A program made the position numbers and the translations under genes. Below the pieces are notes generated by a model that saw nothing but the letters and a program-made list of their open reading frames with translations, was not told where the DNA came from and did not search any database. Positions 1 through 64,000 of a stretch of DNA of 64,000 bases are shown here, piece by piece; the stretch's first letter is position 1; each line of letters opens with the position of its first letter. This stretch comes from Actinomycetota bacterium (GTDB lineage: Bacteria; Actinomycetota; Actinomycetes; Actinomycetales; Microbacteriaceae): the NCBI GenBank assembly GCA_947449765.1, contig CANFSP010000002.1, forward strand, positions 62,001 to 126,000, written 5' to 3'.

Positions 1-13
1 GTAACCTCACACT

Positions 14-241
14 ATGGACAACTTCTGGCTCTCCGCACTGTGGGCTATCACGCCAACAGTGCTCCTGGGTCTGTTGTTTTGGTTCATCATTCGTTCGATC
101 ATGAAGGCCGATCGCGTGGAACGTGAAGCATACGCCACCATCGAAGCTGAGGAACGCGCCAAACGAGGGATGCCCCCGGCAGGCGGCGTAACGAAGGCTC
201 CAACCGGCTCAAGCGGCTCAACCGGCGGGACGAAAGAGTAA
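14..241 (+). CDS. Small single-pass membrane protein
   Basis: This is a 75-residue protein of unknown function. A hydrophobic segment at about residues 8-28 (Trp/Ala/Leu/Phe-rich, ending in an Arg-Ser-Ile-Met-Lys boundary) is the only membrane span. It is followed by a charged, helical stretch rich in Glu and Arg and a low-complexity Gly/Ser/Thr tail. The start lies 13 bases from the window edge, so the promoter is not visible. It ends 3 bases before the cardiolipin synthase start, which implies cotranscription and perhaps translational coupling. From memory, similar short membrane proteins sit beside phospholipase D-type synthases in actinobacteria, but I cannot name a function. A role in lipid metabolism is inferred from position only. 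Confidence 0.7.
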   Translation: MDNFWLSALWAITPTVLLGLLFWFIIRSIMKADRVEREAYATIEAEERAKRGMPPAGGVTKAPTGSSGSTGGTKE

Positions 242-244
242 GCC

Positions 245-1708
245 ATGACATCGAGCGAAGTCTCGTTTTGGATTGCTGCCCTCGCGGTCGGGGTCGACCT
301 CATCGTGCGTATTCTCGCGATTATTATCGTCCCCAGAAATCGGCGCCCCGGCTCGGCCATGGCCTGGTTGCTTGCGATTTTCTTCATCCCGTACATCGGC
401 GTTCTCTTCTTCTTGCTCATCGGAAGTCCACGCCTGAGTAAAAAGCGTCGGCTCAAGCAGGCCCGCATCAGCGAGATGATCAAGGACGATACGAAAGTTG
501 CGGAATTCCTGCGGGCGATCCCCAAAACGCCTGAGTGGTTTCCCTCGGTGGTCGCCCTCAATCGTGAGCTTGGGGCGATGCCGTTGGTGGGCGAGAATTC
601 CGCACGACTCCAGATTGACTACGAGAAGAACATCCTCGATATTGCTGAAGACATCGCCTTGGCTGAGCACTTCGTGCACCTGGAGTTCTACATTTTCTCG
701 TATGACTCGGTGACCAAGCCCGTTTTTGATGCGATGGAGGCCGCCATTGCCCGCGGGGTCACCGTGCGCGTGCTTCTCGATCACGTTGCCGGTCTTCGCA
801 CCGTGAGTTACCGGGCCACTCGGCGAAAGCTCACCGAGATCGGTGTGAAGTGGGAGCTCATGTTGCCGTTCGCTCCGCTGCAACGAAAGTACGAGCGACC
901 CGACCTTCGAAACCACCGCAAACTCGTTGTCATTGACGACAAGGTTGCCTGGATGGGCTCGCAAAACCTGATCGATTCAAGCTACCTCAAGCGGTCGAAC
1001 CTCAGGCGCGGACTGCACTGGAAAGACGCTCAGGTGCGCCTGACCGGGCCGGTGGTCGCCACGGTGAATGCGATCTTCATGACTGACTGGTATGCCGAAA
1101 CGGACGACCTGCTCGAGAGCGAAACTCCCGCTCCCCGGGTTGAGCCCGGCTCGCAAAAGCTGGTCTGCCAGCTCGTGCCCAGTGGCCCCGGATACGTCAC
1201 CGAGAACAACCTGCGGCTGTTCCTCACGTTGCTCTACAACGCGCGTGAGCGGATCATTATCACCAGCCCCTACTTCGTCCCCGACGAGTCAATGTTGTAC
1301 GCCATCACCTCGGCGACTCAGCGCGGCGTGCGGGTGGAACTCTTCGTCTCGGAAATCGGAGATCAAACGCTGGTCTTTCATGCGCAGCGCTCCTACTATG
1401 AGGCTCTGCTCGAAGCTGGTGTGACGATTTGGCTCTACAAGGCTCCGACTATTTTGCACTCGAAGCACTTCAGCATCGATGATGACGTTGCGGTCATCGG
1501 TTCGAGCAACATGGATATGCGCTCGTTCAGCCTCAACAAGGAAATATCGCTTCTGGTTCGGGGGCGCTCGTTTGTGGACCAGATGCGGGAGGTAGAAGAC
1601 GAGTACCGCGCACTGAGTCGACGGCTCACCCTCGAGGAGTGGCGCAAGCAGTCGCTCTTGTCGACCGTGCTCGACAACCTTGCCCGGTTGACCTCGGCCT
1701 TGCAGTAG
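245..1708 (+). CDS. cls: Cardiolipin synthase (phospholipase D family)
   Basis: The enzyme joins phosphatidylglycerol (or CDP-diacylglycerol) units to form cardiolipin at the membrane. Two N-terminal hydrophobic segments (about residues 8-30 and 38-60) match the usual PLD-N membrane anchor. Both HKD catalytic motifs are present: His224-x-Lys226 followed by Asp, in the context NHRKLVVIDD, and His405-x-Lys407 in HSKHFSIDDD. Each is followed by a GSxN signature. The 487-residue length is normal for bacterial Cls. The ATG follows the small membrane protein by only 3 bases. It converges with alanine dehydrogenase, whose stop lies 14 bases downstream, and no terminator is visible between them. It looks like ordinary core metabolism at the border of the catabolic region. 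Confidence 0.93.
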   Translation: MTSSEVSFWIAALAVGVDLIVRILAIIIVPRNRRPGSAMAWLLAIFFIPYIGVLFFLLIGSPRLSKKRRLKQARISEMIKDDTKVAEFLRAIPKTPEWFPSVVALNRELGAMPLVGENSARLQIDYEKNILDIAEDIALAEHFVHLEFYIFSYDSVTKPVFDAMEAAIARGVTVRVLLDHVAGLRTVSYRATRRKLTEIGVKWELMLPFAPLQRKYERPDLRNHRKLVVIDDKVAWMGSQNLIDSSYLKRSNLRRGLHWKDAQVRLTGPVVATVNAIFMTDWYAETDDLLESETPAPRVEPGSQKLVCQLVPSGPGYVTENNLRLFLTLLYNARERIIITSPYFVPDESMLYAITSATQRGVRVELFVSEIGDQTLVFHAQRSYYEALLEAGVTIWLYKAPTILHSKHFSIDDDVAVIGSSNMDMRSFSLNKEISLLVRGRSFVDQMREVEDEYRALSRRLTLEEWRKQSLLSTVLDNLARLTSALQ

Positions 1709-1722
1709 CTTTGGCTGGTAGG

Positions 1723-2820
1723 TCAGAGGCTCGCAACAGCAATGCCGTGAGCCCGCCCTACGCCCTCGTTGAAGAGCGCGCCCCCGGTCGTGTTCAGTCC
1801 GGCACGAAGTGCGAGGTCTGCATCAATCGCGGTTCGCCAACCCTGGGCGAGGGTCTCAATGTACGAAAGCGTTGCGTGTGTGAGCGCCTCGGTCGAGGTC
1901 TGAGGAACGGCGCCGGGCATGTTCGCCACACAGTAAAACAGGGAGTTGTGCACGCCGAACGTGGGTGCGTCATGGGTGGTGGGATGCGTATCCTCAAAGC
2001 AACCGCCCTGGTCCACTGCGATGTCGACGAGCACACTGCCTGGTTTCATTTTTGCCACAAGCGCATTCGAGACCAGCTTCGGTGCTTTGGCGCCCGGCAC
2101 GAGAACTGAGCCGATCACGAGATCTGCAGTCACGCACGCCTCCTCTATTGACCCGGGTGTTGATACCAGCGTCGAGATCGTTTCGCCGTATTGCTGGGCT
2201 AGTTCGGCAAGACGCGCCGTGTTGGTGTCAAGCACCGTGACGCGTGCGCCGAGACCAACCGCCATGATGAGTGCGCTCGTTCCGGCAATACCCGCACCCA
2301 AAATAACCACGTGGGCGGACGATGTTCCCGTCACGCCGGAAATGAGGATGCCCGAGCCCCCGTTCGGCTTGAGCATCGCATTCGCGCCGACCACTACCGA
2401 GAGTCGACCGGCCACTTCGCTCATCGGGGCAAGCAGTGGTAGTCGCCCGTTCGGTAACTGAACCGTTTCGTAAGCGAATGCGGTGATCCCCGAGTCGATC
2501 AGCGCGCGCGTGAGCTCTGGCTGGGCGGCGAGGTGCAGGTAGGTGAAGAGGATGAGGTCCGGGCGAAAGTACGGGTACTCCGCGGGTAGTGGCTCCTTGA
2601 CCTTGAGGAGCAGTTCCGCGCTCGACCACACGGCTTCGGCAAAGCTGCCGATGGTGGCTCCGGCTGACGCGTAGTGCGCATCCGTGATGTTGGAACCCAC
2701 ACCGGCTCCGCTTTGCACGATGACGTCGTGTCCGCGCGAGACCAAGTGCCGCACGCCCTCCGGGGTAATCGCTACCCGAAACTCGCTCTGTTTGATTTCT
2801 GTGGGTACACCGATACGCAT
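1723..2820 (-). CDS. ald: Alanine dehydrogenase
   Basis: This cytosolic enzyme interconverts L-alanine and pyruvate plus ammonia using NAD. The start is set at the ATG giving MRIGVPTEIK, because that is the family N-terminus and an AGGAG ribosome site lies about 8 bases upstream; an ATG 30 bases further upstream would add residues not typical of the family. The 365-residue length is usual. Family landmarks are the substrate-binding KVKEP stretch with its Lys, the catalytic His in the YLHLA context, and the GAGIAG dinucleotide-binding loop in the middle. It stands alone between convergent cls and the upstream aromatic operon. Pyruvate made by meta-cleavage could feed it, but that is only a positional guess. 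Confidence 0.93.
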   Translation of the reverse strand: MRIGVPTEIKQSEFRVAITPEGVRHLVSRGHDVIVQSGAGVGSNITDAHYASAGATIGSFAEAVWSSAELLLKVKEPLPAEYPYFRPDLILFTYLHLAAQPELTRALIDSGITAFAYETVQLPNGRLPLLAPMSEVAGRLSVVVGANAMLKPNGGSGILISGVTGTSSAHVVILGAGIAGTSALIMAVGLGARVTVLDTNTARLAELAQQYGETISTLVSTPGSIEEACVTADLVIGSVLVPGAKAPKLVSNALVAKMKPGSVLVDIAVDQGGCFEDTHPTTHDAPTFGVHNSLFYCVANMPGAVPQTSTEALTHATLSYIETLAQGWRTAIDADLALRAGLNTTGGALFNEGVGRAHGIAVASL

Positions 2821-2869
2821 GACATCACGCTCCTGACTCTTGTCTAGCACTGGTGGCCGGGTTAACGAA

Positions 2870-2905
2870 GGAATCGCCGACCTTGTGCGGTAGGCCGGCG
2901 ATTCC
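2870..2905 (-). terminator. Candidate terminator after the homoprotocatechuate operon
   Basis: A perfect 10-base inverted repeat (GGAATCGCCG / CGGCGATTCC) encloses a 16-base loop, 45 bases beyond the stop codon of hpaD. Read on the minus strand it lies between hpaD and ald. There is no clean T-run after the stem, so it may be only an attenuating or mRNA-protecting hairpin. Confidence 0.45.
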
Positions 2906-2949
2906 TGGTCGTGGCGTTGACGTCGACGCGCTCCCTCAACGCGGGCGAA

Positions 2950-4107
2950 TCAGAGCTGGTTGCCCAGCTTGAACTCACCCTTCTTGTAATCAGGCATTTC
3001 TTCACCCTGGCGGGTGTAGGAGAAGCCGTCGGCACCGATGGTGACGGCCATCTCCGAGGCTTCCTCGCGTGCGACCACCGGTTGTGGGTTTCCATCAAGG
3101 TCCATCACGAGGGATGCCTCGGTGTACCACGACGGAACAACCGGGGTGCCCCACCAGTCACGACGTTGGTTGTCGTGTACGTCCCAGGTGACCACCGGGT
3201 TGTCGGGGTCACCCGTGTAATAGTCCTGCGTGTAGATTTCCACGCGGTGTCCGTCAGGGTCACGCAGGTAGAGGTAGAACGCATTCGATACGCCGTGGCG
3301 TCCCGGTCCGCGTTCGATGTGGTCTGACATGCGCAGGCTGCCGAGCTTGTCACAGATAGCGAGGATGTTGTGCTTCTCGTGTGTGGAGAAGGCCACGTGG
3401 TGCATGCGAGGACCATCACCGCCGGTCATTGCGGTGTCGTGCACGGTGGACTTGCGGCGTACCCAGGCCGCGTAGACCGTGCCTTCCTCGTCCTGAATGT
3501 CTTCGGTCACCCGGAAGCCGAGGTCTTGCATGTGCTTGACGCCGCGGGGCACATCCGGGGTGACTTGGTTGAAGTGATCCAGGCGAACGAGCGCACCCGG
3601 CGTGTACAGGTCATAACGCCACGCGAGGCGCTCGACGTGCTCGGTGTCGTGGAAGTACTCGTAAGGGAAGCCCAGCGGGTCGACCACGCGAACCGAGTCG
3701 CCAATTCCCTTGACGAACCCATTCGGATTACGACGCACGTCACAACCGAGTTCGGTGTAGAAAGCAACGGCTTTGTCGAGGTCTTCGGGGGTGCGTACGC
3801 GGTAGGAGAAGGCGGCGACACCGGCAATCGGACCCTGGCGAAGCACCAGGTTGTGGTGGATGAACTCCTCGATCGAGCGTAAGTAGATGACCTTGTCATC
3901 TTCTTCGGTCACGGTCAGTCCAAGCACATCCACATAAAAGTGACGTGACTTGGCGAGGTCCGTGACGATGATTTCCATGTATGCGCAGCGCAGGATGTCC
4001 GGCGGGCTAGCCTTCGGCGTCGCTACCGGGTTTGTCGCTTTAATCGGGGCTTCTTCGGTGACGTAGAAGCCGCTCGAGGTTTTCGTTCGTCCTTTAAGTT
4101 CTGACAT
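2950..4107 (-). CDS. hpaD: Homoprotocatechuate 2,3-dioxygenase (extradiol, VOC fold)
   Basis: The enzyme cleaves 3,4-dihydroxyphenylacetate next to the hydroxyls to give 5-carboxymethyl-2-hydroxymuconate semialdehyde. The sequence is very close to the Brevibacterium fuscum HPCD sequence as I remember it, with an N-terminal extension of about 23 residues. Metal ligands line up with that offset: His178 (LDHFNQVTPDV), His237 (PRMHHVAF) and Glu290 (GHRVEIY). The second-sphere acid-base His is His223 (TVHDT). The C-terminal lid region (WWGTPVVPSWYTEASLV) is also conserved. AGGAGG lies 9 bases before the ATG. It is last in the minus-strand operon, 36 bases after the semialdehyde dehydrogenase. The metal (Fe or Mn) cannot be read from sequence. 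Confidence 0.95.
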   Translation of the reverse strand: MSELKGRTKTSSGFYVTEEAPIKATNPVATPKASPPDILRCAYMEIIVTDLAKSRHFYVDVLGLTVTEEDDKVIYLRSIEEFIHHNLVLRQGPIAGVAAFSYRVRTPEDLDKAVAFYTELGCDVRRNPNGFVKGIGDSVRVVDPLGFPYEYFHDTEHVERLAWRYDLYTPGALVRLDHFNQVTPDVPRGVKHMQDLGFRVTEDIQDEEGTVYAAWVRRKSTVHDTAMTGGDGPRMHHVAFSTHEKHNILAICDKLGSLRMSDHIERGPGRHGVSNAFYLYLRDPDGHRVEIYTQDYYTGDPDNPVVTWDVHDNQRRDWWGTPVVPSWYTEASLVMDLDGNPQPVVAREEASEMAVTIGADGFSYTRQGEEMPDYKKGEFKLGNQL

Positions 4108-4143
4108 GATGCTTCCTCCTCTGGAGCGTCGGATTGTGCTGAG

Positions 4144-5643
4144 TTATTTCTTGGCGCCGAGACCGAAACGCGGCGAGTGGGATTCTTCGAGAGTGATCTG
4201 CACCGATTGCTGTGTGGTGTAGAAATCGATGGAGCGGTATCCGCCTTCGCGTCCGAGGCCTGAGGCCTTGACGCCACCGAACGGGGTGCGGAGATCGCGC
4301 ACGTTGTTCGAGTTCAGCCACACCATGCCCGACTCGATTCCGTGGGCAAAATTGTGCGCACGCTTGAGGTTCGTGGTCCACACGTATGCGGCGAGACCGT
4401 AACGCGTATTGTTGGCCAGCTCGAGCGCTTCCTCGTCGGTGTCGAAGGGTGTGATGGCGACAACGGGTCCGAAGATCTCCTCTTGGAAGATGCGCGCATC
4501 CGGTTTGACGTCGACAAACACGGTTGGTGCGACAAAGTTACCGGTGGGGAAGCCTTCTGCCCGGCCACCACCAGCGAGCAGGCGACCTTCGCCCTTACCG
4601 ATTTCGATGTAGCTCATCACCTTGTCAAAGTGGTTCGGGTGAACCAGCGCGCTCACCTCGCTCGTTGGGTCGGTCGGCAGGCCCACCACGATGTTGCGGG
4701 CACGCTCGGCAAACTTCGCAATGAAGTCGTCGTAAATCTCGCGCTGAACGAGGACGCGGCTGCCGGCGGTGCAGCGCTCGCCGTTGAGCGAGAACACACC
4801 GAATACGGTCGCATCCAGTGCCGCTTCGAGGTCTGCGTCGGCAAATACGACTGCCGGCGACTTTCCACCAAGCTCGAGCGAGAGGCTCTTGAGCAGAGGA
4901 GCCGCGTTCGTGGACAGCATCGCACCGGTGGAGCTGTCGCCGGTGAAGGAGATGAGCGGAACATCCGGGTGCTTGACGAGTGCGTCGCCGGCAACACCAC
5001 CGGATCCGAGAATGAGGTTGAAGACGCCATCGGGCACGCCAGCCTCGCGGAAGATTTCCGGCCACAGCGCCGCCGAAAGCGGCGTGTAGCTCGCGGGTTT
5101 GAGCACAACCGTGTTTCCGGTAGCCAGGGCGGGACCGAGCTTCCACGACTCCTGCATAAACGGCACGTTCCACGGTGTGATCAGGCCGGCAACACCGATG
5201 GGCTTGCGATTGACATAGTTCATCTGGCGCCCGGGCACTTTGAACGCGTTGTCGTGCTGGGCGACAATCAGGTCGGCGAAAAAGCGGAAGTTTTCGGCGG
5301 CACGACGGGCTTGTCCAAGAGCCTGCGTGATTGGCAGACCCGAGTCGTACGATTCGAGCTCGGCGAGCACGGCATCCCGTGACTCGACGATGTCTGCGAC
5401 CTTGTGCAGGATGCGCGAACGCTCACGAGGAAGCATGCGCGGCCAGGGGCCAGAATCGAAGGCCTTCTTGGCGGCGGCTACCGCGAGGTTGACATCGGCT
5501 TCTTTGGCGGATGCCGAAGTGATGTACACCTCGTTCGATACGGGTTCGATGACGTCGAATGTGTCACCGTCGAGAGAATCGACGAACTTGCCGTCGATGA
5601 AGTGCTGGATTCGTTCGGGCAAGCCCTGAGGTTTTTGTTGCAT
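4144..5643 (-). CDS. hpaE: 5-carboxymethyl-2-hydroxymuconate semialdehyde dehydrogenase
   Basis: This NAD-dependent aldehyde dehydrogenase should oxidise the ring-cleavage product of HpaD to 5-carboxymethyl-2-hydroxymuconate. The 499-residue protein has the full family signature: PWN at 157-159, Glu257 in LELGGK as general base, and Cys291 in the NGERCTAGSR context as nucleophile. The NGERCTAGSR wording is characteristic of the HpaE/hydroxymuconic-semialdehyde branch. A GGAG ribosome site is placed 6 bases before the ATG. It sits between the GntR regulator (12 bases upstream) and hpaD (36 bases downstream), which makes the assignment stronger than sequence alone. Confidence 0.92.
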   Translation of the reverse strand: MQQKPQGLPERIQHFIDGKFVDSLDGDTFDVIEPVSNEVYITSASAKEADVNLAVAAAKKAFDSGPWPRMLPRERSRILHKVADIVESRDAVLAELESYDSGLPITQALGQARRAAENFRFFADLIVAQHDNAFKVPGRQMNYVNRKPIGVAGLITPWNVPFMQESWKLGPALATGNTVVLKPASYTPLSAALWPEIFREAGVPDGVFNLILGSGGVAGDALVKHPDVPLISFTGDSSTGAMLSTNAAPLLKSLSLELGGKSPAVVFADADLEAALDATVFGVFSLNGERCTAGSRVLVQREIYDDFIAKFAERARNIVVGLPTDPTSEVSALVHPNHFDKVMSYIEIGKGEGRLLAGGGRAEGFPTGNFVAPTVFVDVKPDARIFQEEIFGPVVAITPFDTDEEALELANNTRYGLAAYVWTTNLKRAHNFAHGIESGMVWLNSNNVRDLRTPFGGVKASGLGREGGYRSIDFYTTQQSVQITLEESHSPRFGLGAKK

Positions 5644-5655
5644 TTCTACTCCGTG

Positions 5656-6309
5656 CTAGTTTCGACCGGCTAAGAACGCATCGAGCGTGCTGAGTCGGTG
5701 GTTTCGGGCCGCCAGTTCCACCTCGATGGGACTGGCGTGGGATTCAATGAGATCGAGAAGTCGGTCATGCTCGTCGACGGATTCCCGCGCGCGACCGGGC
5801 ACGTAGATGAAGGCCGACTCGCGAATCGTGGCCAGGCGGTTCCACCCCCGGTGTACCAGGTCGAGGATGTGCAGGTTCGGGCAGTGTTCGAAAATGACGG
5901 CATGGAACTCGTGATTGAGCTCGGTAAACCTCGTGGGATTAAAGTCATCAAGGCACTCGCGCATCTCGCGGTTGATTTTTCGCGCCAGAGCGATGTCACC
6001 GGGAGTCACGTTGGGCGCGGCCATCGCGGTAGCCATCCCTTCGACGAGACTCAGGGTTTCCATTGTGAACTGATACTCCCGTGCATCCGTTGCGACGACC
6101 TGAGCGCCGACATTCGTGGTGAACGTGACAAGCCCCTCGGCTTCGAGTCGGCGAATTGCCTCGCGAACCGGAACCACCGAAACGTCAAGTTCTTTGGCAA
6201 TCGTGCCCAAGACGAGACGAAATCCCGGGCCATACTGTCCGTCGGTGATTTTGTCTTTAATGAGCTGGTACGCGCGTTCGGATTTGCTCAGGGTTGAGGT
6301 GTTGGTCAT
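5656..6309 (-). CDS. GntR-family (FCD) transcriptional regulator
   Basis: This 217-residue DNA-binding protein has an N-terminal winged helix (residues about 10-75, including VSVVPVREAIRRLEAEGLV) and a C-terminal all-helical FCD ligand domain. The FCD domain contains the usual metal-binding Asp/His residues in the NHEFHAVIFEHC and DEHDRLLDLIE contexts. I chose the ATG at 6309 over the one 18 bases upstream, because 6309 forms an ATGA overlap with the stop of the preceding FAH-RraA gene. It is embedded in the homoprotocatechuate operon, so autoregulation by a ring-cleavage intermediate is likely but not shown. The palindrome at 7805-7818 is a possible site. Confidence 0.88.
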   Translation of the reverse strand: MTNTSTLSKSERAYQLIKDKITDGQYGPGFRLVLGTIAKELDVSVVPVREAIRRLEAEGLVTFTTNVGAQVVATDAREYQFTMETLSLVEGMATAMAAPNVTPGDIALARKINREMRECLDDFNPTRFTELNHEFHAVIFEHCPNLHILDLVHRGWNRLATIRESAFIYVPGRARESVDEHDRLLDLIESHASPIEVELAARNHRLSTLDAFLAGRN

Positions 6310-7772
6310 GACCTGGCCGCCTTCCACGCCTCAAATTTTTCGCGCCACGCCTTGTTCAGGGGAAAAACGTCCTTGACCGGCTCGCCACCTGCGACGACCT
6401 CGGCGATGAACTCTTCCTCGAGCTCCTGCGCGATGCAGTCGTTTACGAGTTCGTCAACGAGGTGAGGGGGAATGACCAAAATGCCGTCGGAGTCGGCGAC
6501 AATCACGTCGCCGGGCTGAACCGCGCAACCGCCGCAGGTGATGGTGAGATCGTTGTCCCACGGTACGTGGCGACGGCCTAACACAGCCGGATGTCCACCC
6601 GAGTGATAAGCCGGAACGCCGATCTCGGTGACGACGGCAAGGTCACGGATGCCACCATCGGTAATCAGCGCCGCGGCTCCGAGGTGTTTTGCGCGCAAGG
6701 CTAAAACATCCCCAAGCGTGCCTGACTCGGTTTCGCCACGTGCCTCAATCACGACGACATCGTCGGGCTGAAGCGAATCGAAGAGGCGTTTCTGTGCGTT
6801 GTATCCGCCGCCGTGTGACTCAAACAGGTCTTCTCTGTTGGCGATGTAGCGAAGCGTCCGAGCCCGTCCGACAACCTTGCTTGCTGGGTGAGTCGGCACG
6901 AGTCCGTCAATGCTCACATTGTTGAACCCACGCTTGCGAAGCTGCTGGCTGAGGGTGGCGGTGGCCACGCTGTGGAGCTTTGCTTTGAGTTCGTCCGTCA
7001 ATTCGAAGAGGGGCGGCAAGCCGGCCTCGGCGCGCGAACCCCACGCCTCCTCGCGCTGCAGGTCGTCCACCTTGGGACCAGCGCTGAACGCGGGCATCGG
7101 GTGGATGCCTTCGGTCACCGTGGTGACGAGGCGACCCGTGCTCGGTGCTCCCGGAGCGGTGGGCGCATCCACTTCCACTTCAACGACGTCTCCGGGCAGA
7201 ACAACGGATGATCCGGCTGGTGTTCCGGTGAGAATCATGTCGCCCGGCTCAAGCGTCATCAATTGCGACAGGTCGGCGACGAGGGTGCCGAGCGAGAAGG
7301 CGAGCTTTTCGGTGGTGTCGTCCTGCTTGAGAACGCCGTTGACCCAGGTGCGTACGCGCAGAGCGCCGGAATCGAGACCGGTGGCGTCGATGACATTCGG
7401 CCCGACGGGAGTGAATCCATCGCCGCCTTTGTTTCGCAGGTTGCTTCCCTTATCGACGTAACGCAGGTCGTAGACACCGAAGTCGTTTGCGGCCGTGATT
7501 GCTGACACGGCGGCCCAGCCGAGAGTGGCGTCGTCAACATGCCGCACATGTGCCCCGATGATGAGGGCGATTTCACCTTCAAAGGCGAGAAGCTCGGTGC
7601 CTGCGGGGCGCTCGATGGTGCCACCCGTGTAAGCCATTGAACTTTGCGGCTTCAGAAAGAATGAGGGATAGGCAGGACGACGCCCGCGCTGAGCGATCCG
7701 CGACTCATAGTTGAGGTGCAGAGCAATGATTTTGCCCGGTCGATACGCGGGGTCAATCGGTGTGACGGTCAT
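6306..7772 (-). CDS. FAH-domain isomerase/decarboxylase fused to an RraA/aldolase domain
   Basis: This is a 488-residue two-domain protein. Residues about 1-230 form a fumarylacetoacetate-hydrolase/HpaG-type domain with the metal-binding Glu65-x-Glu67 pair, Asp97 in AANDFGVYD, and the late GDMILTGTPAG signature. Residues about 255-488 form an RraA/HMG-aldolase-type domain. It has the complete D-X20-R-D motif (Asp355, Arg376-Asp377), the arrangement of metal-dependent pyruvate aldolases and decarboxylases rather than RNase E regulators. In classical homoprotocatechuate degradation HpaG decarboxylates and isomerises the C7/C8 acid. Here one half of the usual tandem-FAH HpaG seems replaced by RraA. 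The RraA half could be the decarboxylase or stand in for the missing HpaI aldolase. GAGGAG precedes the ATG, and the stop overlaps the GntR start. Confidence 0.88.
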   Translation of the reverse strand: MTVTPIDPAYRPGKIIALHLNYESRIAQRGRRPAYPSFFLKPQSSMAYTGGTIERPAGTELLAFEGEIALIIGAHVRHVDDATLGWAAVSAITAANDFGVYDLRYVDKGSNLRNKGGDGFTPVGPNVIDATGLDSGALRVRTWVNGVLKQDDTTEKLAFSLGTLVADLSQLMTLEPGDMILTGTPAGSSVVLPGDVVEVEVDAPTAPGAPSTGRLVTTVTEGIHPMPAFSAGPKVDDLQREEAWGSRAEAGLPPLFELTDELKAKLHSVATATLSQQLRKRGFNNVSIDGLVPTHPASKVVGRARTLRYIANREDLFESHGGGYNAQKRLFDSLQPDDVVVIEARGETESGTLGDVLALRAKHLGAAALITDGGIRDLAVVTEIGVPAYHSGGHPAVLGRRHVPWDNDLTITCGGCAVQPGDVIVADSDGILVIPPHLVDELVNDCIAQELEEEFIAEVVAGGEPVKDVFPLNKAWREKFEAWKAARS

Positions 7773-7804
7773 TGTCGGAGTGCTCCTCAGTCGGTGATAT
7801 CAGA

Positions 7805-7818
7805 AATCATATACGATT
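7805..7818. promoter_or_regulatory. Palindrome upstream of the FAH-RraA gene
   Basis: AATCATATACGATT is an imperfect palindrome (AATC and GATT arms, AT-rich core) lying 33 bases before the FAH-RraA start and overlapping the amidase stop codon. Short palindromes of this type are usual for FCD-class GntR regulators, one of which is encoded in the same operon. This is a candidate operator only. Confidence 0.35.
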
Positions 7819-9030
7819 ATCCTCGACCGAGGCAAGGGCTTTCTCCAGTGTGAGTGCGACGCTCAGTACGAGTCGATCAGCCCCAACCGCTCCCTCGATA
7901 CCCAACCCAACCGGGAGACCCCCGTGTGGTCTGGGGACGGGGATGCTGATACTCGGCTGGCCGGCGAGTGAACCGGGATCCGTGTTACGAATCGACGCGG
8001 GAAAAAGTGGCATATCGACGCCACCCAATGTCACGGCATCGACCCCAATGCAAGGAGCAACAAAACCCACTGTGGGGTAGATGATGGCGTCAATGCGTTT
8101 CGTTTCGAAACACTCCGCGTAGGCGCGTTGAATGTCTGCCCGGATGGCAAGAGCGCCCTGATACTCATCCTCGGTAACAGGCTGGGTGCGCATGTGATCG
8201 ACGACCGCGCGCACATCCGGTGAGGCGATGTGTTCAGCGACATCGTCGAAGCTAAGGCCGTTGTGCGGAGGCGCCAAGAGCGCGAAACGATCGGTGAGGT
8301 GACGTACTGTCTCGTAGCCCACGACCGAGAAGCCGGCGGATGGAGCCAGCTCGTGCACGCTCTGACCGGATGGCGTCACCAAATCGCACTCCACGAGCGT
8401 GACGCCCGCTCGCGTCAGCGCGTCCAGCGTGTTGTCCATCGCACTCCTGACCTCATCGTCGAGGAAGTCGAAGAAGCCGCCGCGGGGGACGCCAAGGCGA
8501 AGGGCACCGGGGGCGATGCTCGTGAGTTCGCGTTCGCCAGTAATCGCGGTGTCCACGACGGCAACATCCGAAACGTTCCGAGCAAAAACACCCGCAGCAT
8601 CTCGGGTGGGAGAAATTAGGTACATTCCGTCATCGGGGTATCGTCCCGTCGTCGGGCGAAAGCCCACCACTCCGCAGTAGGCCGCCGGGATTCGCATGGA
8701 GCCGCCCGTGTCCGTGCCCAGGGTGAAGGCGTAAGTGCCGGATGCAACCAGCGCTGCTGAACCGCCACTTGATCCGCCAGCTACGCGACTCGGGTCAACC
8801 GGATTGCGAATGATGCCGAATGCCGCGTTGGAACTCGTTGTGCCGAGCGCAAGTTCGTGCATTCCTGCCGATTCGGCCACCTGTGCCCCGGCATCGGTCA
8901 GTCGGGTCACAACGGACGCCGTTTTCGTGGGAATTGCCTCGCGCAACGCTGGTGTTCCCGCTGTCGCGGGCATCCCGGTGACAAAAATATTGGCTTTGAC
9001 CGCGAACGGCACACCAACGAGCGAATCCAT
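7807..9030 (-). CDS. Amidase-signature hydrolase, mandelamide-hydrolase-like, short N-terminus
   Basis: This is a serine amidase that would release ammonia and a carboxylate from an arylacetamide-type substrate. The catalytic triad is present: Lys12 in PFAVKAN, the cis-Ser in GGSSGG (87/88) and the nucleophile Ser111 in DTGGSMRIPA. The wording of the core resembles mandelamide and indoleacetamide hydrolases as I recall them, and the homoprotocatechuate context suggests a hydroxyphenylacetamide or similar. The family usually has 60-100 residues before the Lys. Here only 11 precede it, and an in-frame TGA lies one codon before the ATG. No N-terminal remnant is recognisable in the other frames and no good ribosome site is visible. 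It may be a natural short form or a decayed gene. Confidence 0.75.
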   Translation of the reverse strand: MDSLVGVPFAVKANIFVTGMPATAGTPALREAIPTKTASVVTRLTDAGAQVAESAGMHELALGTTSSNAAFGIIRNPVDPSRVAGGSSGGSAALVASGTYAFTLGTDTGGSMRIPAAYCGVVGFRPTTGRYPDDGMYLISPTRDAAGVFARNVSDVAVVDTAITGERELTSIAPGALRLGVPRGGFFDFLDDEVRSAMDNTLDALTRAGVTLVECDLVTPSGQSVHELAPSAGFSVVGYETVRHLTDRFALLAPPHNGLSFDDVAEHIASPDVRAVVDHMRTQPVTEDEYQGALAIRADIQRAYAECFETKRIDAIIYPTVGFVAPCIGVDAVTLGGVDMPLFPASIRNTDPGSLAGQPSISIPVPRPHGGLPVGLGIEGAVGADRLVLSVALTLEKALASVEDNRI

Positions 9031-9059
9031 TTCTCAAGTAAACATCCGACGAGCCGTCG

Positions 9060-9101
9060 CCGATTGCCAATCGGTGAACCTAGATTGTTCCCGAGCGAAC
9101 A
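9060..9101. promoter_or_regulatory. Two palindromes in the amidase/GMC divergent region
   Basis: The 184-base divergent gap holds a perfect 7-1-7 palindrome, CCGATTG-C-CAATCGG (9060-9074). It also holds a 5-6-5 inverted repeat, TGTTC-ccgagc-GAACA (9086-9101). Both lie where regulators of the two divergent transcripts would bind. No convincing -35/-10 pair could be fixed in either direction. Confidence 0.4.
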
Positions 9102-9214
9102 GTACGGAGGAATTCGCGAAGCAGACTTTTGCATTATTTGTGGGACGCGAGAGAATTTGGACAGACCTACTCGGCGGTAACGACACGTCGAGCTCAATGG
9201 AGAGGAACCACGTT

Positions 9215-10753
9215 ATGAGTGCACAACCCGATGTGATTGTTGTTGGTGGGGGAACCGCGGGAGCAATTATCACGCGACGCCTTCTCGATGCCGGCAAGAC
9301 CGTGCACCTGCTCGAAGCCGGTGTCACCGATGACAACATTGACATTCAAGACATGTCGCGTCTCGGCTTGCTGTGGTTCAGTAAAGACGACTGGGGCTAT
9401 CACACCACTCCGCAAAAGCACGCCAACGGTCGCAAGCTCCACTGGCCACGCGGAAAGGTTCTTGGCGGGTCGCACTCGCTGAACGCCTCAATCTACGTTC
9501 GTGGCAACCAGAAAGACTACGACGATTGGGAAGCTGCCGGCTGCACCGGATGGGGCTGGAAGAACGTCGAGAAAATCTTCACCGAAAAAATCGAGAACTG
9601 GCAGGGTGAGCCCAATGGCCTCGGCACCAAGGGCCTTCTTGACGTCACCACGGACTACCCGAAGAACCCGGTGCAAACCTCGATTATCGAGGCGGGTGTG
9701 CAGTGGGGGATGAAGCGCAATCCCAACTACAACAGTGCCGACATGGAAGGTATCGCGCAGGAGCAACTGAACATGCGCGACGGTCAGCGCTTCTCGACGT
9801 ATCGCGCCTACCTGCACCCGGTGCGTGACCACAAGAATCTCACCATCACCACCGGTGCGTGGGTGCACCGCCTTATCTTCGAAGGTAACCGCGTAGTCGG
9901 TGTGGAGTACGAAAAAGGTGGCGCCACTCACGAACTGCACGGTGGTGAAGTGGCCCTCTGCGGCGGCGCGCTCGACACTCCGCGAATTTTGCTACTCTCC
10001 GGCGTTGGCCCAAAGAAGGAACTCGAGGCACTCGACATCGACGTCAAGGTGGACCTCCCGGGAGTCGGCAAGAACCTGCACGATCACCTGCTCGTGCCGA
10101 TTATCTTCACGACCTCAAAGAAGTCGGTAGAGATGCCACCGCCGGCAAATGTTCCCATCACCCAGGTGCACTGGTTCTGGAAGAGTCGTCCGGACCTCGA
10201 CCGACCAGACACGCAGCCACTCGCCTTCAGCGTGCCCATGGTCACGGACACGACCGACCTGTCCAAGGTTCCCGAGTCTGGTTTCACCATCATGGGCGGA
10301 CTCGTCACCCCGAAGAGCCGTGGTGAATTCACGCTCGCGAGTAAAGATCCGCACGTTGAGACGCTTCAGAACCCCAACATCCTGGAGCACCCGGACGACG
10401 TGGCAACGCTCGTCGCTTCGGTCAAGCAGGTGCGTGAAGTAGCCAAGCAGGCTGCGCTCGCCGATGAGTGGGGTGCCGAAGAATCCGAACTCAGCCGTCA
10501 CCTCGTTACGGATGAGGAAATTGCCGAGTATTCCCGCAACAACGCCATCACCTACCACCACCAGGTGGGCACAGCCAAGATGGGCACCGATGCGATGAGT
10601 GTGGTCAGCCCGACCTCGCTCAAGGTCATCGGTCTCGAAGGCGTGCGCGTGTGTGACGCGTCGGTCATGCCGAAAGTTACCAACGGAAACACCAACGCTC
10701 CGTCGATGATTATCGGCGAGAAGGCGGCGGACTTCATCATTGCCGGGGCATAA
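9215..10753 (+). CDS. GMC-family FAD oxidoreductase (alcohol dehydrogenase/oxidase type)
   Basis: This 512-residue flavoprotein belongs to the glucose-methanol-choline family, which oxidises alcohols (choline, aryl alcohols and others) to aldehydes. The ADP-binding loop VVGGGTAGA is at the N-terminus and the HWPRGKVLGGSHSLNASIY signature follows at about residues 75-93. The catalytic His is in the ITYHHQVGT motif and the partner residue in the NGNTNAPSMIIGEKAAD tail. The reading frame stays open far upstream; I start at the ATG at 9215, which has GGAGAGGA about 8 bases ahead and the family N-terminus. It heads a plus-strand set with a dehydrogenase-like protein, MoaF and SnoaL. Substrate unknown; an aryl alcohol would fit the surroundings. 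Confidence 0.9.
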   Translation: MSAQPDVIVVGGGTAGAIITRRLLDAGKTVHLLEAGVTDDNIDIQDMSRLGLLWFSKDDWGYHTTPQKHANGRKLHWPRGKVLGGSHSLNASIYVRGNQKDYDDWEAAGCTGWGWKNVEKIFTEKIENWQGEPNGLGTKGLLDVTTDYPKNPVQTSIIEAGVQWGMKRNPNYNSADMEGIAQEQLNMRDGQRFSTYRAYLHPVRDHKNLTITTGAWVHRLIFEGNRVVGVEYEKGGATHELHGGEVALCGGALDTPRILLLSGVGPKKELEALDIDVKVDLPGVGKNLHDHLLVPIIFTTSKKSVEMPPPANVPITQVHWFWKSRPDLDRPDTQPLAFSVPMVTDTTDLSKVPESGFTIMGGLVTPKSRGEFTLASKDPHVETLQNPNILEHPDDVATLVASVKQVREVAKQAALADEWGAEESELSRHLVTDEEIAEYSRNNAITYHHQVGTAKMGTDAMSVVSPTSLKVIGLEGVRVCDASVMPKVTNGNTNAPSMIIGEKAADFIIAGA

Positions 10754-10787
10754 CGCCTCGCGGCGTTGTGCACGTAGTGAACTTCGT

Positions 10788-11699
10788 ATGAAAATTGCCA
10801 TCATCGGAGGGGCCGGAGGCATCGGCTCCTCCGTTGCATTTAACCTCTTGCGCACGCAGACTCCGTACGAGATCGTCATCATCGACAATCGCGACAATAT
10901 GATCGTCTCGCACGTCATGGACCTGCAGGATGCGCTATCCCTGGGCGGCGCGTCCTCCATTGTCGGCGGGCAGATGTCTGATGCATTCGACGCGGATGTG
11001 GTGGTGCTCAGCGCAGCTGTTCCGCTGACGTTGAACACCTCGCGGGATGTGTACCTCGCGGCCAACGCGGACATTGTGGGTGGAATCGTCGATCAGCTCG
11101 TTGCCGGTGGCTTCGCCGGAATCCTGCTGCTCATGACCAATCCGGTGGACCCACTGCTCACCTGGATTGCCCGTCGAACCGGCTGGTCGCGACAGCGATT
11201 GTTGGGGTACACCCTGAACGACGTGCAACGGTTCCGCACGGGCATTGCGCAAGCGCTCGGGGTCGCCCCTCAGCGAGTGACCTGTTGGGTCGTGGGCGAG
11301 CATGGTGCCGGAGCGGTTCAGGTTCGTTCGAGCATCCGGCTCGACGGGGAGCCGGTGACACTCACCGATGAACAATTCGCGCACGCCCTCGACTACGCGC
11401 AGAACTGGTACGTGCGACACGTGGCCCTCGATTCGGGCCGCACCTCCACGTGGAGTTCGGGCATCGGTGGTGCGTTGATGATCGAAGCGATGGCACATCC
11501 CACAAGCGCCCCATTCCCGGCGTCGGTGATCCTTGAGGGCGAATACGGGGTCTTTGGTATTAGTTCGTCAACTCCAATACTTTTGGGCGCTTACGGACTA
11601 GAAAAAGTTATCGAGTCTGAGCTAGCGTCAGATGAGCTACAACAGATTCAGTCCGTTGCAGCCAAAATCGATGAACTTTCTCGCTCCCTGAATCACTAG
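10788..11699 (+). CDS. Malate/lactate dehydrogenase-family protein with altered substrate loop
   Basis: This 303-residue protein has the NAD-binding GGAGGIG start, MTNPVD, the Asp-x-x-Arg pair in NDVQRFR and the catalytic His in GEHG, so the family is secure. The substrate-specificity loop reads AAVPLTLNTSRDVYL instead of the usual AGxPRKPGMTRxDLL. The first loop arginine, which polarises the substrate carbonyl in classic enzymes, is therefore absent. The substrate is probably not malate or lactate. The ATG lies 34 bases after the GMC gene, so the two are likely one transcript, and the pair could oxidise successive hydroxyl groups of one compound. An alternative is a housekeeping malate dehydrogenase with a sequence variant. 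Confidence 0.8.
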   Translation: MKIAIIGGAGGIGSSVAFNLLRTQTPYEIVIIDNRDNMIVSHVMDLQDALSLGGASSIVGGQMSDAFDADVVVLSAAVPLTLNTSRDVYLAANADIVGGIVDQLVAGGFAGILLLMTNPVDPLLTWIARRTGWSRQRLLGYTLNDVQRFRTGIAQALGVAPQRVTCWVVGEHGAGAVQVRSSIRLDGEPVTLTDEQFAHALDYAQNWYVRHVALDSGRTSTWSSGIGGALMIEAMAHPTSAPFPASVILEGEYGVFGISSSTPILLGAYGLEKVIESELASDELQQIQSVAAKIDELSRSLNH

Positions 11700-11757
11700 T
11701 TGCCTGCCCAATTCACTGGGCTTTTCTCACGTGACCTTGTACCCGAAGGAGACCACC

Positions 11758-12552
11758 ATGGCCGATGCCGCCGGTGAAGAGTGGAAAACATACGATGATT
11801 TCGCTCACGGGATAGACACCTACCGCAAAGCGAACGTGTCGCTCGCCGGAACCTCGCTCAGCATTATTTTTGGCAAGCGGGCAGCCATTGACCTCAACTT
11901 TCTCGATGACTCATCCGTTGAGTGGAGTGCATCTGGCGGGATTGTGGCGGCTGCAGGAACTGTCGACCCCTATGACGCGGTCCAAGTGCGCGAAGGCGTC
12001 TTTTTCATCAACCTTCCCTTGACGTCGCGCGAGCGTGAGTCAATCACCATCGTGTTCACCCGAAAGACGAACCGTGCCATCATCGCCTACTCGGTCATTG
12101 CGGCCGAGCGCGTCGAGGGCACCCCACAGGTCAGTCAGCAGTTCTGGGCGGGAACGACAAACGAGGGCGACGCCTCGGGAAATAAACCCGGTGAGAGTCG
12201 AGATCTCATTGGGATGCGAAACATTTATCGCTACAGCCCGAACCATCTCTACGAACACGTTTACGTCTCGTCACAACGGTACGCATGGCAATGTCTCGAG
12301 GGAGCCCAACGGGGCCACGGGGACATGGATCTCTCCACGGTCTGGAAGCTTGACGACGGGCTGTACCTCTTCTGCTTCCGCGAATTCCGCATCTCGGTGG
12401 CTAGCGTGTGGCTGCACGATCTTGGTTACGGCCTCAACACAACGGGCGTCTTTCTGGGCATCTCGGCCGCGGGGGAGTCCATGCACTCGCGAGCTGGTGG
12501 ATATATCTACCCACTCGGTACCGTTCGATACCCTGACGCACAGCCGATCTAG
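11758..12552 (+). CDS. moaF: MoaF-like protein
   Basis: This 264-residue cytosolic protein matches the MoaF N- and C-terminal domain pattern. The most telling stretch is the C-terminal part, with YRYSPNHLYEHVYVSSQRY, YAWQCLEGAQRG, DDGLYLFCFREF and a final TTGVFLG strand. The fold is calycin/lipocalin-like. In Klebsiella MoaF belongs to the monoamine (tyramine) regulon despite its cofactor-style name; its biochemical role is not settled. Tyramine is degraded via 4-hydroxyphenylacetate, so its presence near the homoprotocatechuate operon is suggestive. The start at 11758 has AAGGAG 8 bases upstream; an in-frame ATG 27 bases earlier lacks a site. It lies 58 bases after the dehydrogenase-like gene. 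Confidence 0.75.
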   Translation: MADAAGEEWKTYDDFAHGIDTYRKANVSLAGTSLSIIFGKRAAIDLNFLDDSSVEWSASGGIVAAAGTVDPYDAVQVREGVFFINLPLTSRERESITIVFTRKTNRAIIAYSVIAAERVEGTPQVSQQFWAGTTNEGDASGNKPGESRDLIGMRNIYRYSPNHLYEHVYVSSQRYAWQCLEGAQRGHGDMDLSTVWKLDDGLYLFCFREFRISVASVWLHDLGYGLNTTGVFLGISAAGESMHSRAGGYIYPLGTVRYPDAQPI

Positions 12553-12630
12553 TTTCCCGTCGGACCACGCAACGCCATCCAAACCCTCGCTCACACAGCA
12601 CTACAGCCCGCGAATAACAAAGGAATCATC

Positions 12631-13026
12631 ATGACAACCGCACGTGAAATCGTTGCCGCGCACTACGCAGCGTCAGCAGCCGGAGACATCCAAGGAGCAT
12701 TTTCCAACTTCGCCGACGACATCGTGTGGACGGAGTCTGCAGGTGGTCGCTACGCGGGCACGTACACCAGCATGGCTGAGGTATATGAAAAGGTCTTTGG
12801 CCGAATTCAACAAGACTGGGAAGATTTCGCCGCGCATCTGGACTACCTCATTGCCGACAACGACAACAACAAAGTCGCCGCTGTTGTGAACTATCACGGT
12901 AAATCAACGGCAACGGGTAAGTCGCAGAATGTTCGGGTCGTGCACCTGTGGACCATCAAAGATGGCATGGTGGTTGCTTTCGAGCAGGTCGCCGACACTG
13001 CCGAACAGAACAAGGCGCTCAGCTAG
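12631..13026 (+). CDS. SnoaL/NTF2-like protein
   Basis: This 131-residue protein has the NTF2-like cone fold pattern: an N-terminal helix (AREIVAAHYAASAAGDIQGAF), the FADDIVWTESAGGRYAGTY strand-loop and three closing strands ending with VVHLWTIKDGMVVAFEQVAD. The family contains isomerases, cyclases, hydratases and non-catalytic binding proteins, so the function cannot be stated. An AAAGGAATCATC sequence supports the ATG. It is the last gene of the GMC-MoaF set. Its TAG stop shares the four-base palindrome CTAG with the stop codon of the converging alcohol dehydrogenase, leaving no intergenic space. Confidence 0.8.
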   Translation: MTTAREIVAAHYAASAAGDIQGAFSNFADDIVWTESAGGRYAGTYTSMAEVYEKVFGRIQQDWEDFAAHLDYLIADNDNNKVAAVVNYHGKSTATGKSQNVRVVHLWTIKDGMVVAFEQVADTAEQNKALS

Positions 13027-14000
13027 TTCGCGCGCACGCTCTCAGTCGTTGGCTCATCGAGTAGGGCAACCAGTCGGCCGACAACTTCGCCGCGTGATAA
13101 GCGGGCGAGCCCATCCGGGATCTCATCGAATGTGATGGTCGAGACAACCGGTGTGAGTTCACCCGCGGCCATGAGTGCGTAGACGCTCTCAAGGTCGGAT
13201 CGCCAACCACCCATGGTGCCGAGCAAGCTGAGTCTTCTAGTCACGACAGCGTAGGTGCTTATTTCGGCGGTGCGCTTGCTCATCCCGACTTGCACGACAC
13301 GTCCACCGGGTCGAACTGTTTCGATGGCCGCGGTAGTGGAGTTGCCGACACCGGCGAAGTCAATAATCACGTCCAATTCTTTGTCTGCAAACTCTGAGAT
13401 GTCTCGCGCGACGTCAACCGCCCCGAGTTCGCGCGCGACGTGCCAGATTTCCTCGCGAGGCTCAGCGACGAAAACTTCTGCACCCGCGAGCACCGCGATA
13501 CGAGCCCCCATCTGACCCAGACCGCCAATCCCGAGGATGCCCACCTTCGTTCCGTTGGTGACCTCGCCAACCACGACCACCGCGTGGTGTGGTGCGACGC
13601 CTGAATCGGTGGCAGCTGCGGCCACGGCATACGGGAGACCCTCAGGAATTCGCACCAAGAAATCTGCCGTGCACTCAACCTGTGGGGCAAAGCCTCCATG
13701 CGCCGACAATCCGGGTGCCGGGTCAGTGGTCATGCACACGCCAACCCGATCGCCCACGTTCCAGCCCTCGACGCCCTCGCCGATCTGGCTGATGACGCCG
13801 GCTATTTCGTGACCCACCGTCATGGGGCGTGGCCCGCCCGGGGGAAACGGAAAATGAGGATCTTCCATCATGCCCACGTCGGAATGACACAACCCTGCCG
13901 CTTTGACATCCAGCACCACGTGCCCCGGTCGCGCCGTAGGCTCGTCGACCTCATTGAGGGACAGGGGCTGGTGCACCTGCGTAAATTGCCAGGCTTTCAT
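13023..14000 (-). CDS. Medium-chain alcohol dehydrogenase
   Basis: This 325-residue MDR-family oxidoreductase has the catalytic-zinc Cys in the AAGLCHSDVG context (about residue 38), GHE at about 63-65 and the nucleotide-binding GIGGLGQMGA loop. The four-cysteine structural zinc loop is missing; that part of the protein is shortened. The usual third zinc ligand position, in the ATDSG context, holds Asp. It would oxidise or reduce an alcohol/aldehyde pair. The ATG overlaps the stop of the upstream MFS gene by 4 bases (ATGA), so the two are translationally coupled. Its stop overlaps that of the SnoaL-like gene on the other strand. Confidence 0.85.
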   Translation of the reverse strand: MKAWQFTQVHQPLSLNEVDEPTARPGHVVLDVKAAGLCHSDVGMMEDPHFPFPPGGPRPMTVGHEIAGVISQIGEGVEGWNVGDRVGVCMTTDPAPGLSAHGGFAPQVECTADFLVRIPEGLPYAVAAAATDSGVAPHHAVVVVGEVTNGTKVGILGIGGLGQMGARIAVLAGAEVFVAEPREEIWHVARELGAVDVARDISEFADKELDVIIDFAGVGNSTTAAIETVRPGGRVVQVGMSKRTAEISTYAVVTRRLSLLGTMGGWRSDLESVYALMAAGELTPVVSTITFDEIPDGLARLSRGEVVGRLVALLDEPTTESVRAN

Positions 14001-15277
14001 GCTGTTTCTCCTTTGCTTTCATCGTGAGGATCATCAAGGCTCGCGACTCCCCGCCGAGGAATCACGAACATACCAATAGCCGACAGAATGAGGAGGATGC
14101 CGGCAGCGCAGAGAAAAACTTGAACGCCGACCTGGTCGGCTATGTACCCGGCTGTCATCGCGCCGATCGGGATGGCTCCCATAAACAGCATTTGACGCAC
14201 GGAGAGGACGCGTCCTCGCATGTCATTGCGCACGATCATTTGGACGACGGTTGCCGACCCGGCCATTACGAGGATGAGGGCTGCCCCGGTGAGGTAAAAG
14301 ATAAACGACGCGATGTAGTAGTTCGAGACGACGGTGAGTGCGAGAAATCCGAAAGCGGTGCCGAATAATCCCCAGACCATTGCTCGCGACAGCGGAAACC
14401 ACTTCGCCTTGCCGGCCAAGAGCGGAATGACTGAGATTGCGCCGAGACTGAGGTACATGTTGAGCAAGCCCAGCTCCATGGCTCCGACATGGTAAACCGT
14501 GTGCGCGAGCACGATAGACATCGTAAAAATGGGCTGACCAAACAAGCCGCCGACGACAGCACCGAAAATGGCGAGCTTAATCCCGGAACTGTGCCGGATG
14601 TACTTCAGCGCTGAGGTGAATTGGGTCAGAATCCGCTGCGCCGATTTCACGAGTATTTGAGGCTCGGTCACTCGAATGAAAAAGAGAACGACAAGGAGCG
14701 GCAGAAAGCTCACGCAGTTAACCGCCAGCGCCCATCCTGGACCGGATGTGGCCAGAATCAGCCCGGCGATGACCGGGCCAAGCGCGCGAGAAAGGTTGAA
14801 CTGTATCGAGTTGTAGTTCACCGCCGCGCGAAGGAGCGACCGTGGCACAAGATCGTGCACGAAGGCCATGAACGCGGGAGTGTTGAGCGCTGAAAGCGAG
14901 CCGTTGATAAAGACGGGAATCATGAGAACCCACGGGGAATTCACTCCGCTGAGCCACATTGCCAACAGGCCGATCGACGTCAGCAGCATTCCCACCTGTG
15001 TGATGAGGAGAATGTGCCGACGGTCAAAGCGATCCGCGATGACTCCGGCAACAGGGCCGAGCACAATCGTGGGAAGGAAGTTGACCAGCGTGAACGCACC
15101 GACCCAGAGTGCCGTACCGGTGATCTGGTAGAGGATGACCGGGACCGTCAGGTTGCTCATCCACATGCCAGTATTCGACAGTAATGAGGTCAGCCAAAAG
15201 GAGAGGTAGTTTCTCTGGCGCATCACGGAGAACCACGGTCGTAACGGTGCTACACCGGAATCGGTCTCGCTCGTCAT
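13997..15277 (-). CDS. MFS transporter (DHA3/MFS_3 type)
   Basis: This roughly 426-residue membrane protein has about 12 predicted spans. The loop 2-3 motif GVIADRFDRRH is the family A-motif, and the two-fold repeat is followed at the C-terminus by GYIADQVGVQVF. The overall style is that of the EntS/macrolide-efflux branch, so export of a metabolite or toxic aromatic is as likely as uptake. I prefer the ATG at 15277, which has GAGG 8 bases ahead; in-frame starts at 15283 (ATG) and 15298 (GTG) are alternatives. It is cotranscribed with the alcohol dehydrogenase. Transcription would start in the AT-rich divergent region at 15.3-15.4 kb. Confidence 0.85.
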   Translation of the reverse strand: MTSETDSGVAPLRPWFSVMRQRNYLSFWLTSLLSNTGMWMSNLTVPVILYQITGTALWVGAFTLVNFLPTIVLGPVAGVIADRFDRRHILLITQVGMLLTSIGLLAMWLSGVNSPWVLMIPVFINGSLSALNTPAFMAFVHDLVPRSLLRAAVNYNSIQFNLSRALGPVIAGLILATSGPGWALAVNCVSFLPLLVVLFFIRVTEPQILVKSAQRILTQFTSALKYIRHSSGIKLAIFGAVVGGLFGQPIFTMSIVLAHTVYHVGAMELGLLNMYLSLGAISVIPLLAGKAKWFPLSRAMVWGLFGTAFGFLALTVVSNYYIASFIFYLTGAALILVMAGSATVVQMIVRNDMRGRVLSVRQMLFMGAIPIGAMTAGYIADQVGVQVFLCAAGILLILSAIGMFVIPRRGVASLDDPHDESKGETA

Positions 15278-15343
15278 ATCCATGTCCTCAACTGCCACAT
15301 CGCTGTGTCGCGTTGCTCATTATTTCAGGGCTTACCACGACCA

Positions 15344-15374
15344 TAGACTAAAATTAGTATTGTTATATACTTAC
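15344..15374 (+). promoter_or_regulatory. Candidate promoter of the amidohydrolase-Rieske operon
   Basis: TAGACT (15344-15349) and TATACT (15366-15371) are separated by 16 bases and face the amidohydrolase. The -10 lies inside ATTGTTATATACTTAC, one copy of an AT-rich motif that recurs upstream of other genes in this window. An AGTAT/ATACT inverted repeat (15356-15371) overlaps it. Confidence 0.4.
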
Positions 15375-15429
15375 TCTCGAACGGTCAGCCGTCGAGTGTT
15401 TAAGTGCTTGACGAGAGGGTAGGAATTCA

Positions 15430-16698
15430 ATGACACAGAAATCTGATGACGGGTCATCGTCGGCCCCGGAGATTAAAGAACTTGAACAGATTGGTCGGCG
15501 GTCCGACACCCGAGACGTTCTCAACCACGCAACCCATCAAGCGATTGCTCAGTATGAGGACTACTTTATCGTCGACATTGACGCACACGTCTCAGAAGAT
15601 CAGTTCTGGGGTGAAGTACTCGAACTGATTGACAATGACGTCTGGAAGCACATTGGTCTCGATCAATTCGGCTCCTTTGGCGGCGGCAATGCCCTCCTCA
15701 ATCTCGCTCCCGGACTCTCGCAGCAAAGTGTTGGCGGTCGAATCGGACACCAGGGTCGACGCGAGCCGGTTGAGGGAGTAGCGGGTCACCCATTTGTGAC
15801 CGCGGCCCGACGAGGCATGGACGCACTCGGTCTCGACTATCAGGTGGTCTTCCCGAGCGCCATGTTGGTTCTGGGAATGCACCCGCAAGATGAGGTTGAA
15901 GTGGTCCTCGCTCGCGCGTTCAACCGCTGGCTGACTGAAGTCGTTCTTCCTCAGGATGATCGACTCAAGGGTCTGCTCTACCTTCCTTTCAACACCCCCG
16001 AGGTCTGTGAAGAGCTCGTCGAAAAGTACAAAGATGACGACAACATCATCGGATTTACCGTGTGTTCCACGCGAAACAACCCGGTCCACTCCGATGTGTA
16101 CAGCAAGCTCTATTCCATGATTGAGGCGACGGATAAGCCCTTGGCGTTTCACTCGGGATATCACTGGGGTGACCCCTCATTTGCTCAGCTGAATCGCTTC
16201 CTCTCAATGCACGCCCTGTCGTTTACCCACTACAACCAAATCCACGTCACAAACTGGATCATCAACGCCATGCCCGAACGGTTCCCCAAAATCAAAATGC
16301 TGTGGGTCGAAAGTGGTTTGGCCTGGATTCCGTTCCTCGCGCAGCGCCTCGATCACGAGGTGCTCATGCGCCCCAGTGAGGCACCGGGGCTGACCAAGTT
16401 GCCCAGTGAGTACATGCGTGAGATGTGGTACACGACCCAGCCCATGGAGCGCACGGACCTCGGCATGCTGGAAGCCACGATGAAATTTTTCAATGCGGAA
16501 ACCCAGCTCCTCTATTCATCGGATTGGCCGCACTGGGACTGGGACGCCCCGTCAACGATTAGCAACCTTCCCTTTCTTTCGGAGCAGGCAAAGCGAAACA
16601 TTCTCGGACTCAACGCTGCCAAGCTCTTCAATTTGGATGCCACGCGCAAACGTCCACCAGCTCAGCAGACTCTCGATGAGCGGCCGGGGGTTTCGTGA
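15430..16698 (+). CDS. Amidohydrolase-2 family metal-dependent hydrolase/decarboxylase
   Basis: This 422-residue TIM-barrel protein belongs to the amidohydrolase_2/ACMSD-like branch. Visible landmarks are a DAHVSEDQF start of the barrel (Asp-x-His), His in LAFHSGYHWG, and the late SSDWPHWDWD motif with the conserved Asp and His. Members of the branch decarboxylate or hydrolyse aromatic-ring-derived acids. The protein is about 80 residues longer than typical ACMSD, with an N-terminal extension before the first motif. Its stop overlaps the next start (TGATG), so it is coupled to a 101-residue protein and then a Rieske protein. The pairing with a Rieske partner is unusual. Substrate unknown. Confidence 0.85.
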   Translation: MTQKSDDGSSSAPEIKELEQIGRRSDTRDVLNHATHQAIAQYEDYFIVDIDAHVSEDQFWGEVLELIDNDVWKHIGLDQFGSFGGGNALLNLAPGLSQQSVGGRIGHQGRREPVEGVAGHPFVTAARRGMDALGLDYQVVFPSAMLVLGMHPQDEVEVVLARAFNRWLTEVVLPQDDRLKGLLYLPFNTPEVCEELVEKYKDDDNIIGFTVCSTRNNPVHSDVYSKLYSMIEATDKPLAFHSGYHWGDPSFAQLNRFLSMHALSFTHYNQIHVTNWIINAMPERFPKIKMLWVESGLAWIPFLAQRLDHEVLMRPSEAPGLTKLPSEYMREMWYTTQPMERTDLGMLEATMKFFNAETQLLYSSDWPHWDWDAPSTISNLPFLSEQAKRNILGLNAAKLFNLDATRKRPPAQQTLDERPGVS

Positions 16699-17000
16699 TG
16701 GGCGACGCGTCTACCCCTGAAGTGCAGGCATACAACGACCTCGTGCGTCAGCTGTCTGAGGCAGCTACAAAAATCATTGACTCCGGTCAGGCTGCTCTCA
16801 TCAGCGACGAAGCCCTGGTCGAACCCTTGTACGTCGCAGCCCGCATGTTTTCATCCAAAACGGATCGCGTCGGCAAGACCGAATGGCCGATCGCGACAGA
16901 TGCGCTCAACGCGACGGAGACCGTCGTCCTGGTCACCGCATTGCTCGAGGCCGCCGACGTCAACCTTTTCGACATGGCCATTTGGTACAGGAGGCTCTAG
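16698..17000 (+). CDS. Small orphan protein between amidohydrolase and Rieske
   Basis: I do not recognise this 100-residue protein. It is helical and acidic, without Cys, signal peptide or membrane span. Notable stretches are the EVQAYNDLVRQLSEAATKII helix and the C-terminal ALNATETVVLVTALLEAADV helix, ending in an aromatic WYRRL tail. Its ATG at 16698 overlaps the amidohydrolase stop (TGATG); a GTG one codon earlier is an alternative. Its TAG overlaps the GTG of the Rieske gene by one base. Such tight coupling suggests a stable complex with both neighbours, perhaps as a subunit or docking protein. Confidence 0.75.
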   Translation: MGDASTPEVQAYNDLVRQLSEAATKIIDSGQAALISDEALVEPLYVAARMFSSKTDRVGKTEWPIATDALNATETVVLVTALLEAADVNLFDMAIWYRRL

Positions 17001-17389
17001 TGGCAGCTCAAAACATCAAACCACTGCGGGATGTAGTCATCGGCAAGTATGACCAGCTTCGCACCAGAGAGCGAGTGGTTCTCGATATCGATGGCAAAGA
17101 AGTTGGCGTCTACTTTGAAGGCGATGAGGTTCGCGCCTGGCTCAATGTGTGTCCCCACGGGGGCGGGCCGGTCTGCCAGGGAAAAATCATGCCTCGCACC
17201 GTTCACAATTTTTTGCCAGGAGGCAAAAGTGGAGGTCTGGGCCATCACGAGTCGGAACGCAACATTGTGTGCCCATGGCACGGCTATGAATTCGGCATCC
17301 TCTCTGGCGAACATCCGATCAAGTCTGACGTGAAGCTCATCGCGGTTCCGGTGCGCATCTCAGACGGGGATGTCATCCTCTCGGTGTAG
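17000..17389 (+). CDS. Rieske [2Fe-2S] protein with long inter-motif insertion
   Basis: This 129-residue soluble iron-sulfur protein has a Rieske cluster with ligands Cys51-x-His53 (NVCPHGGG) and Cys91-x-x-His94 (VCPWHGYEF). Between His53 and Cys91 there are 37 residues, roughly twice the usual 15-17. The insertion contains Gly/Pro-rich and HH residues (about 71-90). The GTG start at 17000 is set by AGGAGG 5 bases upstream and by the one-base overlap (TAGTG) with the small protein. No oxygenase alpha subunit or reductase is found nearby, so it is not an obvious ring-hydroxylating ferredoxin. It could shuttle electrons to, or form a subunit of, the coupled amidohydrolase. Confidence 0.88.
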   Translation: MAAQNIKPLRDVVIGKYDQLRTRERVVLDIDGKEVGVYFEGDEVRAWLNVCPHGGGPVCQGKIMPRTVHNFLPGGKSGGLGHHESERNIVCPWHGYEFGILSGEHPIKSDVKLIAVPVRISDGDVILSV

Positions 17390-17402
17390 ACCTGCTTAAT
17401 GA

Positions 17403-17441
17403 GCCGGAGCCCCCTCGCGAGTGAGGGGGCTCCGGCTTTTT
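17403..17441 (+). terminator. Strong intrinsic terminator
   Basis: A perfect 14-base GC-rich stem (GCCGGAGCCCCCTC / GAGGGGGCTCCGGC) with a 6-base loop is followed directly by TTTTT. It lies 14 bases after the Rieske stop and closes the amidohydrolase-Rieske operon. The reverse direction lacks a T-run. Confidence 0.92.
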
Positions 17442-17453
17442 ACGCGCACGATG

Positions 17454-18887
17454 CTAATGAGAGACGGGAGCACCCTGCAACGACTTGAGTTCGAAGTATT
17501 CTTCGAGACCGTAACGACCGTACTCACGACCAAGACCAGACTGACCGTAGCCGCCGAATGGTGCCTGTAGGTTGAGCGGTTCGCCATTGATGACGACCTG
17601 TCCGGTGCGCAGCTGTCGAGCCATGGCTACAGCACGCTCACCACTCGAGGACCACACTCCGCCGGACAGCCCGTACGAGGCTGAGTTGGCCTGAGCCACC
17701 GCATCAGCTTCGTCGTCATACGGCATGATGGCCAACACCGGACCGAAGATTTCTTCTTGCGCGATGGTCATGGTTGGCGTGACATCACTGAACACGGTCG
17801 GCTCAACGTAGGCACCCACCGAGCGCGGTGGGGTGGTCCCACCGACGAGCAGTCGTGCACCTTCATCGATGCCCTTTTGGATGTAGCCGAGCACGCTCTT
17901 TTGCTGCGCAGGTGAGGCCATGGGGCCAACCTTCGTGTCGAGGTCTTCTGGGTCACCAACGGTCCACCCGGCAACCGCCTCCACCACAAGTTTTTCAACT
18001 TCAGCAAGTTTGGAGCGCGGCACGAGCAGACGCGACAAGGCGGCACACGCTTGTCCGTTGTTGGCGTAGCACTGTTTCACTGCGGTAGGAATGGCCTTCG
18101 CGAAATCTGCGTCGTCAAGGATCACGTTGGCGCTCTTACCACCAAGTTCGAGGGTGACCTTTTTGAGCGAGGCAGCTGCGCTGGCGGCAATCTTTTTGCC
18201 AGCGTTTGTTGAACCGGTGAAACTGACCATGTCGACCCCCGGATGGGTCACGATGGCTTCACCCACCGAAGCAGCATCACCGCTGACCAGGTTGAAGACA
18301 CCAGCGGGGAGGCCTGCTTTCTCAAACATTTCAGCGAGCACATAGGCGTTGAGAGGAGACACCTTGCTCGGCTTCAGCACGACGGTGCATCCCGCAACAA
18401 TTGCCGGAGCCACCTTGGCTGAAATTTGGTGGAGCGGGAAATTCCACGGTGTGATTGCACCGACGACCCCAATGGGATCGCGCACCACGAGACTTGAGCC
18501 CATCATTTCTTCACCCTCGGCGAGAATCTCTTCCATCGCGCGAGCGGCGAAGTCAAAGTTCTTAATGGCCAGGCTGACTTGCGCCATGCGCGCAAAGGCT
18601 CGTGGGGAACCCATTTCGTCACTGATGAGATCGGCGATTTCATCGTTGCGCTCCTTGAGCTGATCTCGAACACTGTCGAGAATGGCGATGCGCTTCTGTG
18701 GGTCCGTAGCGGCCCACGAGGGAAATGCTTTTCGAGCCGCGGCGACGGCGACGTCGACGTCGGCGGCATTGCCGGCGGCAATCGTGCCGACTAGCTCGTT
18801 GGTTGCCGGACTGCGAACTTCAATCACACCGGTTCCCTGTGACGGAATCCATGTGCCATCGACGTAGATGTGCAGGCGTTCAATCAT
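17454..18887 (-). CDS. NAD(P)-dependent aldehyde dehydrogenase
   Basis: This 477-residue ALDH-superfamily enzyme has TPWNFP at 146-151, general-base Glu247 in LELGGK and nucleophile Cys281 in NNGQACAAL. The NGQAC wording is typical of broad betaine/aromatic-type aldehyde dehydrogenases. It follows the ThDP-dependent decarboxylase-like gene by 15 bases on the same strand. That suggests the two act in sequence: a 2-oxo acid is decarboxylated and the resulting aldehyde is oxidised, as in the mandelate pathway (benzoylformate, benzaldehyde, benzoate). That is inference from order and family. The substrate is not readable from sequence. Confidence 0.9.
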   Translation of the reverse strand: MIERLHIYVDGTWIPSQGTGVIEVRSPATNELVGTIAAGNAADVDVAVAAARKAFPSWAATDPQKRIAILDSVRDQLKERNDEIADLISDEMGSPRAFARMAQVSLAIKNFDFAARAMEEILAEGEEMMGSSLVVRDPIGVVGAITPWNFPLHQISAKVAPAIVAGCTVVLKPSKVSPLNAYVLAEMFEKAGLPAGVFNLVSGDAASVGEAIVTHPGVDMVSFTGSTNAGKKIAASAAASLKKVTLELGGKSANVILDDADFAKAIPTAVKQCYANNGQACAALSRLLVPRSKLAEVEKLVVEAVAGWTVGDPEDLDTKVGPMASPAQQKSVLGYIQKGIDEGARLLVGGTTPPRSVGAYVEPTVFSDVTPTMTIAQEEIFGPVLAIMPYDDEADAVAQANSASYGLSGGVWSSSGERAVAMARQLRTGQVVINGEPLNLQAPFGGYGQSGLGREYGRYGLEEYFELKSLQGAPVSH

Positions 18888-18902
18888 GGGTGTTTACTCC
18901 TT

Positions 18903-20531
18903 TTAGCGAGGTGGCTGGGGAAGGAAATCGTGGATGAGGTGCCACGCACTCGGAAGTTCCGGAACGGGCACTTCAAGCAGCAGCGGCTCATTCGCCTTCT
19001 CAGCATTTTTGATTGCCGAGAGGAGAGCGTCGGGGCTAGCAATGCGTTCGCTCGCGATCCCAAACGCTTCACCGAGCTTGACGAAATCTGGGTTGGCCAG
19101 GTCGGTTGCGAGCATGCGGTTGAAGCGGTTCTTCTGCATGCGTCGCACGTTGCCGAACGCGTTGTCCGAAAAGACCACGGTAATCAGCCCAATGTTGTAC
19201 TTGCGAGCTGTTGAGAGTTCCTGCATGTTCCAGCCGAAGCCGCCATCCCCGTTGATTGAGACGGTGACCCGATCAGGATTGCCGGCTTTGGCGCCGAGCG
19301 CAGTGGCAAAGCCGTAACCCAAGGTGCCCTGGTAGCCGGGGGTGATGTACGTGTTGGGGCCGTAGACCGGGAAACCCACTTCGCTGAGGTAACCAACCTG
19401 AGTGAGTTCATTGACGAGGATGCCGTCTTCAGGGATGGCCTCGCGGAGTGCGCGTACCCAGCTGGCCTGCGGCATGACCGCATCCACTTGAGCCTGTGCA
19501 TCCGCCCGAATCTCGTCGAGCGTGACGAGGATGCCGGATCGCTCGTTGGCAGACAAGGCGTCGCGCAAGGCGCTGAGACCGAGTCGCGCGTCCGAGTGAA
19601 TCGCTACGTCGGCGCGACGTGGCGCGCCCAAATCGCGCTCCTCCGTGTTGAGGAAAATGAGTTTGGTGCGTGGGTCGGTCTTGATCACATGAGCGTGACC
19701 ATCGAGGAAACGACTGCCGACAACCAGGATGACGTCTGCTTCAGGGATGAGGCGACGACCACCCAAACTCGTGACGGCGAGCGGGTGGCGGTTGTCGAGG
19801 GCGCCTCGTCCGTGCAGGCTCATCACCACCGGAACATTGATGTGTTCGGCAAGTGCGCGAAGCTCGTCGCTAGCCTTGCCGGCGAGCACTCCGCCACCGA
19901 CGTAGACGAGGGGGCGCTCAGCTGCGGCCAACAAGGCCGCTGCTTCACTGATGCGCTTGGGGTCTGGTTCGACCACGTCACGACTGAAGTCGGCGTCGAT
20001 GAGTGTTACGTCAGCCCGGGATTCGAGAACGTCCGGTGGGATTTCAATGCCTACTGGGGCAGGGCGACCGCTACGCAACTGGTGCATCGCATCGTGCACG
20101 AGTTGGGGAATCTCTGCGGGGGTAAGGGCCATGCCCGTCCACTTCGTGACCGTGCCCAGGGTGTGTGTCTGATCGTTGACCTCGTGCAGTGCTCCGAGAC
20201 CTTTTCCGATGTGCTCCGACGGTACCTGACCCACAATGGCGAGGACCGGAGAAGAGCAGGCATACGCTGTCGACAGCGCCGCGGTGGCGTTCAGCATTCC
20301 GGGGCCGGGAACAATCATGCAGACGCCGGGTTCACCTGTGGTGCGAGCGTAGCCGTCCGCCATGTAGGCCGCACCCTGTTCGTGGCGGGTGTTCCAGAAC
20401 GTCAAGTCATCTTGTACTTGAGCGAGTCCATCAACCGCAAAGTCCAGCTGAACGCCGGGCACGCCAAACATCTGAGTGATGCCTTCCCGAACAAGCTGTT
20501 GAGCCAGCGCTTCACCGCCAGAAAGCTCCAT
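18903..20531 (-). CDS. Thiamine-diphosphate-dependent enzyme (benzoylformate decarboxylase/acetolactate synthase-like)
   Basis: This 542-residue ThDP enzyme has the activating Glu51 in TRHEQGAAYMADGYAR. The PP-Mg binding motif GDG...N is at about residues 427-455, within INGDGGFGWNMQE and FSDNAFGN. The three-domain order (PYR, central, PP) is complete. Family members decarboxylate or carboligate 2-oxo acids; benzoylformate-decarboxylase-like action is suggested by the downstream aldehyde dehydrogenase. The start ATG is preceded by a weak AAAGG. The AT-rich promoter candidate lies about 40 bases upstream. A second ThDP enzyme of the same family occurs at 50266-51870, so substrate division is likely. 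Confidence 0.88.
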   Translation of the reverse strand: MELSGGEALAQQLVREGITQMFGVPGVQLDFAVDGLAQVQDDLTFWNTRHEQGAAYMADGYARTTGEPGVCMIVPGPGMLNATAALSTAYACSSPVLAIVGQVPSEHIGKGLGALHEVNDQTHTLGTVTKWTGMALTPAEIPQLVHDAMHQLRSGRPAPVGIEIPPDVLESRADVTLIDADFSRDVVEPDPKRISEAAALLAAAERPLVYVGGGVLAGKASDELRALAEHINVPVVMSLHGRGALDNRHPLAVTSLGGRRLIPEADVILVVGSRFLDGHAHVIKTDPRTKLIFLNTEERDLGAPRRADVAIHSDARLGLSALRDALSANERSGILVTLDEIRADAQAQVDAVMPQASWVRALREAIPEDGILVNELTQVGYLSEVGFPVYGPNTYITPGYQGTLGYGFATALGAKAGNPDRVTVSINGDGGFGWNMQELSTARKYNIGLITVVFSDNAFGNVRRMQKNRFNRMLATDLANPDFVKLGEAFGIASERIASPDALLSAIKNAEKANEPLLLEVPVPELPSAWHLIHDFLPQPPR

Positions 20532-20571
20532 TGGATACGACCTTTCGCTATGAGGCCCACAGAGCCGTCGT

Positions 20572-20602
20572 CTAAATATATGACTATTCTAGGTTTTGCG
20601 AA
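20572..20602 (-). promoter_or_regulatory. Candidate promoter/operator of the ThDP-ALDH operon
   Basis: On the minus strand TTCGCA (20602-20597) and TATATT (20580-20575) are 16 bases apart. The -10 is part of TAGTCATATATTTAG (20586-20572). This 15-mer matches TAGTTATATGTTTAG upstream of the hydratase-lyase gene at 13 of 15 positions, at a similar distance from the start codon. Confidence 0.4.
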
Positions 20603-20627
20603 AGTCTGAGTTGTTATGGGGTGTTTT

Positions 20628-21803
20628 TCACCACAAACCCGCGAGATGCGCGATGCGCAGGCCGGTGTGCAGTTCCCGTCGCACAACTCCGTCAGAGAGA
20701 TCCAATCCGGTGACTTCGCGAATTTTGTCGAGACGGTAGTAGAAGGTGCTTCGGTGAATGTGCAAGTCTTTTGCGGTCGCCTGCGCATCCCCGCCGAAAT
20801 CAAGATACGCATTGAGGGTGTGAGCCAAATCGATTCCGGACTGGTTCTCGAGTAGCTTGGCCACGCCCTCGGGCAGGTCACTCACCGAAAGGGACGCGAG
20901 AGGAAGTTGGAGCAAGAGCCGATCGAGTCCGAGGTCTGACCAGTCGGCTAAAAATCGCATCGATGATGTGTCACGGATGAGTGAATCGATGGCGATGTGG
21001 GATTCGCGTAACGATGAATCCAGCTCTGCAAGGTCAGATGTGGCGCCGCCAAGGCCGCCGACCACCACTCCCAACGTCAGGTTCTTGAGCGCTGTCACTA
21101 TTTTGTGAGAGTCAAGCGGCCCGGCGATCACGAGTGTTCCGGTGGATTGTTGCGCCACGCCGAACGAGTGAAACGGTGTGGCCCGAATGACCGCTCGCGT
21201 CGCTTCTTCCGTCTCAAGTGCGAGCATGGCCAGGTCTCTGCCGGCCGCGTTCACGGGCTGCAAACTGAGGACGCGGTATTCGCTCATTTCGGGGAGGAGG
21301 CGAAAAGCCTTGACCGATTCAGCCCCACGAGTGCGCTCAGCCGCTTGCGACGAAAGCAAGTCGCTCATCACGGACTGGCGAAAGTCGACTTCGTCCTCGT
21401 CGGCAATCGTTCTGACGGCAACGAGCGGGGCGAGCTGAGTTGCGGCGTTGGTGAGGTCACCCATGAACTCGGGACTGATGTCACCGATGTGTTCTGCGCC
21501 CGGTTGCGAAAACGTGAGAAAACCGTAGAGGCGACCCTTGTACCGCAGTGGCACAACAACGCGAGCAGGGACATCATCGTGAGCGGCCAGTAAGACGGGT
21601 GACTCGGAGGTTCGCACCTTCGACGCGGCAATCATTTCAGCCGCTTGAGGAGTGGCTTTTCGTCCCAAGATGACGGCAAGACGACCACGATCGACGGTTT
21701 CATCATGCTCGCTGAAGGTGAGAACGCGGAGGTCGAGGTCAAAAATGACGATTGCCCGGTCGAGAGATTCGGCGGTCAGTTGAACGGCTTCGTGCAGGTT
21801 CAT
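20628..21803 (-). CDS. PucR/CdaR-family transcriptional regulator
   Basis: This 391-residue activator-type regulator has a C-terminal PucR helix-turn-helix (TLNAYLDFGGDAQATAKDLH, then HRSTFYYRLDKIREVTGLDL). The N-terminal half looks like a GAF-type sensory domain, with VVPLRYKGRLYGFLTFSQPG. The start at 21803 (MNLHEAVQLTAE) has GGAGG 8 bases ahead; the frame is open 105 bases further, but that extension overlaps the divergent gene. It lies between two catabolic units and is divergent from the aldehyde dehydrogenase at 21950. It therefore probably controls that gene, the ThDP-ALDH pair, or both. PucR-family proteins commonly respond to pathway substrates; the ligand here is unknown. Confidence 0.87.
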   Translation of the reverse strand: MNLHEAVQLTAESLDRAIVIFDLDLRVLTFSEHDETVDRGRLAVILGRKATPQAAEMIAASKVRTSESPVLLAAHDDVPARVVVPLRYKGRLYGFLTFSQPGAEHIGDISPEFMGDLTNAATQLAPLVAVRTIADEDEVDFRQSVMSDLLSSQAAERTRGAESVKAFRLLPEMSEYRVLSLQPVNAAGRDLAMLALETEEATRAVIRATPFHSFGVAQQSTGTLVIAGPLDSHKIVTALKNLTLGVVVGGLGGATSDLAELDSSLRESHIAIDSLIRDTSSMRFLADWSDLGLDRLLLQLPLASLSVSDLPEGVAKLLENQSGIDLAHTLNAYLDFGGDAQATAKDLHIHRSTFYYRLDKIREVTGLDLSDGVVRRELHTGLRIAHLAGLW

Positions 21804-21949
21804 GCCCGTTGTCCTCCCGCGGCGTCGAGTTGTCGTCTTCAGACATTCTGTCGCATAAGCAGAAAAGAGTTTAGTTTGGTTGTGCGACGGGCAATCGCAT
21901 GCCGGCAAGTAGTGTCGGCTTGAACTGTTATCGACAAGCGAGGCTACAC

Positions 21950-23395
21950 GTGTCAGAAAAATGGAAAAGTGCCGACGTTGACGGGATGTTGTTCTCCGAC
22001 GGTTGGCGGTCGGGAAACGGCGGTAGCTATGAGATTCTTTCTCCGATCGACGGACACAGTGTCGGAACGGTCGCGCTAGCTAACGAAAAAGATGTTCAGC
22101 GTGCCGGAGAGCTAGCCACCGCCGCTCAAATTGCCTGGGGACAGACGAGTTTCAGCGAACGTGGCGACCTGATGCTCCGCGCAGCCGACGCCCTCGAAGA
22201 CATGCGGGATGAGGTCCTTCGTCTCTTGGCGGTGGAAAGTGGGTCGGGGACAGTCAAGGCAAACAGTGAAATCGATAAGGCTCTTGACGAATTGCGAACC
22301 GCCGCAGCTCTGCCATCGGCACCCCAGGGTGAGGTTCTGGCACACGACAAAAATTTTGCATTGAGTATCGCTCGGCGCGTTCCGGTTGGAGTAGTGGGCG
22401 TGATCGCACCGTGGAACGCGCCTCTCATGCTCGCCATCAGATCGGTTGCACCGGCCATTGCCCTCGGGAATGCCGTCATCCTCAAGCCCGATGTGAAAAC
22501 GTCTTTTTCTGGGGGGCACGTCATTGCCGCGGCATTTGAACGAGCCGGCCTCCCTGCCAATGTCTTGCACGTGCTGCCCGGAGGTCCAGAAACCGGCGAG
22601 GCGTTGGTCAGGTCACCGCACACTCAGATGATTTCGTTCACCGGATCCACCGCAGCGGGACGCCGTGTCGGGGAAGTTGCCGGTGGACTGATGAAGCGCG
22701 TCGTCCTGGAATTGGGTGGCAAGAACGCCATCATCGTGTTCGAGGATGCCGATCTCGACCGGGCCGTCGACGCCGCAGCAAAGAGCTCCTTTGGTCATCA
22801 GGGGCAAATTTGCATGGCAACGGGACGCCACTTAGTGCACGAAAAAATCGCGGACGAGTACATGGCTAAACTCATCGCCCGCGTCGATTCGATGCGTATG
22901 GGTGATCCTCGTGAGAAGGGCGTGAATGTTGGTCCTCTGATCAGTGAGCAACAGGCTGAACGTGTTCAGGCCATCGTGGACGCATCGGTCAGTGACGGCG
23001 CAACCATCGTGCGCGGTGGTACTCACGATGGCGTGTATTTCACACCGACCATCCTCGACGGCGTGGACGTGAACAACCCCGCGTTCCAAGCCGAAATTTT
23101 TGGTCCCGTTGCTCCGATCACCCGATTTGCCTCTGATGACGAAGCCATTCAGCTCGCCCAGGCGACGACCTATGGGCTGTCGGCCGCCATTCACACTCGT
23201 GACGTGGCTCGTGCACTCGAGATGGCCGGCAAACTCCGCACGGGAATGGTTCACATCAATGGAACCACGGTGAACGACAATGCTCAGGTGCCCATGGGAG
23301 GTATGGGTGACTCCGGTAACGGCGGCAGGTATGGCGGGCACTGGAGTGTTGACGAATTCACGTACTGGCAGTGGGTGTCAGTTGCGCCCGCCTGA
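21950..23395 (+). CDS. Benzaldehyde/vanillin dehydrogenase-like aldehyde dehydrogenase
   Basis: This 481-residue ALDH has APWNAP at 153-158, Glu254 in LELGGK and Cys288 in HQGQICMATGR. The HQGQICM context and the HINGTTVNDNAQVPMGG stretch near the C-terminus are features I associate with benzaldehyde, vanillin and salicylaldehyde dehydrogenases. It would oxidise aldehydes released by the hydroxycinnamoyl-CoA hydratase-lyase encoded at 37.8-38.6 kb. I prefer the GTG at 21950 (GAGG 6 bases upstream) to the ATG at 21899, which would overlap the divergent regulator promoter and add untypical residues. It is transcribed alone, divergent from the PucR regulator. Confidence 0.88.
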   Translation: MSEKWKSADVDGMLFSDGWRSGNGGSYEILSPIDGHSVGTVALANEKDVQRAGELATAAQIAWGQTSFSERGDLMLRAADALEDMRDEVLRLLAVESGSGTVKANSEIDKALDELRTAAALPSAPQGEVLAHDKNFALSIARRVPVGVVGVIAPWNAPLMLAIRSVAPAIALGNAVILKPDVKTSFSGGHVIAAAFERAGLPANVLHVLPGGPETGEALVRSPHTQMISFTGSTAAGRRVGEVAGGLMKRVVLELGGKNAIIVFEDADLDRAVDAAAKSSFGHQGQICMATGRHLVHEKIADEYMAKLIARVDSMRMGDPREKGVNVGPLISEQQAERVQAIVDASVSDGATIVRGGTHDGVYFTPTILDGVDVNNPAFQAEIFGPVAPITRFASDDEAIQLAQATTYGLSAAIHTRDVARALEMAGKLRTGMVHINGTTVNDNAQVPMGGMGDSGNGGRYGGHWSVDEFTYWQWVSVAPA

Positions 23396-23578
23396 GACTC
23401 TGTGCCACCGGTCAGGAAGAGGCTCCGACACCGTGTCTGATGAAGGCGTCGGACTTTCGCGCACTGGTGTGAGGAGCAAATCAGTCTCGTCGCCTATTTT
23501 CGGATTACCCCATCACAAGCTTTGCCTCGTGGCACGTTCTACTTATCTCGACAACCCAACTTTCGCAAGGGAGCACAA

Positions 23579-24583
23579 ATGATTATTGATGTTCACGGAC
23601 ACATGTCAGCACCGTCCGACTTTTACGCGTGGAAAGCCGGCTTGCTGGCTCACCGCGGATCACACGGAGGTAAGCCACCGGTGATCACGGATGACGCTCT
23701 TCGCGCATCGTACTTCGCCCCAAATCACAACTTTGGGGACATTTCCCACATGCAGCACCTTGACGATGCGGGAATTGATTTGCAGCTCATTTCTCCGCGG
23801 CCGTATCAGATGATGCACTCGGAGCGACCTGCCAAATTGGTTGAGTGGTTCACCGCTGAAGCAAACAACCTCATCCACCGGGCTACGGAACTCTTCCCGG
23901 GACGGTTCAAAGGCATTGCCGGTCTCCCACAGAGCCCCGATCTTGAGCCAGCTCAATGGTTAGGCGAACTTCGCCGCACCGTCACCGAGATGGGCTTTGT
24001 TGGCGTGATGCTCAACTCAGACCCGTTCGAGGGGACTCAGACTCCGCCGGCACTCGGTGAACGGTACTGGTATCCGGTCTACGAGGCGCTGTGTGAACTC
24101 GATGTTCCGGTTCTCTTGCACTCGGCCGGATGTAAACCACCAGCACGCGAGCCGTACAGCTTGCACTTCATTCAAGAAGAAACCGTGTCGGTGTGGAGCC
24201 TGGTCAACTCCGATGTTCTGAAGGATTTCCCCGACCTCAAGGTCATCGTCTCTCACGGTGGCGGAGCAATTCCATACCAGGTAGGACGCTTCCTTCCCTC
24301 GGTCGTGCGAACCGGTGTCTCGTACATTGACAAGCTCCGCAAGCTCTACTTTGACTCGTGCCTCTACACCCAAGAAGGGCTCGAGCTGCTGTTCAAAGTT
24401 GTGGGTACCGACCGAGTGCTCTTCGGCTCCGAGAAGCCCGGTACGGGTTCCCAGATCGATCCGTCGAACGGTCGCTGGTTTGACGACATCCACTTGCTCA
24501 TTGATGACATCGAGTGGCTGCCCGCGGACGAGCGCGAGGCCGTGATGAACGGTAACGCCAAGAAGATTTTCCGAAACCTCTAG
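23579..24583 (+). CDS. ligJ: LigJ-like 4-oxalomesaconate hydratase (amidohydrolase family)
   Basis: This 334-residue amidohydrolase-2 protein resembles Sphingomonas LigJ as remembered. The shared parts are IIDVHGHMSAP at the N-terminus, a GFVGVMLNSDP stretch, LKVIVSHGGGAIPYQVGRF, YFDSCLYTQEGLELL, and RVLFGSEKPGTGSQIDP with a GNAKKIF ending. LigJ hydrates 4-oxalomesaconate to 4-carboxy-4-hydroxy-2-oxoadipate in protocatechuate/gallate 4,5-cleavage. The immediate neighbours are RraA-family proteins, one of which is LigK-like and would cleave that product. The start at 23579 (AAGGGAG upstream) is preferred to one 57 bases earlier. Other ACMSD-like activities cannot be excluded. Confidence 0.82.
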   Translation: MIIDVHGHMSAPSDFYAWKAGLLAHRGSHGGKPPVITDDALRASYFAPNHNFGDISHMQHLDDAGIDLQLISPRPYQMMHSERPAKLVEWFTAEANNLIHRATELFPGRFKGIAGLPQSPDLEPAQWLGELRRTVTEMGFVGVMLNSDPFEGTQTPPALGERYWYPVYEALCELDVPVLLHSAGCKPPAREPYSLHFIQEETVSVWSLVNSDVLKDFPDLKVIVSHGGGAIPYQVGRFLPSVVRTGVSYIDKLRKLYFDSCLYTQEGLELLFKVVGTDRVLFGSEKPGTGSQIDPSNGRWFDDIHLLIDDIEWLPADEREAVMNGNAKKIFRNL

Positions 24584-24614
24584 CGGCTCGCGCCAGGGAA
24601 AGGTTAAGAGCAAC

Positions 24615-25298
24615 ATGAGTGAAACTACGACGTCACCCAACGAACGCGCCGAAATCATTGCGGCCCTGCGTCAACTGGACTCGTGCGCCGTTTCTGACGC
24701 GCTCGACTCGTATGGATTACCCGGAGCTGTTACGGCACTCCAGGCAATGTGGCCCGTTGGTAAAGTGGTCGCCGGTCGGGTGAGAACGGTAACCGCTGCC
24801 CCCAAGAGCGCAGGAGGACCATCCACGCATATTGCGACGCCCCTCGTTGTGATTTCTGAAGAGGATGACGTTGTCGTCATTGACAATCACGGTCGAGTCG
24901 ATGTCTCATGCTGGGGAGGGCTCCTCGCCGAAGCTGCCGTCAAGCAGGGCATCGCGGGTGTGATCGTCGACGGTGCCTGCCGCGACGTCCAGGAGTGCGA
25001 AGCACTCGAGCTTCCTCTCTATGCTCGACGCGCCGTGCCTGTGAGCGCACGGGGACGAATCGTTCAGCAAGCCATGGACACCCCGATTCAGGTTGATGGT
25101 GTGGCCGTTGCGTCGTTCGATTACGTCATTGCGGATCGCAACGGAATCGCCTTCATCGGGCAGGCCGAGGCCAAGCGGGTCGTCGAATTCGCCAAGCGAA
25201 TCACCGAGCGCGAGGAGCGTATGTCACTCGAGGTGCGTAGCGGTCGACCGGTGGTCGAAGTCATGCACGACAACCAGTTTCCAACAGTGGAGAAGTAA
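24615..25298 (+). CDS. RraA-family protein 1 (aldolase motif incomplete)
   Basis: This 227-residue RraA/HMG-aldolase-fold protein has Arg123-Asp124 (GACRDVQE), but the position 21 residues before Arg is Gly102 (CWGGLLAEA) rather than Asp or Glu. It therefore lacks the D-X20-R-D signature of active metal-dependent aldolases. An extended C-terminus (REERMSLEVRSGRPVVEVM) is present. It begins 31 bases after the LigJ-like gene, and its TAA directly abuts the ATG of the next paralogue. It may be a non-catalytic partner in mixed trimers or have a distinct activity. Known RraA relatives include aldolases, oxaloacetate decarboxylases and RNase E regulators. Confidence 0.85.
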   Translation: MSETTTSPNERAEIIAALRQLDSCAVSDALDSYGLPGAVTALQAMWPVGKVVAGRVRTVTAAPKSAGGPSTHIATPLVVISEEDDVVVIDNHGRVDVSCWGGLLAEAAVKQGIAGVIVDGACRDVQECEALELPLYARRAVPVSARGRIVQQAMDTPIQVDGVAVASFDYVIADRNGIAFIGQAEAKRVVEFAKRITEREERMSLEVRSGRPVVEVMHDNQFPTVEK

Positions 25299-25952
25299 AT
25301 GAGCACGATTGAAGAACGCTTCAGCGTCTTGGGCACCGCGACCATTTCCGATGCCCTCGACAAGATCAAACGTCCGGGCAGCATGCACGGATTGGCACCT
25401 CTACAAAATGGCCAGCAGATGGCGGGGCGCGCCTTTACCGTGAGGTATGTCGCGGCTGGCAACCCTCCGGGAACCGTGGGAGATTTCATCGATGACGTGA
25501 AACCCGGTCAGGTTGTGGTCATCGATAATGACAGTCGAACGGACTGCACGGTCTGGGGCGACATTCTCACGGCAACCGCGCACAACCGGGGCATTGCTGG
25601 AACGGTCATCGAAGGCGTGTGTCGCGACACAATCCGCGCACTCAGCCTTGGCTACTCGATCTACAGCCGTGGACGTTTCATGCGCACCGGCAAGGATCGA
25701 GTCGAGGTGGCCGAAGTCGAGGGTCCCGTGACCATCGGTGGCGTCAAGGTTCTTCCCGGCGACATCATCGTGGGCGACTCGGATGGTGTCGTTGCCATCC
25801 CGCAGGACTGCGAGCAGGAAGTGCTGGAGATCGCCGAGATGATCGAAGAACGGGAGGAGAGCATCCTTCAGGCCGTTCTCGCTGGATCAACCATCGCTGA
25901 GGCACGCGCAAAATTTGGTTACCACCTGCTCCAGCGGGGGGAGAACTCATGA
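25299..25952 (+). CDS. RraA-family protein 2 (complete D-X20-R-D motif)
   Basis: This 217-residue RraA-fold protein has Asp88 (VWGDILTA), Arg109 and Asp110 (GVCRDTIRA), which form the full D-X20-R-D motif of class II pyruvate aldolases and decarboxylases. The GDIIVGDSDGVVAIP stretch is the usual C-terminal signature. Its ATG immediately follows the stop of paralogue 1 without a gap, and its stop overlaps the ATG of paralogue 3 by 4 bases. Stoichiometric coproduction of all three seems intended. The activity could be oxaloacetate decarboxylation (oxaloacetate arises from the LigK reaction) or another pyruvate-releasing cleavage. Confidence 0.86.
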   Translation: MSTIEERFSVLGTATISDALDKIKRPGSMHGLAPLQNGQQMAGRAFTVRYVAAGNPPGTVGDFIDDVKPGQVVVIDNDSRTDCTVWGDILTATAHNRGIAGTVIEGVCRDTIRALSLGYSIYSRGRFMRTGKDRVEVAEVEGPVTIGGVKVLPGDIIVGDSDGVVAIPQDCEQEVLEIAEMIEEREESILQAVLAGSTIAEARAKFGYHLLQRGENS

Positions 25953-26584
25953 CCGAGAACTTTGATGAGAACGAACTCCTTACTCTGGGTACGGCGACAC
26001 TTTACGAGGCATCAGGGCTCGATTGCTTTCTTGACCCGTCGATTCGACCGGCATGGGATGGTGCCGCCGTCGTAGGACGCGCGTTTCCCGTGCTCGCCGC
26101 CATCGGCGACAATCTCGCGCTGCATCACGGTATCGAAGCCGCGGGTCCGGGCGATGTTCTCGTGGTTGATGCGGGTGCGGGTCTGCATGGCTACTGGGGT
26201 GAAGTGATGACCGTCGCCGCCCTCGCGCGAGGAATCAAGGGTCTAGTTATCGATGGTGGCGTGCGCGACACCGTACAGATGGCTAACTTGAGCTTTCCCG
26301 CATTCAGCTCGAGCATCTCAATCCGCGGCACGATAAAAAAGTGGCCGGGAACTGTTGGTCTCCCCATCACGATGCGTGGACGGGTGATTAATCGGGGCGA
26401 TCTCATCGTTGCCGACCGTGACGGTGTCGCTGTTCTACCGGCTAACTCGCTGGAGAGCATCATTGCGTCGTCCCGCGAGCGTGCCCTCAAAGAAGAGGCC
26501 TACATGAAGAGGCTGGCCGCCGGGGAAACCACTCTTGACGTTTACAACTTTCGCGATCTTGGATCCCCTGAATCCGCTCGTTAA
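25949..26584 (+). CDS. ligK: LigK-like 4-carboxy-4-hydroxy-2-oxoadipate aldolase (RraA family 3)
   Basis: This 211-residue protein is the closest of the three to characterised HMG/CHA aldolases. It has the SSISIRGTIKKWPGTVG loop, GDLIVADRDGVAVLP, and the C-terminal RLAAGETTLDVYNFRDL, which parallels the LAAGVLGLDMY ending of known enzymes. The metal motif reads Glu85-X20-Arg106-Asp107 (YWGEVMT, GGVRDTVQ). The expected reaction is cleavage of 4-carboxy-4-hydroxy-2-oxoadipate to pyruvate and oxaloacetate, directly after LigJ. It overlaps the preceding gene by 4 bases. With the LigJ-like protein it gives the lower protocatechuate 4,5-cleavage route. No LigC or LigI is recognised in the window. 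Confidence 0.82.
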   Translation: MTENFDENELLTLGTATLYEASGLDCFLDPSIRPAWDGAAVVGRAFPVLAAIGDNLALHHGIEAAGPGDVLVVDAGAGLHGYWGEVMTVAALARGIKGLVIDGGVRDTVQMANLSFPAFSSSISIRGTIKKWPGTVGLPITMRGRVINRGDLIVADRDGVAVLPANSLESIIASSRERALKEEAYMKRLAAGETTLDVYNFRDLGSPESAR

Positions 26585-26615
26585 CTTGCACTTTCCTCAC
26601 GCCTAAGGAAGCACT

Positions 26616-28256
26616 ATGTCGAAAATTATTGAAACCGATGTCGTCATCGTAGGCGGCGGCCCGGTCGGGCTCACCGCAGCGATGTATTTGAACTCCCGAG
26701 GAGTGCGCAGCGTCGTTATCGAATCACGCGCGTTTATGGCTGCCCCGAATGTCAAGTGCAATCACGTTTCGGCGCGCACCATGGAGCGCTTTCGCCAGCT
26801 CGGCATCGCCGACAAGGTGCGGGCAGCCGGTCTCCCTCAGGATTATCCGCATGACGTCGCTTTTTTTACGACGATGACCGGAATCGAAATCGCACGAATC
26901 TTGATTCCCTCGCCGGCTGATCGCAAAAACAACCCGGTTGGGCCTGACGCCGACTGGCCGACTCCCGAGCCACCTCACCGCGTGAATCAGCGCTACCTCG
27001 AACCGATTCTCATGGAGCACGCTGCGTCGCTCGAGAACCTCACACTTCTCAACGACACCGACTTCGTCGATTTCACCCAGGATGATGACGGCGTTGCCGT
27101 TCGCGCCACGGATAAGAATGGAGAACCCCTCGAAATCCGCGGCAAGTTCATGATTGGCGCAGACGGAGGAAAGTCGGCGGTTCGTAAGATGATTGGCTCG
27201 AGCCTCTCCGGTGACCCAGTCTTGAGCTACGTGCAATCCACGTTGATCAGCGCCCCCGGTTTGTATGAGCTCGCGGGAGACCCCGCCTGGGCCTACTACC
27301 TCTTGAACCCACGACGTAATGGTCACATCTACTCAATCGACGGTAAAGAAGAGTTCCTGGTGCACAACTACGTCAAGCCGGATGAGGGCGAGGGCGAGAA
27401 CCTTGACCGCGATCAATTCATTCGCACGTTCCTCAATGTTGACGACTCCTTCCAGTACACGATTTTGTCTAAGGAAGACTGGGTAGCTCGCCGGCTCGTT
27501 GCTGATCGTTTCCGAAAGGGGCGTGTCTTCATCGCGGGAGACGCATCCCACCTCTGGGTACCCTACGCCGGTTATGGCATGAACGCAGGTATCGCCGACG
27601 GCCTGAGTCTTGCGTGGGTGCTCTCCGCGTATCTCAACGGTTGGGCAAGTGAGGGAATCCTGGATGCGTACGAGCTCGAGCGTCAACCCATCACGGAGCA
27701 GGTTTCACGATTCGCGATGGGTCACCAAAAAAAGATTGCCGCCTTCGATGTACCCGACAATATTGAGGAAGACTCGCCCCCGGGTGAAGAGGCGCGTCGG
27801 GTCTTAGGGCAGAAGGCCTACGACCTCAACGTGCAGCAGTTCGCGGCCGCTGGTCTGAACTTCGGCTATTCGTACTCCGGGTCAAACATCATCAGTTACG
27901 ACGGGGAGGAAGCCCCCGCGTACACCATGGGCTCGTTTACGGCATCGACTGTTCCCGGTTGCCGCATCCCGCACTTTTGGGTATCGGATGGAGTTTCGTT
28001 GTATGACCAACTCGGTTTGGGGTACACGCTGATCAGCCGGACAGATTCAGCCGCAACTCAGCCCTTTGTGGAGGGGTTCGCGGCGGCGTCGGTGCCCCTG
28101 ACCGTGCTCACATTCTCACCGGATCAGACGCCCGCCGAGTACACGCATAACTTCTATCTCGTTCGCGATGACCAGCATGTGGTCTGGCGCGGAGACGCTG
28201 CACCCTCGGATTTCGCCGGTCTCTGTGATGTTTTGACGGGACGAGTACCGGCCTAA
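26616..28256 (+). CDS. FAD-dependent aromatic hydroxylase (PheA/TfdB family)
   Basis: This 546-residue flavoprotein monooxygenase has the ADP-binding GGGPVGLTA loop, the DG-like MIGADGGKSAVRKM motif in the middle, and a second FAD contact, GRVFIAGDASHLWVPYAGYGMNAG. The C-terminal thioredoxin-like domain of the phenol-hydroxylase group appears to be present. Such enzymes add a ring hydroxyl using NAD(P)H and O2. It sits 31 bases after the LigK-like gene, so it probably generates the diol for the extradiol cleavage that feeds LigJ/LigK. The substrate (hydroxybenzoate, resorcylate, hydroxyphenylpropionate) is open. Two further flavin hydroxylases occur at 45.9-47.1 and 62.2-64 kb. Confidence 0.88.
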   Translation: MSKIIETDVVIVGGGPVGLTAAMYLNSRGVRSVVIESRAFMAAPNVKCNHVSARTMERFRQLGIADKVRAAGLPQDYPHDVAFFTTMTGIEIARILIPSPADRKNNPVGPDADWPTPEPPHRVNQRYLEPILMEHAASLENLTLLNDTDFVDFTQDDDGVAVRATDKNGEPLEIRGKFMIGADGGKSAVRKMIGSSLSGDPVLSYVQSTLISAPGLYELAGDPAWAYYLLNPRRNGHIYSIDGKEEFLVHNYVKPDEGEGENLDRDQFIRTFLNVDDSFQYTILSKEDWVARRLVADRFRKGRVFIAGDASHLWVPYAGYGMNAGIADGLSLAWVLSAYLNGWASEGILDAYELERQPITEQVSRFAMGHQKKIAAFDVPDNIEEDSPPGEEARRVLGQKAYDLNVQQFAAAGLNFGYSYSGSNIISYDGEEAPAYTMGSFTASTVPGCRIPHFWVSDGVSLYDQLGLGYTLISRTDSAATQPFVEGFAAASVPLTVLTFSPDQTPAEYTHNFYLVRDDQHVVWRGDAAPSDFAGLCDVLTGRVPA

Positions 28257-28285
28257 GTAGGTGTGCCCGGTAGTGCGCTGATGCC

Positions 28286-29341
28286 GTGAGTTCGCAATTC
28301 TCGCTCCAGGGAAAACGACGTACGTCGCTGAGGCAACTCGTCAAGACAATCCTCGCGACAGTTCTCGCGTGGTTTGTCGCGCTGCTGATTTTTCCTGAGG
28401 AACGACCAATTTTTGCTGCCATTGCGGCAATCATCATTATTCAGCCGAGCGTGAATCAGTCGCTCGGAAAGGCATTCGAACGCAGTACCGGTGTCTTTAT
28501 CGGGGTAGCGCTCGCAACTCTCGCAACCGTCGCATTTGGTCCGCAGCCGTGGCTGGTGCTCATCGCTATGGTGTTGGCGTTTGTGAGCGGCTGGGTCCTG
28601 AAGTTTACGTCGACCACGGCTAGCCAAATCGCCATCAGTGCGATGCTCGTTCTCGCTCTCGGTGTGGTTACTCCCGAACGTGCAGTGAGTCGAATCGCGG
28701 AGACGCTCATCGGGGCGTCGATCGCGCTTGTGGTGAACATGGTTGTTTCGCCCCCAATTCCGATTCAGCCGGTTCGAGAGGCCGTGGGCAGGCTTGGCAT
28801 CAACATCGCGAGCATTTTTGACGACATCGGGAACGTGTTGCTGAGCCCGGCGAGCCCCCACGTTCTCGAGGACATCTACCTACGCGCACGAAAATTGCGA
28901 TTTGAGTACAGCGAGGCTGATGCTGCCCTTGTTCGTGCCCAAGAATCGTTGAGGTTTAATCTGATCAAGGGTAAACATCAGCCGGAGCTCGACGCTCGAG
29001 CAAAGACGCTGTTGCAGTTGTCCATTCTGTCGACGCGCGTGGTTGGCGTAGCTCGCGGTGTTCGCGATCACTACGATCCGTCGATTATCAATGAGTCGGG
29101 GATTGCAGAAATTGCGCGGGACTTCATTCTCTCGGGGCAAAATTTACGAGAGCGACTACGCGATGCCGGCCTCATCGAGGCCAGTGTGCCGGAAAGCACG
29201 ATAACCGCGCCGGATTTGCCTGCTCAGGCGCGGCGGCCTCGTCAACCGCGACCCTCGACGAAGAACTGGGTTCTCATCGGTTTCTTGATGGAAAACCTGA
29301 GACGGATCCGCGACGAAGTGGCTGAAAGTCCCACGGACTGA
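28286..29341 (+). CDS. Aromatic acid exporter/FUSC-like membrane protein
   Basis: This 351-residue protein has a hydrophobic N-terminal half (about residues 15-160) with roughly six spans, including TILATVLAWFVALLIFP, IFAAIAAIIIIQ, FIGVALATLATVAFG, LVLIAMVLAFVSGWVL and IGASIALVVNMVVSP. This is followed by a cytoplasmic helical half. The layout matches the FUSC/ArAE (p-hydroxybenzoic acid efflux) group. The GTG start at 28286 lies 29 bases after the hydroxylase, with little ribosome-site support. As the last gene of the LigJ-LigK operon it could vent excess aromatic acids. Alternatively it may be an unrelated envelope protein read through by proximity. Confidence 0.75.
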   Translation: MSSQFSLQGKRRTSLRQLVKTILATVLAWFVALLIFPEERPIFAAIAAIIIIQPSVNQSLGKAFERSTGVFIGVALATLATVAFGPQPWLVLIAMVLAFVSGWVLKFTSTTASQIAISAMLVLALGVVTPERAVSRIAETLIGASIALVVNMVVSPPIPIQPVREAVGRLGINIASIFDDIGNVLLSPASPHVLEDIYLRARKLRFEYSEADAALVRAQESLRFNLIKGKHQPELDARAKTLLQLSILSTRVVGVARGVRDHYDPSIINESGIAEIARDFILSGQNLRERLRDAGLIEASVPESTITAPDLPAQARRPRQPRPSTKNWVLIGFLMENLRRIRDEVAESPTD

Positions 29342-29689
29342 CTGGCTTATGCACCCGCACATGAGAGTCCACAGAGTGAACGCCATTGGGAAAATTTTGT
29401 GTCGGAAAACAGATTTAACTTGGCAAATCTGTAACAAAACAATAACATTCAAACTGTTATATGTTTTACATATTGCCTTTCAGTACATCGCGAGGCAATA
29501 TGTGTGTGAGTAGGGCACGTGACTACTCACGAGGTCCGTTTCGGCGAGACAAAACGCTCTCTTGGCAACGTAGCCAATAGGGCGGGACGCCTCTTCGAGA
29601 CGACAAGGAGCCCCATTCTTGGGGTTGCTGACTTCACAACCAAGATGATCGGCTGAACTATCTAGTCGACGGAAAAGAATGAGGATCAT
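29342..29689 (+). promoter_or_regulatory. 348-base structured leader/control region of the ABC importer
   Basis: No credible gene lies here. A promoter candidate TTGGCA (29420-29425), 17 bases, TAACAT (29443-29448) points to the binding-protein gene. An 8-base inverted repeat, ACAGATTT/AAATCTGT (29409-29416, 29425-29432), overlaps the -35. CTGTTATATGTTTTA (29454-29468) follows the -10. A perfect 11-base repeat, ACATATTGCCT/AGGCAATATGT (29468-29478, 29493-29503), follows that. Further down are a CCCCA-TTCT-TGGGG hairpin (29611-29624) and a GGTTG/CAACC repeat. A leader of about 230 bases is implied. It does not match any riboswitch I know. Confidence 0.5.
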
Positions 29690-30928
29690 ATGAAAAAGTC
29701 AGTGCTTAGAGGCCTGGCTGGAGTCGCGGTAGTTGGTCTAGCCGTAGCTCTCGCAGCATGTTCAACCCCCAAGCCAGTTGCAACCGGTTCCGAGTTGCAC
29801 ATCTGGACCATGTTCCCCGTAACCCCGATGGCTGATGTCTCGCAGGTTGGTGCCGGTGTCAAGGCTGGCGCTGCTGCTATCAACGCAGCCGGTGGTCTCG
29901 GAAAGCAGCACCACAAGCTCGTTGTTAAGGAGTGCAAGACTGACTTCTCGCCCCAGAGCGAAATTCAGTGTGCACAGCAGGCATCCGACGACGCGCTTTC
30001 GATTGCTTTCGTGAGCCCGCTTCAGATCTCTGGTGGAGACGCTGTTGACAAGGTGCTTCAAGATGGTGAACTTCCTGTCATCAACTCGAACCCGAACACC
30101 CCTGAGGCTCTGAAGAGCCCGGTTCAGTTCCCCATCGCGCAGGATGTGTTCAACCTGTCGATGTGTACTGTCATGGGTGCCAAGGCTTCCGGAGCTAAGA
30201 GCGTTGCCTACGGCATCGTGACCAACCCTGGTACCGTCGCTTCAGCCGAGCGCGCTGTTGCTCTCGCTGGAAAGAACGGTGTAGAGAGCCTCGGCGTGGT
30301 CGAAGCGCCTCTGTCCACCACCGACATCGCACCGTTCCTGCAGCAGGCAGTGGACCTGAAGCCTGAGCTTCTCGTGCCCTCCCTCTCACCGATGCTTATG
30401 GCCGGATGGCTCTCGGGTCTGCCTAACAGCGGATTTACCGGAGCTTCGTGTGTAACCGACGAACTCGCTCCTTACCAGGTGCTCGTCGGACTTGGCGCAG
30501 CTGCTAAGGACATCTACATGGTTGGCTCGTACCCCGAGTACACGTGGGACTACCCACTCCTCAAGCAGTTCAACGCTGATGCAGCAGCTGAAGCAGCAAC
30601 TGGTGACAAGTACGCCGCCACGGCTCCGGGCAACAGCCCAATGAGCATCCTGCGCGGATGGCTGGGAACCTACGTTCTGCAGCAGGCTGTGGCCAACGTC
30701 GAGGGTGACACCCTTGACCGCGCGACACTGCTCGCCGCGTTGAACAAGACCACGGTCACGTTCGGTGAGGGTAACCCCATCGTTCCGATCGACTTCTCAA
30801 AGCCGAACCCCGACCCCGAGATTGCTCGCTTGTTCAACACGAGCACCATCCTCAAGGTCTGGAACCCGGACACGAAGACAATTGACCAGACCAAGGTCGG
30901 TCCGATGGATGCAAGCCAGCTCAAGTAG
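29690..30928 (+). CDS. ABC transporter substrate-binding lipoprotein (Liv type)
   Basis: This 412-residue extracytoplasmic solute receptor begins with a lipoprotein signal: a positive MKKSVLRG start, a hydrophobic core and the lipobox LAAC with acylated Cys near residue 24. The mature part follows the periplasmic-binding-protein type I pattern used for branched-chain amino acids and also for aromatic acids. Examples are VGAGVKAGAAAINAAGG near the N-terminus and the later SPLQISGGDAVD. It heads a Liv-type importer operon within an aromatic catabolic region, so uptake of an aryl acid is more likely than of leucine. GAGGATCAT precedes the ATG. Codon use looks biased to preferred codons, suggesting high expression. 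Confidence 0.9.
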   Translation: MKKSVLRGLAGVAVVGLAVALAACSTPKPVATGSELHIWTMFPVTPMADVSQVGAGVKAGAAAINAAGGLGKQHHKLVVKECKTDFSPQSEIQCAQQASDDALSIAFVSPLQISGGDAVDKVLQDGELPVINSNPNTPEALKSPVQFPIAQDVFNLSMCTVMGAKASGAKSVAYGIVTNPGTVASAERAVALAGKNGVESLGVVEAPLSTTDIAPFLQQAVDLKPELLVPSLSPMLMAGWLSGLPNSGFTGASCVTDELAPYQVLVGLGAAAKDIYMVGSYPEYTWDYPLLKQFNADAAAEAATGDKYAATAPGNSPMSILRGWLGTYVLQQAVANVEGDTLDRATLLAALNKTTVTFGEGNPIVPIDFSKPNPDPEIARLFNTSTILKVWNPDTKTIDQTKVGPMDASQLK

Positions 30929-30963
30929 CTGACGCGTACCCTCAAAGTAACAAGCAATAACAA

Positions 30964-31000
30964 GTTCGGGGCCGTTGCAGGCAACTGCACGGCCCCGAAC
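30964..31000 (+). other. Stable hairpin between receptor and permease genes
   Basis: An 11-base stem (GTTCGGGGCCG / CGGCCCCGAAC) continues, after one bulged T, into a 5-base TGCAG/CTGCA helix capped by a GCAA tetraloop. No T-run follows, so it is unlikely to stop all transcription. Its position suggests 3'-end protection of the receptor mRNA or partial termination, to give more receptor than permease. Confidence 0.6.
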
Positions 31001-31024
31001 GCCTCAACGGAGAGAGAATAAGCA

Positions 31025-33823
31025 ATGATCGACGTAATTCGGTATGGCCTCTTAGGTCTCGGACTCGGCGCGATTTACGTCATGCTCGGTCAGGGCATGC
31101 TCCTTATTTACCGAGGATCAGGTGTCATCAACATCGCCCAAGGCGCGTTTGCCATGTTTGGTGCGTACACCTACCTGCAGCTTCACGCTCCCGAGAGCCT
31201 TGACCCCACTCTTCAACCTGGCCATGGTCTGCCAATCTGGTTGTCCATTATTCTTGCGGTCATCATCACCGCTCTTGTGGGGCTCGTGGTCGATCGGTTC
31301 ATTCTTCAAAAAATGAAGAAGGCCTCTCCACTTACTCGACTTATCGCGACGGTCATCGTCTTGCTTCTCTTGCAAGCCATCGCGTCGAAAATTTGGGGCA
31401 GCACGGCTCCCTTTGTGGAACCAATCTTCCCCAATAAATTGATCGACTTTGGCGGTGGAATCACCGTTCCAGAAACCTATGTCTGGCTACTCGGTGTGGC
31501 CATTGTGCTCACGGCAGTCCTCACGATTGTCTGGCGATACAGTCGCGTGGGCTGGGTCACGGCAGCCGTCGCTCAAAATGAGCGTGGAGCCGCGGCTCTC
31601 GGTATTTCGCCGAACTTTGTTTCCACGATGACCTGGATGGTCGGTACAGGCCTCGCCGCGCTCGCGGGTATCTTCGTCACCCCGATTACTCAGGTGTCCA
31701 TCTCGGGACTGAGCCTATTCATCGTTCCCGTGCTCGCCGCGCTGGTGTTTGCAGGTTTCAAGAATTACGTAGCTGTGCTCGGCGCGGGCATGTTTATGGG
31801 TGTTGTGCAGACGATTCTGATTCGCTACAACCACGACGTGCAAGAGGCGACAGGCATTGCGGCCATGTCGAATGCCTTCCCAGTTCTTGTGCTCATCGTC
31901 GTGCTGTGGGCACGTGGTTCGGCACTGCCTGTCCGCGGCCAAGCGGGTGAGCGACTCCCGGATCTCGGAAACGGACGCTTCCGATGGGGAATTGTTCTGC
32001 CACTGCTTGCCATCATGCTCATCCTCATCTTCACGGTCTTCTCAACCAATAACGTGGTGCTGGGTGCCCTGACGGTGACGTTCGCCTTGACAATCCTTTT
32101 GCTCTCGTTGGTCGTGGTTATCGGTTACAACGGTCAGGTGTCGCTGGCGCAGTACGCGATTGCCGGAACCGGTGGTTTGATAGCGGCACAGTTGTCGGTT
32201 CGACTCGGCTCACCGTTCTTGGTCTCGCTCATTGTGGGTGCTCTGGCCGCTTCGGCCGTCGGTGTGCTGTTTGCCCTCCCCGCCCTGAGAACCCGCGGGG
32301 TAAACCTCGCGGTCATCTCCTTGGCAGCCGCGTGGGCCGTCTACGACATGGTGTTCACCAACGATAAGTTCGTGGGTGGCTCGGGTGGTATGCCCGTGGG
32401 AATCCCGAGCATCTTCGGTTTTGAAATTGGCGGAAGCAATCACCCTGAGCGGTACGCCGCGTTCGCTTTGATCGTGATGGCTTTGGCGATGCTCTTGGTC
32501 ACCAACGTGCGCAAGGGTCGGATGGGTCGCAGCATGATTGCGGTGCGCTCAAACGAACGTGCCGCAGCCGCATCGGGTGTTAACGTTCAGGGCACCAAGA
32601 TCATGACCTTTGCGATCTCCGGCGCGCTCGCTGGCTTGGGTGGCATCCTGCTCACGTACCAGTATGAGCTGGCCGTCTTCACCTACTATGACTCGTTCAA
32701 CTCCCTGCTGGCCGTTGCCTGGATCATCATCGGTGGTGTCGGGTTCGTCGTCGGTGCAATCTTTGCTGCTGTAGGTGCACCCGGTGCGCTGTCTTCACTC
32801 ATCGGTTTGAACTGGGACGGGTTCGTGTCTTGGCTGCCGTTGATTGCAGGTGTTGGTTCTCTGGGAGCAGTTATCTTCAATCCGCACGGAATCGTGCAGG
32901 ACTTGGCCATGCGGTTTGGCAAACTCGAGAAGAAGATTCAAGCGAAAGTCTCGTGGATCAAACCGCCGAAGCGCTACGAGTTGCCCAGTGACGAAATCAC
33001 CGTTACCCGGGTCGAGCCAAAGACGCTGGTCATCGATCACCTCAGCGTTCGCTACGGCGGTGTCGTAGCCGTGAACGACCTCAGTTTCGAGGTCAAGCCG
33101 GGTCAGGTTGTTGGACTCATTGGTCCTAACGGTGCCGGTAAGACATCCCTCATGGACGCGGTTACGGGCTTCACCCCCTACTCGGGCAAGGTTCTCATCG
33201 ACGGCAAGAGCATCAACGGCAAGCAAGCGCACCAGCGTGCCGAGCGTGGTCTTGTGCGGTCGTTCCAGGGCGTCGAACTCTTCCCTGAAATGACGGTTCT
33301 TGAGAACCTTCAGGTTCCTCAGGACCACCAAGGAGGATTTGGTGGACTCCTGGAGCTCGTCAAGCCAGCCAAGACGAAGCTCCATCCGGTCACGATTGCT
33401 GCGGTGCGGGACTTCGGGCTTGAGGACCTGCTACACCGTACCCCGGATGATATTTCGTTTGGTCAGCGCCGTCTTGTCGCGATTGCACGAGCTGTGGCAG
33501 CCCGCCCATCGATTCTGCTGCTCGACGAGCCAGTAGCGGGGCTCAGTGAACACGAATCGGAAGAGTTCGGTCAACTTGTGAGACGACTCGCCGACAACTG
33601 GGGCATGGCCGTTCTGGTCATCGAACACGACATGAACTTCGTGATGACCATCTGTGATCACATCAACGTGATTGATTTTGGTACGTACGTGACATCGGGT
33701 ACTCCGCAGGAGGTTCGCGAGAGTCCGGCAGCCATCGCCGCCTACCTTGGTGACGACAACTACGAAGAGACCTCCGATATCCCCACTGTGACGGGACGCA
33801 ATGTGAAGGGTGTGAAGAACTAA
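31025..33823 (+). CDS. Fused Liv-type ABC transporter: LivH + LivM permeases + LivG ATPase
   Basis: This 932-residue polytopic protein combines three subunits that are usually separate. Residues about 1-300 form a LivH-like permease (GAIYVMLGQGMLLIYRGSGV start, then NIAQGAF). Residues about 320-625 form a LivM-like permease (GYNGQVSLAQYAIAG near 366, then RSMIAVRSNERAAAASGVN). Residues about 660-932 form a LivG-like ATPase with Walker A GPNGAGKT near 700, a signature reading ISFGQRRLVAIARA and Walker B ILLLDEPVAG. The three domains are in frame without degraded linkers. The gene overlaps the separate LivF ATPase by one base (TAATG). LivM-LivG fusions are known in actinobacteria; the triple arrangement is less usual. 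The substrate is inferred to be an aromatic acid. Confidence 0.93.
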   Translation: MIDVIRYGLLGLGLGAIYVMLGQGMLLIYRGSGVINIAQGAFAMFGAYTYLQLHAPESLDPTLQPGHGLPIWLSIILAVIITALVGLVVDRFILQKMKKASPLTRLIATVIVLLLLQAIASKIWGSTAPFVEPIFPNKLIDFGGGITVPETYVWLLGVAIVLTAVLTIVWRYSRVGWVTAAVAQNERGAAALGISPNFVSTMTWMVGTGLAALAGIFVTPITQVSISGLSLFIVPVLAALVFAGFKNYVAVLGAGMFMGVVQTILIRYNHDVQEATGIAAMSNAFPVLVLIVVLWARGSALPVRGQAGERLPDLGNGRFRWGIVLPLLAIMLILIFTVFSTNNVVLGALTVTFALTILLLSLVVVIGYNGQVSLAQYAIAGTGGLIAAQLSVRLGSPFLVSLIVGALAASAVGVLFALPALRTRGVNLAVISLAAAWAVYDMVFTNDKFVGGSGGMPVGIPSIFGFEIGGSNHPERYAAFALIVMALAMLLVTNVRKGRMGRSMIAVRSNERAAAASGVNVQGTKIMTFAISGALAGLGGILLTYQYELAVFTYYDSFNSLLAVAWIIIGGVGFVVGAIFAAVGAPGALSSLIGLNWDGFVSWLPLIAGVGSLGAVIFNPHGIVQDLAMRFGKLEKKIQAKVSWIKPPKRYELPSDEITVTRVEPKTLVIDHLSVRYGGVVAVNDLSFEVKPGQVVGLIGPNGAGKTSLMDAVTGFTPYSGKVLIDGKSINGKQAHQRAERGLVRSFQGVELFPEMTVLENLQVPQDHQGGFGGLLELVKPAKTKLHPVTIAAVRDFGLEDLLHRTPDDISFGQRRLVAIARAVAARPSILLLDEPVAGLSEHESEEFGQLVRRLADNWGMAVLVIEHDMNFVMTICDHINVIDFGTYVTSGTPQEVRESPAAIAAYLGDDNYEETSDIPTVTGRNVKGVKN

Positions 33824-34512
33824 TGTCTGAAGTTCTCATCAAGACAACGGACCTCCACTGCGGCTACGGTGGCGTCGACATCGTCAAGGGCATCAACATC
33901 GAGGTCAAGTCCGGCGAGGTGGTCGCCCTGTTGGGCGCCAACGGTGCAGGCAAGACGACCACCATGTTGACCCTTGCCGGGGAGCTGTCGCCGATTAGTG
34001 GTGAAGCAGCCGTTCTTGACCTGCCGAAAGGCCGACCACTCTACAAGCGTGCTCGGAAAGGGTTGTCGTTTGTTACCGAGGAACGCTCGATCTTTCCACA
34101 CCTCACGACCAAACAAAACTTGGCCGTCGGTCGTGTGAACATCGAGCACGCAACGGAAATCTTCCCGGAACTCCTCCCGTTGCTGGGACGTCGCGCAGGC
34201 TTGCTCTCCGGTGGTGAGCAGCAAATGCTCACCCTGAGCCGCGCCATTTCTCGAAACCCCAAACTTTTGCTCGCCGATGAGCTCTCACTGGGTCTTGCGC
34301 CAAAAACGGTGGGACGCCTCCTGAGGGCGGTACGCGCAGCTGCTGATCAGGGCGTGGGTGCACTGCTCATCGAGCAGCACGTGAATCGCGTTCTTGACAT
34401 TGCCGATCGTGTCTACCTCTTGCACCACGGTGTGATCGAGTTCGAAGGCACCGCCGACGAGGCACGGGCAAATATGAGCCGAATTCAAGCAACCTACTTG
34501 AGTGCCGGATAA
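33823..34512 (+). CDS. livF: LivF-type ABC transporter ATP-binding protein
   Basis: This 229-residue ATPase has Walker A GANGAGKT, signature LLSGGEQQMLTLSRA, Walker B LLLADELSLGLAP and the switch His in IEQHV. The overall pattern is that of LivF. Its ATG overlaps the stop of the triple fusion by one base, which couples the two ATPase subunits of the importer. It should pair as a heterodimer with the ATPase domain at the C-terminus of the fused protein. The alcohol dehydrogenase gene follows 40 bases later and may be cotranscribed. Confidence 0.92.
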   Translation: MSEVLIKTTDLHCGYGGVDIVKGINIEVKSGEVVALLGANGAGKTTTMLTLAGELSPISGEAAVLDLPKGRPLYKRARKGLSFVTEERSIFPHLTTKQNLAVGRVNIEHATEIFPELLPLLGRRAGLLSGGEQQMLTLSRAISRNPKLLLADELSLGLAPKTVGRLLRAVRAAADQGVGALLIEQHVNRVLDIADRVYLLHHGVIEFEGTADEARANMSRIQATYLSAG

Positions 34513-34552
34513 CTGTTTTTCGACAGCAAATAAAGAAAAGGAAAAGACGACG

Positions 34553-35647
34553 ATGTCAGAAAAAAAGACCATGAGAGCTCACCGCCTGCAGACGCGCAAG
34601 GCGAAATGGACCATCGAGGATGTGCCCATCCCGACTCCTGGCCCCGATGAGGTGTTGGTCAAGGTGGCCTTCTGTGGCATTTGCCACTCGGACCTGAGCT
34701 TCAACTTTGGAGAGTTTGAGACATCGAACGATCAGACGTCGGGTTCCCCGATGCACCGAGTGCCCGATGTCGTCACCTCGGGTCACGAAGTTTCTGGCAC
34801 GATTGCCGGCTGGGGTGAGAACGTGACGGGCTGGTCTGTCGGCGACCGCGTCATCGTGCCGATTGGTCAACCTGACCACACCTGCGAGGTCTGTCGCACT
34901 GGAGTGTTTGAAGACTGCCCGAACCTGCGTGTGCTGGCTGTGACTGCAGACGGTGGCTGGGCGGAATACGTTTTGGCTCGCGCCATCAGCCCAATCCGGA
35001 TTCCTGACTCGCTGCCCCTTGATCACGCAGCCATTATTCCTGACGCTCTGTCAACGCCCTATGCCGCTGTGGTTAACACGGGACAGGTTCAGGTTGGTGA
35101 GGCCGTTGGTATCTGGGGTGTCGGTGGCGTCGGAACTCACATGGTTCAGGTCGCTCGCCTGGTCGGTGCGAGCCCGATCATCGCGTTCGACATCAGTGAG
35201 GCTACTCGCCAGCGAGCTTTAGACCGTGGCGCGGATTTTGTCTTTGATTCACGAGACCCTGACCTTCGCGAAAAGGTCATGGCAGCGACCGGCGGGCACA
35301 TGTTCGACGTCACACTCGACGCCGTGGGGCTCAAGGTGACGTTTGAGCAGGCACTCTCCTTCACGCGTCCGCGAGGACGGTGTATCGCTGTTGGTGAAAC
35401 CGAAGAGGAAGTCACCATTGGGACCACCCTGCGTTTCGGCATCTCACGCAAGCAGGTGCGCGCTCACCTTGGGTGCCCGAACGAGGACGTTGAAAAGCTG
35501 GTGAAGCTCGTCGCAGCCGGTCGTCTCGATGTCAGTCAGTCCATTTCAAACGTGGTGTCGCTCGAAAACCTTGAAGAAGGTATTCACCAGCTCCACACGC
35601 ACGAGGGCGATCCGATTCGCATCCTCGTCAAGCCCGGTAAGGACTAG
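34553..35647 (+). CDS. Zinc-dependent alcohol dehydrogenase
   Basis: This 364-residue MDR enzyme has the catalytic Cys in FCGICHSDLS, GHE in TSGHEVSG and the nucleotide loop GVGGVGTHM. A partial structural-zinc loop (HTCEVCRTGVFEDC) has fewer cysteines than the classic four-Cys set. The ATG at 34553 is supported by AAAGGAA and by the family N-terminus; an in-frame start 51 bases upstream would overlap the LivF region. It follows the importer and precedes a strong terminator, so it is probably the last gene of that transcript. Possible roles are oxidation of an imported aryl alcohol or reduction of an aldehyde. Confidence 0.87.
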   Translation: MSEKKTMRAHRLQTRKAKWTIEDVPIPTPGPDEVLVKVAFCGICHSDLSFNFGEFETSNDQTSGSPMHRVPDVVTSGHEVSGTIAGWGENVTGWSVGDRVIVPIGQPDHTCEVCRTGVFEDCPNLRVLAVTADGGWAEYVLARAISPIRIPDSLPLDHAAIIPDALSTPYAAVVNTGQVQVGEAVGIWGVGGVGTHMVQVARLVGASPIIAFDISEATRQRALDRGADFVFDSRDPDLREKVMAATGGHMFDVTLDAVGLKVTFEQALSFTRPRGRCIAVGETEEEVTIGTTLRFGISRKQVRAHLGCPNEDVEKLVKLVAAGRLDVSQSISNVVSLENLEEGIHQLHTHEGDPIRILVKPGKD

Positions 35648-35660
35648 TCCTTACTTAGTC

Positions 35661-35705
35661 GAAAGCCCCGAACCTCGTGCGGATGGTTCGGGGCTTTCGT
35701 TTTCT
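35661..35705 (+). terminator. Intrinsic terminator
   Basis: A perfect 14-base stem (GAAAGCCCCGAACC / GGTTCGGGGCTTTC) with a 10-base loop is followed by GTTTTC. It lies 13 bases after the alcohol dehydrogenase stop, between it and the converging acyl-CoA synthetase gene. Confidence 0.88.
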
Positions 35706-35712
35706 CGTGAAC

Positions 35713-37821
35713 TTATTCGTTGCTGATGAAGAGCGAGGCGTCAAGCACGACGAGCTCACCATCTTCGGTAACCGCAACGGGGTTGAGGTCGAGCCCACTG
35801 ATCGAGTCGCCGTGCTCATCAATGATGCGCGCTAGTGCATCGATCACACGGGCCAGAGACTCCATCTTTACTGGAGTGCGTCCACGTGCTCCGCGCAGGA
35901 GAGGTGCACCCTGAAGGTCGTCGACCATTCGTCGCGCAGCGTCGGGACCGAGGGGGAGTCCCCGCATGGTCACGTCGCCGAGAATTTCGGCCCAGATTCC
36001 TCCGAGACCCAGAAGGATGACGTGCCCGAACGTGTCATCCTTGTGAATTCCCGAGATGAGTTCGAGTGCAGGTTTGACCATGCGGCTAATGGTGACGCCT
36101 TCGAGCACTGCACGCGGTGCAGCCGACGCAGCATTCGCCAAAACTCGGGTTGTGGCTTCGGCGACCTCGTCAGCAGTCGTGAGACTGAGCGCCACGCCAC
36201 CGACTTCGGTCTTGTGCGCGATGTCCGGTGAACTGATTTTCACCGCAACCGGGTAACCGATCTCGTCGGCCACGGCTACAGCCTCGCTGACTGTGGAGGC
36301 CATGCGTTGAGTAGCAACGGGGATGCCATATTCCGCGAGCCAGTTGAGCGTCGAATACTCGGTCACAACCTGCGGCAGGGGGATGCTTTTTGCCGAGGTG
36401 GCCTGGCGAGCCGCTGAAATGTCGGCGCTCGTGGGAGCCGCGGCAAACCTGTGCAGCAGCGCGATTGCCTCAACGGCCTGACCCGGTGATGAGAGGATCG
36501 GCACACCGCCATCCCGAAGTGCATTGCGGAGATGATCGGACTCTCGTCCGGACAGGATCACACCAACAATCGGCTTGTCGGCACTGTGTGAGAGACCGCA
36601 ATATTTCTGGACCCACTGGCCGCCCTCAGGCCCGCCACTGCTCGGGACGGCGTGGATGACCGCGCCGACACCTTCATCGTCAACCAAAGCCTCGACGATG
36701 TCGACGAGCGCGAATCTCTTCTGCATGCTCTGGGCCGTCACATCAATGGGGTTGTGAACGGGCTGGTCTTGAGCGAAGGGCGGCAGATTCTCTTTGACCT
36801 TAACCTGGGTGCTTGGGCTAAGTTCAGCCAGAACTACGCCGAGTTCGTCTGCTCGGTCGGCCGATATGGCGGCGGCGCCTCCGGAATTCGTCACGACAGC
36901 GATGCTGTTCGATGTGGGCAGTTTGCCGAGTGCAGCGACGGCGACCATGCCGGGAATTTGGTCGAGGTCGGTCACCTCGAGAACGCCGTACTGTCGCATC
37001 AGCGCTCGAAGTGTGGGGTACGAACCCGCGAGCGCACCCGTGTGGGATTTCACCATCGCTGACCCGCTTTCGGTGCGCCCGACCTTCATCGCGATGAGCG
37101 GCTTGCCTAGGTCGCGAAGTCGCTGACAGACCTTCAGAAAACGCTCGCCCTCGCGAATTTCTTCAAACACGGTGGCGATGACTTTTACCTTGGGGTCCTC
37201 GGCGAGATGCTCGAGGATATCGACGATCGTGACGTCTGCTTCGTTTCCGGTGGCGACACCGTAGCCCAGCGGAATGCCTGCGTCGAGCATCCGGTCACAC
37301 AGCGAGGTCATGCCCGAGCCGCTTTGTGAGACGACAGCGACACTGCCCTCGTCGGTGCGTGACTTGCGCCCGTACCACACGAACGAAAGAGGTAGACCGC
37401 GAACATAATCGTGAACACCGAGGGTATTCGGCCCGAGCAGGAGCATGCCATGTTCCCGCGCAATGTCGCGCATGCGCACCTGCGCATCGATTCCCTCTGC
37501 GCGATCGCCCTCACCAAACCCGGAGGAGATAACTACGGCAGCCTTGGTTCCGCGTTTCGCGAGAGCTTCAATGGCCTCAACGACGGCTGCTGCCGGGACC
37601 ACCACCAGTCCGACGTCGGGTGCCTCGGGGAGGGATGCTGGATCTGGGTAGACCTGATAGCCGCCAATCTCATCCCGAGTCGGGTTTACCGGATAAACCG
37701 CAATATCAAGGTTGGATTCGCTCAGGTACGCAATGGGTCGACCGGCTAACCCCATGAGGTTGCTCGATGCTCCGACGACAGCAATGCTGCGCGGAGAAAA
37801 GAGTGGGGAGAGATCGCGCAC
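35713..37821 (-). CDS. ADP-forming acyl-CoA synthetase (feruloyl-CoA synthetase-like)
   Basis: This 702-residue protein has the fused domain order of ADP-forming acetyl-CoA synthetases. A CoA-binding Rossmann domain (RSIAVVGASS) starts it. Succinyl-CoA-ligase-like domains follow, with His260 in VKSHTGALAG as the candidate phospho-His. A C-terminal ATP-grasp domain occupies about residues 480-702 (YPVAVKISSPDIAHKTEVGGV). Sphingobium FerA, a feruloyl-CoA synthetase, belongs to this superfamily, and the preceding gene encodes a hydroxycinnamoyl-CoA hydratase-lyase. Activation of ferulate, p-coumarate or caffeate is therefore the likely role. The GTG start overlaps the lyase stop by one base (TAGTG). 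Confidence 0.88.
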   Translation of the reverse strand: MRDLSPLFSPRSIAVVGASSNLMGLAGRPIAYLSESNLDIAVYPVNPTRDEIGGYQVYPDPASLPEAPDVGLVVVPAAAVVEAIEALAKRGTKAAVVISSGFGEGDRAEGIDAQVRMRDIAREHGMLLLGPNTLGVHDYVRGLPLSFVWYGRKSRTDEGSVAVVSQSGSGMTSLCDRMLDAGIPLGYGVATGNEADVTIVDILEHLAEDPKVKVIATVFEEIREGERFLKVCQRLRDLGKPLIAMKVGRTESGSAMVKSHTGALAGSYPTLRALMRQYGVLEVTDLDQIPGMVAVAALGKLPTSNSIAVVTNSGGAAAISADRADELGVVLAELSPSTQVKVKENLPPFAQDQPVHNPIDVTAQSMQKRFALVDIVEALVDDEGVGAVIHAVPSSGGPEGGQWVQKYCGLSHSADKPIVGVILSGRESDHLRNALRDGGVPILSSPGQAVEAIALLHRFAAAPTSADISAARQATSAKSIPLPQVVTEYSTLNWLAEYGIPVATQRMASTVSEAVAVADEIGYPVAVKISSPDIAHKTEVGGVALSLTTADEVAEATTRVLANAASAAPRAVLEGVTISRMVKPALELISGIHKDDTFGHVILLGLGGIWAEILGDVTMRGLPLGPDAARRMVDDLQGAPLLRGARGRTPVKMESLARVIDALARIIDEHGDSISGLDLNPVAVTEDGELVVLDASLFISNE

Positions 37822-38645
37822 TACTTGGTGTCCCGCTCATAGGCGCCAAGGCCTGGCTTGAAAGATTTCTTGTCGAGAAATTGCTCGAGTCCTTTAACCC
37901 GACCGCGTTCGGGGTCACGAAGGTTGAGCTGAGCTGACTTTGCGGCCAGGTAGTCAACGGACTGTTCATAGTTCATGTCGGTCGACATGCGGAGCGCTTC
38001 TTTGGTGGAGCGCAGAGTCACCGGGTTTAGTTTGAGGAGCGTTTCGGTGAGTTCGCGCACCGCCCCATCGAGTTCAGATCGAGGAACCGAATCGTTAACC
38101 AGCCCAATTTCTTTGGCGCGTTGACCATCGAATGTTTTGCCGGTCAATGCGTAATACATTGCATCCCGGTAGCTCAGTGCCACAGTGACATCCTTAGTGA
38201 CCAGGCCACCGGGCAGAATGCCCCAGTTGACCTCGGAAAGTCCGAACTGTGCTTCATCAGCCGCGATAGCGAGATCACAGGATACGAGTGGCATGAATCC
38301 GCCACCGAAACACCAACCATTGACAGCAGCAATGGTTACCCGAGGGAAAAAGCGCAATTTGTTGTATGACCACTCGCGCATGACGTACTTGGCGCGTTCA
38401 GACAGGACGGGATCGTGTTCGGTGTCACGAAAGTACTCTTGAAGATCCATGCCAGCGGTGAATGATTCGCCGGCCCCGGTGAGCACGAGAACATCGGTTG
38501 CTGGGTCGGAAGCCAAACGTGTCAGGGCGTCGAGCATCTCTTCGTTGAGCTGTGGACTCATCGCGTTGCGCTTGTGCGGGCGATTGAGGGTAATCGTGGT
38601 GACCCGGTTCTCGTTCTCGACCAAAATGCATTCGTAATTGGGCAT
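37821..38645 (-). CDS. ech: Hydroxycinnamoyl-CoA hydratase-lyase
   Basis: This 274-residue crotonase-fold enzyme is close to Pseudomonas HCHL as remembered. Shared parts are NRPHKRNAMSP, LTGAGESFTAGMDLQEYFR, VNGWCFGGGF, CDLAIAADEAQFGLSEVNWGI and LTGKTFDGQ, and the C-terminus has FLDKKSFKPGLGAY. Glu138 aligns with the catalytic Glu143. The position of Pseudomonas Ser123 appears to be Met118, by my unaided alignment. It hydrates feruloyl- or coumaroyl-CoA and splits off acetyl-CoA, releasing vanillin or 4-hydroxybenzaldehyde, which the aldehyde dehydrogenases in this window could oxidise. It is the first gene of the minus-strand operon with the synthetase. Confidence 0.92.
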   Translation of the reverse strand: MPNYECILVENENRVTTITLNRPHKRNAMSPQLNEEMLDALTRLASDPATDVLVLTGAGESFTAGMDLQEYFRDTEHDPVLSERAKYVMREWSYNKLRFFPRVTIAAVNGWCFGGGFMPLVSCDLAIAADEAQFGLSEVNWGILPGGLVTKDVTVALSYRDAMYYALTGKTFDGQRAKEIGLVNDSVPRSELDGAVRELTETLLKLNPVTLRSTKEALRMSTDMNYEQSVDYLAAKSAQLNLRDPERGRVKGLEQFLDKKSFKPGLGAYERDTK

Positions 38646-38680
38646 CGTTGCTCCTTGTCGTCACCCTGCGCGACGTTGTC

Positions 38681-38713
38681 CTAAACATATAACTAAATGA
38701 CGGTTGCCGTCAA
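38681..38713 (-). promoter_or_regulatory. Promoter and operator of the hydratase-lyase operon
   Basis: On the minus strand TTGACG (38713-38708) and TATGTT (38689-38684) are 18 bases apart. A perfect 6-3-6 palindrome, TGACGG-TTG-CCGTCA (38698-38712), covers the -35, an ideal repressor position. The -10 lies in TAGTTATATGTTTAG, nearly identical to the element upstream of the ThDP-ALDH operon. The PaaX-like regulator is encoded directly beside it. Confidence 0.5.
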
Positions 38714-38729
38714 TGCGCTGATATACGAC

Positions 38730-39542
38730 TCACAAAAATAAGGGTCGATAGAGTTCTTTCGAAGATTTCGCGAGTAACGCGTGGGTCTGCTCGAAAAGGT
38801 CGCGAGCAACCTCGCCGCTCCAGTCTGCGGGTTGAAGCTCCCGGGGCAAGCGAGGGTCGCGTCGACCAAACTCGCGGTAGGTGTGCACCAAGTCAATTCG
38901 GTGCTTGAGCGCCTGATGTGGATCGGCAGCTGCGGCAGTGAACTCCTCGTGCTGATCCCGTATCCAGGTCACAAATGTGTCGTAGTCCCTCCCGAGGCTT
39001 TCCAGATCCCAGCACCTTTCAACGAGGGACTTGTCCGCGTCGAGGTCAGACGTGCGTGTTGTCAGCAGCGTGAGTTTGGCCGAACTCAAGTGGGCTGTCG
39101 CTGAGGCGATGTCATCGAGGTGGGCGCGAGGCCTAATCCATGTCGCGGGTGCCAGAGGGCCAAAGCCGAGCCACATCAACTGTTTACGCAATTCATCGCG
39201 AGTCTGCCGATCGCTTTCGGGCACGGTGTAAATCACCATGGCCCAATCACCAGTCCAGGGAGCAGTCGAGGCGTGATGGATGCGCAGGGCTGCGTCGTGA
39301 ATCGAGGCGATGCCCGAGCCGCTGATTTCATAGATTGATTCGCGTCCCTCGTGAACGACATCGAACCAACCGCGTTCTCGAAGGCGGGCGAGCGTGACGC
39401 GCATGGTGGGCCCGGGAATGCCGAGGTCTTCTCCTAGTTCAACCAGTGATTTGAGGCGAAGACGTGTTCCACCGCTTCGTCTGATATCACCGAGCAGGTC
39501 GAAGACCAATGCTCCTGGCCTCGGGCTCTGCACTGTGCTCAC
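38730..39542 (-). CDS. PaaX-family transcriptional regulator
   Basis: This 270-residue repressor-type protein has an N-terminal winged helix (RLRLKSLVELGEDLGIPGPTMRVTLARLRERGWF). The PaaX central part follows (WAMVIYTVPESDRQTRDELRKQLMWLGFGPLAPATWIRP), then the C-terminal PaaX domain ending in LYRPLF. PaaX regulators sense aryl-CoA thioesters such as phenylacetyl-CoA; a hydroxycinnamoyl-CoA ligand would suit the neighbouring lyase/synthetase operon. The GTG start has no visible ribosome site, and a palindrome (39545-39559) abuts it, so the message may be leaderless or autoregulated. It is divergent from the acyl-CoA dehydrogenase operon, which it may also control. Confidence 0.88.
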   Translation of the reverse strand: MSTVQSPRPGALVFDLLGDIRRSGGTRLRLKSLVELGEDLGIPGPTMRVTLARLRERGWFDVVHEGRESIYEISGSGIASIHDAALRIHHASTAPWTGDWAMVIYTVPESDRQTRDELRKQLMWLGFGPLAPATWIRPRAHLDDIASATAHLSSAKLTLLTTRTSDLDADKSLVERCWDLESLGRDYDTFVTWIRDQHEEFTAAAADPHQALKHRIDLVHTYREFGRRDPRLPRELQPADWSGEVARDLFEQTHALLAKSSKELYRPLFL

Positions 39543-39544
39543 GA

Positions 39545-39576
39545 TTGGATACTATCCAAACAATTTATATAACAAT
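39545..39576. promoter_or_regulatory. Palindrome and AT-rich element between PaaX and acyl-CoA dehydrogenase
   Basis: TTGGAT-ACT-ATCCAA (39545-39559) is a perfect 6-3-6 palindrome just upstream of the regulator start. The minus strand of 39561-39576 reads ATTGTTATATAAATTG, another copy of the recurrent AT motif. A further TTGGAT half-site is at 39597-39602. These are likely operator positions for the divergent pair. Confidence 0.45.
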
Positions 39577-39652
39577 AAGACGTCAGGGTGTACGATTTGG
39601 ATATAGCTTCGAAAGAAAATTCGCTTTCCCCCGATAAATAAGGTCTGTGACG

Positions 39653-41812
39653 ATGAGCACGCTGGTGTTGCCGAATGGTGAAGAGGCGCTTGATGCCGAG
39701 CAGCTCGAGACGCTCATTGACTCCGTGCGCAACGTCTGCGCCGGACTGTGGCCAGACGCAACAACCGCGGCTACCGGTGACGTGACCCAATTGTGGGATG
39801 CCGCGGTGCGACAAGGATGGACCGAACTCGGGAGCCCCGAGTTTCTCATGGTGGTGATTGTCATTCAGGCGGAGCTTGGGCGCCATGCCGCTCCACTGCC
39901 CGTGGTAGACGCGTTTCTCGCGTCACTCGTCGCCCAGATACACGGCGACGACGACGTGGTAGCTGGTATATCCGATGGGCGCATCAAACCCGTGATCGCG
40001 CATCCGTCGAATGCGGCCTTTCGCACTGAAGGAGTGTTCCGACACGTCGAAGCCGCGAACGCGGCAACACATCTTCTTGTCGCCGACCCCACGACACTCA
40101 CCGCCCAGTGGTTCGAGCTGAGTGATGCTGAGATCATCTCTCTGCCGGGTCTCGCGTCACCGTCGTGGTCAGAGGTTCGCGTCACAACTGCCCCAGAGTG
40201 GTCGGTTGACCTCAAGGTTTTTCCCGACTTCTTCCGGATTCGACGACTTGGACTAGCGGCCCGGGCAAGCGCTGCCGCGAGACGCACCTACGAGTATGCG
40301 CATGAACACGCCACCGTGCGGAAACAATTCGGCAAGACAATCGGATCTTTTCAGGCCGTGTCACATCGGTTGGTCAATTCAGCTATTGCGTTAACTGCGG
40401 CTGAGGAACTTCTCGCTCACGTCGGCGAGCTCTACTCGGCTCAAGACCCATCATGGGTGCTCGCAAGCGAAATCTACATCGAATTTGTCGAAGCCAAACT
40501 TGCCGGAATCCAATTCGACTCGCACCACACGCTCGCGGCCATCGGCTATTTCGACGAAAGTGCTGCACCGTGGCTGTTTCGCCGAGCACACGCTGACCTC
40601 GCGCAACTTTCTGCGCTCGACTCGAACCATAGCGTCGGCGAGTATTTGCTCCACGACGGCATGAGCTTGCCGGAATACGACCGTGGAGCCAAGGCTGCAT
40701 CCATCAGGGAACAAGTCTTTGAGGCATTTCGACCATGGATGAATGGCCCACCGGCGCATCTTCACGTGTGGGATGACAGGGCTCGCGAGGTGCTGCGCGA
40801 ACGAGGATGGATAGGTGTCGGCTGGCCTACCGAATTCGGTGGCGCTGGCTGGGACGTGAGCTCCGTCATGGCGTTCTCGGAAGCGATTGCCTATGTGGCA
40901 CCGCCGGTTGGAAATATCTGGATGGGGATCAATTCCATCGCGCCCATGGTTATGAAAGTGGGTTCTCCGCAACTGCGGCAACTCGTCGTGGACGAAGTAA
41001 AAAAGGGCGACTTGTCCATTGCCCTGGGGTACTCCGAACCCGAGGCGGGTTCAGATTTAGCTTCTCTCACGACTCGCGCCGAACGTGTCGAGGGCGGGTG
41101 GAAGATCAATGGTCAGAAGATGTGGGGAACATGCTTTCCTGACTCACGATGGGTCGTTCTCGCGGCACGAACCAACCCGCAGGCTACGGTTCCGCATGCC
41201 GGCATCAGTTTGTTCCTCGTCGACACCGATTCTCCGGGCATTTCGGTGAGTCCACACACCTCGTTGGGGGGTGATGTGTCGGCAACAACATTCTGGGACG
41301 ATGTCTTCGTTCCTGACTCCCGTCTCATCGGTGAGGAAAATGAGGGATGGGCGGCCTTGATGACCGCACTTGCGAGCGAGCGGGTACTCATCGGCGCTGC
41401 CGTCATGCGCACGCACCGAGCATTCGATCGGTTACTCGGGCTCTTGCGAGCTCAACCTGAGGCGGTCATTCCACGACGTCGGGCACAATACGTGAGCGAG
41501 ATCGGTCGTCTCGCAATCGAGCTTCAGGCAGCACGTGCGCTCGTCAATCGAGCCGTTCGCGAAATTACCTCCGGCGCGAGTGGCTCGGCACCGATGGCAA
41601 AAATAGCAGCCACCGAAATGGCTGAAAATCTCAATGCCACCGCCGTGGCTTTGTTGGGCCCAGACGCGCTCTATGGATGGGGTGTGGAGGGGGCGTCGGG
41701 CGACGGTTATTTCGAGGATGGCCTGCGCGTATCCATGATGGGTGTCATCGCGGGAGGAACCGGAGACATTCAGCGAAACATGCTCGCCCGCACACTAGGA
41801 CTCCCGAAGTAG
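39653..41812 (+). CDS. Tandem-domain acyl-CoA dehydrogenase
   Basis: This 719-residue protein is built from two acyl-CoA dehydrogenase modules. Residues about 1-350 are a reduced module with the C-terminal helical bundle pattern (ASAAARRTYEYAHEHATVRKQFGKTIGSFQAVSHRL). Residues about 360-719 form a complete catalytic module, with LGYSEPEAGSDLASL and the ending GVIAGGTGDIQRNMLARTLGLPK. Fused enzymes of this kind occur in steroid and aryl side-chain oxidation. The ETF subunits downstream would receive its electrons, and nearby hydroxycinnamoyl-CoA metabolism suggests desaturation of dihydrocinnamoyl-CoA-type thioesters. The ATG at 39653 has AAGG 9 bases upstream; a GTG two codons earlier is the alternative. 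Confidence 0.9.
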   Translation: MSTLVLPNGEEALDAEQLETLIDSVRNVCAGLWPDATTAATGDVTQLWDAAVRQGWTELGSPEFLMVVIVIQAELGRHAAPLPVVDAFLASLVAQIHGDDDVVAGISDGRIKPVIAHPSNAAFRTEGVFRHVEAANAATHLLVADPTTLTAQWFELSDAEIISLPGLASPSWSEVRVTTAPEWSVDLKVFPDFFRIRRLGLAARASAAARRTYEYAHEHATVRKQFGKTIGSFQAVSHRLVNSAIALTAAEELLAHVGELYSAQDPSWVLASEIYIEFVEAKLAGIQFDSHHTLAAIGYFDESAAPWLFRRAHADLAQLSALDSNHSVGEYLLHDGMSLPEYDRGAKAASIREQVFEAFRPWMNGPPAHLHVWDDRAREVLRERGWIGVGWPTEFGGAGWDVSSVMAFSEAIAYVAPPVGNIWMGINSIAPMVMKVGSPQLRQLVVDEVKKGDLSIALGYSEPEAGSDLASLTTRAERVEGGWKINGQKMWGTCFPDSRWVVLAARTNPQATVPHAGISLFLVDTDSPGISVSPHTSLGGDVSATTFWDDVFVPDSRLIGEENEGWAALMTALASERVLIGAAVMRTHRAFDRLLGLLRAQPEAVIPRRRAQYVSEIGRLAIELQAARALVNRAVREITSGASGSAPMAKIAATEMAENLNATAVALLGPDALYGWGVEGASGDGYFEDGLRVSMMGVIAGGTGDIQRNMLARTLGLPK

Positions 41813-41843
41813 TTCGGTTCACACATCGCTGTGAGAGGAAGAA

Positions 41844-42617
41844 ATGAAGATATTAGTACTGGTTAAAGAGGTGCCGGATACGTATGGTGACCGCACGCTT
41901 AATCTGACGACCGGACTCGCACAGCGCGATGCCAGCGACAAGGTGCTCGACGAGATTGGCGAACGCGCGATCGAGGCTGCTGTCTCGTTCGCCGAAACGC
42001 ATCCTCAGACTGAAGTTGTTGTTCTGTCAGTCGGGCCAGAGTCGGTACCCACATCGCTTCGCAAGGGTTTGGCGATGGGAGCAGACCGGGCCGTGCACGT
42101 TCTTGACGATCGGATGCGCGGGGCTGACCTCACGCTCACGGCAGAGGTTCTTGCCGCATCGGCGCACAAAGTTGGTTTTGACCTCATCGTGACCGGTGAC
42201 CTCTCCACGGATGGTGTGGGCGGTGTCATCCCGGCGATGTTGGCAGAGCTCTTGGGCTTGCCCCACCTGACAAACCTCACGGAACTCACCATTGGTGAGT
42301 CGAGCGTACGGGGCGTTCGGGATTCCGACACCGGTGTGATGCAGATTAGTGCGCCGCTTCCGGCTATTGCCTCGATCACGGATCGCCTGCCGGATCCGCG
42401 TTTTCCGAGCTTCAAAGGAATTGTCGCCGCGAAAAAGAAGCCGTGCGAGACGCTCACACTCGATGACCTCGGCGTCGACGTATCGGCAGAGAAACCTCGA
42501 TCCATCATTATTTCCCTCAGCGAAAAGCCTGCTCGAGGTGCTGGCGTCACCATCGTGGATGACGGCCAAGCGGGCCAGAGTATTGCTGACTTCCTCGTTG
42601 AAAACAGATTGGTATAG
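41844..42617 (+). CDS. etfB: Electron transfer flavoprotein beta subunit
   Basis: This 257-residue soluble protein has the ETF-beta N-terminus MKILVLVKEVPDTYGD, the VLDEIGERAIEAAV helix, DLIVTGDLSTDGVGGVIPAMLAELLG with the AMP-site pattern, and LPAIASITDRLPDPRFPSFKGIVAAKKK. It partners with ETF-alpha, encoded 10 bases downstream, to accept electrons from the acyl-CoA dehydrogenase 31 bases upstream. The set is probably a dedicated copy rather than the housekeeping ETF, since it is embedded in the aryl side-chain operon. AGAGGAAG precedes the ATG. Confidence 0.93.
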   Translation: MKILVLVKEVPDTYGDRTLNLTTGLAQRDASDKVLDEIGERAIEAAVSFAETHPQTEVVVLSVGPESVPTSLRKGLAMGADRAVHVLDDRMRGADLTLTAEVLAASAHKVGFDLIVTGDLSTDGVGGVIPAMLAELLGLPHLTNLTELTIGESSVRGVRDSDTGVMQISAPLPAIASITDRLPDPRFPSFKGIVAAKKKPCETLTLDDLGVDVSAEKPRSIIISLSEKPARGAGVTIVDDGQAGQSIADFLVENRLV

Positions 42618-42627
42618 GTGAAGAGTC

Positions 42628-43608
42628 GTGTCTCAATTCCCATCGGATTCGATCCTTGTCCTTGCTGACGTAACCCCGCTCGGGGAGCTGTCGTCGAGCG
42701 TTGCCGCCGTGATTGGTGAGGCCAGCACCATTGGCACTCCGGTGCTCGTCGTCGTCGCTCAACCGGGTCTCGCTGAGCGACTCAGTGAAGCTGCCGGCGC
42801 GGCGGGTGCGCCTCACGTACTTCTTTACGAGCAGGAGTCGACAGCGCTCACCACACCCGTGTTGGAGGCTCTCGTTGACGCGACAGAGCGTGTGAATCCG
42901 GGAGCGGTTCTGATTTCGCACTCGATTGAGGGAAAAGACGTGGCTGGACGTTTTGCCGCTCGAACCGGGAACGCTCTCGCCGTTGATGTTGTCGCGGTAG
43001 GTCGCGACGACGAGGGAGTGTTCGCCCACCACTCGGTTTACGGCGGCTCCTACGAAGTTGACTCAGCTGTCACATTCGGAACGCCTGTGATCACACAGCG
43101 TCAAGGCGCGAGCGAGCGTCGGGCAGCCCCTACCCGGGCAGAGGTCCACATGCTCGACGTACCGGTTTCAACCGGACCACAAACGACAATTGAGGCTTTT
43201 GAACCAGCTGAAGCGACCTCGTCCCGACCTGAGCTGAGGGGTGCGTCGAAAGTCGTGGCCGGTGGCAGGGGACTCGGTTCCGCGGAGAACTTTAGGTTGG
43301 TCGAGCAACTCGCCGACGCTCTCGGTGCCGCCGTCGGCGCCTCGCGGGCAGCCGTTGACGCGGGCTACATCGGAGCGAGTCATCAGGTCGGACAAACCGG
43401 TGTCTCGGTATCGCCACAGCTGTACGTTGCCATGGGTATCTCCGGAGCAATCCAGCACAGGGCCGGTATGCAGACAGCCAAGACCATCGTGGCGATAAAC
43501 AAGGATGCCGATGCCCCCATCTTCGAGGTCGCAGATTTTGGCGTGGTCGGGGATGTTTTCACCATCGTCCCACAGCTCATTTCGGCTTTGGAGGCTCGAG
43601 ATAAATGA
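42628..43608 (+). CDS. etfA: Electron transfer flavoprotein alpha subunit
   Basis: This 326-residue protein has a GTG start. The C-terminal FAD domain is clear: [59 protein letters not shown] and [24 protein letters not shown]. These contain the conserved Arg/Ser/Thr contacts to FAD. The N-terminal domain is more divergent. The stop overlaps the start of the membrane cytochrome gene by 4 bases (ATGA). This coupling is notable because ETF normally hands electrons to an ETF:quinone oxidoreductase, and no such enzyme is encoded nearby. Confidence 0.93.
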
Positions 43609-44672
43609 GTACTGACGGGATGCCTTCACGCAGGCAAGGTTTGCCTCGGAGCCCGCAGGGCGAGGCCTCTCCCTCGCCTGCCGCATCAGAACCTCTGGTG
43701 CCGGCGACAGTCTCAGCTCAACCCACAAGTGAGCAGTCACAGCCTTCTGAAAAACCACTGCCGCCCCGCAAAACGCCTCTTCCCTCGCGCCGTCCGGCCG
43801 TTCGTACCTCATTGACGGTACTAGTTGTCGCGGTGCTGGCCGCTGCTGTGGTGCTGGTCGCACAATTCATTTCTGGACTAAGCGCGGTCCGGGAGTTTAT
43901 GGACCGCTTTCCCGGAGTGACCGCCTTGCCCGAGGGTGCACCTGTGGGGCTTCCCGTGTGGCTGGGTTGGCAGCACTTCTTCAACGTTTTTCTCATGGTG
44001 CTCATCATTCGCACGGGTTGGAGAGTCAGAACAGAGCAGCGTCCCACGGTGTTTTGGACACCCCGTTGGCGATGGATGGGCTCCGCGAAAGTCTCACTCA
44101 ACATCTGGTTCCACCAGGGGTTGGATGCCCTGTGGGTGCTGAACGGAGTCGTCTTCATCGTCTTGCTGATCGTGACCGGGCAGTGGATGCGCATCGTTCC
44201 AACCAGTTGGAACATCTTTCCGAACGCTCTTTCCGCGGCGATTCAGTATGCAAGCTTTAACTGGCCCACGGAAAACGGATGGCTGAACTACAACAGTTTG
44301 CAGACGCTCGCCTATTTTGTGACGGTATTCCTCGCAGCTCCCCTCGCCATCGTCACCGGTGTGCGACTCTCCGGGCTATGGCCCTCTGGATCGACGCGTC
44401 TCAATCGTTGGTATCCCATCGAGGTTGCCCGCCGCATCCATCTTCCCGTAATGATCTATTTTGTGGTCTTCATCATTGTCCACGTCGTGCTGGTGCTGAC
44501 CACTGGAGCGTTGCGAAATCTCAACCATATGTACGCAAGCCAAAACGATGTCAGCTGGTGGGGATTCGGAATCTTCATGCTGTCACTTCTTGTGATTTGC
44601 GCTGCGTGGTTTGCGGCCCGTCCGCTCGTCATTGCGCCGATAGCCCGCGTCTTCGGAAAAGTCGGGCGGTGA
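43605..44672 (+). CDS. Membrane cytochrome b-like electron carrier
   Basis: This 355-residue protein has a Pro/Ser-rich cytoplasmic N-terminus (about 1-65) and then about five to six membrane spans. Histidines suited to two b-type hemes lie in [37 protein letters not shown] and [13 protein letters not shown]. The pattern resembles cytochrome b561 and formate-dehydrogenase/Ni-Fe-hydrogenase gamma subunits. It is translationally coupled to ETF-alpha and precedes an FMN 2-hydroxyacid dehydrogenase by 7 bases. The natural reading is that it passes electrons from ETF or from the FMN enzyme to the quinone pool. I know of no characterised complex with this composition. Confidence 0.75.
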
Positions 44673-44679
44673 GGCGCGC

Positions 44680-45885
44680 ATGAATCTACGTGAAATATTT
44701 TCGCTCGTCAGGTTTCAGAAACCACAGTTTTCTCCCACGGCTAGGCGCCTCGCACGCAGTCACGACATCGCGAGTTTGCGTCGTGCTGCGCGAAAGGCTC
44801 TTCCCAGACCGGTGTTTGACTACGTCGACGGCGGGGCAGACGACGAGATCAGCATGGAAGCGAATGAGTACGCATTCAGGCGACGCCGATTCATTCCGCG
44901 GGCATTGACCGGAGTGGCCACAGTGGATTCATCTACTTCGGTGTTCGGACAAACGTGCGAGATACCGTTGATACTGGCACCCACCGGTTTGACCCAGATG
45001 ATGCACGCGACCGGTGAAAAAGCTGTCGCGCGCTCCGCGAAAAAGCACGGCTTGCCGTACACGTTGTCGACGCTTGGCACGACGTCCATCGCGGACCTCG
45101 CCGCGAGCGAACACGGTGACCTCTGGTTTCAGCTTTATGTGGGCAAAGATCGACAACGAAGCTTGGCTTTGGTTGATGAAGCGCAGGCGCACGGATACGC
45201 CGTTCTCGTTATCGCCGTTGATACTCCGGTTTCCGGACGTCGCCTTCGCGATCTGAGGAACGGGCTCACCTTGCCACCGGCACTGAACGCGAAGAGCATC
45301 GCGGGCATTGCGATCAGACCGGGATACTGGCTTCGTATGCTCACGAGCCCCGGTATGTCCTTCGAGAATCTGAAAGATCCTGGCTCAACGGTTCGCGGAT
45401 TAAGTGGAGCCGCTGCGTGGTTTGACCCGGGAATCAATTGGAAAGATGTCGAGGTCATTCGCAAGCGCTGGAAAGGAAAGCTCATTCTCAAGGGCCCACT
45501 CGGCGTTGAGGATGCCCGTCGTGCAGTCACGCTTGGCGTGGACGGTATTCAGCTCTCCAACCATGGCGGTCGTCAATTAGACCGAACTCAAGCGCCTCTC
45601 GAGTTGCTCCCGAAGATTCGCGCTGCTGTGGGTCCGAAAATCACATTGATCGTCGATTCCGGTATTCGTAGCGGCAGCGACATTGCCATGGCGGTGGCAC
45701 TCGGTGCCGACGCCGCCGCGGTGGGTCGCGCCTATCTCTTCGGACTCATGGCCGGTGGCGAAGCAGGCGTCGATCGCGCCCTCACCATTTTGCGAACTGA
45801 GTTCGTGCGAACCATGCAGCTGCTCGGAGTCACCTCAGTTAAGGCGCTCCGCACAGAAGGTGCCGAGTTGCTCGCGGACGGCTGA
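44680..45885 (+). CDS. FMN-dependent 2-hydroxyacid dehydrogenase (lactate/mandelate type)
   Basis: This 401-residue TIM-barrel flavoprotein has FDYVDGGADDEISM near the N-terminus, PLILAPTGLTQM, DLWFQLYVGKDR, the Lys in GKLILKGPLG and the catalytic His in LSNHGGRQLD, followed by SGIRSGSDIA and AAAVGRAYLFGL. It oxidises 2-hydroxy acids to 2-oxo acids. Lactate, mandelate and related aryl acids are all possible. The window also encodes two benzoylformate-decarboxylase-like enzymes and a mandelamide-hydrolase-like amidase, so an aryl-2-hydroxyacid is favoured. It ends the ETF-cytochrome operon; the membrane cytochrome may be its electron acceptor. Confidence 0.88.
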   Translation: MNLREIFSLVRFQKPQFSPTARRLARSHDIASLRRAARKALPRPVFDYVDGGADDEISMEANEYAFRRRRFIPRALTGVATVDSSTSVFGQTCEIPLILAPTGLTQMMHATGEKAVARSAKKHGLPYTLSTLGTTSIADLAASEHGDLWFQLYVGKDRQRSLALVDEAQAHGYAVLVIAVDTPVSGRRLRDLRNGLTLPPALNAKSIAGIAIRPGYWLRMLTSPGMSFENLKDPGSTVRGLSGAAAWFDPGINWKDVEVIRKRWKGKLILKGPLGVEDARRAVTLGVDGIQLSNHGGRQLDRTQAPLELLPKIRAAVGPKITLIVDSGIRSGSDIAMAVALGADAAAVGRAYLFGLMAGGEAGVDRALTILRTEFVRTMQLLGVTSVKALRTEGAELLADG

Positions 45886-45901
45886 GCCACTCGGCACCTT
45901 C
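45856..45901. terminator. Inverted repeat between convergent genes
   Basis: A 13-base arm (GAAGGTGCCGAGT / ACTCGGCACCTTC) encloses a 20-base loop. One arm lies inside the end of the 2-hydroxyacid dehydrogenase gene and the other in the short gap to the converging monooxygenase. No T-run is present, so a bidirectional terminator function is only probable. Confidence 0.45.
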
Positions 45902-45908
45902 AGCGCGA

Positions 45909-47111
45909 CTACTTGACGACCAACGAGGAGTAGTCAGGCAAATCAACCGTCGGGGGAGCGGGGCGTTCCTTACCGGCGAGCAACTCAGGGTTGCGGAATA
46001 CGGCATTACGCTTTGCCACATCCTCGTCGGTTCGCGGAGCGAGCTGGAAGATCATGCCGGGCACACTCGCTTGGGTACCGGCGATGAACGGGCGGTAGAT
46101 GCGTTCGTATTCAGCAAATGCTGTTTCGTGGTCAGCGTGTTTTGCGAGTTCTCCACCGAGAATGTAGGCGCCAATCATCGAGACAGTGGCTCCCTGACCG
46201 GTGAAGAGCGATGGGCAGTAACCTGCGTCACCAACCAGACCCACGCGACCCTTCGACCAATGCGGAAGGTCGATGTAGTTGGCGGTATCAAAATACACGT
46301 CGTCGCTCGAGCGCATGAGTTCGATCATTTTGGGAACTTCCCAGCCGTAGCCGGCAAATGCCTTGGTGAAGAAGTCCATGGCTTTTTCGTTTTCGCCGAA
46401 GATGTCTTTTGGTGGGGTATCGGTGAGAACGGCGAACATGCCGTGCACCATGCCGGGGTCTTCGGTGGGAAGCATGACGGCCATCTTTCCACCGATGTTC
46501 CAGGACAGGTTTTCGTTGGCGAGTCCGAGGTAGTTGGGCATGGCAAAAAGTGCAAACGCGTAGCCGGTGTAGATTTTGCCCTCGTCGTTTTCTCCGAAGA
46601 CCAACCGTCGCGTGCGTGAGCTGGATCCGTCTGCGCCGATGACCAGATCGAACGTGCGCTTTGCGCCACTGTTGAAGGTGACGTGAGCGCCCTCGGCGTC
46701 ATCCTCAATGGCGACAATGTAGTCATCGTAAATCCACTCAGCCTTGTCGCCGGTCAGATTGATGAGTGCCTTCACGAGCTCACCTCGCGGTAACTCGATG
46801 TCGCGGCCCTCCTCGTCACCGACCATCATGCCAATGTTGAGGCTGCCGACTGTTTCGCCTGCTTCGTCAACGACGGTGAGCTTGTCAATTTGAACATCGC
46901 ATTCCTTGACGAAATCGAGAATGCCCATTTTCTTGGCGACGTCGACAGTGGTTCCTCGCAGGTCGACCGAGTGGCCACCGTCGCGCCACGATTTAGCGCG
47001 CTCGACGACGGTCACCTTGAACCCGTACTGAGTGAGCCAGTAGGCGAGCGACGGCCCGGCGAGGCTCGCGCCCGAAATCAACACTGAACGGTTATTGGCC
47101 TTGCTGCCCAT
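45909..47111 (-). CDS. FAD-dependent monooxygenase (PHBH fold)
   Basis: This 400-residue flavin hydroxylase has the SGASLAGPSLAYWLTQYG ADP-binding loop, which varies from GxGxxG, and the middle VIGADGSSSRTRRLVF motif. The late GRVGLVGDAGYCPSLFTGQGATVSMIGAY FAD contact is also present. It looks like the short group that includes TetX- and PHBH-like enzymes. AAGGAG precedes the ATG. A promoter candidate lies about 100 bases upstream, so it need not depend on the berberine-bridge-like gene before it. Aromatic hydroxylation is likely, with substrate unknown. The Ser/Ala in the dinucleotide loop may affect NAD(P)H or FAD binding. Confidence 0.86.
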   Translation of the reverse strand: MGSKANNRSVLISGASLAGPSLAYWLTQYGFKVTVVERAKSWRDGGHSVDLRGTTVDVAKKMGILDFVKECDVQIDKLTVVDEAGETVGSLNIGMMVGDEEGRDIELPRGELVKALINLTGDKAEWIYDDYIVAIEDDAEGAHVTFNSGAKRTFDLVIGADGSSSRTRRLVFGENDEGKIYTGYAFALFAMPNYLGLANENLSWNIGGKMAVMLPTEDPGMVHGMFAVLTDTPPKDIFGENEKAMDFFTKAFAGYGWEVPKMIELMRSSDDVYFDTANYIDLPHWSKGRVGLVGDAGYCPSLFTGQGATVSMIGAYILGGELAKHADHETAFAEYERIYRPFIAGTQASVPGMIFQLAPRTDEDVAKRNAVFRNPELLAGKERPAPPTVDLPDYSSLVVK

Positions 47112-47213
47112 GACGTTTCTCCTTAGGGTGACGCCTGAGCTGAAGTTGTCACACGTTGCAGCTGCTGCAGGCCATCGACATTGATTGGGTGCCCGTCTCC
47201 GGGAACGATTTTT

Positions 47214-47242
47214 AAGATATTACATTCAGAGGTTTATGCCAA
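47214..47242 (-). promoter_or_regulatory. Candidate promoter of the monooxygenase gene
   Basis: On the minus strand TTGGCA (47242-47237) and TATCTT (47219-47214) are separated by 17 bases, about 100 bases before the start codon. An AAGGCTC/GAGCCTT repeat (47241-47264) just upstream could be a weak terminator of the preceding gene or an operator. Confidence 0.4.
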
Positions 47243-47285
47243 GGCTCGATTTTTTCTGAGCCTTTCCGCCCGCCTCCGTTTGGGC

Positions 47286-48638
47286 CTAAGCCGGTGTGAT
47301 GTTGTGGTTGACCGTCAACAAGTTCTTCGGGTCATACATCGTTTTGATCGAGCGCAAGCGTTTCAGGGTCTCGGGTGGATAGATCCGGTTGAGCATTCCC
47401 TCGCGCTTATCGAAAGCCCAGTTGCCGTACATGCCATTCGTGTAGGGAGCCAGCCACTCCCAGCGCTCGGCAACGGGAGCCGTCGCTTCGTCGGGAGTGT
47501 CTCCCGGAAAGAGCACAGCTGCGACGATGAGGAGGGCAGCATTGCGATACCCGACCGAGGTTGCCTCGGCGGAAACCCGGTTGACCGCGCCCTGAATCCA
47601 ACGAATCATCAAGACCGACATGTCAGCAGCGCGGTTCATCTGCACAATTTTGGTGATGAGCTCGTCGCTGAGCTCGTCGGCGAAGCTGTTGTTGTCGACG
47701 ATGCGTAATCCCACTGGCAAGTGCTCATCCGTGAGCACCTCGTGATACCGCTTCGGAGCGTAGTCGTGAGCAATGACTGTCGGAAGGGCCAGCAAAGGCG
47801 CGATCGCCTGCTGTGCGTCAGGACCATCTGGGCCGCCATAGCAGAAGACGATCACGATGCTCGCGGGCATCACATCGCCCACTGCGGGGCGAGCCATGAG
47901 CGTCGCATTGAGTTTCTCGGGAGCCTGGGTCATCACGTCACGCAGACCTTTTAGCGCTCCGGCGAGGTCGTGGGGGTCGAGGTTGATGGTTCCCGAAACT
48001 ACCCCGTCGACTTTCTGCGCCTGGAACGTGAAATGTGTGACGATGCCGAAATTACCACCGCCGCCGCGAATGGCCCAGAACAAATCAGGGTGCGACGATG
48101 CTGATGCCGTGACGACCTCGCCAGAGAGGAGCACGACCTCGGCTTCGAGCAGGCTGTCAATGGTGAGTCCGTACTGACGAACCATCCAGCCGATGCCGCC
48201 GCCGAGCGCCAATCCACCCACACCCACTTTGATGTTGTCACCGGAGCTGATGGCGAGCTGGTGTGGATCGAGTGCGAGAGCCACCTCACCCCAGCGCGCC
48301 GCGGTTCCGATCCTCACGCGCCCGCCGTCGAGGACCTCGATGCTGTTGAATTCAGCCAGGTCGATGACGAGACCGTCTTCGACGCTCGAGTACGCGGTGT
48401 GACCACCAGAACGAATGGCTATGGTGAGGTTGTGTGCTTCGGCAAACGAGACTGCAGCCGTAATGTCAGCTGCGGATGTCGGACGCACGAGATACGCCGG
48501 TGCAACCCCGTGTGACGAGTGAGTCTCGATGACCTCGGTGAAATCAGGGTGGTCTGGTGTGAAAACTTCGCCGGTGAAGTCAGGAATACGTGACAAAAGA
48601 CTTTCCAATCGTGAGAGATTGTGCTTATCATATGACAA
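47286..48638 (-). CDS. Berberine-bridge-like FAD oxidase
   Basis: This roughly 450-residue FAD-binding PCMH-type oxidoreductase has His80 in IRSGGHTAYS as the probable covalent FAD anchor. The second anchor Cys found in bicovalent members is absent (GDNIKVGVGGLALGGGIG). The C-terminal BBE motif ends in MYDPKNLLTVNHNI. Relatives oxidise sugars, alkaloids or phenolics with O2. The start is uncertain: the best frame begins at a TTG with no visible ribosome site, inside a TGTCATATGATA palindrome, and no ATG is near. A leaderless message or a TTG further in (residue 11) is possible. Confidence 0.83.
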   Translation of the reverse strand: MSYDKHNLSRLESLLSRIPDFTGEVFTPDHPDFTEVIETHSSHGVAPAYLVRPTSAADITAAVSFAEAHNLTIAIRSGGHTAYSSVEDGLVIDLAEFNSIEVLDGGRVRIGTAARWGEVALALDPHQLAISSGDNIKVGVGGLALGGGIGWMVRQYGLTIDSLLEAEVVLLSGEVVTASASSHPDLFWAIRGGGGNFGIVTHFTFQAQKVDGVVSGTINLDPHDLAGALKGLRDVMTQAPEKLNATLMARPAVGDVMPASIVIVFCYGGPDGPDAQQAIAPLLALPTVIAHDYAPKRYHEVLTDEHLPVGLRIVDNNSFADELSDELITKIVQMNRAADMSVLMIRWIQGAVNRVSAEATSVGYRNAALLIVAAVLFPGDTPDEATAPVAERWEWLAPYTNGMYGNWAFDKREGMLNRIYPPETLKRLRSIKTMYDPKNLLTVNHNITPA

Positions 48639-48639
48639 T
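48624..48639. promoter_or_regulatory. Palindromic AT element at the oxidase/amidohydrolase divergence
   Basis: The 12-base core TATCATATGACA (48626-48637) is palindromic apart from one R/Y pair. On the minus strand the stretch reads ATTGTCATATGATAAG, similar to ATTGTCGTATGGTATT upstream of the SDR gene. It overlaps the presumed oxidase start and lies about 75 bases before the amidohydrolase. Confidence 0.4.
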
Positions 48640-48711
48640 AGGTCGTTCGCTGACTAGAGTTTGATACACAATGCTGGCGCGATTAACAAAATTGTCAGGG
48701 AGGACAAAGCA

Positions 48712-49800
48712 ATGCTCGGAGATTATTTCATCGCGGATGGTGTCATTCACGGCTACAACTGGACCGAGGAGAACTTCAACATTCCTGAGGCTCGTTTTGC
48801 CGCAATGGGTGGTTTCGGTGGACACCGTCACCTCAGCCCCAACCCGGCGTGGCAGTTGCCATATGAAGACTGGCAGCACGACTGGCAGATTTCTGAGATT
48901 GAAGAGGCGGCCTTTCTCGAGGCAGGATGTGACATCGTCGCTTACCACGGCACCCCCATTCGTGACCTCTGGAAAGACGGACACTCTGCCGACTCCAAAG
49001 GTGTGGAATGGAAGGCTCGCTTTCCTGAGCGCGTCATCTACTACGGCGGTGCTAATCCCCTCGATGGCAAGAAAGCATTCGACGAACTGAAGCGCAACCG
49101 AGACAACGGTGCCGAAGCCGTCAAGATTTACCCGGCATGGTACGACGGCCACGGTGTCACTCACCGCATTTCGCTCGACGACCCCGAATTTGGCTACCCG
49201 TTCATCGAAAAGGCAATTGAGCTTGGTTACAAGACAATCGCCACGCACAAGGCGATCCCGTTTGGTCCGGTGGATATCCGCTCGTTCGACCTCATGGATA
49301 TCCCGGCGGCGGCTGGTCGCTACCCCGAAGTGAACTTCGAGATTTTGCACGCGGGATTCGCATTCGTCGAAGAAACGGTATTGGTTTTGCAATCGTTCCC
49401 GTTCAACACCTACGTCAACTTTGAAGGATCAAACAGCTTGTTGCTCGCGCAGCCCAAGCGGTTTGCCCACTTCTTGGGTCAGTTCTACAACTCGGGTGCC
49501 GAGGACCGCATGATTATTTCGAGTGGCATGACCATGGTTCACTCGCGTCCGGTCTTCGACGCCATCATCAACTTTGAAATGCCAGAGGACCTCGTGCGCG
49601 ACTTTGGCTACCCCGTGGTCACCCCGGAGATGAAGCAGAAGCTCCTGGGCGGAAACCTCATGAAGCTTCACGGACGCGATATCCCCACCTTCATGAAATC
49701 TGTTGAAGGCGACTACTGGGATCAACGCCAGAAGGCCGAAGGGACTGATCACGAACTGTGGTCGCACTACTACGCACTGAAAAACGCACAGAACGCGTAG
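48712..49800 (+). CDS. Amidohydrolase-2 family protein
   Basis: This 362-residue TIM-barrel hydrolase/decarboxylase-type protein begins LGDYFIADGVIHGYNW and has HAGFAFVEETVLVL and the RMIISSGMTMVHSRPVFDAI region. The usual late SDxPH motif is replaced by SSGMTMVH, so metal binding may differ from typical amidohydrolases. GGGAGG 9 bases before the ATG at 48712 sets the start. A DUF59-type protein begins 6 bases after its stop, and a ThDP enzyme follows. Together with the amidohydrolase-Rieske unit at 15.4 kb this is the second amidohydrolase in the window coupled to an iron-sulfur-related partner. Substrate unknown. Confidence 0.82.
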   Translation: MLGDYFIADGVIHGYNWTEENFNIPEARFAAMGGFGGHRHLSPNPAWQLPYEDWQHDWQISEIEEAAFLEAGCDIVAYHGTPIRDLWKDGHSADSKGVEWKARFPERVIYYGGANPLDGKKAFDELKRNRDNGAEAVKIYPAWYDGHGVTHRISLDDPEFGYPFIEKAIELGYKTIATHKAIPFGPVDIRSFDLMDIPAAAGRYPEVNFEILHAGFAFVEETVLVLQSFPFNTYVNFEGSNSLLLAQPKRFAHFLGQFYNSGAEDRMIISSGMTMVHSRPVFDAIINFEMPEDLVRDFGYPVVTPEMKQKLLGGNLMKLHGRDIPTFMKSVEGDYWDQRQKAEGTDHELWSHYYALKNAQNA

Positions 49801-49805
49801 TAGAC

Positions 49806-50186
49806 ATGACAGCCTCACCTGACGCGATCAAGGAATCGGTCGTTGATGCCTTGGGTTCCGTGCTGGACCCGTGCGGCTTGTACAACGGCTCCATGACCTC
49901 AATCCGCGATCTCGGCATGTATCGCGACATCGTCGTCACCGACGACAAAGTCCTCATTGAGGTGTTCCTCGATGATCCGGCGTGTGCTTTTAGTGGTCAA
50001 ATTTTGTACCACATCCATCGTGCTGTCGACCCGATTGTCGAGGGGCGTGAAGTCGAAATGACGATGGTCACGGATGAGTATTGGGACACTCACCGAATCA
50101 CCCCTGAGGGACAACGCAAGCTTGAAGAAAATCGAAAAAAGAGCCTGCGTTTGATTCCCCTGTCTGTCGCAAAATCGAACGCATAA
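49806..50186 (+). CDS. DUF59/MIP18-family (PaaD/SufT-like) protein
   Basis: This 126-residue protein follows the DUF59 plan: an N-terminal helix (AIKESVVDALGSVLDPCG), SIRDLGMYRDIVVTDDKVLIEVFL, and DDPACAFSGQI with the conserved Cys. Family members (SufT, PaaD, CIA2) help assemble or insert iron-sulfur clusters into specific partners. A dedicated copy next to an amidohydrolase suggests the latter, or a neighbouring protein, carries a metal cluster; this is inference. The ATG lies 6 bases after the amidohydrolase stop without an obvious ribosome site, so translation is probably coupled. It has an extra Cys in the DPCG position, where Glu is common. Confidence 0.8.
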   Translation: MTASPDAIKESVVDALGSVLDPCGLYNGSMTSIRDLGMYRDIVVTDDKVLIEVFLDDPACAFSGQILYHIHRAVDPIVEGREVEMTMVTDEYWDTHRITPEGQRKLEENRKKSLRLIPLSVAKSNA

Positions 50187-50265
50187 CCGCTGACTGCGCA
50201 GCCCAACGCGGACTTTCGGGAAAGCGGACTGCGAAGCATTACCTACACGCTTGACTGGAGTACTC

Positions 50266-51870
50266 ATGAAGGTGCACGAGCAGTTTTCCGAGAGCCTACT
50301 GGAACACGGAGTCGACGTTGTTTTCGGCTTGATGGGCGACGCTAACCTCGCCTATCTCGCCGGGTACATGGACCGGGGCGGACGCTTTGTCACTGCCGCG
50401 CACGAAGCCAACGCGGTCGGCATGGGTGATGGCTGGTCCCGTCGCACCGGGCGTGTTGGTGTCGTATCGCTGACGCACGGGCCTGCCCTCACGAATGCGC
50501 TGACGAACATGGTCGAGGCGGTGCGGGCGAATAGCCAGCTGGTGATCATCACCGGGTCGACCCCACTCGAGCCGACGCACTTTCAGCGGATGGATCTTTC
50601 GGCAACCGCAATCACCGCTGGCGCGGGATTCGAAGTGGTGACCAAGCCTGAAAACGTGGTGCGGCACTTGAGTCGGGCCATGCAGCGCACCGTCGCTGAG
50701 CGCCGTCCCATCGTTCTCGATTTGCCCATTTGGATGCTCGATGCCGAAGCGGGAAAGCAACGCGCCGTCGCCCTTCCCCAGTCACCTGCACCGCAAACCC
50801 CTGACCTTGATTCGCTCGACGATGCGCTGGGAATTCTTGTCTCGTCGCCGCGCCCCATCATTCTGGCCGGACGCGGCGCACATGCCGCAGGAGCGCGCGA
50901 TGCCCTGATTGAGTTGGCCGAACGCGTAGGCGGGGCACTTGCCACCACACTGTGGGCCCAGGGAATGTTTGACGGTCATCCCAGCAACATTGGCATTTAT
51001 GGAAACCTGGCCCACCCGGTTGGATCGGGAGCCATTGGTGAGGCGACCTGTGTTGTTGCGTTCGGCGCGAGCTTGAACCCCCTCACCACCTATCGAGGTG
51101 AGTTGACCCGGGGCAAGCAGATCATTCAGGTGGATTCGGATCCCGGTCGGTTTGGTTGGTTCATTGGAGTTGACGCACCAGTCGCTGCGGATGCTCTCGC
51201 GACCGCTGCGGCTATGAATGAGGCCCTCGAAGAAATCGGCCACGAACCTGTCAGCTCCTGGGTTGGCGATGTTCAAAAAGCGCTCGCCGCGCGTGATCCG
51301 CGTGATGACTTCCAGGATCTCTCGCGCGCCGAAACGATTGATGTGCGACGGGCTGCAGTGGAACTCAATGCCGTGCTCCCCTCGGCTCGAACGCTGGTGC
51401 ATGACGTCGGTCGCTACATTCGGGGAACCCTGACCTACTTGGTGGCACCGGGGCCGCAAAACATCGTGGGGATGGGAGCTTTTGGCTCGATAGGTTTGGG
51501 GCTCGCCGGTGCAATCGGCGCCAGCGTTGCAGCACCCGATGAGGTAACTGTTTTGGTCGTCGGTGACGGTGGACTCATGCAGTACTTCACCGAGCTCAGT
51601 TCGGCAGTTCGCGAGAAATTGCCCCTCGTGCTGCTGGTTTTCAATGATGGAGCCTACGGTGCCGAGTACGACAAACTCGAGGCTGAAGGGGCGGATCCGA
51701 AATACTCGTACCAAATCTGGCCAGATTTCGTCGACGTCGCTCGAGCCATGGGCGCGCAGGCGCTATCTGTACGTAGCGTCGACGACATCGCGGAAGTAGG
51801 CAAGCTCGCCGGCAATCTCAGCGGACCGTTGCTCGTTGATATCCACATCGATCCGACGATTTTGGGCTAG
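50266..51870 (+). CDS. Thiamine-diphosphate-dependent decarboxylase/carboligase
   Basis: This 534-residue ThDP enzyme has the activating Glu47 in TAAHEANAVGMGDGWSR. The PP domain has VVGDGGLMQYFTE at about 430 and the Asn in VFNDGAYGAEYDK. The general class is acetolactate synthase/benzoylformate decarboxylase-like, but wording differs clearly from the enzyme at 18903-20531, so the two should act on different substrates. GGAG lies 6 bases before the ATG at 50266; an in-frame start 15 bases earlier is weaker. It follows the DUF59 gene by 79 bases. The three-gene order amidohydrolase, DUF59, ThDP enzyme does not match a pathway I know. Confidence 0.86.
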   Translation: MKVHEQFSESLLEHGVDVVFGLMGDANLAYLAGYMDRGGRFVTAAHEANAVGMGDGWSRRTGRVGVVSLTHGPALTNALTNMVEAVRANSQLVIITGSTPLEPTHFQRMDLSATAITAGAGFEVVTKPENVVRHLSRAMQRTVAERRPIVLDLPIWMLDAEAGKQRAVALPQSPAPQTPDLDSLDDALGILVSSPRPIILAGRGAHAAGARDALIELAERVGGALATTLWAQGMFDGHPSNIGIYGNLAHPVGSGAIGEATCVVAFGASLNPLTTYRGELTRGKQIIQVDSDPGRFGWFIGVDAPVAADALATAAAMNEALEEIGHEPVSSWVGDVQKALAARDPRDDFQDLSRAETIDVRRAAVELNAVLPSARTLVHDVGRYIRGTLTYLVAPGPQNIVGMGAFGSIGLGLAGAIGASVAAPDEVTVLVVGDGGLMQYFTELSSAVREKLPLVLLVFNDGAYGAEYDKLEAEGADPKYSYQIWPDFVDVARAMGAQALSVRSVDDIAEVGKLAGNLSGPLLVDIHIDPTILG

Positions 51871-51921
51871 TCAGTTAACCGGCACCCGCTCTGTCAGGCT
51901 TGTACCCGTCAGAGCGAGGCA

Positions 51922-51952
51922 CGAAGGCGCATGCGTCAGGCAGGCGCCTTCG
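51922..51952. terminator. Hairpin between convergent genes
   Basis: A 9-base stem (CGAAGGCGC / GCGCCTTCG) with a 13-base loop lies between the ThDP enzyme and the converging esterase. A second repeat, GCTCTG/CAGAGC, precedes it. No T-run follows, so the evidence for termination is modest. Confidence 0.35.
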
Positions 51953-51966
51953 CCAGACCGAATGAT

Positions 51967-52857
51967 CTAGCTCGTCGTAATCGATTTGATGAAGGCCCCT
52001 GCTCGGTTGGCTGAGTCGACAGCTTCTGGCAGGTTGAACAGCAACATCTGATGCATGTGCGGCATACCCTCTTCGATCTGAACCTCAACCGATCCGCCGG
52101 CATCACGCACCTTCTGGGCGAACACAATGGTGTCGTCGTGCAACGGTTCGTGGGTACCGACCTGCATCATCATCGGTGGGAGCCCCGAGACGTCACCGTA
52201 CATAGCCGAGATTCGCGGGTCATCCGCCGGGACATCGCCACGGTAACTAGCGCTCACCCGAATGTATGCGGCCTCGTTCTGGTAAGGATCCCAGCCCGCG
52301 CGTGACTTGATGCTGTCTTGAGCGAGGGTGTGGTCTACCCACGCTGACATGGTGACGATACCTGCCGGCATCGGGACACCTTCGCCCTTGAGCGAAATCA
52401 GGGCAGCAAGCGCCAGTCCTCCACCCGACGAGTCGCTAAATACTGAGAGATTTTTCGGGTCAACGCCGTGGTCGAGCAGGGTTCGGTAGACCGTTTTGAC
52501 GTCGTCGAATGCAGCGGGAAATTGGGTTTCAGGGCAGAGCCGATAGTCGATGATCACGACGCTTGCGCCACTTGCCAGCGCAACGTAGGCCGAAAGGTCC
52601 CGGTGGCTCTGGCGCGATCCCACGTGAAAACCACCCCCGTGCACCTGGAGGACAATCATGTGCGTGCGGTTCGCTACCGGTCGAACCCACCTGACGGGGA
52701 CCCCACCAATTTCGGTGTCTTCGAGCTCAACGCCATCCGGCAATTTGCGTGAGACGCTGTCGATCCCGGCTCGGCGCACCTCGACGGTCGCGGTTGGGGT
52801 GAGAAATCCATAGGCCTCATCGAGGGCTTCTTTGACGCGGGGCTCTATCTGGCTCAT
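51967..52857 (-). CDS. Alpha/beta hydrolase (HSL/esterase family)
   Basis: This 296-residue esterase has the oxyanion-hole motif VHGGGFHVGS and the nucleophile Ser in FSDSSGGGLAL, where the usual GDS is SDS. The catalytic Asp/His candidates lie late, in VGTHEPLHDD and EGMPHMHQML. The N-terminal cap helix pattern fits hormone-sensitive-lipase-like enzymes that hydrolyse short acyl or aryl esters. The start at 52857 has AAAGG upstream; the ATG 24 bases earlier is less supported. It is divergent from the transketolase operon. It might hydrolyse hydroxycinnamate esters such as feruloyl or chlorogenic esters; this is a contextual guess. Confidence 0.85.
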   Translation of the reverse strand: MSQIEPRVKEALDEAYGFLTPTATVEVRRAGIDSVSRKLPDGVELEDTEIGGVPVRWVRPVANRTHMIVLQVHGGGFHVGSRQSHRDLSAYVALASGASVVIIDYRLCPETQFPAAFDDVKTVYRTLLDHGVDPKNLSVFSDSSGGGLALAALISLKGEGVPMPAGIVTMSAWVDHTLAQDSIKSRAGWDPYQNEAAYIRVSASYRGDVPADDPRISAMYGDVSGLPPMMMQVGTHEPLHDDTIVFAQKVRDAGGSVEVQIEEGMPHMHQMLLFNLPEAVDSANRAGAFIKSITTS

Positions 52858-52946
52858 CGTGCACCTTTCTGCCTGAATCACATCATCGTGGACTCAGCGA
52901 CATTTTTTGTGTCGGTCGCTCGCCTTGACGAACGACCATTTCTCTA

Positions 52947-52962
52947 ACATCATATATTTATG
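52947..52962. promoter_or_regulatory. AT-rich element in the esterase/transketolase divergent gap
   Basis: ACATCATATATTTATG shares the 10-mer TCATATATTT with the element upstream of the ThDP operon and with the one upstream of the LigB-type dioxygenase. It lies 74 bases before the transketolase start. TTGACG at 52925-52930 is too far from TATATT (22 bases) for a standard promoter. Confidence 0.35.
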
Positions 52963-53035
52963 CAGTTCAGAGCGAAAGGCTCAACACTGCGTTTTTTGAT
53001 GGAGTTGTGTGCTCCTCTCACCAGGAAGAAAAACT

Positions 53036-53893
53036 ATGTCGCCCTCCGTTGACACCGCGGTCACGCCGGAAGAAATTGAACTGATTCGTGAAAAAGCACT
53101 TTTTGTTCGCGAAGAGACCGTTCGGCTTATTTCGATCGCTAAAGTCGGTCACTACGCTTCAGCATTTTCGTGTGCTGAGATTTTTGCCGCTTTGTATTAC
53201 AGCGTCCTCAATCTCAAGCGAGGTGAACCGAATTGGCCAGACCGGGATCGGTTCCTCATGGGTAAAGGCCACGCGGCAGTGGGTTACTTCCCCTTGCTGG
53301 CGGATTGGGGCTTCTTTCCGAAGGAGCTTCTGGATGGCTACACCCGCGTAGGAAACCCGCTCGGTGACCACCCGGACATGAAGAACGTGCCTGGAGCCGA
53401 CTTTTCATCGGGTTCACTCGGTCACAACCTCTCAGTTGGATTGGGAATGGCGCTCGCGGGAAGGGTCTTGGGTAAGGACTACAACACGTACGTTCTTCTC
53501 GGCGACGGTGAACAGCAAGAGGGACAAGTATGGGAGGCGGCCATCTCGGCGGCTCACCACAAAGCAAACCGCCTCATTGCCATCGTTGACCGCAACGGGT
53601 ATTCGCTTGATGGAGCCGTCGATGACGTGATGGGCATCGAGCCGCTTGCCGAGAAGTGGCGCACATTTGGATGGGAGACCCACGAGGTCGATGGTCACGA
53701 CATCCCAGCGCTGCTTGGTCTGCTTAAGCGAGTTGCCAACGATTCCGAACGCCAAACGCCGGTCTGCATCATCGCGCACACCGTGAAGGGTAAGGGCATC
53801 GGCTTTATGGAGAAAGAGATCGGTTGGCACCTTGGCTGGCTCGCCGACGAAGACGAAAAGGCCGTCATGGCAGAACTGAGGGCAAACCGATGA
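53036..53893 (+). CDS. Transketolase, N-terminal subunit
   Basis: This 285-residue subunit carries the ThDP pyrophosphate/Mg site: GKGHAAVGYFPLLADWG, SLGHNLSVGLGMALAGR, and VLLGDGEQQEGQVWEAA with NGYSLDG completing the GDG-N motif. A short form split from the C-terminal half is a known alternative arrangement. AGGAAG precedes the ATG at 53036. Its stop overlaps the start of the second subunit by 4 bases. Split transketolases are often pathway-specific (for example for apulose-4-phosphate), so this is probably not the housekeeping enzyme. No sugar kinase or isomerase is nearby. Confidence 0.9.
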   Translation: MSPSVDTAVTPEEIELIREKALFVREETVRLISIAKVGHYASAFSCAEIFAALYYSVLNLKRGEPNWPDRDRFLMGKGHAAVGYFPLLADWGFFPKELLDGYTRVGNPLGDHPDMKNVPGADFSSGSLGHNLSVGLGMALAGRVLGKDYNTYVLLGDGEQQEGQVWEAAISAAHHKANRLIAIVDRNGYSLDGAVDDVMGIEPLAEKWRTFGWETHEVDGHDIPALLGLLKRVANDSERQTPVCIIAHTVKGKGIGFMEKEIGWHLGWLADEDEKAVMAELRANR

Positions 53894-54888
53894 GCACGAC
53901 AAAAACGCAACTCCAACCCGAGTCTTGGTCGTACACGGACACGCTCGACAAAGCACCGAGCTTTGCGATCATTTCTCAAACACTCGCCGACTTGGCCGAT
54001 GAAGGTCACCCGGTCGTAGTCGGCACGGCGGATCTCAAGTATTCCAATGGTTTGTTCCGTTTCGAAGAGCGTCATCCGGACAAATTTTTTCAGTTTGGAA
54101 TCTCTGAACAGAACATGATTTCCGCGGCTGCGGGGATGGCGTCAACGGGTCTCAAGCCTCACGTGGCCACCTTCGCCTCCTTCATGGCGCTGCTGGCGTG
54201 TGAACAGATTCGCACCGATATCGCGTACACGATGATGCCGGTGCGGCTGATTGGAACGCACACCGGAATCGCATTCGGCTTCTATGGCACCTCGCACCAC
54301 GCCACAGAAGACCTTGCGATTATGCGCTCAATCGCTGATCTGAATGTGGTGGCTCCAGCCGACGGCCCCCAGTTTGCCGCCGCGCTTCGCGCCGTGGTCG
54401 ATCTTGAGGAACCCATCTACTTCCGCATTGGGCGCGGTCGCGACCCTGAAGTGTACGGCTCGAACGCAACATTTGAGCTCGGTAAAGCAATCGTGCACGA
54501 GGCCGGAACGGACATCACTCTGATTGCCACCGGTTCCATGGTTTACCCGACCTTGGAAGCCGCCAAGGCGTTGCGTGCCGAGGGTCTCTCCGTCGGTGTC
54601 ATCGACATGCACACGATTAAGCCGCTCGACGCAGAAGCGATTCTCCGGGCGGCTGCCAACACCAAACTCATCATGACCGTTGAGGAGCACAATGTGCTCG
54701 GTGGTCTCGGCGGTGCTGTCGCCGAGGTACTCAGTGAAAACGGCACCCCTGTGCCGTTGCACCGTCACGGCATCAAGGACACTTTCGTGATTGTTGGACC
54801 GCCCACGCACCTCTACGCGCACTACGGTCTCGACATCGACGGCATTGCGGCCGAGGCGAAGTCGTTCATCGCAAAGTTCACGAAGTAA
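53890..54888 (+). CDS. Transketolase, C-terminal subunit
   Basis: This 332-residue partner carries the pyrimidine-binding and C-terminal domains of transketolase. Landmarks are ADLKYSNGLFRFEERHPDKFFQFGISEQNMISAAAGMA (with the activating Glu of the ISEQNM motif), THTGIAFGFYGTSHHATEDLA, PIYFRIGRGRDPEVY, and IDMHTIKPLDAEAI with VEEHNVLGGLGGAVAE. It is coupled to the N-terminal subunit by an ATGA overlap. The dehydrogenase gene begins 11 bases after its stop. Transfer of a two-carbon ketol unit is expected, but the donor and acceptor are unknown. Confidence 0.9.
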   Translation: MSTTKTQLQPESWSYTDTLDKAPSFAIISQTLADLADEGHPVVVGTADLKYSNGLFRFEERHPDKFFQFGISEQNMISAAAGMASTGLKPHVATFASFMALLACEQIRTDIAYTMMPVRLIGTHTGIAFGFYGTSHHATEDLAIMRSIADLNVVAPADGPQFAAALRAVVDLEEPIYFRIGRGRDPEVYGSNATFELGKAIVHEAGTDITLIATGSMVYPTLEAAKALRAEGLSVGVIDMHTIKPLDAEAILRAAANTKLIMTVEEHNVLGGLGGAVAEVLSENGTPVPLHRHGIKDTFVIVGPPTHLYAHYGLDIDGIAAEAKSFIAKFTK

Positions 54889-54899
54889 ACGAGGCACTC

Positions 54900-55871
54900 A
54901 TGTGGGCACACGTTCTTGTGGAACCAGGCAAATTCGGCGCTATCGAGGTTCCCGCCTTTACCGAAACTGACGTCGCCGAAAACTGGGTTCTGCTACGCGC
55001 CATTGTTGGTGGCGTCTGCGGGAGTGATCTTCCCTACTTTCGGGGTCGCGCCCACAAGGACCCGCGGGATTCCAAGGGTTGGGTGAGCGGGGTTCCCGGA
55101 CTCCCGCTGCACGAAATCGTTGGTGAAGTGCTGTTTAGTCGACACCCCGCGCACCAGGTCGGTGACCTCGTGGTCGGTTGGGCATCCAAATTTGATGCCA
55201 TTACTGAATTTGTGCTGTCTGATGGCGAAAGCCTGCTCAAGTACAACCCGGACTTCTCAGCTGCCGAAGCCATCACTATTCAGCCGCTGGCCTGTGTCAT
55301 TGGGGCGGTAGAGCGTTTAGCAATTGCACCGGGGACGCGTGCGGCCGTGGTTGGTCAAGGCCCCATCGGCCTGTTGTTTAGCCACGTGCTCAGCACCGCG
55401 GGTGCGATTGTTACGGGGGTGGATCGGATTGATCGGTCTGCGGCGGCGTCGACATTCGGGGTGACCGAAACGGTCACGACCATGTCTGATCGGTGGGCAA
55501 ATGGTCTTGAGATTGAGGAACGTTTCCCCATCGTCGTCGAAGCCATCGGTCACCAAATCAGCACACTGACCGATGTGATGACCGCCGCGGAGCTGGGTGG
55601 TCAAATCTTCTACTTTGGCGTGCCCGATGACCCGATTTATCCGATCAGCATGCAGATGATGTTCCGCAAGCATCTTGCCCTCATCAGTGGCGCAACGATT
55701 GATCGTCGCCGTCTTCTCGCGCTGGCAAACGACTACCTGTTGGAACATCCCGTGCTCAGAACCCAGTACGTCAGCAACCTCTACCCCGTTTCAGAGGTGC
55801 AAACTGCTTTTGAGGCGGCCATTGTCCCCGCGCCCGGTCAGTACAAAATCGCACTGGACATGGCGGGTTAG
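54900..55871 (+). CDS. Medium-chain dehydrogenase (threonine/sorbitol dehydrogenase-like)
   Basis: This 323-residue MDR protein has the catalytic Cys in VGGVCGSDLPYFRG, a HE pair in LPLHEIVGE and the nucleotide loop GQGPIGLLFSHV. The structural zinc loop is missing. The general pattern is that of polyol/threonine-type dehydrogenases rather than fermentative alcohol dehydrogenases. It is located between the split transketolase and a large FAD/Fe-S oxidase, with gaps of 11 and 6 bases. It probably oxidises a hydroxyl group of the compound the transketolase handles. The ATG has only a weak upstream GAGG. Confidence 0.83.
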   Translation: MWAHVLVEPGKFGAIEVPAFTETDVAENWVLLRAIVGGVCGSDLPYFRGRAHKDPRDSKGWVSGVPGLPLHEIVGEVLFSRHPAHQVGDLVVGWASKFDAITEFVLSDGESLLKYNPDFSAAEAITIQPLACVIGAVERLAIAPGTRAAVVGQGPIGLLFSHVLSTAGAIVTGVDRIDRSAAASTFGVTETVTTMSDRWANGLEIEERFPIVVEAIGHQISTLTDVMTAAELGGQIFYFGVPDDPIYPISMQMMFRKHLALISGATIDRRRLLALANDYLLEHPVLRTQYVSNLYPVSEVQTAFEAAIVPAPGQYKIALDMAG

Positions 55872-55877
55872 TTTCAG

Positions 55878-58766
55878 GTGTCCTCAACGGTCGAAGCTCG
55901 TAAAGGAAAGACCGCGGATTTTATTGACGAACTCGAGTCGAGCATCCGCGGCACGGTTGATTATTCGACCCGTCGTCGTGCCGAATATTCAACGGACGCC
56001 TCGAATTATCGTGTCGTCCCGGAGGTCGTGGTTTTTCCGGAGAGCGTCGATGACGTGCAAGCCATCCTCGACGTTTCGCGAAAGTTCTCGGTGCCTGTCA
56101 CCTCCCGTGGGGGCGGGACATCCGTAGCAGGTAACGCGGTGGGTCCGGGTATCGTCATTGACTTTTCCAAGTATGTGAATCGCGTGGTCGAAATCGATGG
56201 CGAGTCTCAGACAGCGCGGATAGAACCCGGTGTTGTGATGTCCGCGTTGCAGAAGGTAGCCCGATCAGAGGGCTTGAGATTTGGGCCGGACCCGTCCACT
56301 CAGGATCGGGCGACGCTCGGCGGCATGATCGGCAACAATGCGTGCGGTCCGCACGCCGTCGCTTTCGGACGAACCGCAGACAACGTTGTCGAGCTGGACG
56401 TTATCGACGGCCGCGGACGTCGGTTCACCGCAGGCCGAGGGGACGCGAGCTTCGCCGCAGTGCCCGGTCTGGCCGAACTCGTTCGTGAGAATCTCGCGCT
56501 CATCCGCACCGAATTTGGTCGATTCAGTCGGCAGGTTTCGGGGTACTCGCTCGAACACCTTTTACCCGAGAATGGGTCGGACCTCGCGAAAGCGCTGGTT
56601 GGGACCGAGGGGACTCTCGTGACGGTGGTTGGCGCCACGGTCAGGCTGGTGCCCATCCCGTCACAACCAACACTTGTTGTCTTGGGTTACCCGGACATGC
56701 CCTCAGCGGCCGACGACGTTCCGGCATTTTTGAATCTCAGACCACTCGCCGTCGAGGGGATGGACGCCAGACTTCTTGACGTGGTGCGTCGCGCGAAAGG
56801 CGCTTCGGCAGTGCCCGAACTGCCGCCCGGCGCAGGCTGGCTCATGGTTGAAGTTGGGGGTGCAACCGCGGAAGCTGCCCTCGCAAATGCTCAGGCCATT
56901 GCCGATGCCGCCGGGACGAACGACTTCGTGATTTTGCCCGCAGGGCCAGAAGCGACCAGCATGTGGCAAATCCGCGCGGATGGTGCCGGTCTTGCCGGAC
57001 GAACGCCGTCAGGTGAGCAAGCATGGCCCGGTTGGGAAGATTCGGCCGTGCCACCAGAGCACCTGGGGGCATACCTCCGCGACCTAGAGGCTCTCATGAC
57101 GAGGTGTGGCGTAGACGGTTTGCCGTACGGACATTTCGGCGACGGCTGTGTACACCTTCGCATCGATCTTCCGCTGGCCTCACGGCCGGAATCCCTTCGA
57201 GAATTCATGAGTGAGGCCGCCCTTCTGGTGGCTCGCTACGGGGGATCGCTGTCTGGCGAGCACGGGGACGGACGGGCTCGCTCGGAACTGCTCCCCCTCA
57301 TGTACAGCGCGGAGGCCATCGCCTTGATGGCGCAGTTTAAAGCGCTCTTCGATCCACACGATCTGATGAATCCTGGCGTGGTCGTTGCTCCGGACGCGCT
57401 GGACGATCACCTGCGCCGTCCCGCAGCCAAGTCACTGCCGGCAACAGCAACGGGATTTTCGTTCGGTCACGATCACGGTGATTTCACGGAAGCGGTTCAC
57501 CGATGTGTCGGGGTGGGGAAGTGCCGCGCAGACAGTAGCGCGTCAGGTGGATTTATGTGTCCGTCCTACCAGGCCACTAACGACGAAAAGGATGTCACGC
57601 GCGGTCGCTCTCGTGTCTTGCAAGAGGCCATCAACGGCACACTAGTCGGCGGTCTTCGCTCGCCAGAAGTCGCCGCATCGCTGGACTTGTGTCTCTCATG
57701 CAAGGCCTGCTCGAGCGATTGCCCGGCCGGCGTCGATATGGCGCAGTTCAAGTCGGAAGTGCTTCACCGCACCTACCGTGGACGCATCCGCCCAATCGAT
57801 CACTACATCTTGGGTTGGTTACCGCGCTGGGCGCGACTGGTCGGTGTGATGCCCCGGTTTGTCAACGCGCTCCTGGCTGTTCCGATCGTCACCAAAGCAG
57901 CTCTCTTTTTTGGCGGAATGGATGCGCAGCGCAAGCTGCCCAGATTCGCTGAACAGCCCTTCCGACGGTGGAAAAAAACGTCGCAGGGCAAAAAGGTGAT
58001 TGCCGGGCAGGTTGAGGATCGCCCTACCGTGGTGCTGTGGACGGACTCGTTCAGCGACGCCATGTCTCCCGATGTTCCTCGAGCGGCGTTGACCGTCTTG
58101 CACTCGGCAGGGTTCAACGTCATTGTGCCTGATCAGCACGCGTGCTGCGGTTTGACCTGGATCAGCACGGGTCAGCTAGACGGTGCTCGGCGTCGCCTGG
58201 AGCAGTTGATGAGCGTGCTCGGACCGTATGCGGTCAATGGCATGACCATCGTTGGTCTCGAGCCCTCCTGTACCGCAGTTCTTCGGTCAGACCTGGTCGA
58301 TCTTTTTCCCACGGATGTCCGCGCACTGGCGATTGCCCGAGCGACGCGAACCCTCTCGGAGCTCTTGACCGAACACACATCCACGTCGGGTGTCACCTGG
58401 CGGGTGCCGGATCTCTCCGACGTAACGGCTGTCGTCCAACCACACTGTCACCAGCATTCGGTGATGAGTTTCGATGCAGACGAGAAGCTGCTTCGCGGTG
58501 CTGGCGCCACACTTGACATGCTCGCGGGGTGTTGCGGTCTTGCCGGTAACTTTGGCATGCAGCGCGGCCACTATGACGTCTCAGTTGCCGTGGCTGAGAA
58601 TGCACTGTTGCCAGCGTTACGCGGTGCCGATGAGAACACCCTCTTCTTAGCCGATGGCTTTTCGTGTCGCACTCAAGCTCAACAGCTGGCGGGAGTTTCA
58701 GGCTTGTCCTTAGCCGAACTGTTGGCATCACGACTGAGCGAGCCACAGCACACCGGCAGTGACTGA
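55878..58766 (+). CDS. FAD-binding and Fe-S-binding oxidoreductase (D-2-hydroxyacid dehydrogenase type)
   Basis: This 962-residue protein is a GlcD-GlcF-like fusion. An FAD_binding_4 domain occupies about 30-240 (VTSRGGGTSVAGNAVGPG, GGMIGNNACGPHAVAFGR), followed by an FAD-oxidase C domain to about 510 with YGHFGDGCVHLRID and SGEHGDGRARS. A 4Fe-4S module follows (Cys543 in CVGVGKC; CLSCKACSSDCPAG from Cys605). Two CCG domains end it (HACCGLTW, GCCGLAGNFGM). Such proteins oxidise D-lactate, D-2-hydroxyglutarate, glycolate or related acids and feed quinones. It starts with GTG, 6 bases after the MDR gene. It may oxidise the 2-hydroxy acid produced by the transketolase branch. Confidence 0.9.
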   Translation: MSSTVEARKGKTADFIDELESSIRGTVDYSTRRRAEYSTDASNYRVVPEVVVFPESVDDVQAILDVSRKFSVPVTSRGGGTSVAGNAVGPGIVIDFSKYVNRVVEIDGESQTARIEPGVVMSALQKVARSEGLRFGPDPSTQDRATLGGMIGNNACGPHAVAFGRTADNVVELDVIDGRGRRFTAGRGDASFAAVPGLAELVRENLALIRTEFGRFSRQVSGYSLEHLLPENGSDLAKALVGTEGTLVTVVGATVRLVPIPSQPTLVVLGYPDMPSAADDVPAFLNLRPLAVEGMDARLLDVVRRAKGASAVPELPPGAGWLMVEVGGATAEAALANAQAIADAAGTNDFVILPAGPEATSMWQIRADGAGLAGRTPSGEQAWPGWEDSAVPPEHLGAYLRDLEALMTRCGVDGLPYGHFGDGCVHLRIDLPLASRPESLREFMSEAALLVARYGGSLSGEHGDGRARSELLPLMYSAEAIALMAQFKALFDPHDLMNPGVVVAPDALDDHLRRPAAKSLPATATGFSFGHDHGDFTEAVHRCVGVGKCRADSSASGGFMCPSYQATNDEKDVTRGRSRVLQEAINGTLVGGLRSPEVAASLDLCLSCKACSSDCPAGVDMAQFKSEVLHRTYRGRIRPIDHYILGWLPRWARLVGVMPRFVNALLAVPIVTKAALFFGGMDAQRKLPRFAEQPFRRWKKTSQGKKVIAGQVEDRPTVVLWTDSFSDAMSPDVPRAALTVLHSAGFNVIVPDQHACCGLTWISTGQLDGARRRLEQLMSVLGPYAVNGMTIVGLEPSCTAVLRSDLVDLFPTDVRALAIARATRTLSELLTEHTSTSGVTWRVPDLSDVTAVVQPHCHQHSVMSFDADEKLLRGAGATLDMLAGCCGLAGNFGMQRGHYDVSVAVAENALLPALRGADENTLFLADGFSCRTQAQQLAGVSGLSLAELLASRLSEPQHTGSD

Positions 58767-58778
58767 CTGAATAACTGA

Positions 58779-59504
58779 CTAGCGCTGGTCGGACGCTGCC
58801 ATGCGAGGGTCATCGTTCATCGACTCGAGGTGTTCACGCATCGCGGCCTCGGCGGCCACCGGGTCGCCGGCGGCGATGGCTTCAATGATCTTGGTGTGTG
58901 AGTCGATAACCTCATAGGCCACGTTCGTCGACGTGTTCGGCTCAAACTTCATGGCCTGTACCGAACGAAGCGCGCGCACTGATGTGCGGAGTGCCCGGTT
59001 CTTTGATGCCTCGGCGACGAGTAAGTGAAAATCGAGCGAGCACTCGGTGAAGGCATGGGGGTCGTGGACGTGACCTTTTGCCTCTTCGACGGCTTCACGC
59101 ATTCGTGCTACCTGCTCGGGGGTGGAGCGCTCTGCCGCCAGGCGGGCAGTCAATGGTTCGACAGTTTGCATCGCTTCAACGACTTCACTCCAGGAAACAC
59201 CGAGGAGGTGAAGCTGAACCGAAAGCGCATCGGCAAAGCGATCGGGGTCGGCATCGGCAACCCGGAGCCCGCCGCCAGCCCCCACCTTGACGACGACTAC
59301 GCCCTGCACCTCAAGAGAGCGAATAGCATCCCTAATGGTGATTCGACTGACGCCAAAGCGCTCAATGAGATCAGCTTCAGTGCCTACCCAGTCACCAGAC
59401 TTCATGCCCTTGAAGAAGGCCTCTTTGATCTGTGCGACGACATCTTCTGACGCGCGCGTGGTGCGCACCTGTTTCCACTGACCGTTGGGGGCGTTGTCAC
59501 TCAT
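58779..59504 (-). CDS. FadR/GntR-family (FCD) transcriptional regulator
   Basis: This 241-residue regulator has a winged helix at about residues 18-85 (FGVSRITIRDAIRSLEVQGVVVVKVGAGGG). A C-terminal FCD domain follows, with the Asp/His metal residues in FTECSLDFHLLVAEAS and VIDSHTKIIEAI. It converges with the FAD/Fe-S oxidase (12 bases between stops) and is divergent from the SDR gene. It therefore probably regulates the SDR, the transketolase operon, or both. The FCD class often senses carboxylic acids such as lactate or glycolate, in keeping with the oxidase nearby. Confidence 0.88.
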   Translation of the reverse strand: MSDNAPNGQWKQVRTTRASEDVVAQIKEAFFKGMKSGDWVGTEADLIERFGVSRITIRDAIRSLEVQGVVVVKVGAGGGLRVADADPDRFADALSVQLHLLGVSWSEVVEAMQTVEPLTARLAAERSTPEQVARMREAVEEAKGHVHDPHAFTECSLDFHLLVAEASKNRALRTSVRALRSVQAMKFEPNTSTNVAYEVIDSHTKIIEAIAAGDPVAAEAAMREHLESMNDDPRMAASDQR

Positions 59505-59598
59505 TGTCCGGACCCTTCAGTCGGATTATGCGATGTCACTTCACGGACGCGGAGCCACGTGTTCGTTCCACTCTAGGGGGCTAGTCGCTTCTCCGCGT

Positions 59599-59614
59599 AT
59601 TGTCGTATGGTATT
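59599..59614. promoter_or_regulatory. AT-rich element between GntR and SDR genes
   Basis: ATTGTCGTATGGTATT lies about 80 bases before the SDR start and 95 bases before the GntR start. It resembles ATTGTCATATGATAAG at the 48.6 kb divergence. It is a possible GntR-type half-palindrome or promoter element; no clear -35 partner was found. Confidence 0.3.
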
Positions 59615-59694
59615 AGCAATGCACTCTTTTTGGCTAGGGCAAAGATCACGCCATGTGGTCGGTGACCCGCCTCACCGAACTTAAAGGAATTGTC

Positions 59695-60480
59695 ATGTCA
59701 CATAATCTGTCTGGTCAAGTAGCTTTTGTCACCGGGGCGGGACGGGGAATCGGACGCAGTATTGCGCGCGAACTTGCTCGGGCGGGAGCATCCGTTGGTG
59801 TCATGGCACGTCGACGCGAAGACCTTGAGGATTTAGCAGCCGAAATCGACGCCTTTGGAGGCAAAGTCTTGCTCGTGCCCGGAGATGTCACAAGCAACGA
59901 GGATGTTCTTGCAGCCATCGGCGCGGTAACCGCCGCGTTTGGGCCGGTTACGCTCTTGGTCAACAATGCGGGTCAGAGCAAGCCGTACGGAAAAATCGGA
60001 ACCGCGGATCCGCTCGTCTGGTGGCAGACCCAAGAGGTTCACGTTCTCGGACCAATGTTGACCATGTCGGCCGTCATCCCCAGCATGATTGCTCACGGCG
60101 GTGGACGCATCGTGAACATCGCCTCGATGGCGGCAAAATTTATCGGCGTGGAATCATCCGCCTACACCGTGTCGAAAGCGACGGTTGTTCGTCTCGGCGA
60201 GCACGTTCATGCCGAGCACAAGGATGCCGGAATCAAGATTTTCAGCATCCATCCCGGCTCGATCGTTACGGACATGGTGCGCGGATCAATGGCAGACCCG
60301 GACGCACCGCGCAGATTTGACCACCTCGACCCCAACGCGGCTGACGGCGAGTTGTTGCGGGTCGGTAGCCAAATCGTAGAACTCGCGTCGGGTGATTTTG
60401 ACGCGCTCGCCGGCGAGTTCATCGACCTTGAAAAGCCCCTGAGTCAGTCGCTGGCAGAAGCTCAGGCCGCCACGGCCTAG
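59695..60480 (+). CDS. Short-chain dehydrogenase/reductase
   Basis: This 261-residue classical SDR has TGAGRGIGRSIARELARAG for NAD(P) binding, GDVTSNEDV, LVNNAGQSKPYGKIG, the Ser in IASMAAKFIGVESSAY, and the catalytic Tyr-x-x-x-Lys in AYTVSKATV. The HPGSIVTDMVRG stretch follows. The residues after GxxxGxG allow NADP use, with Arg/Arg in VMARRRED. The ATG at 59695 has AAAGGAA ahead; a start 42 bases upstream is less likely. It is monocistronic and divergent from the GntR regulator. It could reduce or oxidise a side-chain carbonyl or a ketose product; the substrate is unknown. Confidence 0.88.
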   Translation: MSHNLSGQVAFVTGAGRGIGRSIARELARAGASVGVMARRREDLEDLAAEIDAFGGKVLLVPGDVTSNEDVLAAIGAVTAAFGPVTLLVNNAGQSKPYGKIGTADPLVWWQTQEVHVLGPMLTMSAVIPSMIAHGGGRIVNIASMAAKFIGVESSAYTVSKATVVRLGEHVHAEHKDAGIKIFSIHPGSIVTDMVRGSMADPDAPRRFDHLDPNAADGELLRVGSQIVELASGDFDALAGEFIDLEKPLSQSLAEAQAATA

Positions 60481-60495
60481 CGCTCAGCTGAGCGC
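60480..60495. repeat. Perfect 16-base palindrome between convergent genes
   Basis: GCGCTCAGCTGAGCGC is perfectly self-complementary and begins at the last base of the SDR stop codon. It has no loop and no T-run, so it is a poor terminator. It might be a protein site or a chance sequence in the 62-base convergent gap. Confidence 0.5.
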
Positions 60496-60542
60496 GTGGC
60501 CCCGGCGGCCTGCTTTCGAAGTCCTCGGGAAGTTTCTCCTCG

Positions 60543-60962
60543 CTAGGCGGGATTTATCGAACCGACTTCCCACATCGGCACGATCGCCGCTTCGATAATG
60601 AGCCACTGCCCATCTCGCCGAACGAGCTGGTACTCAGACCGGAGACCACGGGAGTTGTGCGGTTCGTGCCCCGGCTTGAACCCTTGAACCAGGAGGTTGG
60701 CGAATACCGATGCGCGATCTCCGTCAATTGAGATGAGTAGGTCAGTAAAGAAGTGCTGGAACTGTACCGGGCGATCTGGATTTGGGCCGATCCGGGTCAA
60801 CACCGAGTCGCGTCCCGACAGAGGAGCGACGGGGCTTCGCAGTGAGACATCTTCCGCGTAAATCGCCGTAAGGTCCCCTCCGTGGCCGTCCATAAATTGA
60901 GTGTTGCGCGCCATCAGGTCGCGAATCGCTTCGCGATCGAGCAAATCGTTCATGTCTTTCAT
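60543..60962 (-). CDS. SnoaL-like/NTF2-fold protein (aromatic dioxygenase small-subunit-like)
   Basis: This 139-residue protein has an N-terminal DMNDLLDREAIRDLMARNTQFMDGH helix, a DVSLRSPVAPLSGRDSV loop, and strands ending in QLVRRDGQWLIIEAAIVPMWEVG. This is the NTF2-like cone seen in SnoaL_4 proteins and in beta subunits of ring-hydroxylating dioxygenases. No alpha subunit is present in the window. The ATG at 60962 is supported by AAGGAGGAG; a longer frame exists but would run into regulatory repeats. It is divergent from the LigB-type dioxygenase. Function unknown; a binding, isomerase or dehydratase role is possible. Confidence 0.8.
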   Translation of the reverse strand: MKDMNDLLDREAIRDLMARNTQFMDGHGGDLTAIYAEDVSLRSPVAPLSGRDSVLTRIGPNPDRPVQFQHFFTDLLISIDGDRASVFANLLVQGFKPGHEPHNSRGLRSEYQLVRRDGQWLIIEAAIVPMWEVGSINPA

Positions 60963-61006
60963 AGCTCCTCCTTGAGCAGTAAGTCCGTTGGGTGGGCGTT
61001 CTCTGA

Positions 61007-61059
61007 GACCTCGGTAGGTCAATAGGTCATATATTTCTTTTTATTCATCATATCTTTTG
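61007..61059 (+). promoter_or_regulatory. Repeat-rich control region upstream of the LigB-type dioxygenase
   Basis: GACCT-CGGT-AGGTC (61007-61020) is an inverted repeat. AGGTC recurs 8 bases later (61016 and 61024). AGGTCATATATTTCTT (61024-61039) and TTCATCATATCTTTTG (61044-61059) hold TCATATATTT and TCATATCTTT, whose starts are exactly 21 bases apart, two helical turns. The arrangement suggests cooperative binding beside a promoter. Confidence 0.45.
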
Positions 61060-61102
61060 CTAGTCTGGCAAGCGAAGAGAATCTCAGAAAGGCTGGCTCG
61101 TC

Positions 61103-62113
61103 ATGGCACGCATTGAACTCGGTATCGCCTCGTCACATGCGCCACAGCTCGCAACACCTCCCGAAGAGTGGGGTCAACGGGCCGTTGCGGATAGAAAAAA
61201 TCAGGCGCTGATCTACCAGGGCAAGCAGTACAACTTCGACGAGCTCAACGCACTTCGCGGGGCCGCTTTTGCCGGCGAGATCACGCCGGAGGTGTGGGCG
61301 GAACGCTATGCCCGTGCTCGCGCAGGTATCGAAAAATTGGGAAAGATTGTTCGCGACGCAAACATTGACGTTTTGGTCATTGTGAGTAGCGACCACAAAG
61401 AGACTTTTGATGACCAGGTGCTCTCACCATTCGTCATCTACTGGGGTAAGGAAGTCGCTCACGTACCGTTCACCGAGGAAGCAATCGCGTCGTTCGCGCC
61501 GGGACTTGCGATTGCCGAGGTAAAAAACGTTCCCGAGGTGGCGACCACGCGGGTAACGGATGGAGAACTCGCGCAGCACCTCATCCAGGGAATCCAAGAC
61601 GAAGGCTTTGACCCGTCAGCGTCGAAACAACTTCCCGCCGGCCGATACGGCGATTTCGGAATCCCTCACGGCTGGGGCTACATCATCCAGCAGGTGCTCG
61701 GTGGTGTGGACATCCCTCCGATTGTTCCGATTTTCGTCAACACCTTCTGGCACCCGAACCCTCCGACGGCGAAACGCAGCTATGACTTTGGCCTCGCCCT
61801 TGGCAAGGCGCTACAGAGCTACCCCAAAGACATCCGCGTGGGGCTCGTTGCCTCTGGTGGTCTCTCACACTTTGTGATCGACGAAGAAATGGATCACGAG
61901 TTCCTCACCGCACTGGTCGAGAAGGACGCGAAAACCATCACCAAGTACGACAACGACGTGCTTCGCTCGGGTACCTCTGAGCTTCGGAACTGGATGGTCA
62001 TCGCTGGCGCGCTCGCTGCTACGAAGCTCCAGGCCGAGGTGATCGATTACATTCCGGCATACCGTTCCGAAGCGGGAACCGGTGCCGGACTGGGATTTGT
62101 TGCCTGGAAATAG
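61103..62113 (+). CDS. LigB-type class III extradiol ring-cleavage dioxygenase
   Basis: This 336-residue non-heme iron dioxygenase cleaves catecholic rings in the meta position. Likely ligands are His12 (ASSHAPQL), His98 (VSSDHKET) and Glu293 (GTSELRNW). The acid-base His is His189 (GIPHGWGY) or His256 (SGGLSHF). The general pattern lies between LigB, gallate dioxygenase and MhpB. No LigA-like small alpha subunit is encoded next to it, so a single-component enzyme is possible. A flavin phenol hydroxylase follows 75 bases downstream. Its product could enter the LigJ/LigK branch if the substrate is protocatechuate or gallate; other catechols are equally possible. Confidence 0.88.
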   Translation: MARIELGIASSHAPQLATPPEEWGQRAVADRKNQALIYQGKQYNFDELNALRGAAFAGEITPEVWAERYARARAGIEKLGKIVRDANIDVLVIVSSDHKETFDDQVLSPFVIYWGKEVAHVPFTEEAIASFAPGLAIAEVKNVPEVATTRVTDGELAQHLIQGIQDEGFDPSASKQLPAGRYGDFGIPHGWGYIIQQVLGGVDIPPIVPIFVNTFWHPNPPTAKRSYDFGLALGKALQSYPKDIRVGLVASGGLSHFVIDEEMDHEFLTALVEKDAKTITKYDNDVLRSGTSELRNWMVIAGALAATKLQAEVIDYIPAYRSEAGTGAGLGFVAWK

Positions 62114-62188
62114 TTCGCGAGTGCGCGAATTCACTCGAATGCGAGTGATGGCGTAACCGCTGTGAAGTTGGTTTCAAAGGAGATTGCT

Positions 62189-64000
62189 GTGTCAGAAATT
62201 CCCGTATCGCGTCCCGCTCTCGTCCCTGCATTGGGTGAGGACGAGTGGCCCGAAGAGGTACCGGTTCTCATTGTTGGCGGCGGTCCGGTGGGAATGTCGA
62301 GCGCCATCCTTCTGGCACAGCGTGGCATCGAGTCAATCCTGCTTGAGCGTCGCAGTTTCGACAGTCGCTTTCCGCGTGCGCACCTGCTCAATGTGCGCAC
62401 GATGGAAATTTTTCACGAGATGGGCGTTGCCGACGACATCTACGCGATGGAACCAATCGACAAGGATTGGCACAAGGTTGTCTGGTACACGACCATTGAC
62501 GGGCCCACTCCTCAACACGGCATGAAAATCGGCGAAGTTCCTGCGTGGGGCGGCGGCAAAGATGCTGAAATTTACGCCAAGGCAAGTCCGCGGGCGTTCG
62601 CAAATCTTCCCCAAATTCGTCTTGATCGCCAGATTTGGAAGCACGCACAAGCAGTGTGCCCCGGGCGTATCCGAGCCAACCAAGAGGTCATCAACATCGT
62701 CAACCTCCCCGACGGTGGTGTCATCGCGACGGTGCGTGACCGGGAAACAAATGTCGAGCGTCAGATCAAAGCGAAATTCCTCATCGCCGCAGATGGCGGA
62801 CGGGTAAGTGCTGACCTTCTCGGCATTGACCGCGAGGGCCCTAAAGCGATTCACAGCATCCTCAGTTTGTATGTGTCGACGGACCTTTCGATGTGGAAAG
62901 AGTCATCAGCACTGCTGTGTCACATGATTCAGCCGTGGTCCGGTGGTCGAACATCCGGTGTTTTACAGGCCTTGGGTCCTGGGCACTACGGAAACAAATC
63001 TCCAGAGTGGCTGGTCGCCGGATCACTGCGACCCGGTGAGGAGCCGACCGAAGACGAGGATGTTTTGGTAGCTCGGGCACGCACTCTTCTCGGTGTGCCT
63101 GACGATCACCCGATTACGCTCAACGCCGTAAGTTTGTGGCAGTACGAAGGAGTCGTTGCCGACAAGTACCGCGTGGGTTCATCCTTTGTCGCTGGTGACG
63201 CCGCGCACCGGCACCCACCAACGGGTGGACTAGGGCTCAACGGAGGTGTGCAAGACGCACACAACCTCGCGTGGAAGATTGCCGCCGTGCTCAAGGGCCA
63301 GGCTCCCGACGGGTTGCTTGACAGCTACGGACTCGAGCGTCGCCCGGTAGCGGCCTACTTCACGGCGCACTCGCTAGAAAACGCGAACCGCCACACTCCT
63401 ATTGGGCGTGCCCTGGGTCTGCGTGAGGGAATGCCAGAGGCGGACGGTTGGAAAGAGCTCGAGGTGTTCACGAGTGATACTCCCGAGGGTGAGGCGCGAC
63501 GAGCTGCTGTCGCTGCTGCCGTGAAGGCAAACGAGGCGGACTATAGCCAAATCAACGTTGAAGCGGGATTCCAGTACGCTGCCGGCGCATTCATCCCCGA
63601 TGGTCCTACCGTGCGACCCGAGCCGGTCTCCCCAACGGACTTTAAGTCGAGCACATTGCCCGGCTATCACGTGCCTCATGTGTGGCTCGCACACTCCGCT
63701 GGAGGCTCGGAAACCGCGCCGGTTTCGACCATCGACGCTCACGCGCGTGACGCGTTTACGCTCTTTGTCGACGAATCGAATGCCGAAGCGTGGCAGGCGG
63801 CCGGCGCGAGCCAGGCGTGGCCGGTAAAGGTGATCGTCGTTTCGGATGCTGATGCGGCCTGGTTTGAGGTCTCGGAGGTTAGCCGTGGCGGGGCAATCAT
63901 GGTCCGACCGGACAGCAAGGTCTGCTGGCGAGTAAACCTTCCACCCCAGAACCCAACCGAGTCACTCACCAACGCATTCGCTCAGATTCTGTCTGGTGGT
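62189..64000 (+). CDS. FAD-dependent phenol hydroxylase (TfdB/PheA/MhpA family), 3'-truncated by window end
   Basis: This partial flavoprotein has 604 codons before the window edge and no stop. The GTG start at 62189 has AAAGGAG 6 bases upstream. FAD/NADPH hydroxylase landmarks are IVGGGPVGMSSAILLAQRG, FPRAHLLNVRTMEIF, LIAADGGRVSADLLG, and the strong SFVAGDAAHRHPPTGGLGLNGGVQDAHNLAWKIA signature. A C-terminal thioredoxin-like domain is present. The TfdB group is about 600 residues long, so little should be missing. With the extradiol dioxygenase just upstream it forms a hydroxylate-then-cleave pair for a monophenol such as a hydroxyphenylpropionate or chlorophenol-like compound. Confidence 0.92.
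   Translation, partial: MSEIPVSRPALVPALGEDEWPEEVPVLIVGGGPVGMSSAILLAQRGIESILLERRSFDSRFPRAHLLNVRTMEIFHEMGVADDIYAMEPIDKDWHKVVWYTTIDGPTPQHGMKIGEVPAWGGGKDAEIYAKASPRAFANLPQIRLDRQIWKHAQAVCPGRIRANQEVINIVNLPDGGVIATVRDRETNVERQIKAKFLIAADGGRVSADLLGIDREGPKAIHSILSLYVSTDLSMWKESSALLCHMIQPWSGGRTSGVLQALGPGHYGNKSPEWLVAGSLRPGEEPTEDEDVLVARARTLLGVPDDHPITLNAVSLWQYEGVVADKYRVGSSFVAGDAAHRHPPTGGLGLNGGVQDAHNLAWKIAAVLKGQAPDGLLDSYGLERRPVAAYFTAHSLENANRHTPIGRALGLREGMPEADGWKELEVFTSDTPEGEARRAAVAAAVKANEADYSQINVEAGFQYAAGAFIPDGPTVRPEPVSPTDFKSSTLPGYHVPHVWLAHSAGGSETAPVSTIDAHARDAFTLFVDESNAEAWQAAGASQAWPVKVIVVSDADAAWFEVSEVSRGGAIMVRPDSKVCWRVNLPPQNPTESLTNAFAQILSGG

Follow-up and report, generated by a model that had tools for sequence, protein, structure and literature searches.

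A conserved three-gene unit encoding a putative amidohydrolase-related dinuclear oxygenase, a small Rieske protein and a new third component in an actinobacterial genome

The three genes at 15430-17389 (+) of the window (the whole stretch of 64,000 nucleotides that was analysed) encode an amidohydrolase-type protein, an orphan protein and a small Rieske protein. With a probability of about 85%, they are read here as a multicomponent O2-dependent monooxygenase, in which the amidohydrolase-type product would be the hydroxylase, the Rieske protein its electron donor and the orphan an accessory subunit, and which in the close clade would carry out the oxygenation of an aromatic acid. Family, metal ligands, linkage and co-occurrence are taken from the sequences, and from there we infer the activity, metal content, electron path, role of the orphan and substrate.

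The type of enzyme has been known since 2021-2024. The amidohydrolase-related dinuclear oxygenases (AROs), named in PMC10811679 and found there via an adjoining small Rieske gene, form a recently recognised class of monooxygenases, Mn/Fe or diiron, for which very few substrates have been assigned. New with respect to the open-licence literature searched are the present branch and its third component. Thus, the statement of a preceding sequence-only reading that the trio matches no pathway has been answered for two of the three genes, since AROs paired with Rieske proteins have been described before (PMC7782822, PMC10401708, PMC10811679), and it holds for the orphan.

Organisation of the three-gene unit

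Inspection of the open reading frames confirmed the trio and its order (Table 1). The TGATG and TAGTG overlaps through which the sequence-only reading had linked the genes are both present: the orphan starts at the ATG inside TGATG at 16698, overlapping the ARO gene (or else at the GTG at 16695), and the Rieske gene starts at the GTG inside TAGTG at 17000, preceded by AGGAGG at 16989-16994. The strong terminator said to close the unit was recovered by folding, the stretch of 65 nt with the hairpin (about 17401-17440) giving -41.9 kcal/mol and z = -6.65. Moreover, the trio, with the same overlaps or near-overlaps, was found again at 32 other close loci and is therefore beyond chance; as judged from this recurrence, the three genes are a real conserved functional unit.

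Table 1. Features of the unit and of the associated catabolic genes, in window coordinates
Feature	Coordinates	Strand	Basis
Putative catalytic subunit, PF04909, 422 aa, ARO type	15430..16698	+	Pfam, profile alignment, Foldseek
Orphan small helical protein, 100 aa, proposed accessory/coupling subunit	16698..17000	+	Co-occurrence; without family or fold match
Small Rieske [2Fe-2S] protein, 129 aa, proposed electron donor	17000..17389	+	Motif, Pfam, alignment
Predicted intrinsic terminator closing the unit, 16-bp hairpin then T run	~17401..17440	+	Folding
Aldehyde dehydrogenase, convergent	17454..18887	-	Homologues in the same cluster: L007, Herbiconiux L060
ThDP-dependent decarboxylase-like enzyme	18903..20531	-	PRK08266 subfamily, over cut-off
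Regulator, PucR-type by inspection	20628..21803	-	Relatives in many trio clusters
Second aldehyde dehydrogenase	21950..23395	+	Associated
LigY-like amidohydrolase	23579..24583	+	Closest to LigY meta-cleavage hydrolase, next 4-oxalomesaconate hydratase
RraA-family protein 1	24615..25298	+	Associated module
RraA-family protein 2	25299..25952	+	Associated module
RraA-family protein 3, 4-carboxy-4-hydroxy-2-oxoadipate (CHA) aldolase type	25949..26584	+	PRK09262, 182.2 bits, cut-off 179
FAD-dependent aromatic hydroxylase-like enzyme	26616..28256	+	PRK06126 subfamily, over cut-off
LigB-type extradiol dioxygenase	61103..62113	+	Adjoins LigY-like gene in relatives; here ~36 kb away

The amidohydrolase-type product and its Rieske partner

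The amidohydrolase-type product matched PF04909 with 68.3 bits (cut-off 26.4). In the profile alignment, its predicted metal ligands D51, H53, H241, E294, D365 and H368 and the predicted second-sphere acid D370 fall on D25, H27, H211, E265, D337, H340 and D342 of AibH2, the roles of which were taken from PMC7782822; an acid at the D342 position is typical of dinuclear members. All seven residues were kept in 37/37 ARO rows of the tree set, and the LigY-like neighbour, used as non-redox outgroup, reads HHHHERF at these positions, i.e. without the dinuclear ligand set. The best solved relatives by sequence were 8SM7, 8SM6 (SfbO), AibH1H2 and others; decarboxylases appeared among the weaker sequence and profile matches, and PtmU3 was related by profile, more weakly than other AROs. 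The predicted structure is of moderate confidence (pLDDT 77, pTM 0.81, residues 82-114 below 50), and with it Foldseek placed AROs at all ranks from 1 to 20 (target-normalised TM 0.78-0.83), decarboxylases coming only afterwards.

As in the published criterion for AROs, a small Rieske gene lies within three genes of the ARO gene. A Rieske gene was likewise found beside the ARO in all 38 loci chosen by the ARO alone (the 32 close ones and L039-L044), and a 90% co-occurrence of AROs with Rieske genes has been described (PMC10401708). On the basis of the complete ligand set, the ARO-first ranking by sequence and structure and the Rieske neighbour, the product is most likely the oxygenase itself, with the six AibH2 ligands kept, and not the amidohydrolase assisted by a Rieske cluster that had been suggested; together with its Rieske protein it most likely belongs with the AROs described in 2021-2024. 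The opposite reading, in which the product is a common hydrolase or decarboxylase of PF04909 (like ACMSD, LigY or gamma-resorcylate decarboxylase) and the Rieske protein serves an unrelated oxygenase, would be in line with the mostly non-redox character of the family and the weaker decarboxylase matches, but is very improbable in view of the dinuclear ligands that the LigY-like neighbour lacks, the AROs at the head of both rankings and a Rieske gene that constantly adjoins the ARO with no Rieske oxygenase gene beside it. An ordinary hydrolase next to a stray Rieske gene was rejected on ligands, structure ranking and linkage.

The Rieske product carries the cluster motifs C51-P-H53 and C91-P-W-H94, with 37 residues between them. 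The gap, from which the protein had been called atypical, is real and would be out of the ordinary in a common Rieske ferredoxin. Among Rieske proteins beside AROs it is normal, spanning 36-40 residues in all 22 ARO-linked sequences aligned, which were drawn from actinobacterial, alphaproteobacterial and Chloroflexi-type ARO loci. In the same 22 proteins the first motif has the form CPHxxGPxCxG, and its extra Cys is invariant and common to both ARO branches. As far as this alignment extends, the long gap and the extra Cys are a family signature and not an anomaly of the present gene. In the window the extra residue is C59 (17174-17176), eight residues past the first cluster Cys, and it is also found in the Rieske genes of L007-L044. 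A Rieske ring-hydroxylating oxygenase was considered and discarded, the product having only 129 aa and the unit being without an alpha subunit.

No reductase gene and no Rieske oxygenase alpha subunit occur in or beside the trio, as the sequence-only reading had observed. In the whole genome (1.97 Mb, 98.6% complete), NAD_binding_1 gave only one sub-threshold match and none over the family cut-off, and the only clear candidate is a single BphA4-type reductase on another contig, unlinked to the trio. One of the other Rieske matches of the genome lies beside genes that by inspection resemble a Suf operon. Near a divergent trio (L073, 44% for the ARO), inspection of 15568-19148 revealed ferredoxin-, BphA4-type reductase- and Rieske dioxygenase subunit-like genes, a possible linked electron source.

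The orphan protein and its branch of probable oxygenases

The 100-residue protein, described earlier as an unrecognised subunit, matched nothing in Pfam, NCBIfam or the PDB sequences. Its model, with four predicted helices (pLDDT 85), retrieved no fold from the PDB (best E 7), and no known accessory or effector subunit family of these databases was matched by sequence or fold. The residues invariant in the close set are mainly hydrophobic, Asp/Asn, Trp and Arg, with no conserved Cys/His metal motif, and in the wide set only T74 and W97 are invariant. The C-terminal stretch D88-R100 of the orphan is conserved.

The conserved three-gene neighbourhoods, the search for which had been proposed as a check, were found, so that the refuting condition named first in the sequence-only reading, a trio not kept together in other genomes, does not apply. 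Orphan and Rieske genes were present in 32/32 close loci picked by the ARO only, with ARO-orphan spacings of -4 to +2; apart from five exceptions, the orphan and Rieske genes overlap by 1 or 4 nt. Within one genus (247 genomes), the orphan profile matched 12 genomes, the very ones that carry an ARO of this branch (called at E <= 1e-100), and 0/235 others, an association with Fisher p ~1e-20, uncorrected for kinship. Furthermore, 24 orphan sites were found irrespective of their neighbours in 385 alphaproteobacterial genomes: 24/24 adjoin a Rieske gene, and the ARO lies inside the fetched locus of about 3.3 kb in 23/24 and 6 kb away in the remaining one. Four gene orders were seen (ARO-orphan-Rieske, Rieske-orphan-ARO, ARO-Rieske-orphan and Rieske-ARO-orphan), so that the co-occurrence survives rearrangement; the last two rule out an orphan gene fixed between its partners. 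At the distant ARO loci L039-L044 (21-26% identity) the Rieske gene is present and the orphan absent, and other AROs (AibH2, SfbO, Chloroflexi types) do without an orphan. Two loci (L108 9765-12300 and L112 7706-10900) hold a tandem pair of ARO-type genes together with a single orphan and a single Rieske gene, which recalls the AibH1/AibH2 pair.

In the phylogenetic tree, the orphan-bearing AROs form one clade (support 99/99, branch 1.83), opposite a clade (98/97) of AibH2, SfbO, 8SM7, 8SM8, 8SM9 and the orphan-less Chloroflexi-type AROs. The PDB rows of this tree were aligned segments from the profile alignment, PtmU3 was left out and one non-redox outgroup was included. The split of orphan-bearing from other AROs is well supported in these sequences, and the tree supports the orphan-bearing ones as an uncharacterised sister branch to all the structurally characterised AROs in it, with a root that is unsure because the sole outgroup is a long branch.

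Within the sampled genomes, the orphan is thus a new third component, undescribed in the open-licence literature searched and always present in its branch. Most likely it serves as a subunit for coupling or docking. In the main rival reading it would be no subunit of the working enzyme but would load or mature the dinuclear (Mn/Fe) centre, as a metallochaperone or an assembly factor. Strict co-occurrence with the ARO branch would be in line with this as well; the reading is nevertheless unlikely, since a Cys/His metal motif is not conserved and the overlaps of 1 and 4 nt with both partner genes suggest stoichiometric production.

Catabolic context, proposed mechanism and known systems

In the close clade the trio recurs with a catabolic cluster: LigY-like and LigB genes, three RraA genes, an FAD hydroxylase-like gene, aldehyde dehydrogenases, a ThDP enzyme and a PucR-type regulator. 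LigY is the closest solved relative of the 23579 product, and a LigY-like gene, 76-82% identical, was present in 12/12 actinobacterial trio genomes tested; in the genus of 247 genomes it occurred in 11/12 trio genomes as against 3/235 others. The order in one locus (L072) is Rieske-orphan-ARO-LigY-like-LigB. This tie to the LigB/LigY-like/RraA module points to an upstream oxygenation, suggesting such a role in aromatic-acid catabolism for the trio of the closest relatives. Two inspected clusters (L074, L075) carry LigY-like, LigB and RraA genes without the trio, which suggests the trio as entry step, and they are useful for defining its contribution. The LigB/LigY-like module was absent from the distant alphaproteobacterial trios examined; the pathway assignment is thus limited to the close clade, and the trio looks like an oxygenase cassette serving several pathways.

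Several further features of the window are of note. The three different RraA genes in tandem (24615-26584), kept together in module-bearing trio clusters, perhaps encode a heteromeric hydratase/aldolase. The region 2950-7772 (-) encodes HpaD (3,4-dihydroxyphenylacetate 2,3-dioxygenase, over the NCBIfam cut-off), an aldehyde dehydrogenase, a GntR-type regulator and a protein resembling a fumarylacetoacetate-hydrolase/RraA fusion. Homologues of this set adjoin the trio in L027 and lie near it in L045. An FAD monooxygenase at 45909-47111 (-), with 265 bits to a tetracycline destructase subfamily model (cut-off 550), is probably a catabolic hydroxylase. The genome has only 1.97 Mb, and most of 2950-64000 resembles an island of genes for the catabolism of aromatic compounds.

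As regards the substrate, the trio might O-demethylate or hydroxylate an aromatic acid of the biaryl or ring-substituted kind and so supply a route resembling that of 5,5'-dehydrodivanillate (LigX-LigZ-LigY). The LigXYZ system of Sphingobium SYK-6 has LigY-like, LigB-type and CHA-aldolase-type RraA proteins as the trio clusters do, with LigY nearest to the 23579 product, and the clusters devoid of the trio would make it the entry step. LigX itself is a Rieske-type O-demethylase, not an ARO. This reading has a low probability, as the aminotransferase and ThDP decarboxylase-like genes of many clusters indicate an amino-acid or 2-oxoacid side chain and not a lignin dimer. Such a side chain would suit an amino-acid-derived aryl-2-oxoacid or arylacetate, handled in an Ehrlich-type sequence of aminotransferase, ThDP decarboxylase and aldehyde dehydrogenase followed by ring oxygenation. 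The three enzyme types recur beside the trio, and homoprotocatechuate genes are near in L027, L045 and this window; transporter types, however, vary between lineages, and this substrate class is possible but doubtful. A riboflavin/lumichrome pathway (PMC12746152), which likewise combines a TPP decarboxylase and an extradiol dioxygenase with a Rieske system, was rejected, a two-component Rieske dioxygenase taking the place of the ARO there. A bityrosine-like biaryl is speculation, and nothing on it was found in the literature searched.

In the mechanism proposed for the ARO monooxygenase, a TIM-barrel hydroxylase would hold a dinuclear centre, Fe/Fe or Mn/Fe, like those of AibH2 and SfbO. Electrons would pass from NAD(P)H, via a reductase encoded in trans, to the Rieske [2Fe-2S] protein, which would hand them over singly to the dinuclear centre. 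O2 would be activated there and an O atom inserted into a C-H bond of the aromatic-acid substrate, in a hydroxylation or an oxidative dealkylation; SfbO dealkylates a surrogate substrate (PMC10811679). The orphan would most likely bind the hydroxylase and/or the Rieske protein and thereby couple the transfer of electrons to the oxygenation of the substrate. The LigB-type dioxygenase, the LigY-like hydrolase and the RraA-type aldolases would complete the degradation of the product in this genome and its closest relatives.

Among known systems, AibH1H2-AibG-AibF, the 2-aminoisobutyrate monooxygenase of Rhodococcus wratislaviensis (PMC7782822, PMC10401708), shares the seven residues, PF04909 and a small Rieske gene in the same operon. 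However, it has two amidohydrolase subunits and a reductase gene of its own (AibF), whereas the trio has one PF04909 gene, without a counterpart of the mononuclear AibH1, no reductase and an extra 100-residue protein; moreover, AibH2 falls in the sister clade. SfbO, 8SM7, 8SM8 and 8SM9 (PMC10811679) are the closest solved structures by sequence and fold, alike in Rieske neighbour and dinuclear-site residues, but all belong to the other branch, and the main text of PMC10811679 mentions no accessory protein. PtmU3, a diiron monooxygenase of platensimycin biosynthesis, uses the PF04909 fold for O2-dependent hydroxylation, as proposed for the trio ARO, and differs in its weaker profile match and biosynthetic context.

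The orphan-bearing branch therefore combines an extra component, reported for no structurally characterised ARO of the tree, with a place in a conserved catabolic cluster, which narrows the range of likely substrates, and the trio offers a genetic handle on the electron route to ARO centres and on the need for an effector protein. An analogy can be drawn with T4MO and sMMO, which join a dinuclear hydroxylase to a small effector protein and, in T4MO, a Rieske ferredoxin. Their effector proteins have about 100 residues. The hydroxylases of T4MO and sMMO are nevertheless four-helix bundles, unrelated to the TIM barrel of the trio, and no PDB fold matched the orphan. Tentatively, and at somewhat less than even odds, the orphan may be the first member of a family of coupling subunits on which TIM-barrel dinuclear oxygenases obligately depend, parallel in function to the effectors of the methane- and toluene-type monooxygenases and unrelated to them in origin, and the trio may define a second major ARO branch with a chemistry of its own in aromatic-acid catabolism.
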